Origin: Parasphingopyxis sp. CP4
GTDB taxonomy: Bacteria; Pseudomonadota; Alphaproteobacteria; Sphingomonadales; Sphingomonadaceae
Assembly: GCF_013378055.1 (NCBI RefSeq)
Contig: NZ_CP051130.1
Coordinates: 806,001-870,000 of the forward strand
DNA length: 64,000 nucleotides
Direction: 5' to 3'
Below the pieces are notes generated by a model, which was given only the letters and a program-made list of their open reading frames with translations, did no database searches and had not been told where the DNA came from. Each line of letters starts with the position of its first letter. Positions within the stretch are counted from its first letter, which is position 1. Shown in pieces: positions 1 to 64,000 of this stretch. A program made the translations under genes and the position numbers.

Positions 1-139
1 CTGGCGCTTCGCGCGGCCGGACGTTGCGAGGACTCGGATCAAAAAAGACGAATCCGGCATGACTGGCTCCGGCGCCCGCGGCAGCCTCTATGCCTTCGAC
101 CGTAGTCAGGCCGCATATCTTTACATCGATGTCGGCCAT
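1..139 (-). CDS. trpF: Phosphoribosylanthranilate isomerase (5' part only, cut by window edge)
   Basis: Reading the minus strand from the ATG at 139 gives MADIDVKICGLTTVEG, followed by HAGFVFFDPSPRNV. These match the N-terminal beta-1 strand (KICG) and the FFxxSPR(N/Y)V motif of TrpF, the TIM-barrel enzyme that isomerises N-(5'-phosphoribosyl)anthranilate in tryptophan synthesis. Only about 46 codons lie in the window and the gene continues past base 1. It starts 3 bases after the pyrF stop, so it is the third gene of the LapA-pyrF-trpF series and is probably co-transcribed. The call is secure for the part seen. Confidence 0.9.
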   Translation of the reverse strand, partial: MADIDVKICGLTTVEGIEAAAGAGASHAGFVFFDPSPRNVRPREAP

Positions 140-142
140 GGC

Positions 143-817
143 TCAGAGCGTCGCTTCTATGGCCCTTGCAGCCAGATCTGGTTCGTCGGCTTGTGTGATC
201 GGGCGCCCAATGACGATAATTGATGCGCCGGCGTGCATCGCATCAGCGGGCGTTACAGTCCGTTTCTGGTCCGCGGTCGATCCACTGGCCGGACGTACAC
301 CCGGTACGACGAAGAACCCGTCGGGCCAGATTTCCTTGGCGGCTTTCACTTCCCGGCCGGAGCATACGACACCGTCAAGACCGGAAAGCTTGGCCAGCTC
401 TGTCAATCGCTGCACTTGATCATGGGGATCGCCGTCTACGCCCATATCGTGCAAATCCTCGCCATCCAGGCTGGTGAGCACGGTGACACCTACGACCTTG
501 GTGTTCATAGGCGCCGCTGCCTTCGCGTCTTCCATCATCGCACGGCCACCACCGGCATGCACAGTCAGGATCGCGGGTTCGATTGGCCGAAGCGACTGCA
601 CCGCTTTGGCGACAGTATTCGGAATGTCATGCAGCTTGAGATCAAGGAAAATTGGCAGATCGAGCGAGGCCATTTCCTTGACGCCATCCGGCCCGTTCGC
701 CGCGAAAAACTCAAGGCCCAGTTTAATCCCGCCAACATGGTTATGGACCGCAGACGCAATCGCCTTCGCCTTCTCGATATCGGGCGTATCAAGCGCGATG
801 AAGATTGGGCTCATCAT
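143..817 (-). CDS. pyrF: Orotidine 5'-phosphate decarboxylase
   Basis: This 224-residue protein has the usual length of type I OMP decarboxylases, which catalyse the last step of UMP synthesis in the cytoplasm. The catalytic D-x-K-x-x-D signature is visible as DLKLHDIPNTV, with Asp59, Lys61 and Asp64. The phosphate-binding end of the barrel shows VVPGVRP and later IVIGRPIT. The start ATG overlaps the stop of the upstream LapA-domain gene as ATGA at 814-817; a second Met codon follows immediately and could equally be used. trpF follows after 3 bases. Confidence 0.97.
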   Translation of the reverse strand: MMSPIFIALDTPDIEKAKAIASAVHNHVGGIKLGLEFFAANGPDGVKEMASLDLPIFLDLKLHDIPNTVAKAVQSLRPIEPAILTVHAGGGRAMMEDAKAAAPMNTKVVGVTVLTSLDGEDLHDMGVDGDPHDQVQRLTELAKLSGLDGVVCSGREVKAAKEIWPDGFFVVPGVRPASGSTADQKRTVTPADAMHAGASIIVIGRPITQADEPDLAARAIEATL

Positions 818-1191
818 GCTTTGTCTGCCTTTGGCGCTGGTGTTGTCAGGTGAAGTTCGTCGTTTTCGTTCACCTCTGCTTCCGGCGCAATCGGATTAGC
901 CTCGGGCTCCGTCGATCGCTGGGGTGCCCGGAAGGCCTTCATGCCCCGCTCGTCATGGAGTTGCCGCGACACGGTGTCGAGGCGCTTGCTCATCCGCCAT
1001 GTCTTGGTGCGATAATAGATGATGGTCGGGACAAAGCCGATCAGGAAGAAGACGAATAGCAGCAGCGGCAGTTTCACGTCCGCTTGCAATCCGCCCCACA
1101 AATTGACCGTTACCGGCAGCCAGTTGTTGATCGAAAAGAGAACGACCACAGCCGATAGGACAATCCAGAAAAGGGTTTTCAAAAAACTCAT
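814..1191 (-). CDS. LapA-domain inner-membrane protein
   Basis: A 125-residue protein with two hydrophobic segments (about residues 5-22 and 42-60) and a hydrophilic, acidic C-terminal tail. The layout and the short loop between the helices (NNWLPVTVNLWG) fit the LapA family (lipopolysaccharide assembly protein A domain), which in enterobacteria works with LapB in controlling LPS synthesis. That role here is inference from family membership. It heads the minus-strand operon with pyrF (4-base ATGA overlap) and trpF. In relatives an integration host factor gene often precedes it; here the upstream 170 bases lead straight to tRNA-Leu. Confidence 0.8.
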   Translation of the reverse strand: MSFLKTLFWIVLSAVVVLFSINNWLPVTVNLWGGLQADVKLPLLLFVFFLIGFVPTIIYYRTKTWRMSKRLDTVSRQLHDERGMKAFRAPQRSTEPEANPIAPEAEVNENDELHLTTPAPKADKA

Positions 1192-1309
1192 TGCGATCCC
1201 GTTTGTTGGCCTGATTACGCAGGCGTCTTTATATTAGGGTGCGAATGTGCCGATGGCCAGAAGTAGCCTGTGCAAATCGATAGACACCCACTTTCGTTGG
1301 TATCATTGC

Positions 1310-1337
1310 TTGCCCTTCCGCGCTTTATTGCTATAGA
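1310..1337 (+). promoter_or_regulatory. Candidate sigma-70-type promoter for tRNA-Leu
   Basis: TTGCCC at 1310-1315 and TATAGA at 1332-1337 are separated by 16 bases, and the tRNA begins 24 bases after the -10 hexamer. Hexamer match and position are reasonable but not tested. Confidence 0.4.
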
Positions 1338-1360
1338 CGCCGCCGACCGACGGTCCTCTA

Positions 1361-1445
1361 GCGGGCGTGGCGGAACTGGTAGACGCGCTTGGTTTAGGTC
1401 CAAGTATCGAAAGATGTGGGGGTTCGAGTCCCTTCGCCCGCACCA
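1361..1445 (+). tRNA. tRNA-Leu (UAG)
   Basis: An 85-base gene with encoded CCA. The acceptor stem GCGGGCG pairs with CGCCCGC. The anticodon stem CTTGG/CCAAG encloses a loop with anticodon TAG at 1395-1397. The long variable arm of a class II tRNA and the T-loop GGTTCGAGTCC are present. The trigger factor gene follows 69 bases downstream. Confidence 0.97.
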
Positions 1446-1514
1446 GGCTTGCCACTAACCCGCGATAAACCGTCTCCCAGATTCCCTTTTGACGAAGGCT
1501 TGATTGTTAGAACC

Positions 1515-3080
1515 ATGCAGACCGTTGAAACGCTCAATGAAGGCCTGAAACGCGCCTATACCCTGACCATTCCGTTCGCGGATATCGAAAAACAGGTTGA
1601 CCAACAGCTCGAGGAGATTTCTCCTCAGGTTAACATGCCTGGTTTCCGTCCAGGCAAAGTGCCGACAAATCTCGTGCGCAAGATGCACGGTGAGGCGATT
1701 GAACAGGATGTCGTCAACAAAGCGATCCAAACCGGTATCCAGGAGGCGATGGCCGATCAGGAAATCCGTCCGGCTATGCAGCCTGAAGTGGAGCTCGATC
1801 CGGATTGGGAGCGCGGCAAGGACATTGAGATTTCAATGAAGGTCGAAGTTCTGCCGGAAATTCCAGAAACGAATATCGACGATATCTCGCTGGAGCGACT
1901 GACTGTTGAGGCCGACGACAAGGCCGTTGATGCTGCTATCGAAAGCCTGGCCGAGAACCAGAAAAGCTACGACACCGCTGCAAAAACTTACAAGGCGAAG
2001 GATGGCGATCTTGTTGTCATGGACTTTGAAGGCAAGGTTGATGGCGAAGCGTTTGACGGCGGCAAGGGTGAAGGCATGTCCGTCACCATCGGCTCGGGTC
2101 AGCTAATCCCTGGCTTTGAAGATCAGCTGGTCGGCGTGAAAGCCAATGATGCCAAGGAAATCAAGGTTACCTTCCCGGACGATTACAATGTCGAATATCT
2201 CGCCGGTAAAGAGGCCGTATTCGATGTAACCGTCGGTGAAGTCCGCAAGCCGAAAGAAGCAAAGGTCGATGATGAGTTCGCTCAGTCACTCGGTCTCGAA
2301 GGTATCGATAAGCTGCGTGAATTGATGAAGGGCCAGGTTGAGCAGGAACTCAACGGGCTGACGCGCACGCATATGAAGCGCAAACTCCTCGATTTCCTGG
2401 CTGCCAATCACGATTTCCCGGTTCCTCCGACAATGGTCGAATCCGAGTTTAACCAGATTTGGAGCCAGTTGGAGCAGGAAGCGGCGAATGAAGCCGATCC
2501 AGAAGCTGCCAAGAAGGAAATGGAAGACGAGAAGGACGAGTATCACTCGATTGCCGAACGTCGTGTGCGTCTTGGTCTGCTGCTGTCCGAGATTGGTCAG
2601 AAGAACGGCGTTGAGATCAACCAGACAGAGATGAGTCAGCTTATTGCGCAAGCTGCTCAGCAATATGGTCCAGAAGATCGTGAGCGCTTTATCCAATATG
2701 TCCAGCAGGATCCGATGGCTGCCGCTCAGCTGCGCGCACCGCTCTACGAAGACAAGGTAGTCGATTTCCTCTTCGAAAATGCCACGATTACCGATCGCAC
2801 GGTAACCCGTGACGAATTGGAAGCAGCAATTGAAGCGGAAGAGGAAGAAACGCAGAAGCCCGCAGCAAAGAAGAAAGCGGCACCGAAAAAGGCAGCCGCG
2901 AAGAAGCCTGCTGCCAAAAAATCCGCTGCAAAATCTAGCACTGCCAAGAAACCGCCTGCCAAGAAGGCCGCGGCAAAGAAGCCTGCAGCCAAAAAGGCAC
3001 CTGCGAAGAAAAAGCCAGCCGCAAAAAAGGCTCCGGCCAAGAAAACGGCTGCCAAAAAGTCTACTGCTGACGAAAGTTAG
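1515..3080 (+). CDS. tig: Trigger factor (ribosome-associated chaperone) with Lys/Ala-rich tail
   Basis: The 521-residue product carries the N-terminal ribosome-binding domain (MPGFRPGKVP at the ribosome-contact loop), the FKBP-type prolyl isomerase domain around residues 150-245 (VVMDFEGKVDGEAFDGGKGE, then IPGFEDQLVG) and the helical C-terminal chaperone domain. It folds nascent chains at the ribosome exit. The start ATG at 1515 matches the family N-terminus (MQTVETLNEGLKR); codons upstream run into tRNA-Leu. Unlike a usual trigger factor of about 430-450 residues, the last 74 residues (448-521) are a low-complexity AAKK/PAKK tail with 28 lysines, like the tails of histone-H1-like proteins. 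clpP, clpX and lon follow nearby. Confidence 0.96.
   Translation: MQTVETLNEGLKRAYTLTIPFADIEKQVDQQLEEISPQVNMPGFRPGKVPTNLVRKMHGEAIEQDVVNKAIQTGIQEAMADQEIRPAMQPEVELDPDWERGKDIEISMKVEVLPEIPETNIDDISLERLTVEADDKAVDAAIESLAENQKSYDTAAKTYKAKDGDLVVMDFEGKVDGEAFDGGKGEGMSVTIGSGQLIPGFEDQLVGVKANDAKEIKVTFPDDYNVEYLAGKEAVFDVTVGEVRKPKEAKVDDEFAQSLGLEGIDKLRELMKGQVEQELNGLTRTHMKRKLLDFLAANHDFPVPPTMVESEFNQIWSQLEQEAANEADPEAAKKEMEDEKDEYHSIAERRVRLGLLLSEIGQKNGVEINQTEMSQLIAQAAQQYGPEDRERFIQYVQQDPMAAAQLRAPLYEDKVVDFLFENATITDRTVTRDELEAAIEAEEEETQKPAAKKKAAPKKAAAKKPAAKKSAAKSSTAKKPPAKKAAAKKPAAKKAPAKKKPAAKKAPAKKTAAKKSTADES
2856..3068 (+). repeat. Low-complexity in-frame repeat coding the Lys/Ala-rich tail of trigger factor
   Basis: The DNA is built from degenerate GCC/GCA-AAG/AAA codon units giving PAAKK and PAKKA repeats, ending just before the STADES terminus. 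Unit copies differ at third positions, so the repeat is old or under coding selection rather than a fresh slippage product. Confidence 0.75.
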
Positions 3081-3186
3081 GCCGCTGAACGCCGATTTTC
3101 TGCGGTTCAACCGTATTTTGCCAAGAGAGTATTAACCATTGCCCGCCTAGAAGCAGCTGCAACACAGCAGCAGCCAAGGACGGGCA

Positions 3187-4176
3187 ATGGAACATATCAG
3201 GGAATTTGTTGCGGATCGCGAAATCACGGTCCCGATCCCGGACGGCCCAAAAGTGGCTGTTATCCTTCCTTGTTATAATGAAGAAGCCGCAATTGCTCAG
3301 ACAGTTGCGGATTTTCAGGCGGCTCTGCCGACGGCTGATGTCTATGTTTACGACAATAATAGCAGCGATCGCACGGTCGAGGTCGCCGCTGAGGCTGGCG
3401 CAATAGTCCGCTCTGAAAAAATGCAGGGTAAAGGCAATGTGGTCCGCCGGATGTTCGCAGATATCGAAGCGGATATCTACATCATGGCCGATGGCGATGC
3501 GACCTATGAGGCTGCTGCCGCGCCGCGCCTCGTGCGTCGGCTCGTAGAAGAACAGCTGGATATGGTGGTTGGCGCCCGCAAAACAGAGGTCGAAGCCGCG
3601 TATCGTAGCGGTCATCGACTTGGAAATGCCTTGCTCACTGGAATTCTCGCCCGTCTGTTCGGACGCAGCTTCAACGATATTCTTTCCGGATACCGCGTAT
3701 TCTCGCGCCGTTTCGTGAAGAGCTTCCCGGTTCTCTCTCAGGGTTTTGAGATTGAGACTGAAATCAGCGTGCACGCACTGGAATTGAAAATGCCGGTGGC
3801 CGAGGAGGTGACCGAATATAGCGCACGGCCTGAAGGATCTGAGTCAAAGCTATCCACCTATCGTGACGGCTTTCGGATATTGCGGACAATGGCAACCCTG
3901 TTTCGCATGGAACGGCCAGTCCTATTCTTCGGGGCGATTGCCGGATTCCTCGCATTGGCGGCGATAATTCTCGCAGTGCCTTTGGCGATTACCTATGCCC
4001 AAACTGGCTTGGTACCTCGCTTGCCAACCGCTGTGCTTGCAACCGGCCTGATGTTGCTTGCCTCACTGAACCTGTTTGCAGGTATGATTCTCGATACTGT
4101 GGTTCGTGGTCGCCGCGAACTTCGCAGGCTTGCATATCTGGGCTTTTCTGCACCAGGACGCACAAGCACACGCTAA
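3187..4176 (+). CDS. Membrane-anchored family 2 glycosyltransferase
   Basis: A 329-residue protein with an N-terminal GT2 fold: [11 protein letters not shown] near residue 23, DNNSSD at 56-61 and the DGD metal-binding triad at 102-104. The acceptor-side [15 protein letters not shown] follows. Two hydrophobic segments near residues 246-271 and 282-306 anchor it in the inner membrane. The layout resembles dolichyl- or undecaprenyl-phosphate sugar transferases of the DPM1 class, so a polyprenyl-phosphate sugar donor is plausible but unproven. It lies alone between tig and clpP, preceded by GGACGGG as ribosome site, and is not near other polysaccharide genes. Confidence 0.82.
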
Positions 4177-4181
4177 GCCCT

Positions 4182-4210
4182 CTTGAAGCTGAGCGCATTC
4201 GTGGCAATGT
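4182..4210 (+). promoter_or_regulatory. Candidate heat-shock (RpoH-type) promoter of clpP
   Basis: CTTGAA at 4182-4187 and CAATGT at 4205-4210 are spaced 17 bases apart, 31 bases before the clpP start. The form resembles alphaproteobacterial sigma-32 sites (CTTGAA, then C-x-A-T-x-T) and matches the spacing of the site upstream of lon at 6338. Assignment is by eye only. Confidence 0.38.
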
Positions 4211-4241
4211 GGGCCTGACAGATTTTCCGGAAAGGCCTTCA

Positions 4242-4868
4242 ATGATCAATCCTATCGACAATGCGCTCGTTCCCGTTGTTATCGAGCAATCGAATCGCGG
4301 TGAGCGCAGCTTTGACATCTTCTCGCGCCTGCTGCGCGATCGGATCATCTTCCTGACCGGCCCGGTTGAAGACAATATGGCCTCGCTGATTACAGCTCAG
4401 CTGTTGTTCCTGGAATCGGAGAATCCGAAAAAAGACATCTACATGTACATCAACTCGCCAGGTGGCTCGGTTACGGCCGGAATGGCGATCCATGATACCA
4501 TGCAATATATCCGCCCACGCGTCGGCACGGTCTGTGTCGGTTTTGCTGCATCCATGGGCGCGTTCCTACTGACTTCGGGTGAACCGGGTATGCGGGTTGC
4601 CTTGGCCAACGCCAAAGTGATGATCCACCAGCCGTCGAGCGGTATGCAGGGAACCGCTGCAGATGTGGAGATCCACGCAAAAGAGCTGATCAAGACGCGT
4701 CATAAGATGAACGAGCTGATGGCCAAATATACAGGTCAGCCGATCGAAGAGATCGAAAAGAATGTTGACCGTGACAAATTTTTCGACGCAGACGAAGCAA
4801 AAGCCTTTGGTCTGGTTGACGAAGTCTATGAAAAACGGCCAGAAGTTGAGGCAAAAGCTGACAGTTAG
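4242..4868 (+). CDS. clpP: ATP-dependent Clp protease proteolytic subunit
   Basis: A 208-residue serine protease that forms the tetradecameric chamber fed by ClpX or ClpA. The catalytic triad is Ser104 (in GFAASMGAF), His129 (in MIHQPS) and Asp178 (in VDRDKF), a constant +7 offset from the mature E. coli numbering. The start at 4242 gives the normal [16 protein letters not shown] beginning and is preceded by GGAAAGG; an upstream in-frame ATG at 4209 would add 11 unusual residues and is less likely. clpX follows 109 bases later, the common clpP-clpX-lon order. Confidence 0.97.
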
Positions 4869-4977
4869 GGCCGGTTAAGCCATTAGGCATTTTCTTGTGC
4901 AATAAGTGATTGTGTAGTCCAATAACGACGGGCTAGACTAGTTGCGTCCGCGAGGTTGCGGTCGGAAGGAACTGAAT

Positions 4978-6249
4978 ATGACAAAGTTGAGCGGGAGCGA
5001 CTCGAAAAGCACGCTTTACTGTTCGTTTTGCGGAAAATCGCAACACGAGGTCCGCAAGCTTATCGCCGGCCCGACCGTTTTCATCTGCGATGAATGCGTT
5101 GAGCTGTGTAACGATATCATCCGCGAAGAGACGAAGGGTTCTATCTCTTCCAAGCGCGAAGGCGGTGTTCCGACCCCGGCTGAAATCTGCGAAGTGCTTG
5201 ATGATTATGTGATCGGGCAGGGCGGCGCAAAACGCGTTCTCTCGGTTGCCGTCCACAATCACTATAAGCGTCTGAACCACGGTTCGGGCAACGGTGAGGT
5301 TGAGCTGGCGAAATCGAATATCATGCTGGTTGGACCGACCGGTTGCGGCAAGACCTTGCTGGCCCAGACATTGGCGCGAATTCTTGATGTGCCGTTTACA
5401 ATGGCCGACGCCACAACCCTGACCGAAGCCGGTTATGTTGGCGAGGACGTTGAAAATATCATTTTGAAACTGCTCCAGGCGTCCGACTATAATGTCGAGC
5501 GTGCGCAGCGGGGCATCGTTTATATCGACGAGATCGACAAGATCAGCCGCAAGTCAGACAATCCATCAATTACCCGCGACGTATCGGGTGAAGGCGTTCA
5601 GCAGGCGCTGCTTAAGCTGATGGAGGGCACCACCGCAAGCGTTCCGCCACAAGGCGGCCGCAAGCATCCACAGCAGGAATTCCTGCAGGTCGACACGACA
5701 AACATTCTGTTTGTCTGCGGCGGCGCATTTGCTGGACTCGAAAAGGTCATCTCCGATCGTATGCAAGGCAAGTCGATGGGCTTTGGCGCGCATGTCGAAG
5801 CACCTGACGAACGCAAGGTTGGCGAGGTGCTGCGTCATGTTGAGCCGGAAGATCTGCTCAAATACGGCCTGATCCCCGAATTTGTCGGACGTCTCCCGGT
5901 CATCGCGACCTTGGACGATCTTGATGAAGGTGCGCTGGTTCAGATCCTGCGCGAACCGAAAAATGCGTTGGTGAAGCAATATGCCAAGCTCTTCGACATG
6001 GAAGAAGTGAAGCTTGATTTCACCGACGATGCGCTGGTTGCGATTGCCAAGAAAGCTATCGAACGAAAAACTGGCGCGCGTGGCTTGCGATCCATCCTTG
6101 AAGGTATCCTGCTCGATTCCATGTATGATTTGCCGACGCTTGAAGATGTCAGCGAAGTCGTGATCGACAAAGATGTGGCCGAGGGACGAAAAGAACCGGT
6201 TCGGGTCTTTGCTAAAGCCGAGGAAAAGACTGCGGACGACGCGGCCTAG
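4978..6249 (+). CDS. clpX: ATP-dependent Clp protease ATP-binding subunit ClpX
   Basis: This 423-residue AAA+ unfoldase begins with the ClpX zinc-binding domain: Cys15, Cys18, Cys37 and Cys40. The ATPase core shows Walker A GPTGCGKT, Walker [10 protein letters not shown] and the pore loop GYVGEDVE. It delivers substrates to ClpP. The start at 4978 is chosen because GGAAGGA lies 8 bases upstream and the protein begins at the conserved zinc domain. lon follows after 175 bases containing its own candidate promoter. Confidence 0.97.
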
Positions 6250-6337
6250 AGCAGATATCCGATTATTCGGGCTTGTCCTTCGCGACATTGATCGCAAATC
6301 GAGGCAATTCTGATCCACATCGCAATCACCTCCTCAT

Positions 6338-6366
6338 GTTGAAGCGGGACAGTTGCGTCTCCATAT
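6338..6366 (+). promoter_or_regulatory. Candidate heat-shock (RpoH-type) promoter of lon
   Basis: GTTGAA at 6338-6343 and CCATAT at 6361-6366 with 17 bases between them, about 58 bases before the lon start. This is close to the sigma-32 consensus of alphaproteobacteria and fits the known heat induction of lon. It shares spacing and form with the site before clpP. Not experimentally supported. Confidence 0.45.
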
Positions 6367-6424
6367 AGCCGGAAATCGGAGTTTCGATCGCGAAATCGGC
6401 CTCTGAACCCGTTTGGAGTACAGA

Positions 6425-8833
6425 ATGAGCTTATCCTTACCCGTACTGCCGTTGCGCGATATTGTGGTGTTTCCACATATGATCGTTCCGCTGTTCGTTG
6501 GACGTGACAAATCCGTGGTCTCCCTTGAGCGCGCCATGGCTGCCGACAAGACGATCTTTCTTGTCGCCCAGCTTGATCCGGCCGAGGACGACCCCGATCG
6601 CGAAGCTTTGTATGATATCGGCGTTACCGCCACCGTTCTTCAGCTATTGAAGCTTCCAGATGGTACCGTGCGAGTTCTGGTTGAAGGCCAGCAACGGGCT
6701 TCGCTTGATGATATCCATTATCGCGACGAACATCTGGTTGCCGAGATTGAGCTGATCGAAGACCTTCCCACCGAGGGCCCCGAAGTCACCGCCCTGATGC
6801 GATCGACGGTTGAACAGTTCGACAATTACGCAAAGCTCAACAAAAAAATTCCGGAAGAAACGGCTGTTCAGCTCGGCCAGATCGAAGGTGCCTCGCAGCT
6901 TTCCGACGCCGTCGCCGCCAATATTGGAGCAAAAGTCGCCGATAAGCAGACGATGCTCGTTGAGCGTGACCCGTCCAAACGGCTCGAAATGGCCTTTGCC
7001 TTTATGGAAGGCGAACTCGGTGTACTGCAGGTGGAGAAAAAAATCCGCAGTCGCGTGAAACGCCAAATGGAAAAAACACAGCGCGAATATTATCTGAATG
7101 AGCAGATGAAGGCGATCCAGCGCGAGCTCGGCAATGATGATGAGGAAGAGGGCGATGAACTCGCCGAGCTTTCCAAGAAGATCAAGGAAACCAAGCTTTC
7201 CAAGGAAGCTCGAACCAAAGCCCAGTCCGAGTTCAAGAAACTCAAGGCCATGGCGCCGATGTCAGCGGAAGCAACTGTTGTCCGCAACTATCTCGATACT
7301 CTGTTGGGCTTGCCATGGGGCAAGAAAGCCAAGCTGAAAAAGGATATCGGTGAAGCGCAGCAGATCTTGGACGAAGATCACTATGCATTGGAGAAGGTCA
7401 AAGACCGGATCATCGAATATCTGGCAGTTCAGGCGCGCACCAATAAACTTAAGGGCCCTATCTTGTGCCTTGTCGGCCCTCCAGGCGTCGGCAAGACATC
7501 GCTGGGCAAATCGATAGCCCGAGCTACAGGCCGCGAATTTGTGCGCCAGTCACTTGGCGGCGTGCGCGATGAAGCGGAAATCCGCGGCCACAGGCGAACC
7601 TATATTGGGTCTCTGCCCGGCAAGATCGCGACAAACCTAAAGAAAGCGGGATCGTCGAATCCGCTTTTCCTGCTCGATGAGATCGATAAACTTGGGCAGG
7701 ATTTCCGCGGCGATCCGGCCTCAGCCTTGCTCGAAGTTCTGGATCCCGAACAGAATGACAAGTTCCAGGATCATTATCTCGAGATCGATCTGGATCTGTC
7801 CGACATCATGTTTGTGACGACCGCGAATTCGCTCAACCTCCCGCAGCCTTTGCTGGATCGGATGGAGATCATCCGGCTTGCTGGCTATACCGAAGACGAG
7901 AAGGTTGAGATTGCGAAGCGGCATCTGATGCCGAAACAGGTCGAGGCGCATGGCCTGAAAGACGGTGAATTCGCGCTGGAAGACGAAGCACTACGTTCGA
8001 TGATCCGCCATTATACGCGCGAAGCCGGTGTTCGGACTCTTGAACGCGAAATCGCCAAAGTGGCACGCAAGGGTTTACGCGAAATCCTGGAAGGCAAATC
8101 GGAATCGGTAACGATTACGGCCGATAATCTGTCAGACTATCTGGGTGTCACCAAATTCCGGTACGGCGTCAGTGAAGAAGAAGATCAGGTTGGTGCGGTC
8201 ACTGGCCTTGCCTGGACCGATGTCGGTGGTGAATTGCTCACGATCGAAGCCATCACTGCTCCCGGCAAGGGCCAGATCAAAACAACCGGCAAGCTCGGCG
8301 AGGTAATGCAGGAATCGATCCAGGCGGCGATGAGTTTCGTCAAGGCGCGCGCGCCGAGCTACGGCATCAAGCCGAGCATTTTCAGCAAGAAGGACATTCA
8401 TGTCCACTTGCCCGAAGGCGCTGTGCCCAAAGACGGCCCGTCAGCTGGTGTCGGCATGGTGACCGCGATGATTTCAACTCTCACGGGTATTGCGGTCAAT
8501 CGCGAGATTGCCATGACGGGCGAGGTAACCTTGCGTGGACGGGTGTTGCCGATCGGTGGTTTAAAGGAAAAACTCCTCGCTGCGCTGCGTGGTGGAATCA
8601 AGACAGTCGCCATTCCCGAAGAGAATGAGAAGGACCTTGTCGAAATCCCCGAAGACATCCGAGAGGCCCTCGAAATCATTCCGGTCGGGCATGTCGATCA
8701 GGTCTTGGCGCTTGCGCTGACAGGTCCTGTTGCGCCGATTGAATGGAGCGAAGCAGACGAGATCGCGACCGATCCGAGTCCCCAAATCGGGCCGGGCGGT
8801 TCTGGCGATGGCGACCCCGCAATTCGTCACTGA
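6425..8833 (+). CDS. lon: ATP-dependent protease Lon
   Basis: An 802-residue LonA protease that degrades misfolded and regulatory proteins in the cytoplasm. The N-terminal substrate domain begins LPVLPLRDIVVFPHM. The AAA+ module has Walker A GPPGVGKT at 351-358 and Walker B FLLDEIDKL. The protease dyad is Ser673 (PKDGPSAG) and Lys716 (GGLKEK), matching Ser679 and Lys722 of E. coli. The start at 6425 is preferred to an ATG four codons upstream because GGAG sits 6 bases before it. A short glycine-rich tail ends the protein. Confidence 0.97.
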   Translation: MSLSLPVLPLRDIVVFPHMIVPLFVGRDKSVVSLERAMAADKTIFLVAQLDPAEDDPDREALYDIGVTATVLQLLKLPDGTVRVLVEGQQRASLDDIHYRDEHLVAEIELIEDLPTEGPEVTALMRSTVEQFDNYAKLNKKIPEETAVQLGQIEGASQLSDAVAANIGAKVADKQTMLVERDPSKRLEMAFAFMEGELGVLQVEKKIRSRVKRQMEKTQREYYLNEQMKAIQRELGNDDEEEGDELAELSKKIKETKLSKEARTKAQSEFKKLKAMAPMSAEATVVRNYLDTLLGLPWGKKAKLKKDIGEAQQILDEDHYALEKVKDRIIEYLAVQARTNKLKGPILCLVGPPGVGKTSLGKSIARATGREFVRQSLGGVRDEAEIRGHRRTYIGSLPGKIATNLKKAGSSNPLFLLDEIDKLGQDFRGDPASALLEVLDPEQNDKFQDHYLEIDLDLSDIMFVTTANSLNLPQPLLDRMEIIRLAGYTEDEKVEIAKRHLMPKQVEAHGLKDGEFALEDEALRSMIRHYTREAGVRTLEREIAKVARKGLREILEGKSESVTITADNLSDYLGVTKFRYGVSEEEDQVGAVTGLAWTDVGGELLTIEAITAPGKGQIKTTGKLGEVMQESIQAAMSFVKARAPSYGIKPSIFSKKDIHVHLPEGAVPKDGPSAGVGMVTAMISTLTGIAVNREIAMTGEVTLRGRVLPIGGLKEKLLAALRGGIKTVAIPEENEKDLVEIPEDIREALEIIPVGHVDQVLALALTGPVAPIEWSEADEIATDPSPQIGPGGSGDGDPAIRH

Positions 8834-8994
8834 ATCGCAACAAAATTGGCCTGATATGCAAAAAAGCCTAGTTTTTTACCGTTTTTGTGCGCGTTAGGGC
8901 TTTACAGGCGCATGCCATTTGGACTTAGATGCGCGGGTCGGCAATGCCGTGAGTCACTATTCAAAAACATACCTATACAAGGGGTGCGGAGAGC

Positions 8995-9267
8995 ATGAAC
9001 AAGCAAGAACTTATTTCTTCCGTCGCGGATGCATCGGGCCTGAGCAAGGCTGATGCGGGCAAAGCCTGCGAAGCTGTGTTTGACACAATCACCGGCGCAC
9101 TGAGCGGTGGCGGCGAAGTTCGTCTGGTAGGCTTCGGAACCTTCTCGACGACCGAACGTAAAGCATCGACCGGACGCAATCCGCGCACCGGCGAGCCAAT
9201 GCAAATTCCGGCTTCAACCCAGCCTAAATTCAAAGCTGGCAAAGGCCTGAAAGACGCGGTCAACTAG
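8995..9267 (+). CDS. HU-family DNA-binding protein
   Basis: A 90-residue histone-like protein beginning MNKQELISSVADASG, with the HU beta-arm signature GFGTFSTTERKASTGRNPRTG. HU dimers bend and compact DNA. It follows lon by 161 bases, an arrangement common in proteobacteria (lon-hupB). GGAG lies 7 bases before the start codon. A strong hairpin terminator follows at 9332. Confidence 0.96.
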   Translation: MNKQELISSVADASGLSKADAGKACEAVFDTITGALSGGGEVRLVGFGTFSTTERKASTGRNPRTGEPMQIPASTQPKFKAGKGLKDAVN

Positions 9268-9331
9268 ATCGTTTTCCGGCTTTACGGCCGGATCTTGGGG
9301 GGCGGCCTATCCTATTAGGCCGTAGAAAATA

Positions 9332-9362
9332 GGCGAGCACTGTCACGGTGCTCGCCATTTTT
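9332..9362 (+). terminator. Rho-independent terminator after the HU gene
   Basis: A perfect 9-base stem GGCGAGCAC/GTGCTCGCC (9332-9340 and 9348-9356) with a 7-base loop is followed by ATTTTTC. It closes the lon-HU region 42 bases before tRNA-Val. Confidence 0.9.
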
Positions 9363-9404
9363 CTTTTCAGTCATGACCGGCTTTCCGGCGCATGGTGCCG
9401 GGCC

Positions 9405-9479
9405 GGGCGCGTAGCTCAGTGGGAGAGCACTGCCTTCACACGGCAGGGGTCGCTGGTTCAATCCCAGCCGCGCCCACCA
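9405..9479 (+). tRNA. tRNA-Val (CAC)
   Basis: A 75-base gene with encoded CCA. The acceptor stem GGGCGCG pairs with CGCGCCC. The anticodon stem CTGCC/GGCAG holds CAC at 9437-9439. D-loop and T-loop (GGTTCAATCC) are canonical. No convincing promoter was seen between the HU terminator and this gene. Confidence 0.96.
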
Positions 9480-9540
9480 AACTGTCTGCCGCCTGTACCA
9501 AAAATATTGGCGAAAACCTCCGTAATTTTATTACAAAGCA

Positions 9541-9570
9541 TTGACGATTGGCCGTTGCGACCCCTATGTG
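9541..9570 (+). promoter_or_regulatory. Candidate promoter of tRNA-His
   Basis: TTGACG at 9541-9546 and TATGTG at 9565-9570 are separated by 18 bases. The tRNA begins 25 bases beyond the -10 hexamer. The -35 match is good and the -10 is weaker. Confidence 0.4.
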
Positions 9571-9595
9571 CGCGACTGGCTTTTGCGCCGAACAT

Positions 9596-9673
9596 GGCGA
9601 TCGTAGTTCAATTGGTTAGAATGCCGGCTTGTGATGCCGGAGGTTGCGGGTTCAAGTCCCGTCGATCGCCCCA
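9596..9673 (+). tRNA. tRNA-His (GUG)
   Basis: A 78-base gene that includes the extra 5' G (G-1 at 9596) opposite C73, the identity feature of tRNA-His. The stem GCGATCG pairs with CGATCGC, itself a palindromic arm. The anticodon GTG is at 9631-9633. CCA is encoded. Confidence 0.96.
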
Positions 9674-9723
9674 TTTTTACCGGTATCGGTTTGTCTGAGC
9701 GCCGGCTACGCAGGAATGTGAAC

Positions 9724-10773
9724 ATGTCCGCGACATGGGACTTACCCGATTTTGACGACCATGAAGCCGTGCATTTCTTTCGAGATGTCGAGAGCGGGCT
9801 TCGCGCGATCATTGCGGTACACTCTACCCATTTAGGGCCAGCTGCCGGTGGCGTTCGGTTTTGGCATTACGGCGACAATGGGCGTGCGGTTACCGATGCA
9901 CTGAGACTTTCTCGCGGCATGAGCTATAAAAATGCCATGGCTGGTCTCCCGATGGGTGGCGGCAAAGCTGTGATCCAGGCTGACGAAGCCCGTACCAAGA
10001 CACCAGAAATGTTGCGCGCCTTTGGTCGAGCAATTGCGAGCTTGGGCGGCGGATATGTGACAGCCGAAGATGTCGGCATGACCGATGATGATATGGTGGT
10101 CATCCGCAATGAGACCGATCATGTCGCGGGCTTGCCCGTGGAAAGCGGCGCAGCTGGCGGCGATCCCGGACCCTATACAGCGCTTGGCGTGTTTCTTGGG
10201 GTCAAAGCTGCGGCCAAACGTGCGTTGAACGTCGATTCCCTGACGGATGTACATGTTGCCATCCAAGGTGTTGGCAGTGTTGGCGGCGGACTTGCAAAGC
10301 TGCTGGCCGAAGAAGGCGCGCGGCTCACGCTGGCAGACGTCAATGCGGATCGGGCTAAGGAACTGGCCGCTGAATATGACGGCGAAGCTGTCGACACGGA
10401 CAGCATCTTGTCCGTTGAAGCGGATATCGTGAGCCCAAATGCGCTTGGCGCTGTGCTCGACGAAGAGAGCATTTCCGAACTTCGCTGTTCGGCTGTTGCC
10501 GGCGGCGCGAACAACCAGCTCGCGACCCCGCAAGACGGACAGCGCATTTACGATCGCGGCATCCTGTTTGCGCCAGACTATGTGATCAATGCTGGCGGCA
10601 TCATCAATGTCGGACTCGAATATCTGGGCCAGGGTGATGAACAGGAAGTCAAAGCGCGGATCGCGAAAATCCCTGACCGACTTGAGCAGGTCTGGCAGGA
10701 AAGTGCGGAATGCGGCGATCCGGCCGCCGATGTGGCGGATCGCATTGCGCGCCGCCTGATCGCGCGTAGCTAG
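9724..10773 (+). CDS. Leucine-dehydrogenase-type amino acid dehydrogenase
   Basis: A 349-residue member of the Glu/Leu/Phe/Val dehydrogenase family, which oxidatively deaminates branched-chain amino acids with NAD. Lys69 (MSYKNA), Lys81 (MGGGKA) and Asp116 (AEDVGM) match Lys68, Lys80 and Asp115 of Bacillus leucine dehydrogenase. A Rossmann glycine motif GVGSVGG follows mid-protein. Leucine versus valine or phenylalanine preference cannot be decided from sequence. The start at 9724 follows AGGA; upstream codons would run back into tRNA-His. The stop shares CTAG with the convergent EamA gene. Confidence 0.88.
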   Translation: MSATWDLPDFDDHEAVHFFRDVESGLRAIIAVHSTHLGPAAGGVRFWHYGDNGRAVTDALRLSRGMSYKNAMAGLPMGGGKAVIQADEARTKTPEMLRAFGRAIASLGGGYVTAEDVGMTDDDMVVIRNETDHVAGLPVESGAAGGDPGPYTALGVFLGVKAAAKRALNVDSLTDVHVAIQGVGSVGGGLAKLLAEEGARLTLADVNADRAKELAAEYDGEAVDTDSILSVEADIVSPNALGAVLDEESISELRCSAVAGGANNQLATPQDGQRIYDRGILFAPDYVINAGGIINVGLEYLGQGDEQEVKARIAKIPDRLEQVWQESAECGDPAADVADRIARRLIARS

Positions 10774-11675
10774 GAAATAACCGGCCGGACTGGTCGATTC
10801 TGCTGTCGTTCCCGATAGAGCATGTAGAACCCGCTCGCGATGATTATCGCTGAACCGCACCATGTCGCCACGGTCGGGATGTCAGACCATATCAACCAGC
10901 CAAACCCAACGGCCCATAACAGCTGGGTGTAATCAAACGGCGCGACCACGACGACAGGCGCAACCCGCAATGAGGTAGTGAGCAGCATCTGCGCAGTTCC
11001 GCCGAAGAGCGCAATTGCCGCCAAGACCATCCATTCTTGTAGGCCATGGCTCGAGGCGAAGAAGGGAACGGCGATGCCTGTCGCAATTGCCGCGAGTAAG
11101 GTGAACCAGAAAACGGTCGTGATCGCACGCTCTGTCTTGCTGATCTGGCGGATGGTGATGATGACACAGGCTACGCCAAAGGCTGAAATCAATGCGACAA
11201 TTAGGCCATCCATTGGCAGGCTGCTGCCACCCGGTTGCATGACCACTAGTACGCCGATGAATCCTGTCAGAACGGCCACCCATCGATGCCAGCCAACCGC
11301 TTCAAGCATGAAGATCGCGGAAAGCATGGTAGCAAATACCGGGGCGGCGAAGCTAATGGCGGTAGCCTCTGCGAGTGGCAGCAGGCTGATCGCCCAATAG
11401 CCAAAACCCATTGCGAAAAGACCGATTATCGCTCGCCAGAGATGCGCGAGCGGAATATCTGTCTTGATCACGCCAAATCCTGGGCGGAGTGCGATCCAAA
11501 TCGTGAGCGGGATAAGGGCGAGAGCAAATCGCCAGAAGATCATCTCAATCGGATGCAGGCCGAGATCGGCACCAATCTTCACCATTACCGTCATGAACGC
11601 GAAAGCGGTTGCCGCAAGGATGCGCGCAACGATGCCGGCTATGGGCCGTTGTTCAGGCGGAGAACTGTCGGTCAA
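10770..11675 (-). CDS. EamA/DMT-family transporter
   Basis: A 301-residue, very hydrophobic protein with about ten predicted membrane helices in two EamA repeats, as in the drug/metabolite transporter superfamily. First-repeat signatures such as EMIFWRF and FAAPVFATMLS are visible, followed by a second repeat ending in MLYRER. The substrate is unknown; family members export amino acids, metabolites or drugs. The likely start is a TTG at 11675, since no ATG occurs before the first helix and the ribosome site is weak. Convergent with the leucine-dehydrogenase gene (CTAG overlap) and divergent from ccmC. Confidence 0.85.
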   Translation of the reverse strand: MTDSSPPEQRPIAGIVARILAATAFAFMTVMVKIGADLGLHPIEMIFWRFALALIPLTIWIALRPGFGVIKTDIPLAHLWRAIIGLFAMGFGYWAISLLPLAEATAISFAAPVFATMLSAIFMLEAVGWHRWVAVLTGFIGVLVVMQPGGSSLPMDGLIVALISAFGVACVIITIRQISKTERAITTVFWFTLLAAIATGIAVPFFASSHGLQEWMVLAAIALFGGTAQMLLTTSLRVAPVVVVAPFDYTQLLWAVGFGWLIWSDIPTVATWCGSAIIIASGFYMLYRERQQNRPVRPVIS

Positions 11676-11779
11676 TGGAAGGAAACTGATCCTGCAAGTG
11701 GTGAGGCGTTGAAAAACACCGGATGTGAGGTCGTCTTATGCTTTTCCCGGCACAGTTGCTACGCTAAGAAGCCCGTTCA

Positions 11780-12496
11780 ATGCACGTTTTCGCAAATCCT
11801 ACCCGCTTTCTATCGATCGCGCGCCCGCTGACACCGTGGCTGCTATGGGGCGGCCTCGCACTGACCAGTGCTGCGATCATCATGGGTCTCTATTATTCAC
11901 CACCGGACTTCCTTCAGGGCGAGTTGGTGCGGATCATGTATGTTCATGTACCCACGGCCTGGCTCGGAATGGGCGGTTGGACGGGCATTCTCATCGCCAG
12001 CTTGATGCAACTGATCTGGCGTCACCCGCTGGCCGGGATCGCCGCACGGGCAATTGCAGCACCCGGCGCGATGTTTACGGCGCTCTGTTTGCTGACCGGA
12101 TCGATCTGGGGTCGCCCCGCATGGGGCACATGGTGGATTTGGGATGGGCGGCTGACGTCTATGCTGGTTCTGCTGTTCCTCTATTTCGGATTCATGGCGC
12201 TATCCTCGGCGAGCGAGGAACGGGCGAGCATTAGCCGGGTCGCTGCGATCTTTGGTGTGATTGGCGCGATCAACCTTCCGATCATCCACTATTCGGTGAC
12301 ATGGTGGAACTCGCTTCATCAGCCGCAAAGCCTTACGCTGAGCGGCTCAGCCATCGATAGCTCCATGCTATGGCCGTTGGGGCTTGCAGTTATTGGATTT
12401 TCGATGCTTTTCGGCGCGATTGTCTTAATTAGAATGCGCGCGATCATCGCGGATGTTCGCATTGAAGCCCGTTTGCGCAGACTGGCTCAGGGATAA
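11780..12496 (+). CDS. ccmC: Haem exporter / cytochrome c maturation protein CcmC
   Basis: A 238-residue inner-membrane protein with about six helices and the tryptophan-rich WGRPAWGTWWIWD motif at 110-122, flanked by conserved His56 and a histidine in the loop IIHYSVTWWN. CcmC presents periplasmic haem for attachment to CcmE. It is the first gene of the ccm operon here; ccmA and ccmB are not next to it. ccmD begins 4 bases after its stop. Confidence 0.96.
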   Translation: MHVFANPTRFLSIARPLTPWLLWGGLALTSAAIIMGLYYSPPDFLQGELVRIMYVHVPTAWLGMGGWTGILIASLMQLIWRHPLAGIAARAIAAPGAMFTALCLLTGSIWGRPAWGTWWIWDGRLTSMLVLLFLYFGFMALSSASEERASISRVAAIFGVIGAINLPIIHYSVTWWNSLHQPQSLTLSGSAIDSSMLWPLGLAVIGFSMLFGAIVLIRMRAIIADVRIEARLRRLAQG

Positions 12497-12500
12497 CAGC

Positions 12501-12638
12501 ATGGAACCATGGCCTTTCATCATCGCAGCCTATGCGTGCACAATTGGCGGGACGGCGATCCTGACGATCTGGAGCATTGTGCGCATGCGCGCCAATGAAG
12601 CGCGTGCCGCAGCTTTGCGTGAGGAAAACCAGTCGTGA
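12501..12638 (+). CDS. ccmD: Haem exporter protein CcmD
   Basis: A 45-residue single-helix protein beginning MEPWPFIIAAYACTIGGT, followed by a basic stretch (VRMRANEARA), as in CcmD, which helps release haem-loaded CcmE from CcmC. The start ATG at 12501 lies 4 bases after ccmC. The stop TGA overlaps the GTG start of ccmE (GTGA). Confidence 0.92.
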   Translation: MEPWPFIIAAYACTIGGTAILTIWSIVRMRANEARAAALREENQS

Positions 12639-13066
12639 AGGCAAAGCATCAAAGGCTTACCCTGGCGATTATTGCGCTTGTCGCTGTTGTGGCCGCAGGT
12701 TTCCTTGCGCTGTTCGGGCTACGCGACAACGCATCGCTGTTCCGGACGCCATCAGAAATCGCAGCGGAACCGGTTCCCGCCGGCCAAGCATTTCGACTTG
12801 GCGGCATGGTAGCCAATGGCTCGATCACGGAGCAGCCAGACGGTGTTTCGATCCGCTTTATTGTTCAGGATGGCGAAGCGCAGGTACCGGTTATTTTTGC
12901 GGGGATCACGCCCAATCTGTTTCGCGAGAATTCCGGCGTTGTGGCAGAAGGTTCGATGAATGCGGATGGTGTGTTCGTCGCAGATAATATTCTCGCAAAG
13001 CATGATGAAAACTACATGCCCCCCGAACTGGCGGATATGGAGATGGCAGGGGATCCGCGCCAGTGA
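12635..13066 (+). CDS. ccmE: Cytochrome c maturation haem chaperone CcmE
   Basis: A 143-residue periplasmic haem chaperone with one N-terminal membrane anchor (about 8-28) and an OB-fold. The covalent haem ligand is His123 and Tyr127 follows, in AKHDENYMPPE, the family H-x-x-x-Y motif. The start is GTG at 12635 overlapping the ccmD stop. The end overlaps the GTG start of ccmF, so translation is probably coupled through the operon. Confidence 0.97.
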   Translation: MKAKHQRLTLAIIALVAVVAAGFLALFGLRDNASLFRTPSEIAAEPVPAGQAFRLGGMVANGSITEQPDGVSIRFIVQDGEAQVPVIFAGITPNLFRENSGVVAEGSMNADGVFVADNILAKHDENYMPPELADMEMAGDPRQ

Positions 13067-14988
13067 TCGCTGAAGCCGGACTGGTCGCACTCTGGCTTGC
13101 CGCTGCATTGTGCGGCTTGCAGCTCATATTCGGTATCATGGTCTTGCGGTCCCCAGACAGCAATATTGTTCAAGCGATCCGACCGATAGCGATCGTTCAA
13201 GGTCTGCTGACCGTCTTTGCCTTTGGCATGCTGGTCTGGCTCTTCATGGTCACCGATCTCTCCGTTGAGCTCGTGGCGGCCAATAGCCATTCGGATAAGC
13301 CGGCGCTTTATAAATTCTCCGGAACATGGGGAAACCATGAAGGCTCGATGCTCCTATGGGTAGCGATCCTTGCGGTATCGGGAGCCTTGGTGGCCGCATT
13401 CGAGAAAAGGCTGCGCGAAAAGACCTTAATGGCGACGCTCGCGGCACAAGCCGCAATTGGCATCGGCTTTTACGCCTTTCTCTTATTTGCCTCGAATCCC
13501 TTTGCGCGACTTGATCCCGCACCGGTTGAGGGTAGGGGGCTGAACCCACTGCTTCAGGATCCCGGTTTGGCCTTCCATCCGCCGACCTTGTACGTTGGAT
13601 ATGTCGGCATATCGATTGCCTTCTCCTTTGCGGTCGGCGCGCTCCTGACTCGCGATGTTGGCCCCACCTTTGCCCGGGCTATGCGGCCATGGGTGCTGGC
13701 CTCCTGGATCTTTCTCACGCTCGGTATCGCAGCCGGAAGTTATTGGGCTTATTACGAACTGGGCTGGGGTGGTTGGTGGTTCTGGGATCCAGTCGAAAAC
13801 GCATCGCTCATGCCCTGGCTCGCGGCAACTGCTTTGCTGCACTCTGTCACCGTTCTTGCGACCCGCGACGCATTGCGGGCCTGGACGATCATGTTGGCTG
13901 TAGTGGCCTTCTCCATGTCGATGATCGGGACATTCCTGGTACGCTCCGGTGTCTTGACCAGCGTGCACGCCTTTGCCGTAGATCCTCAACGCGGTTCGTT
14001 CATCCTCGCCTTGCTCGTCATTTATATCGGCGGAGCGCTGGCATTATATGCGATGCGGGTGAGTACGGTGCGTGAAGGCGCACAATTCGAATTCATGAGC
14101 AGAGAAGGTGCTCTGGTAGCGAACAATCTGCTCCTGTCCGCAGTTCTGGGAATCGTACTGGTTGGCACGCTCTATCCACTGGGCGTCGAAGCTGTCACCG
14201 GCGAACAATTGTCGGTCGGTCCTCCCTATTTCAATTCGACTGCTGGCCCGCTTGCGCTCATCCTCGTCGTCGCCATGGCAGTTGGACCGCTTTTGCGCTG
14301 GCGCCGCGATAGGTGGCGCAATGTAATGAGCCGCATTTCTATTCCCGTGCTCTTGGCATCGCTAGCGCTGATGGCGCTGGTGCTGGCGGCGTCGCCCATC
14401 GGGATATTGCCGATGCTGGGATTAATCCTCGCTGCCGGAGTGGCAGCAGCCAGCGTAGCGCCGCTGTGGAAACGCAATCTGCGACGCACCCCATTATTCA
14501 CCTACGGCATGGTCCTCGCCCATCTTGGGATCGCCGTCAGCATGGCCGGTATGGCCTTTGAAAGCGCCTTTACCGAAGAAGTACTGGTTGCCTCACGCCC
14601 CGGTGAAACGCATCAAGTTGGTCCATATTCCGTTACATTTGACGGTACGGTGCCCGTTGCCGGGCCGAACTGGACGGCAGTGGAAGGCGGTTTGACGGTG
14701 CAGCGTGGTGATGGCGAACCATTTACGCTCAACCCCCAATCACGCATGTTTTCTTCGCCCGTGACCGAAACGAGCGAGGCGGCCATCCAAACATCTTGGA
14801 ATGGGCAGCTATACACGGTGCTGGGCACCGGCGACGGCACCGGCCGATGGCAGTTGCGTCTCTGGTGGAAGCCATTTGTGACGTGGATCTGGTTTGGCGC
14901 GATACTGATCGCATTGGGCGGCTTGTTGTCGCTGATTGGCCGTGTCCGGAGAGAGCGACGCGCCATGGAACGTGAGGCCTGGGCATGA
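13063..14988 (+). CDS. ccmF: Cytochrome c haem lyase subunit CcmF
   Basis: A 641-residue polytopic membrane protein of the HCO/CcmF family, close to the usual 640-660 residues. The periplasmic WWD domain is seen as GWGGWWFWDPVENASLMPW around residue 235-250. With CcmH and CcmI it ligates haem to the CxxCH sites of apocytochromes c. It starts with GTG overlapping ccmE and ends with ATGA overlapping ccmG. Confidence 0.97.
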   Translation: MIAEAGLVALWLAAALCGLQLIFGIMVLRSPDSNIVQAIRPIAIVQGLLTVFAFGMLVWLFMVTDLSVELVAANSHSDKPALYKFSGTWGNHEGSMLLWVAILAVSGALVAAFEKRLREKTLMATLAAQAAIGIGFYAFLLFASNPFARLDPAPVEGRGLNPLLQDPGLAFHPPTLYVGYVGISIAFSFAVGALLTRDVGPTFARAMRPWVLASWIFLTLGIAAGSYWAYYELGWGGWWFWDPVENASLMPWLAATALLHSVTVLATRDALRAWTIMLAVVAFSMSMIGTFLVRSGVLTSVHAFAVDPQRGSFILALLVIYIGGALALYAMRVSTVREGAQFEFMSREGALVANNLLLSAVLGIVLVGTLYPLGVEAVTGEQLSVGPPYFNSTAGPLALILVVAMAVGPLLRWRRDRWRNVMSRISIPVLLASLALMALVLAASPIGILPMLGLILAAGVAAASVAPLWKRNLRRTPLFTYGMVLAHLGIAVSMAGMAFESAFTEEVLVASRPGETHQVGPYSVTFDGTVPVAGPNWTAVEGGLTVQRGDGEPFTLNPQSRMFSSPVTETSEAAIQTSWNGQLYTVLGTGDGTGRWQLRLWWKPFVTWIWFGAILIALGGLLSLIGRVRRERRAMEREAWA

Positions 14989-15512
14989 ACCGTTTCATTC
15001 TCTGGGTGCCGCTCGGCGTGTTTCTGGCCTTTCTTGGGATTGCAGCATCTGGCCTGTTCACTCCGCCTGACACAACGATTGAATCGAGACTGGTCGGCGA
15101 ACCTGTGCCCGAATTTGCGCTGGAGCCTTCATTGCCGGGTCGAGCGGGTATCAGCAGCGCCGATCTGGCGACCGGTGAACCGCGCCTGTTGAATGTGTTC
15201 GCCAGCTGGTGTGTTCCATGCATTGCCGAAGCACCGCAATTGATGCAGCTGCGCAATGCCGGTGTGCAGATTGATGCCATCGCGGTCCGGGATCGCCCAG
15301 AGGACGTGTTCGCCTTCTTGCAGCGCTATGGAGATCCGTATCAACGGATCGGCGCGGATACCGAAAGTCAGGCCCAATTGGCGCTGGGCTCGTCTGGCGT
15401 CCCCGAAACCTTCATCATCGACAGTAATGGCGTGATTGTCAGCCAACATATTGGCGACATCCGGCCCGAGAATGTGCCCCAGATCCTGGCTGCCCTGGAA
15501 GATGCCCAATGA
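14985..15512 (+). CDS. ccmG: Thiol:disulphide interchange protein CcmG/DsbE
   Basis: A 175-residue membrane-anchored periplasmic thioredoxin-fold protein. The N-terminal helix spans about 5-24. The redox site is WCVPC with Cys76 and Cys79, and the cis-proline loop is GVPETF. It keeps apocytochrome cysteines reduced. ATGA overlaps join it to ccmF and ccmH. Confidence 0.96.
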   Translation: MNRFILWVPLGVFLAFLGIAASGLFTPPDTTIESRLVGEPVPEFALEPSLPGRAGISSADLATGEPRLLNVFASWCVPCIAEAPQLMQLRNAGVQIDAIAVRDRPEDVFAFLQRYGDPYQRIGADTESQAQLALGSSGVPETFIIDSNGVIVSQHIGDIRPENVPQILAALEDAQ

Positions 15513-15928
15513 CGCGGTGGATAATTGCCATATTATTAGCCGTTTCACTGCACGGGCCGGCGGATGCCCAATCCCGCATGCCGCCTGCTCAATGGGCCAA
15601 TGAGCAACTGCCTGATCCCGCTCAGGAGGCGGAAGCGAAAGATTTGATGGAGTCGTTGCGCTGCCTCGTCTGTCAGGGTCAATCGATCGCCGATAGCGAC
15701 GCTGAAATGGCGCAGGATATGCGGGCGTTGGTCCGTCGACGGATTGCCGAAGGAGAGGAGCCTGAGGAAATCCGTAATTGGCTGGTTGAGCGTTATGGCC
15801 GCTGGATTACCTATGATCCGCCAATTGATGGCGTAACCTGGCCGCTCTGGCTGCTGCCGATTTTGTTGCTGGGCGGCGGGATCTGGCTGGCACGCGGGCG
15901 TTTCCGCAGCTCCAAGAGGGGCAGTTAA
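15509..15928 (+). CDS. ccmH: Cytochrome c maturation protein CcmH
   Basis: A 139-residue protein with an N-terminal signal peptide (cleavage near ADA-Q at 20-21), the redox motif LRCLVCQ (Cys52, Cys55) and a C-terminal membrane helix around 110-127. It is the short CcmH/CycL form that reduces apocytochrome c or passes electrons to it. It overlaps ccmG (ATGA) and the following TPR gene (TAATG). Confidence 0.95.
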   Translation: MTRWIIAILLAVSLHGPADAQSRMPPAQWANEQLPDPAQEAEAKDLMESLRCLVCQGQSIADSDAEMAQDMRALVRRRIAEGEEPEEIRNWLVERYGRWITYDPPIDGVTWPLWLLPILLLGGGIWLARGRFRSSKRGS

Positions 15929-16593
15929 TGGGCTGGTTTGCAGCTATTGGCTTGATTGCGCTGGTCATTTTCTGGCTTTGGCGGCTTGCCGAGTTTCGTG
16001 GCCGGCAGCTTGAATGGCTTGGAGCCGCACTGTTGCTCGGTTTGGCTGGATATGCCTGGCAGGGCAGCCCTGTTCTTGAAGGACGACCCACCGAGCCGCG
16101 CCACGAACGTCCGCCCGAAGGCAGTACCGAGATCAATGAGGACTTTCTCAACAATCGTAATTCGACGTCCGAACGCTGGATCATGTTTGCCGAGGCTGCG
16201 AACCGGCGCGGTGACCATATGAACGCCGCACACGCGATCCAAAATGGCATCGACAGTGATCCCGACAATGCGGATCTCTGGGTGGCGCTGGGCAATGCGC
16301 TGTTGCTCCACGGAGATGGCCAGATGAATCCGGCTGCCCAGCTTGCCTTTGAACGAGCCGCGCAACTGGCGCCCGATCATCCCGGGCCGCCATTCTTTCT
16401 CGGTTTGGCATTGGCTCAGGCGGGTCGCCTTGACGATGCCGAGGCTACGTGGCTGGCTTTGCTCGAGAGAACGCCCGAAAATGCGCCCTATCGTGCGGAT
16501 CTCGAAAGCCGTTTGGCGAGCGTGGCGCGAGCGCAGGGGCGGCCGGTTGAGTTACCGACTGCGCCTGCTGATCCCGCTGACACCGATTCCTAG
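15928..16593 (+). CDS. CcmI/CycH-like TPR protein of cytochrome c maturation
   Basis: A 221-residue protein with two N-terminal hydrophobic segments (about 2-18 and 28-46) and a TPR domain from about 80 to 200 (units such as RWIMFAEAANRRGDHMNAA and FFLGLALAQAGRLDDAEATW). This is the CcmI plan, in which the TPR part holds apocytochrome c for the CcmF-CcmH lyase. It ends the operon. Its TAG stop forms a shared CTAG with convergent ald. Confidence 0.85.
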   Translation: MGWFAAIGLIALVIFWLWRLAEFRGRQLEWLGAALLLGLAGYAWQGSPVLEGRPTEPRHERPPEGSTEINEDFLNNRNSTSERWIMFAEAANRRGDHMNAAHAIQNGIDSDPDNADLWVALGNALLLHGDGQMNPAAQLAFERAAQLAPDHPGPPFFLGLALAQAGRLDDAEATWLALLERTPENAPYRADLESRLASVARAQGRPVELPTAPADPADTDS

Positions 16594-17684
16594 TTAAACG
16601 GCAGGTCGAGTGCTTCGGCCACCGCTTCGTAGCGAATTTTGCCATCCGACACGTTGAGGCCCGCGGCGAGATGCACATTGTCCGCCATAGCCTGATCCGG
16701 GCCTTTGTTCGCCAGCTGAATGACATAGGGCAGCGTCGCATTGTTGAGCGCAAAGGTTGAGGTGCGCGCGACAGCGCCCGGCATATTGGCAACGCAATAA
16801 TGGATCACGCCTTCTTCGGTGTAGACAGGATCTTCGTGGGTAGTCGGCCGTGACGTCTCGAAACACCCGCCCTGGTCGATCGCAATGTCGACAATTACCG
16901 AGCCGCGTTTCATGGTTTTCAGCATGTCGCGCGTGATCAGTTTTGGTGCAGCACCACCCGGAACCAGAACCGCACCGACAACCAGATGGGCTGACTTAAC
17001 TGCCGCTTCGATAGCCGCCTTGGACGCATAGGCAGTCTTGATCGTATTGCCGAAATGGGTGTCCAGTTCGGCCAAGCGATCATTGCTGATGTCATATATC
17101 GTGACGTCAGCCCGCAAGCCGACGGCCATCTGCGCTGCATTGAGGCCTGCGACACCACCGCCAAGGATGATCACCTTCGCGGGAGCAACGCCCGGGACGC
17201 CGCCCAGCAATATTCCGCGGCCGCCCTGTTCCTTCTCCAGATAATGAGCGCCGGCCTGAACCGACATGCGCCCGGCCACTTCGCTCATCGGTTTGAGCAA
17301 GGGGAGGGACCGGTTCGGTGAGGTAACAGTTTCATAGGCTATGCAAGTCGCGCCCGATTTCATCAGGCCCTCGGTTTGCGGTTTGTCTGCTGCGAGGTGC
17401 AGATAAGTGAACAGAATATGCCGCGATTCCAGCATCGCGACTTCCTGGGACTGTGGTTCTTTGACCTTCACGATCATGTCCGATGCAGCGAATACCTCTG
17501 CCGCCGTATCGACAATAGACGCTCCAACAGCCCGATAATCATCATCGTCAAAATCAATGCCGCAGCCGGCTTTTGTTTCGACGACAACATCATGTCCGGC
17601 TTTGACGACGTCAAAGACCGAATCCGGTGTGAGTCCAACACGATATTCGTGATTCTTGATTTCCTTGGGGATTCCGACGCGCAT
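16590..17684 (-). CDS. ald: Alanine dehydrogenase
   Basis: A 364-residue NAD-dependent enzyme interconverting L-alanine and pyruvate plus ammonia. Active-site residues match the family: Arg15, Lys75 (VKVKEP), His96 (YLHLAAD) and Asp270 in VDIAIDQGG. The NAD site [10 protein letters not shown] lies in the Rossmann domain. A strong ribosome site AGGAGG precedes the ATG by 5 bases. On the minus strand a possible promoter (AGGACA-17-TATAGG, with the -10 at 17717-17722) lies upstream. The gene is convergent with the ccm operon. Confidence 0.96.
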
Positions 17685-17854
17685 TGACGCCTCCTGAGAT
17701 TGCTAATGGCAGGCCTATAGCGATCTGCGTTAAGCTTGTCCTCCCATTGCGGCGAGGGAATTACCGTGATAACCCGCGCGCTTTGCCGCCGGGGGGAGAA
17801 AAAGCCCATCCATGGCGGATTTCCGGCATTCACAAGGGGCCGCGTCCAACCATA

Positions 17855-19759
17855 ATGAGCGAAATTAAAACTGCTCACCCTGTTCCCGGTTCGCCGTCGC
17901 GCGATCAGGCTGTCGTCAAGCTTGCGGCAGGCGCGATCGGTATTGTTTTCGGGGACATAGGCACCAGCCCGCTTTATGCCTTTCGCGAGGCGTTTACCGG
18001 CCACCATCCGCTCGCGCTGGATCAGTTGCATCTCTATGGGGTGCTCAGCCTGATCTTCTGGGCGATGATGCTGGTCGTGACGATCAAATATGTCACGATC
18101 ATCATGCGGGCGGACAATAGGGGTGAGGGTGGTAGCCTCGCTCTGCTGGCGCTGATGGGTGGTCGCAACTCCGGCAAGAAATGGAGCGCGGGCATTGTGA
18201 TGCTCGGTGTCATGGCAACTGCACTTTTCTACGGCGATGCGATGATTACGCCGGCTGTGTCCGTATTGGGCGCAGTCGAGGGGCTTGCCGTGGTCAGCCC
18301 CAGCCTTTCGGGATGGATCATACCAATTGCGGTCTTCATCCTGGTCCTGCTCTTCCTGATCCAAAGGTCGGGCACCGCAAAGGTGGGTGCGTTTTTCGGC
18401 CCCATCATGATGATCTACTTTCTGACGATCTCCGTATTGGGCATCATCAGCATCAGTCAGAACCCGGAAATCCTTTGGGCGTTCAGCCCGCATTACGCCG
18501 CCCAATTCTTCATGATGGAGCCGCTCAAGGCCTTTTTGGCGCTGGGCGCTGTGGTGCTCGCGGTTACTGGTGCCGAAGCGCTCTACGCGGATATGGGTCA
18601 TTTCGGGCGCAAGCCGATCGGCGTTTCCTGGCTCGCGTTCGTGCTGCCGGCATTGATCCTCAACTATATGGGACAGGGAGCCCTGGCGCTACGCGAAGGC
18701 GAAGCGATCATGAACAATCCCTTCTTCATGCTCGCGCCCGCCTGGTTCCAGATACCGTTGCTCGTCATCGCGACATTCGCCGCGATCATTGCGTGCCAGG
18801 CGGTGATTTCGGGGGCCTTCTCGGTAACCCAACAGGCAATCCAGCTCGGCTTCATGCCGCGTCTTCGGATCAAACATACCAATGCCTCGACGATGGGACA
18901 GATCTACATCCCGATCGTAAACTGGGCACTGATGATCATGGTGATCCTGCTCGTGCTGACCTTTGGCAGCGTGACCAATCTGACCGCCGCTTATGGCGTC
19001 TCGGTAACCGGAGCGATGCTGCTCGATACATGCCTGCTCAGCGTATTGTTGTTCAGCTTCTGGAAGTGGAACAAGATTTGGGCCGGATTGCTCGTGGGCT
19101 TGTTCTTCATCGTCGATGGCATGTTCTTCGCAGCCAATCTCACCAAGATTCCAGAAGGCGGTTGGGTGCCGCTCGCGATTAGCGGTGTTGCGCTGCTGCT
19201 TTTGACAAGCTGGTCGCGAGGCCGTTCGCTGATCATCGCCCAGATGCGCGAAACCGCTATGCCCGTTCAGGTTTTCGTAAAATCCGCTGCTGGCGAAGCA
19301 ACCCGAGTACCGGGTACAGCCGTATTCATGACGACGTCACCCGAAGGTGTCCCCCACGCGCTGCTCCACAATCTGAAGCACAACAAAGTCCTCCATGAGC
19401 GGATCGTTTTGCTCACCGTGTCAATTCTCGATCGACCCTATGTAGCCGAGAGCGAGCGGGTGAAATCCGAAGACCTTGGCCAGGGCTTCTACCGCATCAT
19501 CTTGCGCTATGGCTTTATGCAAGACACGCACGTGCCCAAGGCGCTCGAAAAGGTCACGACCTGTGGTTCAGCCTTCCGGATGATCGAAACAAGCTTCTTC
19601 CTGGCGCGGCAGACGCTGCTGAGCTCGGAAAACCCGCAAATGGCGCCGTGGCGGGAAAAACTGTTCGCCTGGATGTTGCGCAATGCGGAAACGGCGATGC
19701 AATTCTTCAGCCTGCCGCCAAACCGGGTCATCGAGCTCGGCAGCCAGGTCGAGATATAG
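17855..19759 (+). CDS. kup: Low-affinity potassium transporter Kup
   Basis: A 634-residue potassium-proton symporter of the KUP/HAK family. The signature [15 protein letters not shown] starts at residue 33 in helix 1, followed by about eleven more helices and a C-terminal cytoplasmic domain (from about residue 460) with the family pattern [16 protein letters not shown]. The start at 17855 gives the normal short N-terminus; an upstream ATG at 17684 would add 57 residues lacking family features. A nucleotidyltransferase gene follows 10 bases after the stop. Confidence 0.95.
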
Positions 19760-19769
19760 GCCAGCCAGG

Positions 19770-20345
19770 GTGCGTGCGGCGATCATATTGGCCGCAGGGC
19801 GGTCCCGCAGGTTCGGTACCGCCAACAAATTACTCACCCCGATCGCGGGAAAGGCGCTTCTAGCGCGGACCATTAAAGCAGCATTGCGCGAGCCTGTGGG
19901 CCGCGTGCTCGTGATGATCGGACATGACCGGCAGCGAATAGCGGGAGTGGTGCATAGCCAAGGGCAGGGACGGGTCTTTCCTGTGCAAGCCGCTGATCAT
20001 GCGCTTGGACATCAGTACACATTGCTGGCGGGCTTAAAGTCCCTGTCCCGACACGAAAACGAAGTTCTGGTTTTTCTAGCAGATGCGCCAGGTGTGAGAC
20101 GATCGGTCGCCGGGCCGCTGTCCCGCGCAGCAAGAGGAAAAGTCGCCGCTCGGGCGGTACAACAGCATATCCCCGGGCACCCGGTACTCATTCGCGATAT
20201 CCCGGCCGTCATTCGGAGGATCGAAGAGGGGAAAGCACCATTGGACCCGGCAACAACCGGCCGTGTCCAAGTTGGTCGATTGGCCATAGCGGACGTCGAT
20301 CGTCCAATTGATCGCCACCGCTTCGCCGAACACGGTAGGTCATGA
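19770..20345 (+). CDS. MobA-like nucleotidyltransferase (NTP_transf_3)
   Basis: A 191-residue protein that opens VRAAIILAAGRSRRFG, the LAAGxSxRxG nucleotide-binding signature of the molybdopterin cytidylyl/adenylyl/guanylyltransferase group (MobA, MocA). An acidic metal-binding stretch LVFLADAPGV lies near residue 100. The start is set at GTG 19770, directly before the signature. The usual GMGxSLxAG loop is replaced by ALGHQYTLLAG, so activity or substrate may differ. The function is left as a general nucleotidyltransferase. It overlaps the next gene by ATGA. Confidence 0.72.
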   Translation: MRAAIILAAGRSRRFGTANKLLTPIAGKALLARTIKAALREPVGRVLVMIGHDRQRIAGVVHSQGQGRVFPVQAADHALGHQYTLLAGLKSLSRHENEVLVFLADAPGVRRSVAGPLSRAARGKVAARAVQQHIPGHPVLIRDIPAVIRRIEEGKAPLDPATTGRVQVGRLAIADVDRPIDRHRFAEHGRS

Positions 20346-20857
20346 GCGAAGGCGGTGCACCCATCATTGTGTCGGCGCTTTTTGGGTCCGACGATTTTGG
20401 ATATCTCAACGGCTTGCGGCGAATGCACTTCCCGCCGGAGCGCAACATCATTGATGCACATCTCACCCTTTTTCATCATCTTCCGCCCAGTATTGCGGGA
20501 GAGCTCAAGCATCGGCTCGCAGAGGAAACGCGCGGAATTCCTCAACCGAAGGCGAAACTGAGTGGGTTGATGTCGCTTGGCCGTGGCGTCGCCTTTCGGG
20601 TCGATTGCCCCGAGCTCGAGGATATCCGCGAGCGATTGGCCGATGCATTTGGCGGGCTCCTTACCCCTCAAGATCAGCAAGGCTGGCGCCCGCATGTCAC
20701 GATCCAGAACAAGGTTGAGCCTTTAGAGGCCAAGGCGTTGCTCAAGACGCTGTCAGAAGGCTTTCAACCACGTCCGCTAGAGATCACAGGGCTCGCCAGC
20801 TGGTACTATCGTGGCGGCCCATGGGAAAAGCTCTCGACGCACAAATTTGCGCGCTAG
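20342..20857 (+). CDS. 2'-5' RNA ligase/2H phosphoesterase family protein
   Basis: A 171-residue protein with the paired H-x-T motifs of the LigT/2H phosphoesterase fold: HLT at 40-42 (DAHLTLFHHLP) and HVT at 118-120 (WRPHVTIQNK). Such proteins act on cyclic phosphates or 2'-5' linkages in RNA; the substrate here is unknown. Its ATG overlaps the stop of the nucleotidyltransferase gene, so the two are coupled. The DUF3775 gene converges from the other side, 7 bases away. Confidence 0.82.
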   Translation: MSEGGAPIIVSALFGSDDFGYLNGLRRMHFPPERNIIDAHLTLFHHLPPSIAGELKHRLAEETRGIPQPKAKLSGLMSLGRGVAFRVDCPELEDIRERLADAFGGLLTPQDQQGWRPHVTIQNKVEPLEAKALLKTLSEGFQPRPLEITGLASWYYRGGPWEKLSTHKFAR

Positions 20858-20864
20858 GCCGCTC

Positions 20865-21278
20865 TCAATCGATCTGGCCGATTCCATCGCAACTGAGATC
20901 AAAGGCTTCGAGGCCAGCGTCCAGATATGCGGCGAGCATCGGCATATCCATCAACTGCTCCAGGATTGGATCGCTATCGGGATCCGCTGCCTCGGACATC
21001 GCCTCGTCCCAGTCACTGATGTCGAATGTGCCATTGCCGATCCAGGCGAGCGCCAGGATCTCCGCGCGTTGGTCCTCGGCCAGATCATCGAGCGCCGCCT
21101 CGATTTCCGCTTCAACCGAGTCGTTCTTCTCGTCGATCATCACGTCATATTCGTCATCGGTAGAAACGGGCCCATCTTCATCGACCTCATCAGGCTCGTT
21201 TGAAGGCACCTGCGCGTCCCATTCCCGGGCGCGCACGATAATCCGACAGATCATATCGATCGGGGTTTCGAGTTCCAT
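20865..21278 (-). CDS. DUF3775 protein, very acidic
   Basis: A 137-residue protein beginning MELETPIDMICRIIVRAREWDAQ, which matches the N-terminal pattern of DUF3775 proteins. An Asp/Glu-rich linker (residues about 29-52) separates this from a second helical part with DDLAEDQRAEILALAWIG. No signal peptide or membrane segment is seen and no function is known for the family. A good ribosome site (GGAGGT) precedes the start. Confidence 0.75.
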   Translation of the reverse strand: MELETPIDMICRIIVRAREWDAQVPSNEPDEVDEDGPVSTDDEYDVMIDEKNDSVEAEIEAALDDLAEDQRAEILALAWIGNGTFDISDWDEAMSEAADPDSDPILEQLMDMPMLAAYLDAGLEAFDLSCDGIGQID

Positions 21279-21356
21279 TATCGACCTCCACTATTCAGCG
21301 GCTTCGCTGTACCAACAGAGAAACTGTATCGCGCTTCCCGCGCGACGCCAAATCGG

Positions 21357-21385
21357 TTGACCGGAAAAGGCCCGCTGCCTATAGG
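21357..21385 (+). promoter_or_regulatory. Promoter of tRNA-Met
   Basis: TTGACC at 21357-21362 and TATAGG at 21380-21385 with an ideal 17-base spacer, ending 40 bases before the tRNA. This is the best sigma-70-type match noticed in the window. Confidence 0.6.
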
Positions 21386-21425
21386 CCCCCAACGCCCGTT
21401 TGTGGCGCTCGCCTTAGTGCATCAG

Positions 21426-21502
21426 GGCGGAGTAGCTCAGTTGGTTAGAGCAGTGGAATCATAATCCATGTGTCGGGGGTTCAAATCCCTCCTCCGCTAC
21501 CA
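21426..21502 (+). tRNA. tRNA-Met (CAU), elongator type
   Basis: A 77-base gene with encoded CCA. The anticodon stem GTGGA/TCCAT encloses CAT at 21460-21462. The acceptor GGCGGAG pairs with CTCCGCT, including a G1-U72 pair. It lacks the three G-C pairs of initiator tRNA in the anticodon stem and resembles known alphaproteobacterial elongator tRNA-Met rather than tRNA-Ile2. Confidence 0.92.
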
Positions 21503-21603
21503 AATTTCTCTTTTCCCCGGCCAAGCAATGCCTTCATATTGCGCGCTTGCGCAGAGGAAGGCAGGGCACCTATCTCGTGCTTGCAAATAGAATTGGAAAA
21601 GAC

Positions 21604-22572
21604 ATGGCCGAAACCCATCGCACGAAAATGCTTATCCTCGGATCCGGGCCTGCGGGCTTGTCCGCCGCCATCTATGCCGCACGCGCTGGCATGGACCCGA
21701 TTGTTGTCCAGGGCATCGAGCCTGGCGGACAGCTGACGACGACGACGGAAGTTGAGAATTATCCCGGCTTTGCCGATGTGATCCAGGGCCCTTGGCTCAT
21801 GGAACAGATGCAGAAACAGGCAGAAAACTGCGGCGCGAAGATGGTTTGGGACAGCATTGTCGATGTCGACCTCACCAAGCGCCCGTTCCGTATGACTGGC
21901 GATGGCGGGGATGAATATCTCGGTGATGTGCTGGTCATAGCGACTGGTGCTCAGGCCCGGTGGTTGGGCCTGGAAAGCGAAACTCTGTTACGCGGCAAGG
22001 GCCTTTCGGCCTGCGCGACATGCGATGGCTTCTTTTTCCGCGGCAAGAAGATTGCCGTAGTCGGCGGTGGCAACACGGCCGTCGAGGAAGCGCTATATCT
22101 CACCAATCACAGCGATGATGTGACCCTGATCCACCGTCGTGACGAATTGCGCGCCGAAAAAGTCCTGCAAGATCGGTTATTTGCGCATCCCAACATCACC
22201 GTGCTTTGGGATAAGACTGTGGATAAATTTGTGGGTGGCGGCGATCCGGAAGGGCTGGTCGCCATTGACCTCAAGGACACCAAGACCGACGAAATCACTC
22301 AGATTCCAGCAGAAGGCGGCTTTATTGCCATCGGCCATGATCCGGCGACGGCTCTGTTTAAGGGCCATCTCGAGCTGGATGAGGATAACTATATCAAGGT
22401 TGAGCCTGGCAGCACGCGAACCAGCGTGCCGGGAGTATTCGCGTGCGGCGATGTGATGGACAAGATTTATCGTCAGGCGGTCACGGCTGCTGGCACCGGC
22501 TGCATGGCCGCGCTCGATGCCGAGAAGTTCCTGGCTGAGACGGAATTCGAGTCGGAACTGGAAACGGCCTAG
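21604..22572 (+). CDS. trxB: Thioredoxin-disulphide reductase
   Basis: A 322-residue FAD/NADPH enzyme that reduces thioredoxin. The FAD motif GSGPAGLSAA is near the N-terminus, the redox-active CATC (Cys137, Cys140) lies in SACATCDGFFF, the NADPH motif is GGGNTAVEEA, and the C-terminal FAD contact is FACGDVMD. The start at 21604 gives the standard N-terminus. The final CTAG is shared with the convergent exosortase-associated hydrolase gene. Confidence 0.97.
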   Translation: MAETHRTKMLILGSGPAGLSAAIYAARAGMDPIVVQGIEPGGQLTTTTEVENYPGFADVIQGPWLMEQMQKQAENCGAKMVWDSIVDVDLTKRPFRMTGDGGDEYLGDVLVIATGAQARWLGLESETLLRGKGLSACATCDGFFFRGKKIAVVGGGNTAVEEALYLTNHSDDVTLIHRRDELRAEKVLQDRLFAHPNITVLWDKTVDKFVGGGDPEGLVAIDLKDTKTDEITQIPAEGGFIAIGHDPATALFKGHLELDEDNYIKVEPGSTRTSVPGVFACGDVMDKIYRQAVTAAGTGCMAALDAEKFLAETEFESELETA

Positions 22573-23387
22573 GCCTGCGCCTCAAACCCGTGCAGTGCTG
22601 TTAAGCAGCTTTGCAGCAACTGATCGAAATCACCGTCCCAGGCAAAGCTATGGGCGTCCGTATCAATCGTTTCGCTTGAGAAGCGGGATTGCTTGGCCTG
22701 TTCAGCCAGCGCACCGTTGCGCCATTCATCGGCAAAACCGATCGCAGTCGCGTCATCCTTTGCGAGAACGATATGCGCAGGTGCATCCGATGCTGCCATT
22801 GCCTGCGCGACGCGCTCGGCGAGACTGCCAGTGCTCTCACGCGGCTTGCTGATCTTGAGCAGGCCGGAGAGCGCCTTGCGATAGTTTACGCCGCCGGTCA
22901 GCAAACGCTTCCACCCATCAAGGCTCAGCAATTGATCGCGATAATGGCTCTTGATCGCAGCCGGCGGTGGCTCGTTGGCTGCAGCTTCGACAACCCATGG
23001 GTTCGCGAAGATCATGGCGTCTACGCCGCATTGTTCGTGATGAAGGCACAATGTCGTGGCGCCATCGCACAATCCGAAACCGACGATTGTCTGCACTGAT
23101 GGCGCATGCTCGCGAAATGCCGAAATCGCGGCGGCAAGGTCGGGCGCACTCTCTTCGAAACCTGGATCTTCGCCTGAACTGTCGCCAACGCCACGGCGAT
23201 CGTAGCGCATTACGGGATATCCGGCCGCTGCTAGGCCGCTTGCAAGTTGCGCAAATCCGCGATGCGCACCGAAACGGGTTTGACCGCCACCGGTGACAAT
23301 CACCACGCCAAGCGATGAATCCGCCTGATCCAGCGATCCGGCCAATATGTCATCGGCGCATTCAAAGGCGAATTGAGAGCGGGTCAT
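22569..23387 (-). CDS. Exosortase-A-associated alpha/beta hydrolase 1
   Basis: A 272-residue alpha/beta-hydrolase-fold protein of the type found with exosortase A (hydrolase 1). An oxyanion-type VTGGGQTRFG lies near residue 31, and RYDRRGVGDSSG follows. The nucleophile elbow is GLCDG with Cys107 in place of the usual serine. A C-terminal His (DAHSFAW) can complete a triad. The substrate is unknown. The start ATG at 23387 overlaps the stop of hydrolase 2 (ATGA); a GTG three codons earlier is possible. It is the last gene of the minus arm of the XrtA locus. Confidence 0.83.
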   Translation of the reverse strand: MTRSQFAFECADDILAGSLDQADSSLGVVIVTGGGQTRFGAHRGFAQLASGLAAAGYPVMRYDRRGVGDSSGEDPGFEESAPDLAAAISAFREHAPSVQTIVGFGLCDGATTLCLHHEQCGVDAMIFANPWVVEAAANEPPPAAIKSHYRDQLLSLDGWKRLLTGGVNYRKALSGLLKISKPRESTGSLAERVAQAMAASDAPAHIVLAKDDATAIGFADEWRNGALAEQAKQSRFSSETIDTDAHSFAWDGDFDQLLQSCLTALHGFEAQA

Positions 23388-24079
23388 CCGAGCCACTCCA
23401 CTATGTGCGCGACCAGCGTGTCGGTGAGCTCTGGTGACCCGGTCGGCTCCGCCCTACGCCAGAGTGGCGGGCCGACAATCACCGCATCGCTATCACCATG
23501 TTCCTTCTCGAGGCGAATGGTACTCACACGCTCGATCGGCTGTGGCTCTGCATCACGAATCGCACAGGCCAGATCGGCCGAGACAGGATATCCGCCGATG
23601 ATTGTCGGGCCGTCCGTGAAAACCGCCGCCTGTGCGGCGCTATCGAATGCAGCATCAGTAAGGCTGCGAGATCGGATGAGATCTCGAACAAGCCGTTTTC
23701 CGTCCACCGGCGAAAAGCGCATATGAGATGCGCCTTCAATGCCATCATCAATCAGGCATCCACCCCGGATTGCCAATACAGTCGTGGCAGTGGTGACAGC
23801 AGCCGCGTCCGCCACAGCCTGTCGCCAGTCATCCCACGCAATGTTAGTGAGTTCTACTTCGCTTTCACCCGTTGCCGGAAGATCTGGTAGATGCGTTGTA
23901 ATGCCGACCGCGGCCAGGGCGCGCATCGTATCCGAAATCAGTTTGCGGGTGCGGTTCAGTTCTTCGAGCAGCGGCGGAACGATCAGCAATTGCGTGCTGC
24001 TCGAATCCCCAAAGCTCATTATGGGATGGGATGTACCGCGCGATTCATAGCGCCAAAATCGCGGGGCAGCGGCGCTCAC
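23384..24079 (-). CDS. Exosortase-A-associated alpha/beta hydrolase 2-like protein
   Basis: A 231-residue protein resembling the second hydrolase of exosortase-A loci: LLIVPPLLEELNRTRK near residue 31, then LPDLPATGES. In the expected nucleophile region it reads LAIRGGCLIDDG with no G-x-S-x-G, so it may be non-catalytic or use another residue. It is shorter than typical alpha/beta hydrolases. ATGA overlaps join it to the ACP gene before it and hydrolase 1 after it, implying joint translation. Confidence 0.72.
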   Translation of the reverse strand: MSAAAPRFWRYESRGTSHPIMSFGDSSSTQLLIVPPLLEELNRTRKLISDTMRALAAVGITTHLPDLPATGESEVELTNIAWDDWRQAVADAAAVTTATTVLAIRGGCLIDDGIEGASHMRFSPVDGKRLVRDLIRSRSLTDAAFDSAAQAAVFTDGPTIIGGYPVSADLACAIRDAEPQPIERVSTIRLEKEHGDSDAVIVGPPLWRRAEPTGSPELTDTLVAHIVEWLG

Positions 24080-24348
24080 TGCAGGGCCTTTTCCTGGGTA
24101 AAGCGCAGCAAGTTGCCAAAGGTTTCGAGCATCTCTGCTTCGAATTCGTCATCTTCGATCCAGATGCCAAGGCGATCTTCGATCTCGGTCAGCAAGCCGG
24201 CGACGGCCATCGAGTCGAGCTCGGGTATCGCGCCAAACAGCTCGGTTTCACCGTTAAATTCGGCAACATCGGCTTCGTCGAGAGCCAATATATCGACCAG
24301 CACGGCACGAACCGTTTCTTCAACTTTCTCGGCAGCATCAGATGCCAT
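24076..24348 (-). CDS. Acyl carrier protein of the XrtA locus
   Basis: A 90-residue acidic four-helix protein. The phosphopantetheine attachment site is Ser46 in PELDSMAVAGLLTEIED, the D-S-M signature of acyl/peptidyl carrier proteins. The start at 24348 follows AGGGGA; longer readings upstream lack features. It should carry an acyl or aminoacyl group as thioester. Its neighbours are a GNAT-like transferase upstream and two hydrolases downstream, with an acyl-CoA ligase and a PLP decarboxylase in the divergent arm, so it is probably the carrier of that pathway rather than of fatty acid synthesis. Confidence 0.88.
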   Translation of the reverse strand: MASDAAEKVEETVRAVLVDILALDEADVAEFNGETELFGAIPELDSMAVAGLLTEIEDRLGIWIEDDEFEAEMLETFGNLLRFTQEKALQ

Positions 24349-24380
24349 GAAAATTCCCCTGCAAACCCGGATGCGCCCGC

Positions 24381-25382
24381 CTAATCGCTTGGCGCGCGGC
24401 GGACAAGTCCCGAAATCCATTGCTTTGCTAATGGCAACCAAGCCTCCGGCCGGCGCGGATTGTATAATGTGAGTGTGTAGAGCGGCTGCCGGCCATCCAT
24501 CCAATCGGCCTTATAGGGTTGATCCCCGGTTCCATAGTCGATGATTTTGGGGTGATCCTGCTCAATTATCTCGCGGAACATCGCCGCGCCAAGGATCGAG
24601 CCGGGTGAAAAAGACTTTGCATCTTCGCGATAGGCCAGCTTGTGGATGGTCGCCCGGCCATTCTCGACGGTCCAAAGCTGAGCAGCAACCGCTTGCCCAT
24701 CCTGATAGGCAACGCCAAGGCGCAGCGTTCCTGCATTGCCCTCGCGTTCAGCAAAGGCTTTCATGAAATCCCAGCTGCCTTCTTCCGGCTTCCAGCTATG
24801 GGCGTAGATCTCGCGATAATCCTGCCAGGCCTGGTCATCAAAGGACCGATGGATCTTGATATCGAGATTGGCCTTCTTGCCTTTGCGTTTCACGGTGCTT
24901 CGCAACTTACCGGGGCGGGCGGCCCAATAGTCGTCAAAGCTTGGCGGCGTGGCCAACTCCCATTTCTGGGTTGCGATTGATCGATAGACTTTCCAGCCAT
25001 TTGACCGAAAGGCCCGCTCAATGCGTTCGGGGTCTGCAATCGGGCCAAGGGATAATGACGCCATGTCGGCAAGCGAAGCTGCTAACTCCGCTGTCAAAGC
25101 GTCATTTTCACCATGACGGACGATGTCATATGCGAGGCTGTACCAGCTGGTCAGGGCTTCGGCGTGACGCCGACCCGTCTTGAAGAGAAACAGCCATGCA
25201 GCCGCATCGCCATCACGGGCCCGGGCAATGATCGGTGTGTGTCCTTCCGAACAATGTTCGGCGGTCGCGGCAAACCATTCAAATCGTTGGAATAGACATG
25301 GCTGATTGGCCCGGTCGAGCGCATCACCGGCATCGGCCGCTACATCGGCCAGGCTATCGAATAGCTTTACGTTAACGGTCAT
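24381..25382 (-). CDS. GNAT/FemAB-like acyltransferase of the XrtA locus
   Basis: A 333-residue soluble protein of the CelD/BcsL-type GNAT family. The duplicated GNAT fold shows CLFQRFEWFAATAEHC near residue 29 and the C-terminal QLWTVENGRATIHKLAYRED and IDYGTGDQPYKADWMD segments typical of the group. Such proteins transfer acyl or aminoacyl groups. The ACP gene lies 32 bases downstream, so a thioester donor on that ACP is plausible. It is the first gene of the minus arm, 59 bases from the divergent acyl-CoA ligase. Confidence 0.8.
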   Translation of the reverse strand: MTVNVKLFDSLADVAADAGDALDRANQPCLFQRFEWFAATAEHCSEGHTPIIARARDGDAAAWLFLFKTGRRHAEALTSWYSLAYDIVRHGENDALTAELAASLADMASLSLGPIADPERIERAFRSNGWKVYRSIATQKWELATPPSFDDYWAARPGKLRSTVKRKGKKANLDIKIHRSFDDQAWQDYREIYAHSWKPEEGSWDFMKAFAEREGNAGTLRLGVAYQDGQAVAAQLWTVENGRATIHKLAYREDAKSFSPGSILGAAMFREIIEQDHPKIIDYGTGDQPYKADWMDGRQPLYTLTLYNPRRPEAWLPLAKQWISGLVRRAPSD

Positions 25383-25441
25383 GACGCTATCCCGGTGGCA
25401 GCCGCGATGCGGCCCGTGACGCCATCATGTAATCGGAAGCC
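25383..25441. promoter_or_regulatory. Divergent intergenic control region of the two XrtA arms
   Basis: Only 59 bases separate the divergent start codons of the GNAT gene and the acyl-CoA ligase gene, so any promoters for both arms must overlap here or extend into coding sequence. I see no clear -35/-10 pair on either strand. Confidence 0.4.
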
Positions 25442-26950
25442 ATGACGAAAGCCTTAAATCCCGACCCAAGGCCAATCGATCATCTGCCATTATGTGGCGA
25501 AATGAATGATCTGGCGCTTGTCGACAAGCATGGCGAGCTCGATTTTGCGGGCTTGGAACGCGCCATAGGGGCCGTTGCCAGCTGGTTGGCGTCACAGGGC
25601 CTTGAAAGCGGTGACCGCGTGGCGTCTTGGCTCAACAAAACCCGCCTGGCCTGTCTGATGCCACTTGCAACAGCGCGAGCCGGTCTTGTCCACGTACCGG
25701 TCAATCCACTGCTTAAGCGTGCGCAGGTGGCGCATATCTTGGCTGACAGCGGCGCTAAGCTGCTGATTGCGGGCAAAGCACGTCTGAAATCGCTGGAAAA
25801 AGGGGATCTGGCGGAAAAATGCGTCGCGATCGAGGAGGATGAGGTGAGCATGTCTGGTGGGGCAATGGCACCATCAAGCGCCGATCCCGACAGTCTTGCC
25901 GCCATTCTCTACACATCTGGTTCGACTGGTCGCCCGAAAGGCGTGATGCTGAGCCATGCCAATATGTGGCTGGGAGCGGTGAGTGTCGCCCATTATCTGG
26001 GCGTCACGCGAAGCGATCGGAACCTGTGCGTGCTGCCATTGAGCTTTGACTATGGCCAAAATCAGCTATTCTCTAGCTGGCATGCCGGCGCATCAGTGAT
26101 ACCCTTCGATTATCTCATGCCCCGTGACGTCGCAAAGGCGGTTGGACGTCATAACGTCACAATATTGGCCGGAGTTCCGCCACTATGGGTGCAGCTAACC
26201 GAGATCGAGTGGTCGCCGGAAACCGCTGAAAAACTGAGAATATTGACCAATAGCGGCGGCAAGATGCCGGTACCGCTTGTGGAGGCAATGCGCAGGACAT
26301 TTACGGGTGCTGCCGTTCATTCCATGTACGGCCTAACCGAAGCATTTCGTTCGACGACATTGGATCCAGCGCTTATCGACAGCATGCCGGAAAGCATTGG
26401 CAAAGCCATCCCATTTGCCGAAATCATGGTTGTGGGCACCGATGGCAACGAAGCGGCGCCAGGTGAGGCTGGGGAATTGGTCCATGCTGGTCCACTAGTT
26501 GCTCTGGGATATTGGCAGGATCCGGAGCGGACGGCTCTACGGTTCAAGCCAGCACCAGAATATTCCGAATATGGCGGAATGGCCGTCTGGTCGGGCGATT
26601 CTGTTACCCGGGATGCCGAAGGGTATCTCAAATTTGTCGGCCGGGACGATGCGATGATTAAAAGCGCAGGCAACCGGATATCGCCGAGCGAATTAGAGGA
26701 CGCGGCGATCGAAAGCGGAGAAACGGCAGAAGCTTGCGCCTTTGGCGTAGCTGACGAGCGTCTCGGACAGGCCATAATTCTGGTTGTGCGGGGGGAGGGC
26801 GGCGATGCCGACGCCGCCTTGAAACGATTTCTCAAGGCGGAACTGCCAAATTTCATGCAACCAAGAGAAATAATCTGGCAATCAAAGTTACCACGTAATC
26901 CTAACGGTAAACTAGATCGTACTGAAATAGAACGGAAATGGGGCGAATGA
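25442..26950 (+). CDS. Acyl-CoA ligase (AMP-forming), exosortase-A-associated
   Basis: A 502-residue ANL-superfamily enzyme that adenylates a carboxylic acid and transfers it to CoA or a carrier protein. The AMP-binding P-loop YTSGSTGRPKG is at 157-167. The A5 region reads SMYGLTEAF, and the hinge is near FVGRDDAMIKSAGNRISP. The catalytic lysine is Lys490 in NPNGKLDR. The protein fits the exosortase-A ligase family. Its stop overlaps the start of the PLP decarboxylase (ATGA). With the ACP on the other arm, loading of the ACP is a reasonable inference. Confidence 0.88.
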   Translation: MTKALNPDPRPIDHLPLCGEMNDLALVDKHGELDFAGLERAIGAVASWLASQGLESGDRVASWLNKTRLACLMPLATARAGLVHVPVNPLLKRAQVAHILADSGAKLLIAGKARLKSLEKGDLAEKCVAIEEDEVSMSGGAMAPSSADPDSLAAILYTSGSTGRPKGVMLSHANMWLGAVSVAHYLGVTRSDRNLCVLPLSFDYGQNQLFSSWHAGASVIPFDYLMPRDVAKAVGRHNVTILAGVPPLWVQLTEIEWSPETAEKLRILTNSGGKMPVPLVEAMRRTFTGAAVHSMYGLTEAFRSTTLDPALIDSMPESIGKAIPFAEIMVVGTDGNEAAPGEAGELVHAGPLVALGYWQDPERTALRFKPAPEYSEYGGMAVWSGDSVTRDAEGYLKFVGRDDAMIKSAGNRISPSELEDAAIESGETAEACAFGVADERLGQAIILVVRGEGGDADAALKRFLKAELPNFMQPREIIWQSKLPRNPNGKLDRTEIERKWGE

Positions 26951-28194
26951 AACCGATTGGACCGATACCTATGGCCTTTGCGGACCAGCACGGGGAGCTG
27001 ACGATCGGCGGGCTATCCGTATCAGAGCTGGCGTCCAGCGCGGGGCAAACACCCTATTATGCCTATGATCTCGATCTCATCAGTGCGCAGGTTGAACGTT
27101 TCCGAAAGGCGATACCGGGCGAAGTTCATCTTCATTATGCGGTAAAGGCTAACCCGCATCCCGCTGTAATCCAACATCTAATGGAGCTCACTGACGGGTT
27201 GGACATGGCGTCGGGCGGCGAACTTGAGCGGGTGAGAGACTGTGGTGCTGATATGGCGCATGTCAGCTTTGCTGGGCCTGGTAAACGCGATCCGGAGCTG
27301 GAACTGGCCATTTCGCTGGGTGCAACGCTCAATCTGGAGTCCGAAAACGAGGCCAAGCGGGCGCTTGCGGCCGGCCAACGCCTTGGCATCACGCCGCGCC
27401 TTGCCGTGCGGGTGAATCCGGATTTTGAGCTAAAAGGCTCTGGGATGAGCATGGGGGGCGGCGCGAAACCCTTTGGTGTGGATCAGGATCGGGTTCCAGC
27501 GTTGGTGAAAGATATCATCTCTCAAGGCGCAGATTGGCGAGGGTTTCACATCTATTCCGGTTCACAATCTCTGGATGTCGATGCGATTGCAAATAGCCAA
27601 GAAGCCAGTATCGCTCTGGCAGCTGAACTTGCCCAAGCGATTGGAGAGCCACCCAAAACCGTGAATTTGGGAGGTGGCTTTGGAATTCCTTACACCGCCA
27701 ATGACACGCCCCTCGATGTCGAATCACTCGGAAAACGCCTTGAAACAGCGCTGAGCGGCCGCAAGCCAATTTTGGCCGATACCCAGTTTATGATTGAACT
27801 TGGTCGCTGGCTGGTGGGTGAAGCAGGAGTCTATGTTGCACAAATTCTCGATCGCAAACTGAGCAAGGACGAGCTTTTTCTCGTTACAGACGGTGGAATG
27901 CACCATCACTTGGCCGCATCCGGCAATTTCGGAATGGTGATGAAACGGAATTATCCGGTCGCTATTGCCTCACAAATGGGCGCTGAGCACACGGAATCTG
28001 CAACAATTGTGGGGCCATTATGCACACCACTAGACCGTTTAGCCGCGGATATTGGCGTTCCGCAGGCCGAGATCGGTGACTATGTCGCGGTCTTTGCATC
28101 CGGCGCTTATGGTTTAAGCGCAAGCCCCATTAACTTCCTCAGCCATCCGCACGCCGCCGAGATAGTGGTTAAGGGCGGAAAAGTAACCATTTAG
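26947..28194 (+). CDS. PLP-dependent decarboxylase, exosortase-A-associated
   Basis: A 415-residue fold-type III (LysA/ornithine decarboxylase-like) enzyme. PLP binds Lys67 in HYAVKANPHP, and the phosphate site is GGGFGIPY. HIYSGSQ and GPLCTPLDRL mark the catalytic face. It is expected to decarboxylate a basic amino acid or a related compound; the true substrate is not known. The ATG at 26947 overlaps the ligase stop and is preferred to an ATG three codons earlier. The following 111 bases separate it from the export genes. Confidence 0.88.
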   Translation: MKPIGPIPMAFADQHGELTIGGLSVSELASSAGQTPYYAYDLDLISAQVERFRKAIPGEVHLHYAVKANPHPAVIQHLMELTDGLDMASGGELERVRDCGADMAHVSFAGPGKRDPELELAISLGATLNLESENEAKRALAAGQRLGITPRLAVRVNPDFELKGSGMSMGGGAKPFGVDQDRVPALVKDIISQGADWRGFHIYSGSQSLDVDAIANSQEASIALAAELAQAIGEPPKTVNLGGGFGIPYTANDTPLDVESLGKRLETALSGRKPILADTQFMIELGRWLVGEAGVYVAQILDRKLSKDELFLVTDGGMHHHLAASGNFGMVMKRNYPVAIASQMGAEHTESATIVGPLCTPLDRLAADIGVPQAEIGDYVAVFASGAYGLSASPINFLSHPHAAEIVVKGGKVTI

Positions 28195-28305
28195 CTCAAC
28201 AGGATTTTAACCCTTTCCGGTGCATGACGCATCGTAGAAAGGGCCGGAATTCCTGTGCGTTTGCAGCGAATGACGTCATCGGCCCAGAACTAAAAGGGCG
28301 AAGCG

Positions 28306-28944
28306 ATGCGTATCAATTCCTCGAAAATGGCTTTCTGGCTGGGTGTTTCGGCAGTTGCACTTAGCGGTTGTGCTGGCGGTTCCGGGCAGCAGTTGCCGCC
28401 CGCTTCATTTGTCAGTTCGACACAAGGACCTGGCGAACAATATATTATCGGGCCGCTTGATTCCCTGACAATCTTCGTTTGGCGCAACCCTGAACTCGGC
28501 GCCGAAGTGCAGGTGCGTCCTGATGGCCGCATCACCACGCCACTGATCCAGGACATGGTCGCTGTCGGAAAAACGCCGGCGATGCTCGCTGACGATATTT
28601 CGGTCATGCTTGCCGAGTACATCACCGAGCCGAGAGTTTCGGTGATCGTCAACGAATTCTCGGGAACATACGCCCAGCGGATTCGGGTCATCGGTGCCAC
28701 CGAAGAGCCTGCCTCGATCCCGTATCGCGCCAATATGACCTTACTTGACGCCATGATCGCTGTTGGCGGGCTTTCGGAATTTGCTTCCGGCAACCGTGCG
28801 CGCCTTGTGCGCCATGATCCGGTCAGCGGGCAGCAAGAGGAATATGCCCTGCGTATTTCCAGTCTTCTGCGTCGCGGCGACACGAGCGCCAATGTCGATC
28901 TGCGCCCCGGCGATGTGATCATTATCCCTGAAAGCATGTTTTGA
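28306..28944 (+). CDS. Polysaccharide export outer-membrane lipoprotein (Wza/EpsE type)
   Basis: A 212-residue lipoprotein: signal peptide with lipobox ALSGC, lipid-modified Cys22. The mature part has the poly-export domain (GPGEQYIIGPLDSLTIFVWRN) and one SLBB-like region near residues 126-170, ending VDLRPGDVIIIPE. It should form the outer-membrane export channel for the polysaccharide. It opens the second block of the plus arm; the Wzz-type gene is 46 bases downstream. Confidence 0.93.
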   Translation: MRINSSKMAFWLGVSAVALSGCAGGSGQQLPPASFVSSTQGPGEQYIIGPLDSLTIFVWRNPELGAEVQVRPDGRITTPLIQDMVAVGKTPAMLADDISVMLAEYITEPRVSVIVNEFSGTYAQRIRVIGATEEPASIPYRANMTLLDAMIAVGGLSEFASGNRARLVRHDPVSGQQEEYALRISSLLRRGDTSANVDLRPGDVIIIPESMF

Positions 28945-28990
28945 TCGAACGCGCCCCGGCCACACCATCGCGAAAGGCGACGAGCACCAC

Positions 28991-30529
28991 ATGAACGAGA
29001 TCTACGAAGAAGTCAGGATCGCACTCCACGCGATCTGGAAACAGCGCTGGCTAGCCTTGGCGGTAGCCTGGGGCGTGGCCGTGCTCGGTTGGCTCGTGAT
29101 CGCAATGATTCCGAACAGCTATACATCATCTGCGCGCATCTATGTTCATCAGGAAACCGTCCTGTCCAACCAGGTGGGTGTTACCGACCGAGAGCAGCGC
29201 GCCAATATCGAGCGCATTCGCCAGACATTGGCGTCCACTGGTAATTTCGAGCTTGTTGTCCGCCAGACCGATCTCGTGCAGCAGACGAGTTCTGATGCCG
29301 AGGTCCGGGCCCTGGCCAACCGCCTCCGTGAGAATGTCACTGTTGCTGCGCAGCAGGATCCCAATAGTTTCGGACAGCCGGGCAATATGTTCGAGATATC
29401 TGCAAGCTGGGACAGTCCGGCGCTTGCCCAGCAGATCAACCAGAAGTTGATCGATGTCTTCATCGAGGAAAACCTTGCTGGAACCCGGGCTGAAGCAACG
29501 CAATCCGTTGAATTTCTCGATCGTCAGATCGCCGAACGTGAGCGTGTGCTCCAGGAAATGGAAGAACGGCGCGCAAACTTCGAAACCCAGTTTAGCGGAA
29601 TGCTGCCGGGCACCGGCACGCTGACAGCGCGTATGAACCAAGCCCGCGGCGAAATCCGGAGTATCGAGGGCGACCTTGCTGCAGCACAAAGCTCGCTCAA
29701 CACGGTTCAGGCGCAGCTCGGTGCCACTTCTCCTACCACGAGCGTTGCAGGTGGTGGCGGCGGTGCTGGACCGGCTACGGCGCGCCTCAACGCACTTCAA
29801 GCGCAATTGGCGGATGCCCGTGGTCGCGGGTGGACGGATCAGCATCCAGACGTGATCGCGATGCAGGGACAGATCGCCCGTGCTCGCGCGCAGGCACGCG
29901 GTGAACGCGGTGGCAGTTTTGGTGGTACGGCCGCCAATCCGCTCTATACCTCGCTTCGCTCGATGTTGGCTGATCGCCAGGCCCAAGTGGCCGCTTTGAC
30001 GGCGCGGCGAGATCAGCTCCGTGCTGGCCTCGAACAAATTGAAATGCAGCGCACAACAAATCCGGGCGCTTTGGCAGAACAGCAGCAGCTGGATCGCGAC
30101 TATCTGGCGCTTCAGACGCAATATAACCAACTGGTTGCCGACCGGGAAAGCGTTCGCCTGCGCGGTGACGTTGTTACCGAGACTGACAGCAACACCTTCC
30201 GTGTGGTCGATCCGCCAAGTCTGTCATCGGCACCGGCAGCTCCTAACCGGCCTTTGCTTCTCATTTTTGTGCTGATCGCCGCAATTGCGGTTGGCCTGGG
30301 TGCTGCATTTGCCAAAGGACAGCTGACCAATACCTATTCGACGGCGCGTCGGCTCGGCAACGAAACCGGGCTGCCGGTACTGGGCGTGATCAGCGAAGTG
30401 CTCAACCCGACAGAAACCGAAGTTCGTCGCCAGAATTTGATGCGCTTTGCCGCAGCATTCGGCGCGCTTTTCGGTGTGTGCGGGATCTTGATGGTCGCCG
30501 AGTTCATTCAACGCGGCATGACGGTCTGA
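28991..30529 (+). CDS. XrtA-system chain-length determinant (Wzz-type) protein
   Basis: A 512-residue polysaccharide co-polymerase. An N-terminal membrane helix (about 19-38) is followed by a long, largely coiled-coil periplasmic part (about 50-410, for example LDRQIAERERVLQEMEERRA). Two hydrophobic segments near 417-437 and 487-507 end the protein. A Gly-rich VAGGGGGAGP spacer sits near residue 250. It sets chain length together with the tyrosine kinase encoded 13 bases downstream. Confidence 0.9.
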   Translation: MNEIYEEVRIALHAIWKQRWLALAVAWGVAVLGWLVIAMIPNSYTSSARIYVHQETVLSNQVGVTDREQRANIERIRQTLASTGNFELVVRQTDLVQQTSSDAEVRALANRLRENVTVAAQQDPNSFGQPGNMFEISASWDSPALAQQINQKLIDVFIEENLAGTRAEATQSVEFLDRQIAERERVLQEMEERRANFETQFSGMLPGTGTLTARMNQARGEIRSIEGDLAAAQSSLNTVQAQLGATSPTTSVAGGGGGAGPATARLNALQAQLADARGRGWTDQHPDVIAMQGQIARARAQARGERGGSFGGTAANPLYTSLRSMLADRQAQVAALTARRDQLRAGLEQIEMQRTTNPGALAEQQQLDRDYLALQTQYNQLVADRESVRLRGDVVTETDSNTFRVVDPPSLSSAPAAPNRPLLLIFVLIAAIAVGLGAAFAKGQLTNTYSTARRLGNETGLPVLGVISEVLNPTETEVRRQNLMRFAAAFGALFGVCGILMVAEFIQRGMTV

Positions 30530-30542
30530 GGGGATTGAGACG

Positions 30543-31448
30543 ATGAACAAGCATAGCTCCTTCCACTCTTCCGGCTCATTGCTGGAACGCGCTTCTGAGA
30601 AGTTCGACTTTGCCGCCGCATTGCGTGGTGCAGCAGACGAATTTCCTGTGATTGACAAAGAGCGTCAAACAACTGCTCAGGAACCAATTGCACGAACCGC
30701 GCCGCCGCAAAACAATGGCAAGGCCTTTCAGGTTGATCGTGTCGCATTGGCGGAATCTGGCTTTATTTTACCAGATCAACGTCCGGGCCCGCTTGCCGAA
30801 GAGTTTCGGATCGTTAAGCGCCAGCTCCTTTTGCGCGCCGCAGGGGAAGGCGGTCCGCACATTGATAATGGACGTATGATACTGGTCTGCTCGGCAAAAC
30901 CGGACGAGGGGAAAACCTTTTGTTCGATAAACCTAGCCCTCTCCATGGCCCGTGAACGTGATCTCGATATCGTCCTCGCGGATACGGACCTGAACAATCC
31001 AGAGATCGCATCACTCATGGGTCTCGAAGATGGTCCGGGTTTTATCGATGCGATCGCGGACCCCACCATATCCATCGAATCCTGCCTTGTGCGCACCGAC
31101 ATTCCAAATCTGTCGATCTTGCGTTCCGGCCGCCGTACCGACGACGCAACGGAGTTGCTGGCATCGCAGCAAACCCGCAATGTCGTGCAGGCGCTGCTGG
31201 CGCAGCACCCCGCCCGGATTGCAGTATTCGATTCACCGCCGGCCCTGTCGGCGTCACCGGCATCTGTCCTGGCAATGCATGCCGGTCAGACCGTGATGGT
31301 CGTCAAAGCTGATGCCACCAGCGAAGCCGAACTGCGTGAAGCGCTCGGTCTGCTCGATGGATGCGAGCATATTCAGCTGCTCCTGAACGGAGCCACCTAC
31401 ACCCCTAACGGCAAGCGTTTCAGCAATTACTACGGATATGGGGAATAG
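30543..31448 (+). CDS. XrtA-associated tyrosine autokinase
   Basis: A 301-residue cytoplasmic BY-kinase. The Walker A region is SAKPDEGKTF at 117-126, with Lys124, and Walker A' is DTDL at 147-150. A tyrosine cluster at the C-terminus (SNYYGYGE) offers autophosphorylation sites. The kinase is separate from its Wzz-type activator, which precedes it, as in firmicute CapA/CapB and other XrtA loci. The beta-barrel gene starts 2 bases after its stop. Confidence 0.9.
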   Translation: MNKHSSFHSSGSLLERASEKFDFAAALRGAADEFPVIDKERQTTAQEPIARTAPPQNNGKAFQVDRVALAESGFILPDQRPGPLAEEFRIVKRQLLLRAAGEGGPHIDNGRMILVCSAKPDEGKTFCSINLALSMARERDLDIVLADTDLNNPEIASLMGLEDGPGFIDAIADPTISIESCLVRTDIPNLSILRSGRRTDDATELLASQQTRNVVQALLAQHPARIAVFDSPPALSASPASVLAMHAGQTVMVVKADATSEAELREALGLLDGCEHIQLLLNGATYTPNGKRFSNYYGYGE

Positions 31449-31450
31449 AC

Positions 31451-33082
31451 ATGACTTTCCTGTCTCATAAGGCTCAGTTCGCAAGCCTAGCGGCGGTTGC
31501 CGCCGGCATTGCGCTTGCCGTGCCGGGTGTCGCTGAAGCGCGAACCGAAATTTCGCCCTATATTGAAGTCCAACAGGTGCTCGACTTTGATTTGAGCGAT
31601 AATGATGCATTTGGCGACGATGTCGTTACCTATACCAGCGTTGCGGCAGGCGTAGACGCATCGATCGTCACCAATCGGATCGCTTTGGGCGCAAGCTATC
31701 GTTACGAGCGCCGCATCTCCTGGGATGACAATATTGCCGATGATGACATTCACAGTGGTGTCGTTCGCGCAGCTGCAACGATTACGCGCGGACTGAGCTT
31801 GGAAGCCGGTGCATTGGCTGCCCGGGCACGCACGGAAATTGGTGGTGACTCATTGACGTCACTTACCGGCGACAATGACAACAGCACCCAAGTTTACTCG
31901 CTTTATGCTGGACCGAGTTACAGCACGCGAACTGGACCATTGGATATCGCAGCCGGTTATCGCATCGCCTATAACCATGTCGAAGACAATTTCGCTGCGA
32001 ATACCGATCCAACGCAGCCGGCCGTCGATTATGTCGACCACAGCACCTATCATCAGGCCTATGCGAACGTTGGCAGCGCTCCGGGCGCCATGCTGCCCTT
32101 TGGCTGGGTCGTATCCGGCGGTTGGGAACGGGAAGATGCAAGCCAGCTCGATCAGCAATATGAAGCCTATTATGGCCGGTTAGACATCACGGTTCCGGTC
32201 ACGCCCACGCTCGCGCTCCTGGCCGGCGTTGGTTACGAAAGTATCGAGATCAGCCAGCGCGACGTTTTGGTCGACGCGAACGGCCAGCCAATTCTCGACA
32301 ATAACGGCCGGTTCCAGAGCGATCTGAACGCGCCACGGCTCCTCGCCTATGATGTGGATGAGGTGATCTACGATGCCGGTATCCTTTGGCGTCCCAGTCG
32401 CCGCCTCGAACTCTCGGCGCGGGTTGGTCATCGCTACGACACGACCATCTACAATGGCTATCTGACCTATCAAACGAGCACATCAAGCGCGCTGACGGCG
32501 TCGGTTTACAACAATATCAGCAGCTTTGGCCGGGGAACGACCAACACCCTCGCTGGCTTGCCGACCAATTTCACGCTCGGCGTGAATGGCTTTAGCCAGT
32601 TCAATGGCTGTGCATTCGGCGATGAAGGCGACGCTGGTGGGTGTTTCGACAACAACTTCCAGTCGCTTAACGCTTCCAACTTCCGCAGCCGCGGCGGCAG
32701 TCTTGTCTGGTCGGGCGGGCGCGGACCGTGGAGCTATGGCGTTGGTGCCGGCTATCAGAACCGCCGCTATTTTGCGCCGACGAACAATGCGACATTCTCG
32801 CTTGATCGCGTCACGGACGAGGCATACGCGCTCCAGGCCAATCTTGGATACACACTTTCGCCCAATTCGCAGCTCAGCGGTAACCTGTATGCGACCTGGT
32901 TCGAAACCGGAATTCCGGGCGAATCCGACGTATTCAGCACGGGCGGTTCAGCGACCTATAGCGTCGGCCTCTATCGCGGTCTCAGCGCACAGGCATCTGC
33001 CGGCATCTTTGCAAATGATGTCGAGGGTGAAGAAACGGATTGGCTGGCATCGATGCTGCTCGGCCTCAGATATGGATTTTAG
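31451..33082 (+). CDS. XrtA/PEP-CTERM-associated outer-membrane beta-barrel protein
   Basis: A 543-residue protein with a signal peptide (cleavage near AEA-R, residue 30). Repeated amphipathic strands rich in Tyr, Gly and Ser follow, and the C-terminus LLGLRYGF ends in the phenylalanine recognised by BAM. It matches the PEP-CTERM-system outer-membrane family. A role in polysaccharide passage or anchoring is inferred from position in the locus. Confidence 0.85.
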   Translation: MTFLSHKAQFASLAAVAAGIALAVPGVAEARTEISPYIEVQQVLDFDLSDNDAFGDDVVTYTSVAAGVDASIVTNRIALGASYRYERRISWDDNIADDDIHSGVVRAAATITRGLSLEAGALAARARTEIGGDSLTSLTGDNDNSTQVYSLYAGPSYSTRTGPLDIAAGYRIAYNHVEDNFAANTDPTQPAVDYVDHSTYHQAYANVGSAPGAMLPFGWVVSGGWEREDASQLDQQYEAYYGRLDITVPVTPTLALLAGVGYESIEISQRDVLVDANGQPILDNNGRFQSDLNAPRLLAYDVDEVIYDAGILWRPSRRLELSARVGHRYDTTIYNGYLTYQTSTSSALTASVYNNISSFGRGTTNTLAGLPTNFTLGVNGFSQFNGCAFGDEGDAGGCFDNNFQSLNASNFRSRGGSLVWSGGRGPWSYGVGAGYQNRRYFAPTNNATFSLDRVTDEAYALQANLGYTLSPNSQLSGNLYATWFETGIPGESDVFSTGGSATYSVGLYRGLSAQASAGIFANDVEGEETDWLASMLLGLRYGF

Positions 33083-33114
33083 TGGGGCGCGGAAACGCGT
33101 TTTGGGGAAAAATT

Positions 33115-34494
33115 ATGTACAGTGAACATTATGGCCTGACCGGAAATCCGTTCCAATTGACTCCGGATCCGCGTTTCTGGTTCGAGAGTGAGACCCACAA
33201 GAAAGCCATGGCCTATCTCGGTTACGGGCTTGCCCAGGGTGAGGGCTTTATCGTCATCACTGGCGATATCGGCGCTGGCAAGACGACGCTGGTCGGCCAT
33301 CTGATGGCGACAATCGATACGTCACGCCTGACAGCGGTACAGATCGTCTCAACCCAGGTCGAAGGCGAAGACATGCTGCGCCTTGTCGCCCAACAACTGG
33401 GCATGGAATCGCATGGTTTGGCGAAGGCAGAACTGCTCGATCGCATTGAGCGTTTCCTTCATGGCCAGGCCCGCGAAGGCAAACGCACCTTGCTGGTCGT
33501 TGATGAAGCGCAAAATCTGCCGGTATCGGCGCTCGAAGAATTGCGCATGCTGTCAAATTTCCAGGCTGCAGGCCGCGCATTGCTGCAGATATTCCTGCTC
33601 GGCCAGCCTGAGTTTCGCGATCGCGTGCGCACGGCACCCAATCTCGAACAGCTGCGCCAGCGCGTCATTGCCACCCATCATCTTGATCCGATGCAGGCCA
33701 ATGAAATCGAGCCCTATATCACGCATCGCCTAACGGTCGCCGGTTGGGATGGTCGTCCGCATTTTGGTGCAGACGCCTATAACGCACTCTATGCTGCTAC
33801 TGATGGCGTGCCTCGTCGACTGAATACGCTCATGGCGCGGGTACTCCTGTTCGGTGCTGTCGAAGATCTCGATATGATCACTGGCGATGCCGTAAATGCG
33901 GTTCTCGCAGATCTTGCCGAAGAAGAGCCGGGTCGAGCCAAGCCAATGGTCGATGATGCTGCACTCGAAACAGTGACGGAGCACGCTGAAGTCGATGTGT
34001 CCGAAGAGCTGGAGTCGATTGAGGCGGTGCCGGTCGCAGCGCCAGATTTAGATCCGGTTGAGCAGCATGATGATGTCTTTGCGTCGCTCGCTAGCATCGA
34101 CACTGGTCACACCAGCGACGAACAGGGTGATCTGCCACCGCTAGAAAATGCCGATGCGGACGATCGCTTGGACGATGATGAAGATGTCGCTTTCGATCTG
34201 CCTGAACCTCTTGTCGCTGATCCAGCAAGTGATGATCTGGTCGCGGTCGAGGAAACTGGTGAAATCAACCATGCCGATGCATGGGAAGAGTCAGAAGCAA
34301 CCGACGAGCCAGCGTTCGAGCCCGTCATCGTTTCAGATCCAGAACCAGCTCATGACCAGCGTATTGCAGCCCTGGAGGCACGGATTGATGAACAGGATGC
34401 GGCATTGCGCCGTGTATTGAACTTGCTCGTCCAATGGGTCGAGGAAGATACGCCGCAGCCGAATTTTGATGTCGTGCGCGGCGACGCCGCCTAA
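33115..34494 (+). CDS. XrtA/PEP-CTERM-associated AAA ATPase with acidic tail
   Basis: A 459-residue protein. Residues 1-268 form an ExeA/GspA-like ATPase beginning MYSEHYGLTGNPFQLTPDPRF, with Walker A GDIGAGKT at 50-57 and Walker B VVDEAQ (Asp130, Glu131). Residues about 270-412 are a highly acidic, low-complexity segment, followed by a short coiled coil (RIAALEARIDEQDAALRRVL). The start at 33115 follows GGGGAAAA. It may drive assembly of the export apparatus; the tail function is unknown. Confidence 0.88.
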   Translation: MYSEHYGLTGNPFQLTPDPRFWFESETHKKAMAYLGYGLAQGEGFIVITGDIGAGKTTLVGHLMATIDTSRLTAVQIVSTQVEGEDMLRLVAQQLGMESHGLAKAELLDRIERFLHGQAREGKRTLLVVDEAQNLPVSALEELRMLSNFQAAGRALLQIFLLGQPEFRDRVRTAPNLEQLRQRVIATHHLDPMQANEIEPYITHRLTVAGWDGRPHFGADAYNALYAATDGVPRRLNTLMARVLLFGAVEDLDMITGDAVNAVLADLAEEEPGRAKPMVDDAALETVTEHAEVDVSEELESIEAVPVAAPDLDPVEQHDDVFASLASIDTGHTSDEQGDLPPLENADADDRLDDDEDVAFDLPEPLVADPASDDLVAVEETGEINHADAWEESEATDEPAFEPVIVSDPEPAHDQRIAALEARIDEQDAALRRVLNLLVQWVEEDTPQPNFDVVRGDAA

Positions 34495-34521
34495 TACGAG
34501 GCGAGGAGGAAATGCCCGACC

Positions 34522-35367
34522 ATGCTGAATGCGCTTTCGGTCGATATCGAAGACTGGTTCCAGGTCGGCGCGTTTGAATCCGTCATCGCGCGCGATGATT
34601 GGGACGATCTTGCCCATCGCGTAGAAGATAACAGCATTGCGGTACTCGATCTTTTTGAGCGGGCAGGGGTCAAAGGTACGTTCTTCACACTGGGCTGGGT
34701 CGCAAAGCGCTACCCCAGTTTAATCCGCCGCATTGCTGATGCTGGTCATGAGATTGCAAGCCATGGTTGGGATCATCAACGCGTATTCACCCTGCAACCC
34801 GAGGAATTTCGCGCGGATCTCCGTAAAGCGCAAAAAGTGCTCGAAGACGCGTCAGGCCAAAAACTGAGCGGCTATCGCGCGCCGAGTTTCTCGATCGATG
34901 CACGCACCCCTTGGGCACATCAAATTCTTGCCGATGAGGGCTATCACTATTCTTCGAGCGTAGCGCCAGTCATCCATGATCATTATGGCTGGCCCGAGGC
35001 ACCGCGATTCGCCTTCAATCCGCTCAAAGATGATGATTTTCTTGAAGTGCCGGTAACCACGGCGCGCCTTGGAGGTCGTACAATTGCCGCTGGCGGAGGT
35101 GGGTTTTTTCGCCTGCTTCCCTATCGATTTTCTCGCTGGGCTATCGGCCAAGTGAACGGTGAAAACCAACGTCCGGCAATCTTCTATTTCCACCCGTGGG
35201 AGATCGACCCGGAACAGCCACGAGTTGAGAATGCTCCCCTGCGGTCAAAGGTTCGTCACTACAGCCGATTGTCGGCGATGGAAGGCAAACTCGAGCGCCT
35301 GCTGGGCGACTTTCAATGGGGCCGGGTCGACAGGGTCGTCGAGATGCAGCGGGAGCTGAGCCAATGA
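34522..35367 (+). CDS. XrtA-system polysaccharide deacetylase
   Basis: A 281-residue NodB-domain (CE4) protein of the XrtA type with the C-terminal DUF3473 part. The catalytic Asp-Glu-Asp region is VDIEDWFQ near residue 8, and the metal site is HEIASHGWDH. The segment FYFHPWEID marks the C-terminal extension. It probably removes N-acetyl groups from the exopolysaccharide. No signal peptide is seen. Its stop overlaps the start of the FemAB gene (ATGA). Confidence 0.9.
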   Translation: MLNALSVDIEDWFQVGAFESVIARDDWDDLAHRVEDNSIAVLDLFERAGVKGTFFTLGWVAKRYPSLIRRIADAGHEIASHGWDHQRVFTLQPEEFRADLRKAQKVLEDASGQKLSGYRAPSFSIDARTPWAHQILADEGYHYSSSVAPVIHDHYGWPEAPRFAFNPLKDDDFLEVPVTTARLGGRTIAAGGGGFFRLLPYRFSRWAIGQVNGENQRPAIFYFHPWEIDPEQPRVENAPLRSKVRHYSRLSAMEGKLERLLGDFQWGRVDRVVEMQRELSQ

Positions 35368-36431
35368 ATGCGCCTGCGTCACAGTTAAGCGCGCGTGTGC
35401 GACTGGCGGACCTGAGTGATCCGGGCGAATGCGCGCGGATTGTGTCATTTGTTCGGGCCACCGACGGCGCAACCCCGTTTCATCTTCCGCAATGGATCAC
35501 GGCCATGGAAACTGGATGTGGCCAAACCGCGCACATGCTGGTCGCGGAACGCGGCAATGCGATCGTTGGAGTTCTCCCAGCGAATGTGGTGCATTCTCCG
35601 CTTGTGGGTCGCGCGTTGGTCTCGAGCGGATTTGCAGTCGGGGGTGGAATCCTGGCAGATGATCCGGCGGTGATCTCTGATCTGGCGAACAACAGCTGGG
35701 CATTAGCGGAACGATTGAGCTGCCCAGAAGTTGAACTTCGCGGTGGGCCGGTGCCCGAAGGCTGGGACGCGCGATCAGGCCTTTATGCCAATTTCTCTCG
35801 CGAACTTGCCGAAGATGCGGAAGCCGATCTTCTCTCGGTGAATCGCAAACACCGTGCTGAAATCCGAAAAAGCTTCAAAAATGATCTCAGCTATTCGGTA
35901 GGCAATGGACGTGCCGAGCGCGACCAGCATTACGCGATCTACGCAACCAGCGTCCGAAACCTGGGTACACCGGTATTCCCGCGATCCATGTTTGACGCCG
36001 TACTCGACAATTTCGGTGATGATGCCGATATCATGGTCGTCCATCACGATGGCCAACCCATCAGTGCGGTTCTGACGCTCTATTTCGAAGGGCGCGCCAT
36101 GGTCTATTGGGGTGGCGGCACGATGCAGGCGAGAGCTCTCAGAGCTAATGATTTCCTGTACATCACTATGATGAACCATGCGCGAGAGCGAGGTTGCACA
36201 GTCTTTGATTTCGGTCGTTCCAAGAGGAATACGGGGCCCTACAAATGGAAGAAGAATTGGGGCTTTGAACCAGAGCCGATGGTCTATGCCAGTCGACTAG
36301 TCGATGGCATGGCACCACGGGAAATGAATCCGAACAGCCCGAAATATCGGCTGCAGGTGGCGCTTTGGAAGAAACTACCCTTGCCGATCGCTAACAGGGT
36401 CGGTCCCTGGATCGCCAAAGGCCTCGGATAA
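35364..36431 (+). CDS. FemAB-family protein of the XrtA system
   Basis: A 355-residue GNAT-fold FemAB-like protein. Typical landmarks are RKHRAEIRKSFKNDL, YWGGGTMQARALRAND and FDFGRSKRNTGPYKWKKNWGF. FemAB enzymes transfer amino acids from aminoacyl-tRNA; XrtA members are of unproven substrate. It starts inside the deacetylase stop codon and its stop overlaps the next glycosyltransferase (TAATG). Confidence 0.88.
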   Translation: MNAPASQLSARVRLADLSDPGECARIVSFVRATDGATPFHLPQWITAMETGCGQTAHMLVAERGNAIVGVLPANVVHSPLVGRALVSSGFAVGGGILADDPAVISDLANNSWALAERLSCPEVELRGGPVPEGWDARSGLYANFSRELAEDAEADLLSVNRKHRAEIRKSFKNDLSYSVGNGRAERDQHYAIYATSVRNLGTPVFPRSMFDAVLDNFGDDADIMVVHHDGQPISAVLTLYFEGRAMVYWGGGTMQARALRANDFLYITMMNHARERGCTVFDFGRSKRNTGPYKWKKNWGFEPEPMVYASRLVDGMAPREMNPNSPKYRLQVALWKKLPLPIANRVGPWIAKGLG

Positions 36432-37672
36432 TGGGTGATATCCTCTTTCTTGCGCATCGCATTCCGTATCCGCCCAACCGTGGAGACAAGATCCGTTCGT
36501 TCAACATCCTGAAACGGCTGTGTGTGCTTGGGACGGTGCATGTCGCGACCTTTGCCGATGATGATGAGGACCTTGCCCATGCCGAGGCGTTGCGAGGGAT
36601 GGTTGGCTCCTTGCACATCGAAAAACGCAGCGTGTCAAAGCCGGTGGGGGCAGCTCGTGCGCTGCTAACAGGCAAGCCAATCTCTCTGACGCTGTTTGAT
36701 AGCCAGGGCATCCGGTCCTTTGTTGACCAGGCGATCCAATCGAAATCCATCGACACGGTGTTCGTGTTTTCGGGTCAGATGGCGCAGTTCGTTCCTGACC
36801 TCGGGCCTGAAACGCGTTTCATCATGGATTTTGGTGACGTCGATTCTGCGAAATTCGCCTCTTATGCCAAAAGCGGCAATCCAGTGATGCGCTACGTGCA
36901 TGCGCGCGAAGCACGCCGATTGGCAGCATTTGAGGAGGCAACGGCAAAACGCGCCGACCATAGCCTTTTCGTGACGGACGCGGAGGCTCGCCTTTTTCGA
37001 TCCGCAACCCTGCTTGATGACCACAAGGTCCAATCGCTTGAAAATGGAATCGACTGCGACTTTTTCGATCCAGTCGCAGATTTTCCAAAACTGAGCACGG
37101 CTATCGGACCGCTTGTGATCTTCACAGGCCAGATGGATTATCGTCCGAACATCGATGCAGTGGTTAGTTTTGCCACTGAGGTAATGCCGACAATTCACGC
37201 ACATCATCCGCATGTGCAATTCGCCATTGTTGGCCGCAATCCGGCCCCCGAAGTTGAGGCGCTGGATCGCTTTGAAGGCGTGACGGTCACCGGCGCCGTC
37301 GATGAAATCCGTAGCTGGGTGGCCGCAGCAGACGTAGTAGTTGCGCCGCTTCGCATAGCCAGAGGTATTCAGAACAAGGTGCTGGAAGCGATGGCGATGG
37401 CGCGGCCTGTGGTCGCCTCACGCCTTGCCTTTGAGGGGATTGACGCGGTCCCGCAGCGCGATCTGCTGGTCGCCGATACTCCTGCGCAAGAGGCGGAACT
37501 GGTGGTGCAAGTCCTCAACAATGTCTCTGATGCAGATGCCATGGGACGCGCGGCAAGAAATCGCATGCTGGAACGCTATCGCTGGGATCGAACGCTTGCA
37601 CCGCTTGCCGGTCTCATCGGACGGGATGCTGCCAAAGACGAACCCAGGACCGCGGAAACGGTTTCTGTATGA
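36431..37672 (+). CDS. XrtA-system GT4 glycosyltransferase
   Basis: A 413-residue GT-B-fold glycosyltransferase. The N-terminus HRIPYPPNRGDKIRSFN is diagnostic of the PEP-CTERM-associated sugar transferase group. The C-terminal half shows VIFTGQMDYRPNIDAV, then VVAPLRIARGIQNKVLEAMAMARPVV, the donor-binding region of GT4 enzymes. It is cytoplasmic and probably adds a sugar to the lipid-linked repeat unit. The stop overlaps the xrtA start (ATGA). Confidence 0.9.
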   Translation: MGDILFLAHRIPYPPNRGDKIRSFNILKRLCVLGTVHVATFADDDEDLAHAEALRGMVGSLHIEKRSVSKPVGAARALLTGKPISLTLFDSQGIRSFVDQAIQSKSIDTVFVFSGQMAQFVPDLGPETRFIMDFGDVDSAKFASYAKSGNPVMRYVHAREARRLAAFEEATAKRADHSLFVTDAEARLFRSATLLDDHKVQSLENGIDCDFFDPVADFPKLSTAIGPLVIFTGQMDYRPNIDAVVSFATEVMPTIHAHHPHVQFAIVGRNPAPEVEALDRFEGVTVTGAVDEIRSWVAAADVVVAPLRIARGIQNKVLEAMAMARPVVASRLAFEGIDAVPQRDLLVADTPAQEAELVVQVLNNVSDADAMGRAARNRMLERYRWDRTLAPLAGLIGRDAAKDEPRTAETVSV

Positions 37673-39207
37673 CAGCATCGAGCGCTCTTGAACGGCCCGG
37701 CGATACGACATGGTCTGCCCAATGGCGGATCAGTTTAATCCTGCTCGGCGCCGCATTATTTGCGTTACTGGTCTTGTTCCGAAGCGACGTTCTCAGCATG
37801 GCGACTGTCTGGGTAAACAGCCCGACCTTCAACCATTGTCTCTTGATCGTACCGATTATCGGTTGGCTGATCTGGAACCGGCGGACCGAGCTGGCGCAAT
37901 TGACGCCGCAGGCATCGCTTTGGGGGCTTGTTCCAGTGGGCCTGGGCGCGGCGAGTTGGTTTGTTGGCGAAGCTGCCGGCGTAACGCTAGCCCGCCATCT
38001 CGGCATCATTGTCATGATGCAGGGCAGCGTGGTGACTATCCTCGGGATCACCGTCACGCGCGGTATCCTGTTTCCACTCGGTTATGCGCTGTTCCTTGTA
38101 CCATTTGGAGAGGAGTTCATTCCGGCTCTCCAGATGGTCACGGCAGATTTGTGCATGGCTTTGTTAGGTTTGTTCGGGTTGCCAGCGCATATGGAAGGCG
38201 TGTTCATCACTACCCCGTCCGGCTTTTTTGAAGTCGCCGAGGCCTGTTCCGGCGTGAAATTCCTGATCGCGATGCTGGCGCTGGGTGCGCTTGCGGCAAA
38301 TCTCTGCTTCAAGAGCTGGATACGGCGGAGCCTGTTCATGGCCATATGCTTTGTCGTGCCGATCATTGCGAACGGCATTCGCGCGTTCGGCACAATCTAT
38401 ATTGCTGATGCAACGGGAATCGAGTTTGCCGAAAGCTTCGATCATATCGTCTATGGCTGGTTCTTCTTCGCCATTGTCATCGCCATGATATTTGCAATGG
38501 CGTGGAAATTCTTCGATCGCGAGATTGATGATCCAGCTTTTGACCCCGCCGACCTGCAGACCGCACGGGCCTATAGCGCTGATAGCCCCACGCGCCGTTC
38601 GGCATTCGCGATCGGGATTATTGCGGTTGCCGCCGCACCGGTGCTTTGGCTGTCCATGGCATCGCCAGCACAAACCGCCATGCCGGAGCAATTTGCGCTC
38701 CCTACGGTAAATGGCTGGTCCATCGATACCGCTCCCATGCGTCGCGAATGGCAGGCAACCTATGTTGGAGCCGACCGGATAGTTGCGGGACGATATCGCA
38801 ACGCGCAGGGGCAAATTGTTGATCTGGCCATCGCTTACTATGCCGATCCCCGGGAAGGCTTTGAACCGGTTGGTATTGGCCAGGGGGGAATGCCGCTGGA
38901 AACCGAATGGTCCTGGGTCGAAGACAGTCAGGCTCCGGAAGGCGGCACAGCATACCGGATCATGGCACCTGGACCCGTGTCGCGTGAGGTTTTCCAATAT
39001 GTGATGGTTGGCGGTGCGCTCACAGGAAACAGTGTCGATGCAAAACTCGCAACTTTGCGCGCGCGCCTGTTTGGGACCGACCGGAGCGCTCAGGGCATAG
39101 TCATTTCTTCAGAAGACAATGACGCTCGCGCCGCTGTCGAGGCATTTGTCGCGGATAGCGGAGGCGTGGATCACCTGGTTGACCGCGTGATCGGCTTGGC
39201 CGACTGA
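37669..39207 (+). CDS. xrtA: Exosortase A fused to an EpsI domain
   Basis: A 512-residue protein with two parts. Residues about 20-290 are a polytopic exosortase with the catalytic triad Cys193 (EACSGVKF), Arg238 (NGIRAF) and His259 (DHIVYGW). Residues about 305-500 follow another membrane helix and form a periplasmic EpsI-type domain (GWSIDTAPMRREWQATYVGADR). Exosortase A cleaves PEP-CTERM proteins at the membrane. No PEP-CTERM substrate was recognised in this window. The amidotransferase follows 7 bases on. Confidence 0.95.
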   Translation: MTASSALERPGDTTWSAQWRISLILLGAALFALLVLFRSDVLSMATVWVNSPTFNHCLLIVPIIGWLIWNRRTELAQLTPQASLWGLVPVGLGAASWFVGEAAGVTLARHLGIIVMMQGSVVTILGITVTRGILFPLGYALFLVPFGEEFIPALQMVTADLCMALLGLFGLPAHMEGVFITTPSGFFEVAEACSGVKFLIAMLALGALAANLCFKSWIRRSLFMAICFVVPIIANGIRAFGTIYIADATGIEFAESFDHIVYGWFFFAIVIAMIFAMAWKFFDREIDDPAFDPADLQTARAYSADSPTRRSAFAIGIIAVAAAPVLWLSMASPAQTAMPEQFALPTVNGWSIDTAPMRREWQATYVGADRIVAGRYRNAQGQIVDLAIAYYADPREGFEPVGIGQGGMPLETEWSWVEDSQAPEGGTAYRIMAPGPVSREVFQYVMVGGALTGNSVDAKLATLRARLFGTDRSAQGIVISSEDNDARAAVEAFVADSGGVDHLVDRVIGLAD

Positions 39208-39214
39208 ACCGCTT

Positions 39215-41122
39215 ATGTGCGGCCTTACCGGTATATTTCATCTCGAAACGGCAAAGCCTGTCGATCCTGACCGCGTCCGCGCGATGACGGATGTGCTCGC
39301 GCATCGCGGGCCGGACGGTTCGGGCGTTTGGACCGCGCAGGGCGTGGGCCTTGGCCATCGGCGTCTGTCGGTGATCGATCTGGAAGGCGGCGATCAGCCC
39401 ATGGCAACGCCAGACGGCAAGCTGGTGACGATTTTCAACGGCGAAATCTACAATTTTCAAGACTTGCGCCGCGAACTCGAATCCCATGGCCATGTTTTCC
39501 AGACGAATAGCGATACCGAAGCGATCCTCCATGGATGGCGGCAATGGGGACCGAATTGCATCGAACATTTCCACGGGATGTTCACCTTCGCACTGTTCGA
39601 TGCGGATGCGCAGACCCTGTTCCTTGGCCGCGATCGATTAGGCGTCAAACCGCTCTATTATGCGGAAGTATCGGACGGCAGCCTGATCTTTGCATCGGAG
39701 CTTAAAGGCCTGCTGGCCCATCCATTGCTGCGCCGTCGGCCCAGCGAGCAGGCGATCGAGGATTATCTTGCCTTTGGCTATGTGCCTGATGATGCCTGTT
39801 TTGTGGCGGGCGTGCAAAAACTGCCGGCCGGCCATTTCCTGCTGCTCCAACGCGGCATGCCATTGCCGCAACCGCAACAATATTGGGACGTGGAATTCTC
39901 CCCGAAACGCAGAAAACAGCAGGCGGCGGAGGAAGAGCTGACGGCCCATATGACGGAAGCCGTCCGCAGTCGCCTCGTATCTGATGTTCCGCTCGGTGCC
40001 TTCCTCTCCGGCGGTGTCGACAGTTCAGCCGTCGTGGCATTAATGGCCGAAGCAAGTCGTGGTGCCGTCGAAACCTGTTCGATCGGTTTCGACCAGGCCG
40101 ATCATGACGAAACCGAATATGCCGATATGATCGCGGAGCGCTTTGCGACCAATCACCGCAAAAGGATCGTGGCCGCCGACGACTTCCCGTTGATCGACAC
40201 GCTGGTCGAAGCCTTTGACGAACCCTTTGCGGATGCCAGCGCCTTGCCGACCTATCGGGTGTGCGAACTGGCCCGGGAAAAGGTGACGGTATCGCTGTCA
40301 GGCGATGGCGCGGATGAGATATTCGCCGGCTATCGCCGCCATGTCTTTCACGCGGGCGAAGAACGCGCGCGGCGTTTTCTGCCGGGTGCCTTGCGTAAGC
40401 CGATCTTTGGCGGTCTCGGCGCGATCTATCCCAAGCTTGATTGGGCGCCGCAATTCCTGCGCGCGAAATCGACGTTGCAGGGCCTCGGACTATCCGGCGG
40501 CGAAGCCTATGCCCAATCGGTCGGCGTCACGGCTCAAGCAACACGCGCCGCGCTCTACAGCGAAACCATGCAAACTGCACTTCAGGGTCATCGGGCCGAA
40601 GATCGCTATGTGCGGACGATGGAAAATGCGCCGGCTGCAGATGGGCTGGCCGCCGCGCAATATGCCGATCTCAAAATATGGCTTCCCGGTGATATCCTGA
40701 CCAAGGTCGACCGGACGAGCATGGCCGTCAGCCTGGAAGCGCGCGAGCCGTTGCTCGATCATCGCCTTGTCGAGTTCGCGGCCACACTCCCGGTGAAACA
40801 GCGGGTGAGGGGAGGCACGGGCAAATGGCTGATGAAACAGGCCATGCGACGCTATTTGCCAGAGGACATCCTGTTCCGCCGAAAAATGGGCTTTGTCACG
40901 CCCATCAGTGCCTGGTTCCGCGGAGCGCTCGCCAGCGAGGCGACTGGGCTCGTCAGCAGCACCGCGCTGGCAGAAACAGAATGGTTCAACCGGCCGGTGA
41001 TCAAACAGGTGGTTGAAGAGCATCAGAGCGGACGCAAGGAACATGGTCGGCTGATCTGGCAGCTGCTTATGCTCGATCGCTCATTGCGCCGCGTATTTGG
41101 CCTTGGTCAGCCCTCGGGATAA
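39215..41122 (+). CDS. XrtA/PEP-CTERM-system amidotransferase (asparagine-synthase family)
   Basis: A 635-residue protein with an N-terminal class II glutamine amidotransferase domain (nucleophile Cys2 in MCGLTGIF, then RGPDG and FNGEIYNF) and a C-terminal asparagine-synthase ATP-pyrophosphatase domain with [11 protein letters not shown]. It transfers ammonia from glutamine to a carboxylate, plausibly on a sugar or sugar-linked acid. It ends the plus arm. Its last 16 bases overlap the 3' end of convergent truA. Confidence 0.92.
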
Positions 41123-41853
41123 TCCGCGCATACGAAGTATAGCCCGTCCGGCGGGGCGTTCAGACCAAGCCGATTGCGATCGGTCGCTTCGAGCGCATCT
41201 TTCAGATCGCCAACCGACCAACGCCCAATTCCGACCAGGGCCAAACAGCCGACCATCGAGCGTACCTGGTGATGGAGGAAGGAGCGGGCCGAAGCAGTCA
41301 CCTCCAAACGATCCCCAATGCGCTCCACATCCAGCGCCGAAAGCGTCTTCACCGGGCTTTCCGCCTGGCAATGCGCTGAACGGAATGTCGTGAAATCATG
41401 TTTGCCGACGAGAAGCTGCGCGGCGGCTTGCATCATTTCCTCATTCAATGGCTGTGGAATGCGCCAGGCTCGGCCATCATCCAGCGCCAGCGGCGCACGG
41501 CGATTGACGATCCGATACAGATAGTGGCGGCCTGTACAGCCAAACCGCGCATGCCAATCATCGTCGACCGCCTCGCAATCCAGGATAGCGATCGCTTCGC
41601 CGCGCAGCTTTGCATTGAGTGCCTCACCGAGGCGAAAGGCGGTGATCTCGCGTTTAATATCGACATGCGCGCTCATCGCGAGAGCATGTACGCCGGAGTC
41701 CGTGCGGCCTGCGCCATAGACCAACGCCTCCTCACCGGTAATCGCTGCACAGGCATCTTCGATCGCTTGTTGAACGCTCGGGCCATGCGGTTGCCGCTGC
41801 CAGCCCATATAAGATTGGCCATCAAACTCGATGGTGAGCCGGAATCGGGTCAT
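41107..41853 (-). CDS. truA: tRNA pseudouridine(38-40) synthase TruA
   Basis: A 248-residue enzyme that converts U38-U40 of tRNA anticodon arms to pseudouridine. The catalytic Asp52 lies in [12 protein letters not shown], and the N-terminal [12 protein letters not shown] is typical. The start at 41853 is taken because its ATG overlaps the fmt stop as TGATG. An upstream reading lies in fmt coding sequence. Confidence 0.96.
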
Positions 41854-42755
41854 CAGAGCCGCGTACCGACCGGGATGGAGAAGCCACGTAACAAATCGGC
41901 GGTATCCATCGCCGCTTTCCCGGCCCGCTGTACCAGAGTCGGTCGGATAGCATCCTCGCCGCACGCAATTGTCAGCGTGTCGTCGACAACGCTCCCTGGT
42001 TCGCCGCTCGCCTCGACAAAATCGGCAGCAAGGATTTTGAATCGCTCGCCGTCAAATTCGAAAAATGCGCCCGGCATTGGGTTAAAGGCACGGATCGCCC
42101 GTTCGACCTCTTCCGCCGTTTGGGAGAAATCGATGCGCGCCTCTGCTTTGGTGATCTTGTCGGCATAGGTGGCGTCGGTATCGTCCTGAATATTCGGGAC
42201 AAGCGTATCGAGCGCATCCAGCGTATCGCAAATCAGCGACGCCCCCATATCCGCCAATTCGTCCGTCAGTGCACCAGCAGTTTTTCCCTCGGAGAGCGTG
42301 GCAGCAAGCGTCAGCATCGGGCCGGTATCGAGACCGCGCTCCATCTGCATGATGGTGATGCCGGTCGCCGGATCGCCCGCCAATATCGCGCGCTGCACCG
42401 GGGCCGCGCCGCGCCAGCGGGGAAGGAGCGAGGCATGGATGTTGAGGCAACCACGCTTCGGCGCGTCGAGAATCGCCTGATTCAGGATCAATCCATAGGC
42501 CGCCACCACAGCCACATCGGCCTCAAGCGCAGCAAAGGCTGCTTTTTCTTCGTCCGATTTCAGGCTTGCCGGGGTCCGTACCTCAATCCCGAGTTCTTCC
42601 GCTGCCTTATGGACCGCAGAAGGACGCAGTTTTTTTCCGCGGCCCGCAGGGCGTGGCGGTTGGCTGTAAACTGCAACAATATCATGCCCTGCATCGACAA
42701 GAGCGCGCAGCGCCGGCACCGCGAAATCGGGCGTTCCCATGAAAATGATCCGCAT
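41853..42755 (-). CDS. fmt: Methionyl-tRNA formyltransferase
   Basis: A 300-residue cytoplasmic enzyme that formylates initiator Met-tRNA. Catalytic Asn105, His107 and Asp143 are present ([13 protein letters not shown] and MERGLDTGP). The N-terminal [16 protein letters not shown] is standard. It is divergent from recR and def by 53 bases; the def product removes the formyl group, so the two partners sit side by side. Confidence 0.97.
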
Positions 42756-42808
42756 GTCCTTGCTTCAACCGCTTGGCAAAGGGGAGCGCAACCCCCTAAC
42801 TTGTTTCC

Positions 42809-43405
42809 ATGGCCTCTGCAGAGATTGACCAACTGACCAATGCACTCGCCCGATTACCGGGTTTGGGGCCGCGTTCTGCCCGCCGGGCCGTGCTGCATCT
42901 CCTCAAAAAGCGAGAAGCATCGCTCACGCCATTGCTGCGCGCATTGGAGACGGTGGAAGCGAAACTTGCGACCTGCAGCATCTGCGGCAATGTCGATACG
43001 AGCGACCCCTGCGGTATCTGCACGGATACAAAACGCGATGCGCGATCGCTCTGTGTCGTCGAAGAAGTCTCCGATCTCTGGGCGCTGGATCGCTCTCGGT
43101 TATTCCCAGGGCGGTTCCACGTCCTTGGCGGGCGGCTTTCGGCGCTGGACGGTGTTCGTCCGGAAGACCTGCATATCGACACGCTGATTGCCCGCGTATC
43201 AAGTGGAGAGATTGACGAGGTTGTGCTGGCAATGAACGCGACCCTCGAAGGCCAGACAACCGCGCATTACCTGGCCGAGCGCCTCGAATCGCATCCAGTG
43301 CGCATCACCCAGCTCGCCCATGGCCTGCCGGTCGGCGGCGAGCTCGATTATCTCGACGATGGCACATTGGCCCAGGCGTTGCGCGCACGTAGCCCCATCG
43401 CTTGA
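42809..43405 (+). CDS. recR: Recombination protein RecR
   Basis: A 198-residue protein of the RecFOR gap-repair pathway. A helix-hairpin-helix ([19 protein letters not shown]) is followed by a C4 zinc finger (Cys56, Cys59, Cys68, Cys71) and a Toprim domain (LCVVEE and later [11 protein letters not shown]). Length is normal. def follows 31 bases downstream, probably in the same transcript. Confidence 0.96.
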
Positions 43406-43436
43406 CCTGATTCGTGCCAATTCCTACCTAGAGCCC

Positions 43437-43967
43437 ATGGCCATTTTACCGATCGTTGAAGTTCCGGATCCCCGGTTGAAAACTGTTTCCACGCCTGTCG
43501 AAGAGGTGACGGATGAGACACGTGCGCTGATCGCGGACATGTTTGAGACGATGTATGATGCTCCGGGTATCGGTCTGGCGGCGATCCAGGTTGGTGTGCC
43601 CAAGCGCATTCTCGTGATCGACCTGCAGGAAGAAGAGGATGAGGAGGGCGAACCCGTTCGCGATCCGCGTGTCTTCATCAATCCCGAACTGGTCGATCCG
43701 TCTGAAGAGTTACGGACCTATGAAGAGGGTTGCCTCTCCATTCCCGATCAATTCGCCGAAATTGACCGACCGGACAGTGTGACCGCTCGCTGGCTCGATG
43801 AAAATGGCGAGCAGCACGAGGAACGCCTCGAAGGCCTGCTCGCGACCTGCCTCCAGCATGAGATGGACCATCTCGAAGGCATTGTGTTCATCGATCATCT
43901 CTCGCGCATGAAGCGCAATATGGTGCTCAAAAAGCTAGAAAAAGCGCGGCGGGCCCAGGCGGCATAA
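43437..43967 (+). CDS. def: Peptide deformylase
   Basis: A 176-residue iron/zinc metalloenzyme removing the N-terminal formyl group. All three motifs are present: GIGLAAIQ (44-51), EGCLS (97-101, ligand Cys99) and HEMDH (141-145, ligands His141 and His145). The start at 43437 gives MAILPIVEVPDPRL, typical of the family. An acidic insertion EEEDEEGEPV lies at 65-74. Confidence 0.97.
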   Translation: MAILPIVEVPDPRLKTVSTPVEEVTDETRALIADMFETMYDAPGIGLAAIQVGVPKRILVIDLQEEEDEEGEPVRDPRVFINPELVDPSEELRTYEEGCLSIPDQFAEIDRPDSVTARWLDENGEQHEERLEGLLATCLQHEMDHLEGIVFIDHLSRMKRNMVLKKLEKARRAQAA

Positions 43968-44045
43968 CAGGGGTGTGCGAAGCTCGCTTGTGCGGAGTCG
44001 CAACAGAGTCTAGGTTCACCATTCGTTCTTTTTGAGTAGGCGGCC

Positions 44046-45425
44046 ATGGACCCGATCATTGTCATTGTTGGTGTGATTATCGCGCTGATAGCGGGCGCGA
44101 TATTGGGCTGGCTCGCGAGTAATCGCTCAAATGCGCCCCTTCGAGACGAAAATGCACGCCTCCGCGAAGACGGCGAGCGCACCACATCCGACCTGCGCAC
44201 AACACTGGATGGTGTTCGCGAGGAACGCGACGCCGCGCTGCAGGAGCTTGCGGGGCTCAAGGCATCGGCTGACGAGCGCGATCGGGCTTTTGAAGTACGG
44301 CTGACCGAGCTGCGGGAAGCCAAGGATGCACTGACTGCGCAATTCAGCGAAGTCGGCGCGAAGATGCTCGGCGATGCGCAGAAGCAGTTTCTCGAACGCG
44401 CCGATGCGCGCTTCAACCAGGCGGGCGAGAAAAGCGAAGAACGGCTCAAACAGCTGCTCAGCCCGGTTGGCGAGCGGTTGAAGGCCTATGAAGAACAGGT
44501 CGGCAAGGTCGAAAAAGAGCGAACCGAAGCCTATGGCAATCTGACGGGTTTGATTGATCAGATGCGGGCCGGGCAGGAGGGCGTCCGCAGCGAAACCGAG
44601 AAATTGGTAAATTCGCTGCGCAATGCGCCGAAGGCGCGCGGGCGTTGGGGCGAACAACAGCTTAAGAATGTGCTCGAAACTGCAGGCCTCTCAGAACATA
44701 CCGATTTCCAGACCGAAGTGAGCGTCGATAGCGAGGATGGCCGGATGCGGCCCGATGCGATCATCCGCGTTCCGGGCGGGCGCGCATTGGTGATCGATGC
44801 GAAAGTGTCGCTCAACGATTATCAAGATGCCTTTAATGCGGACGAAGAAGAGGCGCGTGAAGTGGCGCTGGCCCGGCATTGCACATCAATGAAAACGCAT
44901 ATCGAAGGCCTGTCTCGCAAGGCCTATTGGAGCCAGTTCGACGACGCGCCGGACTATGTGATCATGTTTGTACCGGGCGAGCATTTCCTCACGGCCGCGC
45001 TCGAGCATGAGCCGTCCTTATGGGATCATGCGTTCGACAAGAAGGTGTTGCTGGCGACGCCGACCAATCTGATAGCGATTGCGCGCACTGTTGCTGCGGT
45101 TTGGCGCCAGGAAGGCCTTGCCCAGGAAGCGCAGCAGATCGGTCAACTTGGCAAGGAAATGTATGATCGCCTGGCAGTTGCCGCGGGGCATATGCGCACA
45201 GTCGGCAGCGGGCTCACTACGGCGGTCAATAATTACAACAAATTCGTCGGCAGTTTTGAGCGCAACGTCCTGTCTACGGGTCGCCGCTTTGCCGAACTCA
45301 ATATCGAGCCGGGCAAGAATGAAATCGGCGATTTGGCGCCGATCGAAGCGATTGCACGCGAATCCACGGCCGGTGCGCTACCATCTTCGGATAATGACGA
45401 AGATACTCCAGACGCTGCCGAATAA
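44046..45425 (+). CDS. rmuC: DNA recombination protein RmuC
   Basis: A 459-residue protein. An N-terminal membrane anchor (about 4-24) is followed by a long coiled coil (about 30-160) and the RmuC nuclease-like domain (for example KARGRWGEQQLKNVLETAGL and VIDAKVSLNDYQDAF, where the Asp-x-Lys site resembles restriction-fold nucleases). It limits inversions and degrades certain DNA forms in related bacteria. The lipoprotein gene converges 3 bases away. Confidence 0.93.
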   Translation: MDPIIVIVGVIIALIAGAILGWLASNRSNAPLRDENARLREDGERTTSDLRTTLDGVREERDAALQELAGLKASADERDRAFEVRLTELREAKDALTAQFSEVGAKMLGDAQKQFLERADARFNQAGEKSEERLKQLLSPVGERLKAYEEQVGKVEKERTEAYGNLTGLIDQMRAGQEGVRSETEKLVNSLRNAPKARGRWGEQQLKNVLETAGLSEHTDFQTEVSVDSEDGRMRPDAIIRVPGGRALVIDAKVSLNDYQDAFNADEEEAREVALARHCTSMKTHIEGLSRKAYWSQFDDAPDYVIMFVPGEHFLTAALEHEPSLWDHAFDKKVLLATPTNLIAIARTVAAVWRQEGLAQEAQQIGQLGKEMYDRLAVAAGHMRTVGSGLTTAVNNYNKFVGSFERNVLSTGRRFAELNIEPGKNEIGDLAPIEAIARESTAGALPSSDNDEDTPDAAE

Positions 45426-45428
45426 CCG

Positions 45429-45845
45429 CTAAACGTCGCCGCCACAGCCCTGGACAGGGGCGCTGCCGCGTTCCGTGATCGTCACGATGGCGGGATAGCC
45501 TGCGCCGCTCATCGCATCGGTGCAGGGCTCGTCGAGGATTTCGACGGTGATCGAGTCATTCTCGAACCGACGCCCGCCCTCGAAGGTTTCGAGCTCCGGC
45601 GTGCGCGCCGTCACCCGGCGTTCGCCATAATCGGCTTCATAAACAATCACATCGTCATAGATGCGCAGGAACCAGCCCGGCTCCTGGCCGACGCCGCGGA
45701 AAAAGGGTTCAGGCTCGGCGGTGGCCGTCTCATCATCGGTCACGATGCTCGGGGAATCGGTGATCGCAGGATCACTAAAATCCTCGCAGGCCGAAAGGGG
45801 GAGGGCGATCGCGGCGGCTGCCACAAGGCTCAGTCTCATATCCAT
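45429..45845 (-). CDS. Lipoprotein of unknown function (COG3650-like)
   Basis: A 138-residue protein with a signal peptide and lipobox PLSAC (Cys20). The mature part contains GVGQEPGWFLRIYDDVIVYEADYGER, a pattern seen in COG3650-type envelope proteins, and three further cysteines, two of them near the C-terminus (PCTDAM and QGCGG). The ATG at 45845 shares one base with the stop of the tiny lipoprotein gene upstream (TGATG). Function unknown. Confidence 0.7.
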   Translation of the reverse strand: MDMRLSLVAAAAIALPLSACEDFSDPAITDSPSIVTDDETATAEPEPFFRGVGQEPGWFLRIYDDVIVYEADYGERRVTARTPELETFEGGRRFENDSITVEILDEPCTDAMSGAGYPAIVTITERGSAPVQGCGGDV

Positions 45846-45943
45846 CAATACACCGTGTCATCATAAACGGGCTCACCGCCCGCATAGGTTGTCGCGCAGG
45901 CAGCAAGGGCCAGCAACAGGGCAAATCCAAATAGCCGCATCAT
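45845..45943 (-). CDS. 32-residue lipoprotein
   Basis: A short gene: MMRLFGFALLLALAAC, then ATTYAGGEPVYDDTVY. It has a complete signal peptide with lipobox LAAC, so Cys16 would be lipidated, leaving a 17-residue mature lipopeptide. GGAAGGA sits 4 bases before the ATG. The start overlaps the P450 stop (ATGA) and its stop overlaps the next lipoprotein (TGATG), which supports a real translated gene. No homologue is recognised. Confidence 0.7.
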   Translation of the reverse strand: MMRLFGFALLLALAACATTYAGGEPVYDDTVY

Positions 45944-47325
45944 CTGTCCTTCCGCCGTCGTTCAAGGTTCAGCCTGATACCATTTTCCGACCGCAACGTC
46001 AGCCGCGCAATTGGTTCGGGGACATGGCCCTCAACCGGGGAGACTGTCCAGTCCCGCATGATCGTCGCCAAAATGATGACCGCTTCCTGCAGCGCGAAGG
46101 CCGCGCCCAGGCAAACCCGCGGGCCTTTGGAGAAGGGGAAATAGGCTTTTTGTTCCGACGCCTTGGTCTCGGCGCGGCCAAAGCGATCGGGGTCAAACCG
46201 GTCCGGATCATCCCAATGTTCAGTGTGGCGATGCTCGAGGAGTGGCGAGATGAACAGGATCGCACCCGGCATGATCTGCTTGCCGCGCATCTCCTGTTCT
46301 TCCGTCGCATCGCGCGGAATGAAGGCAACCGGCGGGTAGAGGCGCAGCGTTTCGCGAAACACATCGCGGGTGAAAGGCAGCATGCGCATCTTGGAGAATT
46401 CGAGCGGGCCGTCTGCAAACACCGCATCGGCCTCCGCCTGCAAGCGCGCCTGAACATCGGGGCATTGCGCGATCAGGTACAGCGCCCAGGCGAGTGCCGA
46501 AGCAGATGTCTCGTGCCCGGCCAGGAACATGATGCCGATCTGGTCAACCAGTTCGCGTTCATTGAAACGCTTGCCAGTCTCAGGATCGACAGCATTGATA
46601 AAGCTCGCCAGCATATCGCGATCCGGCACATCGTCCCCACGATCTATGGCCGCAAGCCGCTCGCGAACAGGCGCATGCAGCAATTCTCGAATCGTTCCGG
46701 CCGATTTCCGCGCGCGGAGACGACCGACGGACAGCCATTGCGGCACACCGGCCAGCGTCCAGACACCATGCTGCCACGCGAGATGCTGAAACCGCTCGAA
46801 ATTCTCGAAAATGATCTTTGCTTCTTCGCGCGTGAAAGCGCGGGAATAGATGGTGCGGAAAATGACGTCCGCGGTCACATGCGTCATCTCGAGATCAGCT
46901 TCGCTATTCTCGCCGACAGCTCCGGCATCAAAACGCTCGGCCATTGCATCGGCAGCGGCCAGCATTAGCGGGAAGATCGCCTTGATCCGCGTGCCTTCAA
47001 ACGCCGGATCCATCATCCGGCGTTGCTGCTTCCACAAATCCCCGTTCGACACGAATATGCTCTCGCCCAGCAGCAGTTCGAGCATCGTCGCCATGAGATC
47101 GGATTTTGGATAGCGATCGACATCGCCCAGCAGGATATTCTGGACGAGATCGGGCTGGTTCACGAAATACATGGTCCGCCGGGGCAGCCGTACTTCGCCA
47201 AGCTTCATTGAATAGCTGTTCGCATAGAGTGGCGCGGTCGAGGAATGAAAACTCTTTATGAAGCGCGCCAAGGGCCCCAGTTTCTTAGGATTGCCTGCGG
47301 GCTTTGGAGGGATGAGATCGGTCAT
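45940..47325 (-). CDS. Cytochrome P450
   Basis: A 461-residue soluble haem monooxygenase. The oxygen-binding I-helix is AGHETS at 269-274, the ExxR pair is Glu325 and Arg328 (ETLRLYP), and the haem-ligand loop FSKGPRVCLG contains Cys405. The sequence style is nearer to CYP102/CYP4-type fatty-acid or alkane hydroxylases than to camphor-type P450s; the substrate is unknown. No ferredoxin or reductase gene adjoins it. ATGA overlaps link it to the hydrolase gene before it and the small lipoprotein after it. Confidence 0.95.
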   Translation of the reverse strand: MTDLIPPKPAGNPKKLGPLARFIKSFHSSTAPLYANSYSMKLGEVRLPRRTMYFVNQPDLVQNILLGDVDRYPKSDLMATMLELLLGESIFVSNGDLWKQQRRMMDPAFEGTRIKAIFPLMLAAADAMAERFDAGAVGENSEADLEMTHVTADVIFRTIYSRAFTREEAKIIFENFERFQHLAWQHGVWTLAGVPQWLSVGRLRARKSAGTIRELLHAPVRERLAAIDRGDDVPDRDMLASFINAVDPETGKRFNERELVDQIGIMFLAGHETSASALAWALYLIAQCPDVQARLQAEADAVFADGPLEFSKMRMLPFTRDVFRETLRLYPPVAFIPRDATEEQEMRGKQIMPGAILFISPLLEHRHTEHWDDPDRFDPDRFGRAETKASEQKAYFPFSKGPRVCLGAAFALQEAVIILATIMRDWTVSPVEGHVPEPIARLTLRSENGIRLNLERRRKDR

Positions 47326-48506
47326 CTCACCGCTTTCATGCGCCCACGGCGCAACCGGGTAAAGTCTCGCACAGTGGGGCGGTGGGCGAAGCGATCGGCC
47401 AGTGTCTGCGGTCCGGCGGTGATTGCGAAATAATCATAATCGCCGGTTCGCGCACCCGCCATGATGTACTGAAAGTGCAATCGCATCCAGTTACGCGAGG
47501 GTTTTGCAAATTCTTCCTCAGGCATAATCTCGTGAAACTTTGCATTGAGCAGCTTCGGATTGTGGCGCTCTGTGTTGCGATCGCCAATCGCTGTGTACGG
47601 ATCGACCAGTGCAAAGCAGGCGCCGTCGGGCGGCGCTGAAATATCGACCCAATCTACAGAATCGCTCTCGGCTACAGCCGCGATTTCATCGCGCATCGCG
47701 CCTGCTTCGGGTAACCAAGCGAGCCACATCACCGTTTGTCCAACCGTGAGCAGGGACAGCGTCGGCGCATCATCTGGAAGATCGTCCAGCGCTCGGCTCA
47801 TCACCGCGATAGCAAGCGCCGCGCCATAGCTATGTCCGACGACCATGATCTCGTCGACACCCCCATCTGCAATCCGTGCTTTCAGCAGATCCCCAAATGC
47901 ATCGCGTCGACGGTCCAGCACGTGCGTCCGGCTTTGCTCTTCGCGTTCGTGAAAACTCAATATCCGCCCAACCCAAGTCAGGTTGAATTTCTGTTCGAGC
48001 TGATAGGCCAGCCACAGCAAAGCCACACCGATCGCGAGACCGCCCAACAGGCCCAGAATCCCGATCAAGAGATAGCCTGCAACACCCAGACCAATGCCGA
48101 AGATCAACAGAATCAGGATCGCAATCGCTGGCATCGTGGCCGTTACACCGGCGGGCCAGCTCCATTGGAAGGTCTTCGCAAACACGCCAGAGCGCAACGC
48201 CCTCCAGGATGCGGTCAATGTTACCCAGGCCAGTCTGATCGGGCGTTTTACCCAGAATTGGCGAACGATATCATCCCATTCGCAATAGAGATATTCGGTT
48301 TCGACAGATTCTTCCTCGCCGCCATAGTGGACATCCCAGCGATAAACATGGTCGCTCTGGCGGGACCGTTTTCCAACATCAATTTTATAACCTGACACAG
48401 AAGATTGTTTTTCCGCTTCCGACCGATAGAGCTGGTGATAGTGACGTATCCCTCGCGGATCGAAACCGCTCAGATAGAGGACGAGGCGACGACGGACGCT
48501 ACTCAT
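47322..48506 (-). CDS. Membrane-embedded alpha/beta-hydrolase-like protein
   Basis: A 394-residue protein. It begins VRRRLVLYLSGFDPRG, then a hydrophobic block at about 122-169 (two or three helices) splits it. The second part holds a lipase-like nucleophile elbow GHSYG with Ser226. A C-terminal stretch reads YDYFAITAGPQTLADRFAHRP. I do not recognise a named family; a lipid or ester hydrolase at the inner membrane is the simplest reading. It overlaps the methyltransferase gene upstream and the P450 gene downstream by ATGA. Confidence 0.65.
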   Translation of the reverse strand: MSSVRRRLVLYLSGFDPRGIRHYHQLYRSEAEKQSSVSGYKIDVGKRSRQSDHVYRWDVHYGGEEESVETEYLYCEWDDIVRQFWVKRPIRLAWVTLTASWRALRSGVFAKTFQWSWPAGVTATMPAIAILILLIFGIGLGVAGYLLIGILGLLGGLAIGVALLWLAYQLEQKFNLTWVGRILSFHEREEQSRTHVLDRRRDAFGDLLKARIADGGVDEIMVVGHSYGAALAIAVMSRALDDLPDDAPTLSLLTVGQTVMWLAWLPEAGAMRDEIAAVAESDSVDWVDISAPPDGACFALVDPYTAIGDRNTERHNPKLLNAKFHEIMPEEEFAKPSRNWMRLHFQYIMAGARTGDYDYFAITAGPQTLADRFAHRPTVRDFTRLRRGRMKAVR

Positions 48507-49303
48507 CGCCGAAATTGGTTCACGACTTCATAGGCCATAACGGCCGTCGCGACCGCCGCGTTCAAGCTGTCAGCTTTTCCATGCATCGGCATTTTGACAA
48601 GAAGATCGCATGCCTCTGTATAGTCTGCAGGCAATCCCGCTGATTCATTGCCAGTAAGCACGAAGCAAGGACGTGCATAATCGGGTTCTTGATAGTCCAG
48701 CTCGGCATCAAGGCTAGTGCCGACCAGTTGTCCTTCGCCGGCTCTCAACCAGACCAGGAATTCACCCCAACTCGCGGTTGCGAGCGCTTGTGTAAAAACC
48801 GCACCCATCGACGCGCGAATTGCCTCCACGGAAAAAGGATCAACGCAGTCATCGATCAAGATCAGCCCGCCCGCTCCCACAGCATCTCCCGTGCGGAGCA
48901 TTGTGCCAAGATTGCCCGGATCTCGAAGGGCTTGGGCGACCAGCCAAATGTCAGCCGTCGATCGGTCGATCTTGGCAAGACTGGTGTCGAATTCAGGATA
49001 TATCCCAACAACGGCTTGAGGATTATCCTTTCCCGAAAGCTTGGTGAGGATCTGCCGAGTGGTGTTTACTGCCATGCCGCCAGCATTTTCAGTCGCTTGG
49101 ATCAATGCCTGCGCGCGCGGATGCCTGGCGCTATCATCGGCGTAGAAGATATATTCCGGCATGTGGCCGCTTTGCTGAGCCTCAGAAAGTATCCGCAAGC
49201 CCTCGGCAAGGAAACGACCTTCGGCCCGACGATTTTTCTTGTCGCGCAGCGATCGCGCCCATTTTACCAACGGGTTGGAATATGCGGAAATCTCTCGGGG
49301 CAG
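48503..49303 (-). CDS. TrmH/SpoU-family RNA 2'-O-methyltransferase (probable CTG start)
   Basis: A SPOUT methyltransferase of about 266 residues, with LRDPGNLGTMLRTGDAVGAGG (motif 1) and LTGNESAGLP (motif 2). It should methylate a ribose in rRNA or tRNA; the target is unknown. The conserved family N-terminus (PREISAYSNPLVK) lies upstream of the first TTG at 49270 and no ATG or GTG precedes it. The frame is open from CTG at 49303, 3 bases after the HPr stop and 8 bases after GGAGG. I therefore propose the CTG start; TTG at 49270 would give 255 residues. Confidence 0.83.
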   Translation of the reverse strand: MPREISAYSNPLVKWARSLRDKKNRRAEGRFLAEGLRILSEAQQSGHMPEYIFYADDSARHPRAQALIQATENAGGMAVNTTRQILTKLSGKDNPQAVVGIYPEFDTSLAKIDRSTADIWLVAQALRDPGNLGTMLRTGDAVGAGGLILIDDCVDPFSVEAIRASMGAVFTQALATASWGEFLVWLRAGEGQLVGTSLDAELDYQEPDYARPCFVLTGNESAGLPADYTEACDLLVKMPMHGKADSLNAAVATAVMAYEVVNQFRR

Positions 49304-49306
49304 GGG

Positions 49307-49579
49307 TCAATCCTCCCCAAATTTGGACTCAACCAGCTCAGCCAATTGCGCCACAGCCTCCTCGGCACCATCGCCGCTTGCACTGATTGTGATCGTATCG
49401 CCCATGGCCGCACCAAGCATCATCAGGTCAAGGATCGAAGATCCGGCAACAGTCTGGCTTTCGCGGGAGACTTGAATGTCCGCATCCAATTCGCTGACCA
49501 TCGTAACAAACTTGCTGCTGGCTCGGGCGTGCAGGCCGCGCTGATTACAGATGGTGACCGTCCGTTCCGTGCTGCTCAA
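49307..49579 (-). CDS. Phosphocarrier protein HPr
   Basis: A 90-residue HPr. The phosphorylation site is His17 in NQRGLHARASSKFV, and the regulatory serine equivalent to Ser46 is Ser48 in VAGSSILDLMML. It begins with TTG at 49579, overlapping the EIIA stop (TTGA). With the EIIA and RapZ genes it forms the incomplete nitrogen-type or regulatory PTS of alphaproteobacteria; no sugar permease is encoded nearby. Confidence 0.93.
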   Translation of the reverse strand: MSSTERTVTICNQRGLHARASSKFVTMVSELDADIQVSRESQTVAGSSILDLMMLGAAMGDTITISASGDGAEEAVAQLAELVESKFGED

Positions 49580-49980
49580 GCCGCTTGCCCCAGTATTTCA
49601 GACGCTACGGAAATATATTTCTTACCGGCATCACGCGCAGCGGCAACCGCATCGGTAACCGACATGGACTGACGCGCGCTTGCAAGCCGGATCAACATCG
49701 GCAGATTCATGCCGGCGATTACTTCTACCTTTTCGGGTCGCATCAGTGAAATGGAGAGGTTTGATGGAGTTCCACCAAAAAGGTCAGTCAGGACGATCAC
49801 GCCCTCACCATCTTCAACCTTTTCAACGGCTTCGGCGATTTCTTGTCGCCGTTCCTCCATATCATCATCGGGGCCGATACAAATGGCCTCGATCAGCTCT
49901 TGCGAACCAACAACATGTTCCATCGCGACGACAAATTCACGGGCTAGATTGCCGTGCGTCACCAGAACCAGTCCGATCAT
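49576..49980 (-). CDS. PTS EIIA component, mannose family
   Basis: A 134-residue EIIA of the Man/Fru/Sor type beginning MIGLVLVTHGNLA, with the phosphorylated His9. The segment LTDLFGGTPSNLSISLM is the family signature. It has no EIIB/C/D partners here, so a regulatory role is likely. Its ATG directly follows the rapZ stop (TGAATG) and its stop overlaps the HPr start. Confidence 0.93.
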   Translation of the reverse strand: MIGLVLVTHGNLAREFVVAMEHVVGSQELIEAICIGPDDDMEERRQEIAEAVEKVEDGEGVIVLTDLFGGTPSNLSISLMRPEKVEVIAGMNLPMLIRLASARQSMSVTDAVAAARDAGKKYISVASEILGQAA

Positions 49981-50925
49981 TCAATCACCTGCAATATCAT
50001 TTTTGGCCGCTGCGACCCTTTCGACGGAATCAGTCGACGGGAAGGCCAAATCACGGTGCGAGACCGTGGGCGAAAATCCGGCTTCACGCAACCGTTTGCC
50101 GACCCGTTCGGCAACATGGACCGATCGATGGCGGCCGCCTGTACAGCCAAATCCCAAGGTAATGTATGATTTTCCTTCTGCCTGATAACGCGGCAGCAGG
50201 ATTTCAATGAGCTCTTCGATACGGCTAACCGCCTCCTCATAAGCCGGATCATCGGCGATATAGGCACCGACCGCATCATCGAGTCCGGTCTGGGTCCGCA
50301 AGTTTGGATCCCAGTGCGGATTGCGCAAGAAACGCATATCGAAAACCAAATCTGAATTGCGCAATATGCCGCGCGCAAAGCCAAATGAGGCAACCGTGAT
50401 GACCAGTTCATCCGTGCTGCCAGCCCCAAAGCGGGTTCTCAGGTCTTTTTGCAGGTCACTTGGCGAACAGTCAGTTGTGTCAATTACATAGTTTGCCCAG
50501 CGTCGAAGCGGCGTCATCATCTCCCGCTCAAGCCCGATTCCTTCTTCAGCTGGACGATCAAGTGCCAATGGATGGCGTCGCCGCGTTTCGGAAAAGCGGC
50601 GCTGGAGTTCCGATCCACTGCAATCCAGGAAGACCGTTTCGATCTCCAAGCTGTGGCTCTCGGAAATGGCTTTGATGCGTTCGACAATGGCTGCGGCGTT
50701 GAATCCGCGTGTCCGGCTGTCGATTCCGATCGCTATGGACCGTTCCGTTTTCGATGGATCAAGCGGCACGCTGATCTCGAACAGCTTGTCGAACAGGCTG
50801 AGCGGAAGATTGTCGACCGTTTCCCAACCCATATCCTCAAATGTCCGCAGTGCGGTCGATTTACCGGCACCTGACATCCCCGTAACCAACAATATGCGGC
50901 GATCGGACGGTGTGGCCTCACTCAT
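49981..50925 (-). CDS. rapZ: RNase adapter protein RapZ
   Basis: A 314-residue RapZ (YvcJ-family) nucleotide-binding protein. Walker A is GMSGAGKS with Lys22 and Ser23, and the C-terminal domain has GCTGGRHRSV, the metabolite-binding motif. In E. coli it guides RNase E to the GlmZ sRNA; here the role is unproven. Its ATG overlaps the chvG stop directly; related genomes usually place an HPr kinase gene at this junction. Confidence 0.94.
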   Translation of the reverse strand: MSEATPSDRRILLVTGMSGAGKSTALRTFEDMGWETVDNLPLSLFDKLFEISVPLDPSKTERSIAIGIDSRTRGFNAAAIVERIKAISESHSLEIETVFLDCSGSELQRRFSETRRRHPLALDRPAEEGIGLEREMMTPLRRWANYVIDTTDCSPSDLQKDLRTRFGAGSTDELVITVASFGFARGILRNSDLVFDMRFLRNPHWDPNLRTQTGLDDAVGAYIADDPAYEEAVSRIEELIEILLPRYQAEGKSYITLGFGCTGGRHRSVHVAERVGKRLREAGFSPTVSHRDLAFPSTDSVERVAAAKNDIAGD

Positions 50926-52475
50926 GGGCGCGCCATGGGAAAGGAAATTGTAAATCGGGCGCCTTGTGCAGAATTGTCACGGTTTTCAGCCCTGATCGTT
51001 CCATCATGGCCTTCGACAATAGCCTTTGCGATCGCCAGACCCAATCCCGAATGCTTACCGAAATCTTCGTCCGAGGGGCGGATGCTATGAAAACGCCGAA
51101 AAATTTCTTCGCGCTGTTCTTCAGCAATGCCTGGGCCTTCATCTTCGACGTTGATAAATACGTCATCGCCATCGCCCGTCGCGGCGATCCTGACGGTCCC
51201 GCCTTGCGGTGAAAAAGAGACCGCATTGTCGAGTAGATTTTCAAACACGCGCGCCAGTTGAGAGGCTTCACCCATGATAATCGCGCTGCCTGTCCGGGGT
51301 CGGCCGAAGGCAATCCGAACGCCACTGTCACGCCCTCTTTCGCTTCGGCCCTGAACAATCCCGCCAATCAGATCGCCGATATCAACCCGCTCGAAATTGG
51401 TCCGGGAGAGTTCGGCGTCGATACGCGAGGCGCTCGAGATATCAGTGATCAGCCGATCGAGTCGACGAACATCGTCTTTGACCACATCGAGCAACTGCGC
51501 CTGAAGCTCCGGGTCCTGAATCTTATGAAGTGTATCGACAGCAGAGCTCAGTGACGCGAGTGGGTTTTTCAGCTCATGGGCAACGTCAGCCGCAAAAGCT
51601 TCAGTCGCATCAATTCGTTCGCGAAGCGCCTGGCTCATGTCCGACAAAGCGCGGGCGAGCATGCCAATTTCATCGCGCCGATCTGGCAACCTTGGGAGTA
51701 CCACTTCTCGGGCTCGGCCGAGCCGCACCCTTTTTGCCGCAAGAGAGAGGCGCCGCAAAGGACGGACAATCGTGCGCGCAAGGAACAGCGACAACAAGAC
51801 AGATACAATGGCAGCGACAAAGATGATTATGCCGAGCCGAAGCCGCTCGTTGCGCACGTCACCCCGGATATCCCTTGCATTCGCTGTTATGAGCGCCACC
51901 GACCCGGCGTCAGCATCAAGCGGCACCGCTACCGAAACCATCGGCGTTCTATCCGGCGCCAGCGCCAATTGTGACGCGCTGACCCGAGAATCCGGAACTT
52001 CAACGGCAAAGTCCCAAACCGAAAATTGATCAACCTCGGGCTCGCGAAAGCGGGGTAGGGGCTCTGCATTAACAACTGCTTCGATACTGCGGTCCATCCA
52101 ACGGGCCACGCTGCGGCGCCAGGGTTCGGTCGCCGGGTCTCGGTTGATATAAGTCGGTTCGGCTTCCTGCCAGCTATCGAGGGTCAGCATACCATCATCG
52201 CCATAGATCCTGATCCGATGGCCGCTGCGGGTTCCGAGTGCCGCGATAACAGAAGCACGTTCGTCGGGCGTTGCGCGATTGATGACATTGGCAATCAGTT
52301 CGGCCTGGGTCTCGGTTTGCCGGGTTCGTTCGTCCAGCAAGCGCACACGATAATTGTCGAGCCAGAAAAAACTGCCAGCAAGCAATGCGATTGCAAAGAT
52401 GTTGACGGCCAGAATCCGGCTGGTCAGCGACCATCGCGCTGACCATCGCAGGTCAAGATCTTCGTTCCGGCTCAC
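50922..52475 (-). CDS. chvG: Sensor histidine kinase ChvG-like
   Basis: A 517-residue membrane kinase. Helix 1 is about 20-39, a periplasmic sensor domain spans about 40-212, helix 2 about 213-233, then HAMP, the phospho-acceptor His300 (DVAHELKNPLASL) and a HATPase domain ending near GLGLAIAKAIVEGH. ChvG/ExoS proteins sense envelope or acid stress and control exopolysaccharide and central metabolism. It begins with GTG right after the chvI TAA stop. Confidence 0.93.
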   Translation of the reverse strand: MSRNEDLDLRWSARWSLTSRILAVNIFAIALLAGSFFWLDNYRVRLLDERTRQTETQAELIANVINRATPDERASVIAALGTRSGHRIRIYGDDGMLTLDSWQEAEPTYINRDPATEPWRRSVARWMDRSIEAVVNAEPLPRFREPEVDQFSVWDFAVEVPDSRVSASQLALAPDRTPMVSVAVPLDADAGSVALITANARDIRGDVRNERLRLGIIIFVAAIVSVLLSLFLARTIVRPLRRLSLAAKRVRLGRAREVVLPRLPDRRDEIGMLARALSDMSQALRERIDATEAFAADVAHELKNPLASLSSAVDTLHKIQDPELQAQLLDVVKDDVRRLDRLITDISSASRIDAELSRTNFERVDIGDLIGGIVQGRSERGRDSGVRIAFGRPRTGSAIIMGEASQLARVFENLLDNAVSFSPQGGTVRIAATGDGDDVFINVEDEGPGIAEEQREEIFRRFHSIRPSDEDFGKHSGLGLAIAKAIVEGHDGTIRAENRDNSAQGARFTISFPMARP

Positions 52476-53189
52476 TTATTCTTCGGCGAAGCGATAGCCG
52501 ACGCCATAGAGTGTCTCGATGGCATCAAATTCTCCATCGACCTGACGAAATTTGCGCCGCAGGCGCTTGATGTGACTGTCGATTGTGCGATCGTCGACAT
52601 AGACATCATCGGTATAGGCTGCGTCCATCAGTTGATCGCGCGATTTGACGATACCGGGACGGGCGGCAAGCGATTCCAGGATCATGAACTCGGTAACGGT
52701 CAGGGTCACATTCTGGCCCGCCCAGCTGACCCTGTGACGCGCCGGATCCATCTCCAACCGACCGCGCACGATAGGCTCAAGCATCTCTTCGGTCTGTTCG
52801 TCAGCGCCATTGCCCTGCGATGCCAGTTCCGAGCGTCGAAGAATCGCACGAATGCGTGCAATCAACAGCCGTTGAGAAAAGGGTTTTGCGATATAGTCAT
52901 CGGCGCCCATTGCGAGGCCCAGAGCCTCATCCAGCTCATCATCCTTTGATGTCAGGAAAATCACTGGAATAGCGCTTTTCTCGCGCAGTCGGCGCAACAA
53001 TTCCATACCGTCCATTTGCGGCATTTTGATATCGAGCACGGCCAGGTCCGGCGGGTTCTCGATCAGGGCCTTCAATGCGGTCTCGCCATCCGAATAGATT
53101 CGGGTCGCAAAACCTTCGGATTGAAGGGCGATCGAAACGGATGTCAAAATATTCTTGTCGTCATCGACAAGGGCAATCGTTGCGGTCAT
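52476..53189 (-). CDS. chvI: Response regulator ChvI-like
   Basis: A 237-residue OmpR-type regulator. The receiver domain has acidic residues VDDD at 8-11, phospho-acceptor Asp53 ([11 protein letters not shown]) and Lys in TSKDDE. A winged-helix DNA-binding domain follows ([15 protein letters not shown] and [17 protein letters not shown]). It is first in the long minus operon and divergent from pckA, a gene known to be under ChvI control in Agrobacterium. Confidence 0.94.
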
Positions 53190-53379
53190 TCAAATACCGT
53201 AATCTAGGGTTCTTGGGCCTGCCTAGCGGCCTCGGGACGTCGCGGCAATGGGCGCTTTTACCCGAGAATTGGATAGAGCGCGTTGATTTTTTCGCTGCCA
53301 ACTGCTTAGGCCGTGATCAAGTGATCGCGGCGCTTCCCCGGCTGCCAGATCCCTTCCGGATTTTCTTAGGAGACCTAAC
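53190..53379 (+). promoter_or_regulatory. Divergent chvI/pckA control region
   Basis: These 190 bases separate the divergent chvI and pckA genes. A possible pckA promoter is TTGATT at 53283-53288 with a weak TTAGGC at 53306-53311 (17-base spacer). Immediately after it, GTGATC occurs twice (53313-53318 and 53321-53326) in an 8-base period and could be an operator. Both are suggestions by eye. Confidence 0.35.
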
Positions 53380-54981
53380 TTGTCCTCTCGCATCCCCGCT
53401 TTCGATTTGGCCAAACAGGGCGTCGATACCGGATCCGCTGATTTACACTGGAATCTCATGACCTCGCCGTTGATCGAAACATCGGTTCAGCGCGGCGAAG
53501 GCCGGCTTGCCAAGCACGGCCCATTGGTCGTTGAAACGGGCAAGCACACCGGCCGCTCGGCGAATGACAAATTCATCGTCCGCGATGGCGAAACCGAAGA
53601 CAGCGTCTGGTGGGGCAAGGTCAACGTCCCGATGACGCCTGAGCATTTCGCCGCCCTGAAGGAAGACTTCATGGCCGAAGTCGCGAAGAAGGACACGCTG
53701 TTTGTCCAGGATCTTTACGGCGGATCGCAGCCGGATCACCGCGTCCGGGTGCGAGTTATCAATGAGCTTGCATGGCATAATCTTTTCATCCGAACGCTGC
53801 TCTGCCGTCCGGAAGCCAATGAACTTCCAGGTTTTGAGCCTGAATATACGATCATCGACCTGCCAAGTTTCCAGGCCGATCCCGAGCGCCACGGAACGCG
53901 ATCGGAGACGGTTGTCGCGGTAAACCTCTCGGAAAAACTGATCCTGATCGGCGGCACCAAATATGCCGGCGAAATGAAGAAATCGGTATTCGGTATCCTG
54001 AACTACAAGCTGCCAGTAGACGGCATCATGCCGATGCATTGCTCGGCCAATATCAGCCCGGAAGGCGATACCGCGATCTTCTTCGGCCTGTCCGGCACCG
54101 GCAAGACAACCCTGTCGGCCGATGCAAGCCGCACCTTGATTGGCGACGATGAGCATGGCTGGTCAGATACCGCCGTCTTCAACTTTGAAGGGGGCTGCTA
54201 TGCGAAGATGATCCGGCTGTCCGAAGAAGCGGAACCGGAAATCTACGCGACCACCAGGCGTTTCGGCACGGTGCTCGAAAATGTGGTGATGGACCCTGAC
54301 ACGCGCGAACTCGACTTTGACGATGCCAGCCTCGCGGAAAATAGCCGCGGCGCCTATCCAATCGACTTCATCCCGAACAGCTCGGAAGAAAATTTGGGGC
54401 CGGTCCCGAAAAATGTGATCATGCTGACCGCCGATGCCTTTGGTGTTCTGCCTCCAATTGCGCGACTAACGCCGGATCAGGCCATGTATCACTTCCTGTC
54501 CGGATACACTGCCAAGGTCGCCGGCACCGAAATCGGTGTGACCGAGCCGCAGGCGACTTTCTCCACCTGTTTCGGCGCCCCGTTCATGCCACGTCATCCG
54601 AGCATTTACGGCAATCTGCTGAAAGAGCGCATCGCCAAGGGAGGCGTGAATTGCTGGCTCGTCAATACGGGCTGGACCGGCGGAAAATATGGTGAAGGCC
54701 ATCGCATGCCGATCAAGGCGACCCGCGCGCTGCTCAATGCTGCGCTCGACGGCAGCTTGAATCATGTCGAATTCCGCAATGACGGCAATTTCGGCTTTGA
54801 TGTCCCGGTCTCAGTGCCGGGTGTCGATGACGCCATTCTCGATCCGCGTGGAACCTGGGCCGATGCTGAAGCGTATGATGAGATGGCAGCCAAGTTGGTC
54901 GGCCTGTTTATCGAGAATTTCAGCCAGTTCGAAGAACATGTCGATCAGGGTGTTCGCGAAGCGGCACCTACCGCAGCCTGA
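53380..54981 (+). CDS. pckA: Phosphoenolpyruvate carboxykinase (ATP)
   Basis: A 533-residue gluconeogenic enzyme converting oxaloacetate and ATP to phosphoenolpyruvate. The P-loop GLSGTGKTT begins at residue 236 and the metal/oxaloacetate region is [11 protein letters not shown]. The start is TTG at 53380, preceded by AGGAGA 6 bases away; later ATGs would remove the conserved N-terminus. It is divergent from chvI, the alphaproteobacterial arrangement. Confidence 0.97.
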
Positions 54982-55013
54982 ACGGTCTCACATATCCCAA
55001 AGGGGGAAATATC

Positions 55014-55391
55014 ATGGGCATTCTAGACGGAATCCTTTCGCAAGCTGGTGACAGTCTCAATCTCGACGACCTGGCATCCCAAGTTGGCCTTTCGTCCGAG
55101 CAACTGCGGTCTGGCGCCGATTCAATCCTTGGCCAACTGGCTGGAGATGGCACTGATGACCCGCAAGAAGCGGCGGCAGAAGCGGCTAATCAGACTGGCC
55201 TACCGCTCGATCGCCTTGAGCAACTCCTGCCACAGCTCACCCAGCAGCTGGGACTGGGAGATGGCAGCGATTCCGAAGAAGGCGGCCTTGGCGGCTTACT
55301 GGAACAGGCCAAGGGTTTCCTCGACCAAGATGGTGATGGAAGCCCGCTCGATGATGTCGCCGATATGGCGAAAGGGCTGTTCAACCGATAA
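55014..55391 (+). CDS. Small acidic protein of unknown function (possibly DUF937/YidB-like)
   Basis: A 125-residue, Leu-, Gly- and Asp-rich cytoplasmic protein beginning MGILDGILSQAGDSLNLDDLA. Helical repeats such as QTGLPLDRLEQLLPQLTQQLG recall DUF937/YidB proteins, but the match is by eye and weak. Ribosome site GGGGGAAA precedes the ATG. It ends before a terminator shared with the DUF3597 gene. Confidence 0.6.
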   Translation: MGILDGILSQAGDSLNLDDLASQVGLSSEQLRSGADSILGQLAGDGTDDPQEAAAEAANQTGLPLDRLEQLLPQLTQQLGLGDGSDSEEGGLGGLLEQAKGFLDQDGDGSPLDDVADMAKGLFNR

Positions 55392-55422
55392 ATTCGGGAC
55401 GCAGAACGTCACATACGAAAAA

Positions 55423-55456
55423 GGGCGCTGCCGATATGTCGGTAGCGCCCTTTTTT
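55423..55456. terminator. Bidirectional Rho-independent terminator
   Basis: A 12-base stem GGGCGCTGCCGA/TCGGTAGCGCCC with one G-U pair and a TATG loop, flanked by an A run before and TTTTTT after, so it can stop transcription from both sides. It lies between the convergent genes ending at 55391 and 55477. Confidence 0.9.
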
Positions 55457-55476
55457 CTTACGATCTTACACGGCTA

Positions 55477-55836
55477 TCATTTCAGCTCATCAGGCACTCG
55501 CGCACCATTGGCTGCCAGCTTTTTCATCACTTCCTTGTGCAGCCAGATATTGTCTTCGGCAGTGCCGGAATAATCTTCCCGGCCGATTTCTTGCGCAAGT
55601 TCCTTGCGATTGCCGTAGCTCGGATCGAGATCGAGCAGCCGGAAAAGGTCGGCGACCGAAGTTTTCCAGTTGTAATCACCCGGCTTGGAGGCTGCGCGCG
55701 CCGATAGCACAGCGTCGAGATCTCCATTGCCGCCCCAAAAACCACCCGTATCTACAAGGCCAGCATCGCTTGCCGTTTCATTCACTTCCTGAACCGTTTT
55801 ATCGATTCCATCCTTGATCATATCGAACATACCCAT
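55477..55836 (-). CDS. DUF3597 protein
   Basis: A 119-residue soluble protein. Its C-terminal two-thirds (LDAVLSARAASKPGDYNW, then TSVADLFRLLDLDPS and NIWLHKEVMKKLAANG) matches the DUF3597 family, of unknown function. Ribosome site GGGGAAAG precedes the ATG. Confidence 0.8.
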   Translation of the reverse strand: MGMFDMIKDGIDKTVQEVNETASDAGLVDTGGFWGGNGDLDAVLSARAASKPGDYNWKTSVADLFRLLDLDPSYGNRKELAQEIGREDYSGTAEDNIWLHKEVMKKLAANGARVPDELK

Positions 55837-55909
55837 GCCACTTTCCCCTCTACTGTGTTGCTATTCTTGATAACGGACGCGGATAATCTTCGTTCCGTAT
55901 TGGTTTGAA

Positions 55910-56383
55910 TTAGGTCGTATCGCTTTTCGGCAGGGCGTCAATCGGTTCAACCGCCAATCGGTTGCCTTCCGCGCCGACAATTTTCATCCGGGTGCCAATT
56001 TCCGCATCCGGGCCATTGGCAGACCAGACACTGTCGCCGACTTTCACTCTGCCTGATCCGCCATCGATAGGTTCGACCACCTCGACCGTCTGCCCAATCA
56101 TCTGCGCGACGCGAGCATTGAGGAGGGGAGCGCTTGAGAGAATCGGATAGACGTCAAACCAGCGCTTGGCGACATAGACTGAGGCGACTGACGCAGCGGC
56201 AAATAACAGGAACTGCAAGATAATCGGAATCGGCAATGCAAAGCTGAGCAGGCCGGTAAGAATGGCAGCCCCTCCCAGGAACATAAGATAGGCTCCCGGA
56301 GCTATCATTTCGGTGATCAGCAGCAACACGCCGAAAATCAGCCAGATCGCGTCGCCCGAAATCTCCATGCCGCCAATATTCAT
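55910..56383 (-). CDS. NfeD-family membrane protein
   Basis: A 157-residue protein with three hydrophobic segments (about 10-28, 30-50 and 55-71) and a C-terminal OB-fold (QTVEVVEPIDGGSGRVKVGDSVW). NfeD proteins pair with SPFH/stomatin proteins in membrane microdomains, and the SPFH gene lies 15 bases upstream in the same operon. Confidence 0.9.
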   Translation of the reverse strand: MNIGGMEISGDAIWLIFGVLLLITEMIAPGAYLMFLGGAAILTGLLSFALPIPIILQFLLFAAASVASVYVAKRWFDVYPILSSAPLLNARVAQMIGQTVEVVEPIDGGSGRVKVGDSVWSANGPDAEIGTRMKIVGAEGNRLAVEPIDALPKSDTT

Positions 56384-56398
56384 CTGCCAATCCCCAAA

Positions 56399-57361
56399 TT
56401 ACTGTCCCGACCGCGGCGGCCGGCCTGGTACTGTGACATTATCCTTGGAACCGCCGAGCGCTTCCTTGGCCAGTTCACCAATGCCTCCCAGAGTACCGAT
56501 CAGCTGCGTCGCCTCTATCGGGAACAGGATCGTCTTTGCATTGGGCGAATTGGCAAACTCTGACACTGTCTTCACATAGTCCTGCGCAATGAAATAGTTG
56601 ATTGCCTGGGCATTTCCGCCCGCAATGGCGTCTGACACCATTTGCGTTGCCTTCGCCTCGGCTTCGGCCTCGCGTTCGCGAGCTTCGGCATCGCGGAAGG
56701 CAGCCTCGCGGCGTCCTTCGGCCTCAAGAATATTGCCCTGCTTTTCACCTTCGGCCTTGAGGATCTCTGCCGTTTTTTCACCCTCTGCTTCTAGGATGGT
56801 AGCGCGCTTTTCACGCTCCGCTTTCATCTGCCGCGCCATTGCATCAACAATGTCATGCGGTGGACGGATATCTTTCACCTCGACGCGCGTAATCTTGATA
56901 CCCCAAGGCGTGGTCGCATCGTCGACAACCGACAGCAAGCGCGCATTGATCTCATCACGTTTCGACAAGGTCTCATCGAGGTCCATAGAGCCCATCACCG
57001 TGCGAAGGTTGGTCGTCACAAGGTTCAAAATCGCATTGTAGAGATCGGACACCTCATAAGCGGCCTTGGCGGCATCGAGCACCTGGAAGAACACAACGCC
57101 ATCGGTGGAGATCATCGCATTGTCTTTGGTGATGATTTCCTGGCCCGGGATATCGAGCACCTGTTCCATCATGTTTACCTTGCGGCCAACCCGATAGAAG
57201 AACGGCATGAAGAAGTTGAAGCCGGGTTGCGCTACGGTCGTAAATCGACCGAAGTACTCAATCGTATAATTGTACCCCTGACGAACAATCTTGATGCCCA
57301 GAACCACAAAAATAATTGCCAATACGGCAATGAATAAAACCAGCCCAAAAAAGCCTTCCAT
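56399..57361 (-). CDS. SPFH/stomatin-family protein (QmcA-like)
   Basis: A 320-residue protein with an N-terminal membrane helix (about 4-24), the SPFH domain (VRQGYNYTIEYFGRFTTVAQPG onward) and a long coiled coil rich in EAEGEK repeats. Such proteins scaffold membrane microdomains. The ATG at 57361 has AGGAG 8 bases upstream; a GTG immediately before it is also possible. It forms an operon with nfeD. Confidence 0.92.
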   Translation of the reverse strand: MEGFFGLVLFIAVLAIIFVVLGIKIVRQGYNYTIEYFGRFTTVAQPGFNFFMPFFYRVGRKVNMMEQVLDIPGQEIITKDNAMISTDGVVFFQVLDAAKAAYEVSDLYNAILNLVTTNLRTVMGSMDLDETLSKRDEINARLLSVVDDATTPWGIKITRVEVKDIRPPHDIVDAMARQMKAEREKRATILEAEGEKTAEILKAEGEKQGNILEAEGRREAAFRDAEAREREAEAEAKATQMVSDAIAGGNAQAINYFIAQDYVKTVSEFANSPNAKTILFPIEATQLIGTLGGIGELAKEALGGSKDNVTVPGRPPRSGQ

Positions 57362-57535
57362 CACAATGCTCCTTCCGCGTTTCCGCTAATATAGCCGCAA
57401 ATCGCGCATAAACCTATGCCCTTACCCACGATCCACGCCGTTACCGAAAAGTCATTGGGCGAGATGAGTTGCGGTTTGTCGAAGCGGATGGGCACCCAAC
57501 TTGCTTGCCGGATAGTGAGCTGCCAATGAAATCCG

Positions 57536-59017
57536 ATGTTTCTTCGATTTTTCGGCCTGATCTTGGCCATTTTCCTCGCCCTACCGGCTTCTGCGCAACG
57601 ACTTCCGAATGAAGGTGACTTGCGTCGGCATATCGAAATTCTTGCCAGTGAAGAATTTGAAGGTCGCCAACCCGGAACCGCAGGTGAAGCGCTGACAGCA
57701 AGCTATATTGCATCAGAGTTTTCCGCAGCAGGCATATTGCCGGGGTATCATGGCAATTACCTGCAAGCAGTCGCTCTCGTTGATAGATCCGACGCCAGAG
57801 CGATACTGATCGGATCGAACAATGACGATCTCGACAGCGTGGATGGGGAGATCATCGCGCTTGGCAATCAGGAAGATGTGTCGATCGATGGCCTGCCCGT
57901 CACCTTTGTGGGTTACGGCCTGGAAGCTGGCGAAACTGACACTAGCAGCACCACAGATGTTCGTTTTGATGGACAGGCTGTCCTGCTTCTCCGCGGGGCG
58001 CCTGAGGGCATAGACAATCCACCATCATTTCGAACTCGGCTCGCCTTTTATCGCGAGCGCGGTGCAACCGCGATTATCGGTATCGCATTGCCGGACACGC
58101 CATGGGATGCATCGCTGAACAGTTTACGCTTCAGGCAAACCTATTTCGCATCCGATGCGCGTTCGCCAGTCGAGGCCATCATATCTGCTGCAGCATATGA
58201 CCGGCATTTAGCGGGGAGCCTCGGTGCCTATGCGGAACTTACTAGGTCCGCACAGGCGCAAGAATTCACCAGACAGTTGTTCGATCTGCAGATCAGTCTT
58301 CGGGTCACAACTCGTGTGGATCGGTATGACGGCATCAATGTCGTGGGATTTATCCCCGGGTCGGGGGCCAGTGGTGAAGCCGTTTTATTCTCGGCCCATC
58401 ACGATCATTTTGGGATTTGTCGCCCGGAAGATCCCGATAATCAAACCTGTAATGGCGCAGTAGATAATGCCAGTGGCACCGCTGCCGTTATCGAAGTCGC
58501 CCGAGCACTGGCCGCTGATGAACAAGCGGAGCGGGACATTTATTTCGTGACAACAACCGCGGAAGAAAGCGGGTTGCTGGGTGCAATTGCCTTTGCCGAG
58601 GCACCGCCTCTGCCGCTTGAGAACATCCTGGCCGTCTTCAACCTAGACACTATCGCAATTGCGCCACGCGGCGCGGCGGTGGGCATCATCGGACGGGGCA
58701 TGACGCCGCTGGATACGCTGATTGATCAGGTGGCGATCGAATATGGCAGAACTGTCGATACGGGATTGGAAATGAACAGCTTCGTTCGGCGCAATGATGC
58801 TTGGGCCTTTATGGAACGCGGCGTTGCCGCCGTGATGGTGGGTGGGTCTTTTACCGATCCGGAACTGCTGAACGGGTTCCTGAGCGGGCGCTATCATCGC
58901 AACACGGATGAGATAGACGGTATTGAGCTCGGTGGAGCGCATGAAGATACACTCCTCCACATCGGATTGGGCCGGGCATTTTCCGATCCTCAACGATATC
59001 CGACACCTGAGCGCTAG
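57536..59017 (+). CDS. Secreted M28-family zinc peptidase
   Basis: A 493-residue exported protein. The signal peptide ends near ASA-Q (residue 20). A PA-like inserted domain spans about 100-230. The M28 catalytic core shows AHHDHFG (metal His288, Asp290), CNGAVDNASGTAA (bridging Asp) and TTAEESGLLG (catalytic Glu pair). It is probably a periplasmic or secreted aminopeptidase. It stands alone between the divergent SPFH operon and guaB. Confidence 0.9.
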   Translation: MFLRFFGLILAIFLALPASAQRLPNEGDLRRHIEILASEEFEGRQPGTAGEALTASYIASEFSAAGILPGYHGNYLQAVALVDRSDARAILIGSNNDDLDSVDGEIIALGNQEDVSIDGLPVTFVGYGLEAGETDTSSTTDVRFDGQAVLLLRGAPEGIDNPPSFRTRLAFYRERGATAIIGIALPDTPWDASLNSLRFRQTYFASDARSPVEAIISAAAYDRHLAGSLGAYAELTRSAQAQEFTRQLFDLQISLRVTTRVDRYDGINVVGFIPGSGASGEAVLFSAHHDHFGICRPEDPDNQTCNGAVDNASGTAAVIEVARALAADEQAERDIYFVTTTAEESGLLGAIAFAEAPPLPLENILAVFNLDTIAIAPRGAAVGIIGRGMTPLDTLIDQVAIEYGRTVDTGLEMNSFVRRNDAWAFMERGVAAVMVGGSFTDPELLNGFLSGRYHRNTDEIDGIELGGAHEDTLLHIGLGRAFSDPQRYPTPER

Positions 59018-60538
<1,521 letters not shown>

Positions 60539-60541
60539 CCA

Positions 60542-61726
60542 ATGACTCCGGCCGCGCGCATCCAGGCGGCAATTGAGTTGCTCGATGCGATCATTGCGGC
60601 GTCCCATAATAATGGGGCAGCGGCGGACACGCTCATCAAACGCTATTTTCGGGAACGCCGCTATGCGGGCTCTAAGGATCGGCGGGCGGTGCGCGATCTC
60701 GTCTATCGCGCGATCCGCCGCTATGGCAGCGCGCCGCACAATGGTCGGGCAGCACTGGTTGGACTGACCCAGGATGAACCGGAGTTGCGGGAGCATTTCG
60801 ATGGTTCGCAGCATGGCCCCGCGCGGTTGGCGAGTAACGAAGTTGGCTCGCTGCCCACTGAAATTCCGCCATGGTTGCGGGACAAATTCTCTGACACTGT
60901 CGACGATGCAGACGTTGAGAGCCTGTCCGGGCGCGCGCCGCTCGACATTCGCGTCAATCTATCCCGAACAGACCGAAAGAGCGTGGTGCAGGCCATTGAT
61001 GGCGCGGAGCCGGGGAAAATAAGTCGCTCCGCCGTCCGCCTGCCGCAAGGCTATCCGATCGAGCAACACGCGCTGTGGCAGGACGGATCAGTCGACATTC
61101 AGGATGAGGGCAGCCAGCATATCGTTGATTGTTGCGAGGCCGAGCCGGGCATGACGATCATCGATCTGTGCGCAGGTGCCGGCGGCAAGACGCTCGCCCT
61201 GCATGAGCATATGGACGGCGAAGGGCGCCTCATCGCGTGCGATATCGATCGCAAACGCCTCTCGCGGCTCGAACCTCGCGCCCAACGCAGCGGCAAGACC
61301 AATATCGAACCACGCTTGCTCAATCCTGGCAAAGAAGCCGCTATGCTCGCAGATCTTGATGGCAACGCTGATCTGCTCCTTGTCGATGCACCGTGTAGCG
61401 GGACTGGCACATGGCGGCGCAACCCGGAGGCACGCTGGCGGATGTCGGAAAAGGCACTGGAGCGATATGCCGATACGCAAGCCAAGCTGCTGGAAATAGC
61501 CGCTCCCCTTGTAAAACCGGGTGGTTATCTGGTCTACATCGTCTGTTCGTTGCTGGCGCAAGAAGGAGACGGGCAAATTCGCAAATTCCTGCAAACTTGT
61601 TCCGAATTCAGCAAGGTTGCCCCTGCTAACACTGTTGGGACTGCCGCTGGTGATGGATTTCTGCTCACGCCAGCGCGAAACGACACAGACGGGTTTTTCT
61701 TCGCAAGGCTGCAAAGGTCATGCTAG
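60542..61726 (+). CDS. RsmB/NOP-family RNA (cytosine-C5) methyltransferase
   Basis: A 394-residue protein. An N-terminal NusB-like helical part (about 1-110) is followed by the SAM-dependent domain: IDLCAGAGGKTLAL, DAPCSGTGTWRRNP and the nucleophile region YIVCSLL. It methylates cytosine in rRNA, probably 16S. Co-transcription with guaB is likely from the 3-base spacing. Confidence 0.9.
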   Translation: MTPAARIQAAIELLDAIIAASHNNGAAADTLIKRYFRERRYAGSKDRRAVRDLVYRAIRRYGSAPHNGRAALVGLTQDEPELREHFDGSQHGPARLASNEVGSLPTEIPPWLRDKFSDTVDDADVESLSGRAPLDIRVNLSRTDRKSVVQAIDGAEPGKISRSAVRLPQGYPIEQHALWQDGSVDIQDEGSQHIVDCCEAEPGMTIIDLCAGAGGKTLALHEHMDGEGRLIACDIDRKRLSRLEPRAQRSGKTNIEPRLLNPGKEAAMLADLDGNADLLLVDAPCSGTGTWRRNPEARWRMSEKALERYADTQAKLLEIAAPLVKPGGYLVYIVCSLLAQEGDGQIRKFLQTCSEFSKVAPANTVGTAAGDGFLLTPARNDTDGFFFARLQRSC

Positions 61727-61758
61727 AGGACCGCGAAGAAACTGTAACGGAGCTTATC

Positions 61759-62271
61759 ATGCGCCTATCGCCGCTTGCCATTGCCATCTCACTGACACTT
61801 GCGACAGTTTCAAGCAGTGTTCACGGCCAACGGACCGACGATGACATCAATCCGCGCTCGATTTCTCTGGTGGCTGAAGGCCGCGCCGCCCTAGCTGAGG
61901 GCGATAGCGCTCGCGCATCGCAGCTGGTTGAGAGCGGTCTCGCGGTCGATCCGCGCAATCGGGACGGTTTCATTGCCCTTGCGGAAATTGCTGTTGCCCA
62001 GGAGCTTCCAGGGAAAGCCATCCGCTATTATCGTGAAGCGTTGACTATTGATCCTAATGATCTCAACGCCTTGTCTGGCCAGGGCCAGGTTCTGGTACGC
62101 CGTGGCGCTGTCGAACGGGCCCGGCGCAATCTGGTACGGATCGAAGCTCTCTGCGAAACCGAATGTGCCCCTGCTACCGAACTTTCAGCGGCCATTGCGG
62201 CGGGTCCTCCAGCGGCGCAAATGGCCGCACAGGAAGCCGTTCCAGAGGCTGAAGACGCCGTAACACCCTAG
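61759..62271 (+). CDS. Exported TPR protein
   Basis: A 170-residue protein with a signal peptide (cleavage near VHG-Q at 23-24) and two or three TPR units (AALAEGDSARASQLVESGL and ALAEIAVAQELPGKAIRYY). The ATG at 61759 has GGAG 6 bases upstream. The function is unknown; it probably binds envelope proteins. Its stop shares CTAG with convergent rsmA. Confidence 0.75.
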   Translation: MRLSPLAIAISLTLATVSSSVHGQRTDDDINPRSISLVAEGRAALAEGDSARASQLVESGLAVDPRNRDGFIALAEIAVAQELPGKAIRYYREALTIDPNDLNALSGQGQVLVRRGAVERARRNLVRIEALCETECAPATELSAAIAAGPPAAQMAAQEAVPEAEDAVTP

Positions 62272-63095
62272 GAACGGGCCTCAATAACGGCCGCCAGAGC
62301 CACAAAATCCGCCACCGACAGCGTTTCCGCCCGCCGGGTCGGATCTATCTGCGTTTCTTCCAGAGCATCAATTGCATGCGGCAGGGTTTTCAGACTTTGT
62401 CTCAGCATTTTTCGGCGCTTTCCAAATGCAGCTTGGGTGAGCGCGCCAATAGTAGCTGCGCTGACATTGGCTGGTGCAGCGCTCGGTTTGATATGGACAA
62501 CTGCCGACATAACCTTTGGTGGCGGTACAAACGCCGATCGGTGCACTTTGACGGCAATTTCAGCCGCTGATCGCCACTGAGCGAGCACGGACAAACGGCC
62601 ATAAGCAGGCGTGGACGGCTTGGCGACAATCCGCTGGGCCACTTCTTCTTGAAACATCAAGGTCAGTGATCGCCACCATGGCGGCCAGCTTTCGAGGGTT
62701 AGCCATCGAACCAATAGGGCGGTTCCCACATTGTACGGCAGATTTGCGACGATGTGCCCGTCATCCGCACCAATTTCACGCTCGTCTACCTTGATTGCAT
62801 CGCCTTCGATGACGGTAAGCATGTTTGGGAATAGCGGGTCCAACTCATCAAGCGCCGCAATGCAACGTTCGTCGCGCTCGACAGCTACTACTTTGGCGCC
62901 AGCCCCCAGCAGAGCGCGGGTTAGGCCGCCAGGGCCCGGTCCCACTTCATAAACGGTGTCACCGGGCGACAATCCAGGCACGCGCGCAATCTTGTCGAGC
63001 AACTGGCTATCGAGAAGGAAGTTTTGGCCGAGCGCCTTGTTGGCACTCAGGCCATGGCGCGCAATCACATCGCGCAACGGGGGCAAAGCCGTCAC
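62268..63095 (-). CDS. rsmA: 16S rRNA (adenine1518/1519-N6) dimethyltransferase
   Basis: A 275-residue enzyme (KsgA) that dimethylates two adenines near the 3' end of 16S rRNA. ALGQNFLLD, the SAM loop EVGPGPGGLT and the catalytic NLPYN are present. The start is GTG at 63095, overlapping the pdxA stop as GTGA; an earlier reading lies inside pdxA. The order pdxA-rsmA is common in proteobacteria. Confidence 0.96.
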   Translation of the reverse strand: MTALPPLRDVIARHGLSANKALGQNFLLDSQLLDKIARVPGLSPGDTVYEVGPGPGGLTRALLGAGAKVVAVERDERCIAALDELDPLFPNMLTVIEGDAIKVDEREIGADDGHIVANLPYNVGTALLVRWLTLESWPPWWRSLTLMFQEEVAQRIVAKPSTPAYGRLSVLAQWRSAAEIAVKVHRSAFVPPPKVMSAVVHIKPSAAPANVSAATIGALTQAAFGKRRKMLRQSLKTLPHAIDALEETQIDPTRRAETLSVADFVALAAVIEARS

Positions 63096-64000
63096 GCAGC
63101 CACGCTGCCTTCGCGCTGCATTCTTTGATTGGCACAAAATGCAGCCAGGCTAATCGCAGCGATCGTCGCGCCCGGATGGGCTTTCGCCTTGCCGGCAATC
63201 TCAAAAGCCGTGCCGTGATCGGGTGACGTGCGCACGATTGGCAAGCCGAGTGTCAGGTTTACACCTTCATCAAAATGCAGTGTTTTGAGGGGAATAAGAG
63301 CCTGGTCATGATAAAGGCAAAGCGCGACATCATAGGTCTTGCGCGCCGCTTCGTGGAACATCGTGTCGGCGGCAAACGGACCTTGTGCGTCAATTCCTTC
63401 GTCGCGCAATAGCTCGAGTGCGGGTTCGAGGAAGTCGATTTCTTCCCGACCCAAAGCACCAAATTCGCCAGCATGCGGATTGAGTCCTGCAAATGCGAGG
63501 CGCGGATTCTCGATTCCGAAATTGCGAGTCATGCCACGCGCTGCCGCACGGCCCTTGGTCACGATCAGGTCAATTGAAACCACCTCTGGAACATCGCGCA
63601 AAGGAATATGGGTGGTAATCGGCACAACCTTGAGGCTCGGCCCGGCCAACATCATTGCTGCATTTTCACGAGAGACGCCGCATCGCTCAGCCACAAATTC
63701 GGTCTGACCGGCGTGAGAGAAGCCGATATCATAAAGCCGTGCCTTGGATACCGGCCCAGTTACGACCGCCAACGCCGTGCCCGATCGCGCAAGTCCAACG
63801 GCCAGTTCCAATGAATCGAGCGCACAGCGAGCGCTATCAGCGGTGGGAAAGCCGGGCTTGGCCGTCTCGCTGCTTTCAACCGGAAACAGCGGCAACGCGC
63901 GATCAAATATTTCAGTGGCCTGGTCCGGCGAATCAATTATTTCAAATGGGCCTTCCCAAACGGCACGCAGCGCGCCTGGATCGCCCACCGCAAAGAAGGG
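63092..64000 (-). CDS. pdxA: 4-hydroxythreonine-4-phosphate dehydrogenase (5' end outside window)
   Basis: 303 residues of PdxA, the pyridoxal-phosphate synthesis enzyme. The metal and substrate motifs THIPLRDVP, NPHAGE and CLYHDQALIP are present. The reading frame is open to base 64000, where it reads PFFAVGDPGALRAVW, matching an internal region; about 30-40 N-terminal codons are missing because the window ends. Confidence 0.95.
   Translation of the reverse strand, partial: PFFAVGDPGALRAVWEGPFEIIDSPDQATEIFDRALPLFPVESSETAKPGFPTADSARCALDSLELAVGLARSGTALAVVTGPVSKARLYDIGFSHAGQTEFVAERCGVSRENAAMMLAGPSLKVVPITTHIPLRDVPEVVSIDLIVTKGRAAARGMTRNFGIENPRLAFAGLNPHAGEFGALGREEIDFLEPALELLRDEGIDAQGPFAADTMFHEAARKTYDVALCLYHDQALIPLKTLHFDEGVNLTLGLPIVRTSPDHGTAFEIAGKAKAHPGATIAAISLAAFCANQRMQREGSVAA

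Follow-up and report, generated by a model that had tools for sequence, protein, structure and literature searches.

The decarboxylation of acidic amino acids on a carrier protein is known or proposed in the pathways of three natural products. In the butirosin pathway (BtrK/BtrI), the decarboxylase BtrK acts on an aminoacyl-acyl carrier protein (ACP), there glutamyl-ACP, and loading is the work of a different kind of enzyme from the ligase analysed here. In vicenistatin biosynthesis, as set out in the available part of PMC11284099, the stand-alone adenylation enzyme VinN and the ACP VinL are followed by the PLP decarboxylase VinO, which requires a thioester before decarboxylation; the preferred substrate of this system is 3-methylaspartate and its product a polyketide starter. 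For BolO/BolC/BolN of Burkholderia gladioli, the available part of PMC7756342 proposes adenylation of the beta-carboxyl of L-Asp, its placement on a stand-alone ACP and decarboxylation by a BtrK-like PLP enzyme on the way to bolagladin. Free aspartate is converted to beta-alanine by PanD, the pyruvoyl aspartate 1-decarboxylase, in a single step without ATP or carrier protein. Another PanD replacement in the Alphaproteobacteria is the AmaB (PYD3) route of Rhizobium etli, which starts from uracil (PMC7142369, in its available part).

The genes studied here lie in a window of 64,000 nucleotides from Parasphingopyxis sp. CP4 (contig NZ_CP051130.1, 806,001 to 870,000), and positions below are those of the window. 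A sequence-only reading had placed six genes at 22569-28194 within an XrtA exosortase locus. All six were recovered by profile matches at the expected coordinates and on two strands, with E-values down to 1e-186, which excludes chance for their identities, and the XrtA locus follows, from an export gene at 28306 to an amidotransferase at 41122.

21607-22572, plus strand: trxB, thioredoxin reductase, conserved outer neighbour (TIGR01292, 385.7 bits)
22569-23387, minus strand: hyd1 (TIGR03100, 221.5 bits; cut-off 168.45)
23384-24079, minus strand: hyd2 (TIGR03101, 50.1 bits, far under the cut-off of 202.75; no Pfam match)
24076-24348, minus strand: ACP, 90 aa (PF00550, PP-binding, 20.5 bits, just under the cut-off of 20.8)
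24381-25382, minus strand: GNAT (PF13480, 70.7 bits)
25442-26950, plus strand: LIG, AMP-forming ligase (TIGR03098, 619.9 bits; cut-off 592.35)
26938-28194, plus strand: DEC, fold-type III PLP decarboxylase (TIGR03099, 555.5 bits; cut-off 478.45)
37669-39207, plus strand: XrtA exosortase (TIGR03109, 332.1 bits; cut-off 208)

The hyd1/hyd2 and hyd2/ACP pairs overlap by 4 bases each, and the ligase and decarboxylase genes by 13. LIG, DEC and hyd1, but not hyd2, are members over cut-off of the exosortase A system-associated families TIGR03098-TIGR03101. The names of these families give no chemistry and imply a role with XrtA only, which ACP, LIG and DEC (the trio) do not show. The six genes are two linked modules, the trio on one side and hyd1 with hyd2 on the other, with GNAT as an optional member.

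The ligase, the carrier protein and the decarboxylase

The whole-sequence PDB matches of LIG were linear gramicidin synthetase (LgrA; 253 bits as the sum over two domains of 112 and 139), 8xjz (198 bits over two stretches) and VinN (3wvn; 185 bits over one stretch). When the substrate-pocket segment was compared, VinN (3wv4) scored 42.8 bits, leading MenE (42.3) by 0.5 bit. In this alignment D203, S271 and R303 of LIG correspond to D230, S299 and R331 of VinN, and MenE has none of the three. Across an alignment of 138 ligase rows (136 distinct), D203 is found in 137/137 rows with a residue at that place, R303 in 138/138, and Ser or Thr at position 271 in 136/137, while none of eight other AMP-ligase domains holds the D-S/T-R set. 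These pocket residues argue against a fatty acyl-CoA ligase. The predicted substrate of LIG is aspartate, or a close acidic amino acid, which the enzyme would activate at its side-chain carboxyl and load onto the ACP.

The ACP serine singled out by the sequence-only reading, Ser46, is the phosphopantetheine serine of an ELDS motif and is invariant, together with Asp45, in 19/19 aligned sequences. The ACP profile matches 2lki, a solved but uncharacterised protein, at 102.8 bits.

The best PDB match of DEC is BtrK (7ru7/2j66) at 258 bits, versus 164 bits for the top diaminopimelate decarboxylase. K70 and C362 are invariant in 12/12 aligned sequences, and DEC shares the motif GPLCTP with BtrK, where LysA has CE[S/T] in the place of CTP. 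The residues at this place may set the substrate of the decarboxylase. CTP occurs in all 129 DEC rows (18+80+30 and the window, with two repeats among them) and CES or CET in 8/8 LysA sequences compared; 22 DEC relatives under the cut-off have CTP (8), CTS (6), CTT (4) or CTG (4). The tree sets nine LysA sequences apart at 100 % support, and DEC, BtrK and relatives lie on the other side, the exact join of BtrK being weak (79-81 %, long branch). On motif and tree we reject a diaminopimelate or ornithine decarboxylase, and DEC is predicted to be a BtrK-like, putative aminoacyl-ACP alpha-decarboxylase.

The activation of an acid and the decarboxylation of an amino acid, which the sequence-only reading had listed as separate capacities of an ACP-based set with no established chemistry, are thus both supported. 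Given the match to the known logic of BtrK, VinN/VinL/VinO and BolO/BolC/BolN, they probably concern one and the same molecule. No assignment of this chemistry was found in our searches of the openly licensed PubMed Central literature. The NCBIfam names suggest a different picture, in which an acyl-CoA ligase and a free-amino-acid decarboxylase of the Orn/DAP/Arg type each provide a building block of their own, or the cargo of the ACP is a fatty acid. Besides the names, this draws on the near-equal pocket score of MenE, an acyl-CoA ligase, and on a reported link of N-acyl amino acid synthases to exosortases, reportedly the subject of Craig et al. 2011, to judge by its title. We consider it very improbable, because the LIG pocket keeps the amino-acid-binding Asp and the Arg for the second carboxylate, both lacking in MenE, and DEC lacks the CE[S/T] of LysA and groups with BtrK and its relatives.

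hyd1, hyd2 and the GNAT-like protein

For hyd1 and hyd2, described as two alpha/beta-fold hydrolases in the sequence-only reading, the word hydrolase misleads. The Ser nucleophile at the elbow is absent from both, with Cys107 in hyd1 and R105 in hyd2 (17/17 aligned sequences each). In hyd1, D212 and H246 are likewise invariant in 17/17, and the model (pLDDT 85.7) has C107 between a strand (100-106) and a helix (108-120). GrgF (6lzh) is the first fold match and Ser esterases come next; as 1081 chains match at E <= 0.001, the fold match is not specific. We regard hyd1 as an alpha/beta-fold protein with a Cys nucleophile that may serve the XrtA branch as an aminoacyl transferase or as a thioesterase. 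No Ser or Cys is invariant in the 17 aligned hyd2 sequences, and hyd2 appears to be a divergent alpha/beta-hydrolase-like partner that lacks such a nucleophile, its elbow having been placed from the sequence. Of 62 full-length loci, 55 have hyd1, and hyd2 is present in exactly these 55. The 62 were drawn from the 80 best among at least 595 loci (the 80 being Sphingomonadales by title, except two named only Alphaproteobacteria) by excluding 18 under 21 kb.

GNAT had been read as a transferase belonging to the set. The family assignment stands (PF13480), but the gene is not constant, being present in 6/18 neighbourhoods and 38/62 full-length loci, which rejects it as a universal transferase. Its model (pLDDT 85.9) has Sba18/Sbb17, which are aminoacyl-tRNA-dependent peptide synthases, and FemX as top Foldseek matches (TMq 0.62-0.65). 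This suggests a tandem GNAT fold of the FemX type and makes the protein a candidate for an optional aminoacyl transferase. Among the intervening genes scanned in LIG/DEC/ACP loci of other families (L033, L034, L046 and L048), no common transferase was found.

The trio and XrtA

The distribution of the genes was followed in a family sample (n=149 genomes) and a phylum sample (n=299), with nine genomes in both; genomes under the 208-bit TIGR03109 cut-off are called XrtA-less. In most family genomes the trio lies inside the XrtA locus, and DEC is present in 95/96 XrtA-bearing family genomes and in 17/20 of those in the phylum sample. XrtA occurs without DEC in the other three of these 20 (G007, G015 and G267) and in G396. 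This association would suit a role in exopolysaccharide decoration only, in which the product of the trio is a beta- or gamma-aminoacyl-ACP (with a beta-alanyl, 3-aminoisobutyryl or GABA unit) and hyd1/hyd2 or the Fem-like GNAT passes the unit to an amino sugar of an XrtA-linked polysaccharide. The trio would then contribute nothing to CoA supply, and coincidence or shared descent would account for the PanD pattern described below. The tight operon structure and the likeness of the GNAT fold to FemX and tRNA-dependent aminoacyl transferases also speak for it, as do trio copies in exopolysaccharide loci without XrtA, one with GT2 and a polysaccharide deacetylase (L036) and one with a hexapeptide transferase, GT61 and export genes (L062).

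We nevertheless hold this explanation to be doubtful, if clearly the foremost of the alternatives to the route proposed below. XrtA over the cut-off is missing from 33 of the 128 DEC-bearing family genomes, 14 of them without any XrtA match (five identified by elimination) and 19 with weaker matches (other exosortases). The trio therefore persists without XrtA, and the proposal of the six genes as a single XrtA module has to be abandoned. Of these 33 genomes, 29 were covered by locus, the others being G155 (its locus seen as L041), G320, G419 and G437 (incomplete). The ligase is present in 29/29 XrtA-less loci and the ACP next to it in 25/29, while hyd1/hyd2, sought within about 6 kb of DEC, stand beside the trio in 1/29, which shows that hyd1/hyd2 mostly follow XrtA. 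Exceptions are L123 (in G307) and L177; the G155 locus (L041) has no hyd1/hyd2. The co-occurrence check thus gave a divided answer: the trio genes are widespread without xrtA, but ligase and decarboxylase remain together in every one of the 29 loci.

The surroundings of these loci also count against decoration only. Other XrtA-locus genes lie near the trio in 6/29 (L168, L173, L174, L176, L186 and L188, that of L174 being a 24-bit match only), and three further XrtA-less trio loci (L117, L147 and L151) lie amid housekeeping genes. In favour of the route proposed below, trxB adjoins the ACP gene in 16/29, with a gap of 11-308 bases, at the place that hyd1-hyd2 hold in XrtA loci. Against that route count the four loci without an adjacent ACP, in which a search found no candidate carrier protein, and the absence of a releasing thioesterase downstream of the trio in XrtA-less loci.

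PanD exclusion and a predicted route to beta-alanine

DEC (over cut-off) and PanD never occur in one genome in either sample. PanD is present in 0/128 DEC-bearing family genomes (124 over cut-off and four truncated) versus 6/21 without DEC (Fisher 4e-6, phylogeny uncorrected), and the five PanD genera all fall among the 15/96 genera that have a DEC-less member (5e-5, phylogeny uncorrected). The phylum sample has PanD in 0/19 genomes with DEC over cut-off versus 164/280 others, including 0/6 of the DEC genomes outside the family, and 12 further entries, two of them repeats, gave 0/12. The PanD loci L194-L197, checked for the trio, do not contain it. DEC relatives under the cut-off co-occur with PanD in 5/11. 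The exclusion persists within the 53 family genomes under the XrtA cut-off (PanD in 0/33 with DEC and 6/20 without; p 0.0017, phylogeny uncorrected), which is a further point against decoration only.

This exclusion points to beta-alanine supply as the role of the trio. Among the 19 Sphingomonadales rows in Table A2 of PMC7142369, as far as that source was available, ADC and GAD are in 0, PYD3 in 2 and PanC in 18; the paper reports no PanD in these rows, although most have the pantothenate synthetase PanC, and it counts a transaminase named AAM, in 13/19, as a possible beta-alanine source. In the available part of that paper, no beta-alanine source is evident for Sphingomonadales without PanD. 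Nothing joining exosortase and pantothenate was found in our searches of the openly licensed PubMed Central literature, nor, by title, any sphingomonad Tn-seq or essential-gene study on pantothenate.

We favour, by a modest margin over doubt, the view that the trio turns aspartate into beta-alanine on a carrier protein in place of PanD, and that the XrtA locus taps this route. LIG would adenylate the beta-carboxyl of L-Asp and load it onto the phosphopantetheine of the ACP, so that Asp, ATP and ACP would give isoaspartyl-ACP and then beta-alanyl-ACP and CO2. The overall conversion predicted is that of PanD, an unrelated protein. In bacteria without PanD, release of the beta-alanyl unit would supply beta-alanine for pantothenate and CoA. 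Where hyd1 and hyd2 are present, at times with the Fem-like GNAT, the unit may leave the ACP via the hyd1 Cys and pass to an acceptor in the XrtA/exopolysaccharide pathway. That most family genomes have the trio inside the XrtA locus, and that it also lies in exopolysaccharide loci without XrtA, would be unexpected for a role in vitamin supply alone. The logic is identical to that proposed for BolO/BolC/BolN, although bolagladin is a secondary metabolite, and the trio differs in lying in an XrtA/exopolysaccharide locus, in its hyd1/hyd2 neighbours, in being widely conserved within one family and in excluding PanD. Beta-alanine supplied to a bolN mutant failed to rescue it, and the authors exclude beta-alanine as an intermediate (PMC7756342, available part); the unit is therefore not free in bolagladin, the closest precedent, which counts against the route.

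The substrate of LIG could also be another acid, namely glutamate activated at the gamma-carboxyl (butirosin-like) or 3-methylaspartate (vicenistatin-like), giving GABA- or 3-aminoisobutyryl-ACP. BtrK, the nearest solved decarboxylase, uses glutamyl-ACP, and 3-methylaspartate is the preferred substrate of VinN, the top match in the pocket segment. We judge this unlikely, since the mutual exclusion of DEC and PanD speaks for beta-alanine and hence for aspartate, VinN accepts L-Asp weakly (PMC11284099, available part) and BolO, with the same three residues as LIG, is proposed to use Asp (PMC7756342, available part).

If the trio is the beta-alanine source, a carrier-protein route of antibiotic pathways would belong to the primary metabolism of most members of a large family, and a so far unexplained part of the exosortase system would gain a defined substrate. 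A bolder version, to which we give little credence, would make carrier-bound Asp decarboxylation the main origin of the beta-alanine that sphingomonads, and some further proteobacteria without PanD, use for CoA, with the XrtA system grown around it. In such a system hyd1/hyd2 would put beta-alanyl on a surface glycan or lipid carrier, and its free amine would be the exosortase acceptor for PEP-CTERM proteins. Archaeosortase and phosphatidylethanolamine may offer a parallel.

Among PanC-bearing family genomes, 132/142 have PanD or DEC. The ten with neither belong to the 21 DEC-less family genomes and count against the route; three of them are <=94 % complete, and the others would need another beta-alanine source or be auxotrophs. 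Four of the ten (G329, G408, G436 and G439) have distant PLP decarboxylases at 84-102 bits. Other routes are common in the phylum sample, as 116/135 PanD-less genomes are also without DEC over cut-off. In favour of the route, five DEC-less family genomes also lack PanC; two DEC genomes, G327 (85 % complete) and G386 (66 % complete), lack it too. The PLP-type PanD (TIGR03799) is over cut-off in 0/149 family genomes, and its matches above 80 bits are spread over 13 genomes with DEC and six without.

Gene set beside the XrtA locus

The six genes that the sequence-only reading had noticed at the XrtA (exosortase) locus are indeed present, all at 22569-28194 of the window, in two divergent groups.

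Within 22569-28194, minus strand: hyd1 and hyd2 (alpha/beta-fold proteins), ACP (acyl carrier protein), GNAT (FemX-like PF13480 protein)
Within 22569-28194, plus strand: LIG (AMP-forming ligase), DEC (PLP decarboxylase)
After the six genes, to 41122: XrtA exopolysaccharide locus

LIG scores above the curated cut-off of TIGR03098, DEC above that of TIGR03099 and hyd1 above that of TIGR03100; the TIGR03101 score of hyd2 is far below the cut-off and the PF00550 score of ACP slightly below. Ser46 of ACP is kept in 19/19 sequences, and DEC displays 82-83 % identity to its nearest named relatives, from Parasphingopyxis. The ACP profile matches PDB 2lki, a solved, uncharacterised protein, with 103 bits, so that a structure of the ACP family seems to exist already. 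An outer-membrane protein of the XrtA locus (31451-33082) matches TIGR03016 weakly (31.6 bits, cut-off 90.85).

Chemistry of the decarboxylase and ligase

Among all PDB sequences, the best match of DEC (258 bits) is BtrK, which decarboxylates L-glutamyl-[ACP] in butirosin biosynthesis; diaminopimelate decarboxylases reach 164 bits. DEC carries the motif GPLCTP, equivalent to GP.CE[S/T] of LysA; CTP is kept in 129/129 rows of the DEC family (two being repeats) and in just 8/22 relatives scoring under the cut-off. A tree of 109 rows separates nine LysA sequences, with full support, from a side that holds DEC, its relatives and BtrK, the exact place of BtrK being unsure.

Full-length LIG is best matched in the PDB by NRPS adenylation domains (LgrA, 253 bits for two domains summed; 8xjz, 198; VinN, 185), and its pocket segment by VinN (42.8 bits), followed by MenE (42.3 bits). 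Residues D203, S271 and R303 of LIG are the counterparts of VinN D230, S299 and R331, as counted on the printed alignment, where chain numbering is offset by 16; in the same alignment MenE has none of the three. Across 138 ligase rows (136 distinct), D203 occurs in all 137 with a residue at that position and R303 in all 138, and this type of set was found in none of eight further AMP-ligase domains taken from these loci. Four of the 29 ligases from genomes with XrtA under the 208-bit cut-off (XrtA-less) have F204, and four have A304.

The LIG and DEC matches uphold the earlier interpretation of an ACP-based activation and decarboxylation pathway, and we regard aminoacyl-ACP decarboxylation as the probable chemistry of the trio ACP, LIG and DEC. 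In the proposed order, aspartate would give isoaspartyl-ACP and then beta-alanyl-ACP; excerpts of PMC11284099 state that decarboxylation by VinO requires prior thioester formation. The substrate of LIG could instead be glutamate, the residue carried in the BtrK reaction, or 3-methylaspartate. Conversion of aspartate to beta-alanine is the reading we favour, with reasonable confidence. The retrieved portions of the openly licensed PubMed Central literature contained no assigned chemistry for the trio.

Distribution of the trio and of hyd1/hyd2

In a phylum sample of 299 genomes, DEC exceeds the cut-off in 19 and XrtA in 20, with 17 having both; DEC occurs without XrtA in G107 and G155, and XrtA without DEC in G007, G015 and G267. 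Eighteen DEC neighbourhoods of this sample (the window counts as the 19th) contain LIG in 17, ACP in 18, hyd1 and hyd2 in 16 and GNAT in 6, one ACP and one hyd2 having been added separately. Among 62 full-length loci, from the best 80 of at least 595 in GTDB, LIG is found in 62, ACP in 61, XrtA in 47 and GNAT in 38, and hyd1 and hyd2 in the same 55. Four loci of this set without hyd1/hyd2 (L117, L128, L147 and L151) have no XrtA match anywhere in the genome, and housekeeping genes surround all of them except L128. There are two exceptions: L123, from a metagenome-derived Sphingomonadaceae, holds all six genes together in a genome devoid of XrtA matches, with no XrtA-locus genes alongside, and hyd1/hyd2 are missing from L134, where XrtA-locus genes are present.

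A second sample covered 149 genomes of the family, 9 of which also belong to the phylum sample; XrtA exceeds the cut-off in 96, and 95 of those have DEC. DEC with XrtA under the cut-off occurs in 33 more, and 14 of that group show no XrtA-family match at all. The 29 of these 33 XrtA-less loci that were opened contain LIG in 29, ACP in 25, GNAT in 3 and hyd1/hyd2 in 1. In this single locus (L177) the contig stops shortly past DEC, and XrtA may therefore have been lost to assembly. The gene trxB adjoins hyd1 in the window, and at most 1.1 kb separates the two in 28/48 XrtA loci; in 16/29 XrtA-less loci trxB adjoins ACP directly. Thus, where XrtA is absent, hyd1/hyd2 are nearly always absent too and the trio is kept, so the earlier idea of a single XrtA-bound set does not hold. 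Another XrtA-locus gene is still next to the trio in 6/29 (L168, L173, L174, L176, L186 and L188). In the DEC tree, with rows of our choosing, the XrtA label switches at least 14 times, 8 of them forced by well-supported branches.

Several loci vary in arrangement. An XrtA-type amidotransferase lies beside the trio in L128 of Sphingomonas rubra (11267-13315; TIGR03108 696 bits, below the cut-off of 816.9) and in L173, L176 and L186, from genomes with XrtA under the cut-off. L167, L170, L184 and L187 are XrtA-less LIG-DEC pairs with no ACP adjoining. The best ligase match of G102 is 1.9 Mb from its DEC, ACP, hyd1 and hyd2 (C1:1103960 and C1:3015562), so the operon can be split. In L054 (11106-15520) a B12-binding radical SAM protein comes after the LIG-DEC pair, which might point to the cassette serving secondary metabolism, and in L033 (11156-14341), from a proteobacterium of another family, a VanZ/Wzy_C (O-antigen ligase-like) gene stands between LIG and DEC.

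On the XrtA side, C107, D212 and H246 of hyd1 are kept in 17/17, and its model places C107 at the nucleophile elbow, between strand and helix. Its fold matches GrgF first, which we take to be a cysteine enzyme acting on carrier-bound chains, and then many serine esterases; hyd2 is without a nucleophile. The GNAT model resembles aminoacyl-tRNA-dependent peptide synthases and FemX, which makes this optional member a predicted aminoacyl transferase by fold. Craig et al. in 2011 reportedly linked N-acyl amino acid synthases to exosortases. Together hyd1 and hyd2 would take beta-alanyl units off ACP to an XrtA-linked acceptor, with hyd1, tentatively, as the transferase. The occurrence of the cassette in polysaccharide loci L036 and L062, in genomes without an XrtA match, speaks for a sugar as acceptor.

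PanD and beta-alanine supply

Of the new findings, the strongest concerns PanD, the pyruvoyl aspartate 1-decarboxylase (searched as PF02261; tests take genomes or genera as independent units, regardless of phylogeny), for which the core trio behaves like a substitute. PanD is present in 164/299 phylum-sample genomes and in 0/19 with DEC over the cut-off (p 1e-7), including 0/6 outside the family (p 0.006). In the family sample it occurs in 6/149 genomes, 6/21 without DEC and 0/128 with DEC (124 over the cut-off and 4 truncated; p 4e-6). Where XrtA is under the cut-off, the counts are 0/33 with DEC versus 6/20 without (p 0.0017). All five PanD genera fall in the 15 genera with a DEC-less member (5e-5), and in genus g200 the two are swapped, G356 having DEC and no PanD and G429 PanD and no DEC.

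Five further DEC-less family genomes lack PanC (pantothenate synthetase) and therefore need no beta-alanine for pantothenate. Against the substitution stand ten family genomes that carry PanC but are without both DEC and PanD (completeness does not exceed 94 % in three) and, in the phylum sample, 116/135 PanD-less genomes that are also without DEC over the cut-off. A PLP-type PanD does not account for the ten; distant PLP decarboxylases are present in four. In excerpts of PMC7142369, Alphaproteobacteria are mostly without PanD, a uracil route is shown for Rhizobium etli, and the 19 Sphingomonadales rows of Table A2 list ADC in 0, GAD in 0, PYD3 in 2, pantothenate synthetase in 18/19 and the transaminase AAM, a possible source according to the authors, in 13/19. 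No paper treating exosortase and pantothenate together was found in the openly licensed PubMed Central literature. On balance we lean slightly towards a role of the trio in CoA supply.

DEC relatives under the cut-off occur together with PanD in 5/11, as expected if such relatives serve other products. In G396, one of the three less complete genomes, LIG, DEC and export genes are missing between XrtA and GNAT, and GNAT, ACP, hyd2 and hyd1 lie directly beside XrtA (L198, 8700-13200), through either a deletion or an assembly fault.
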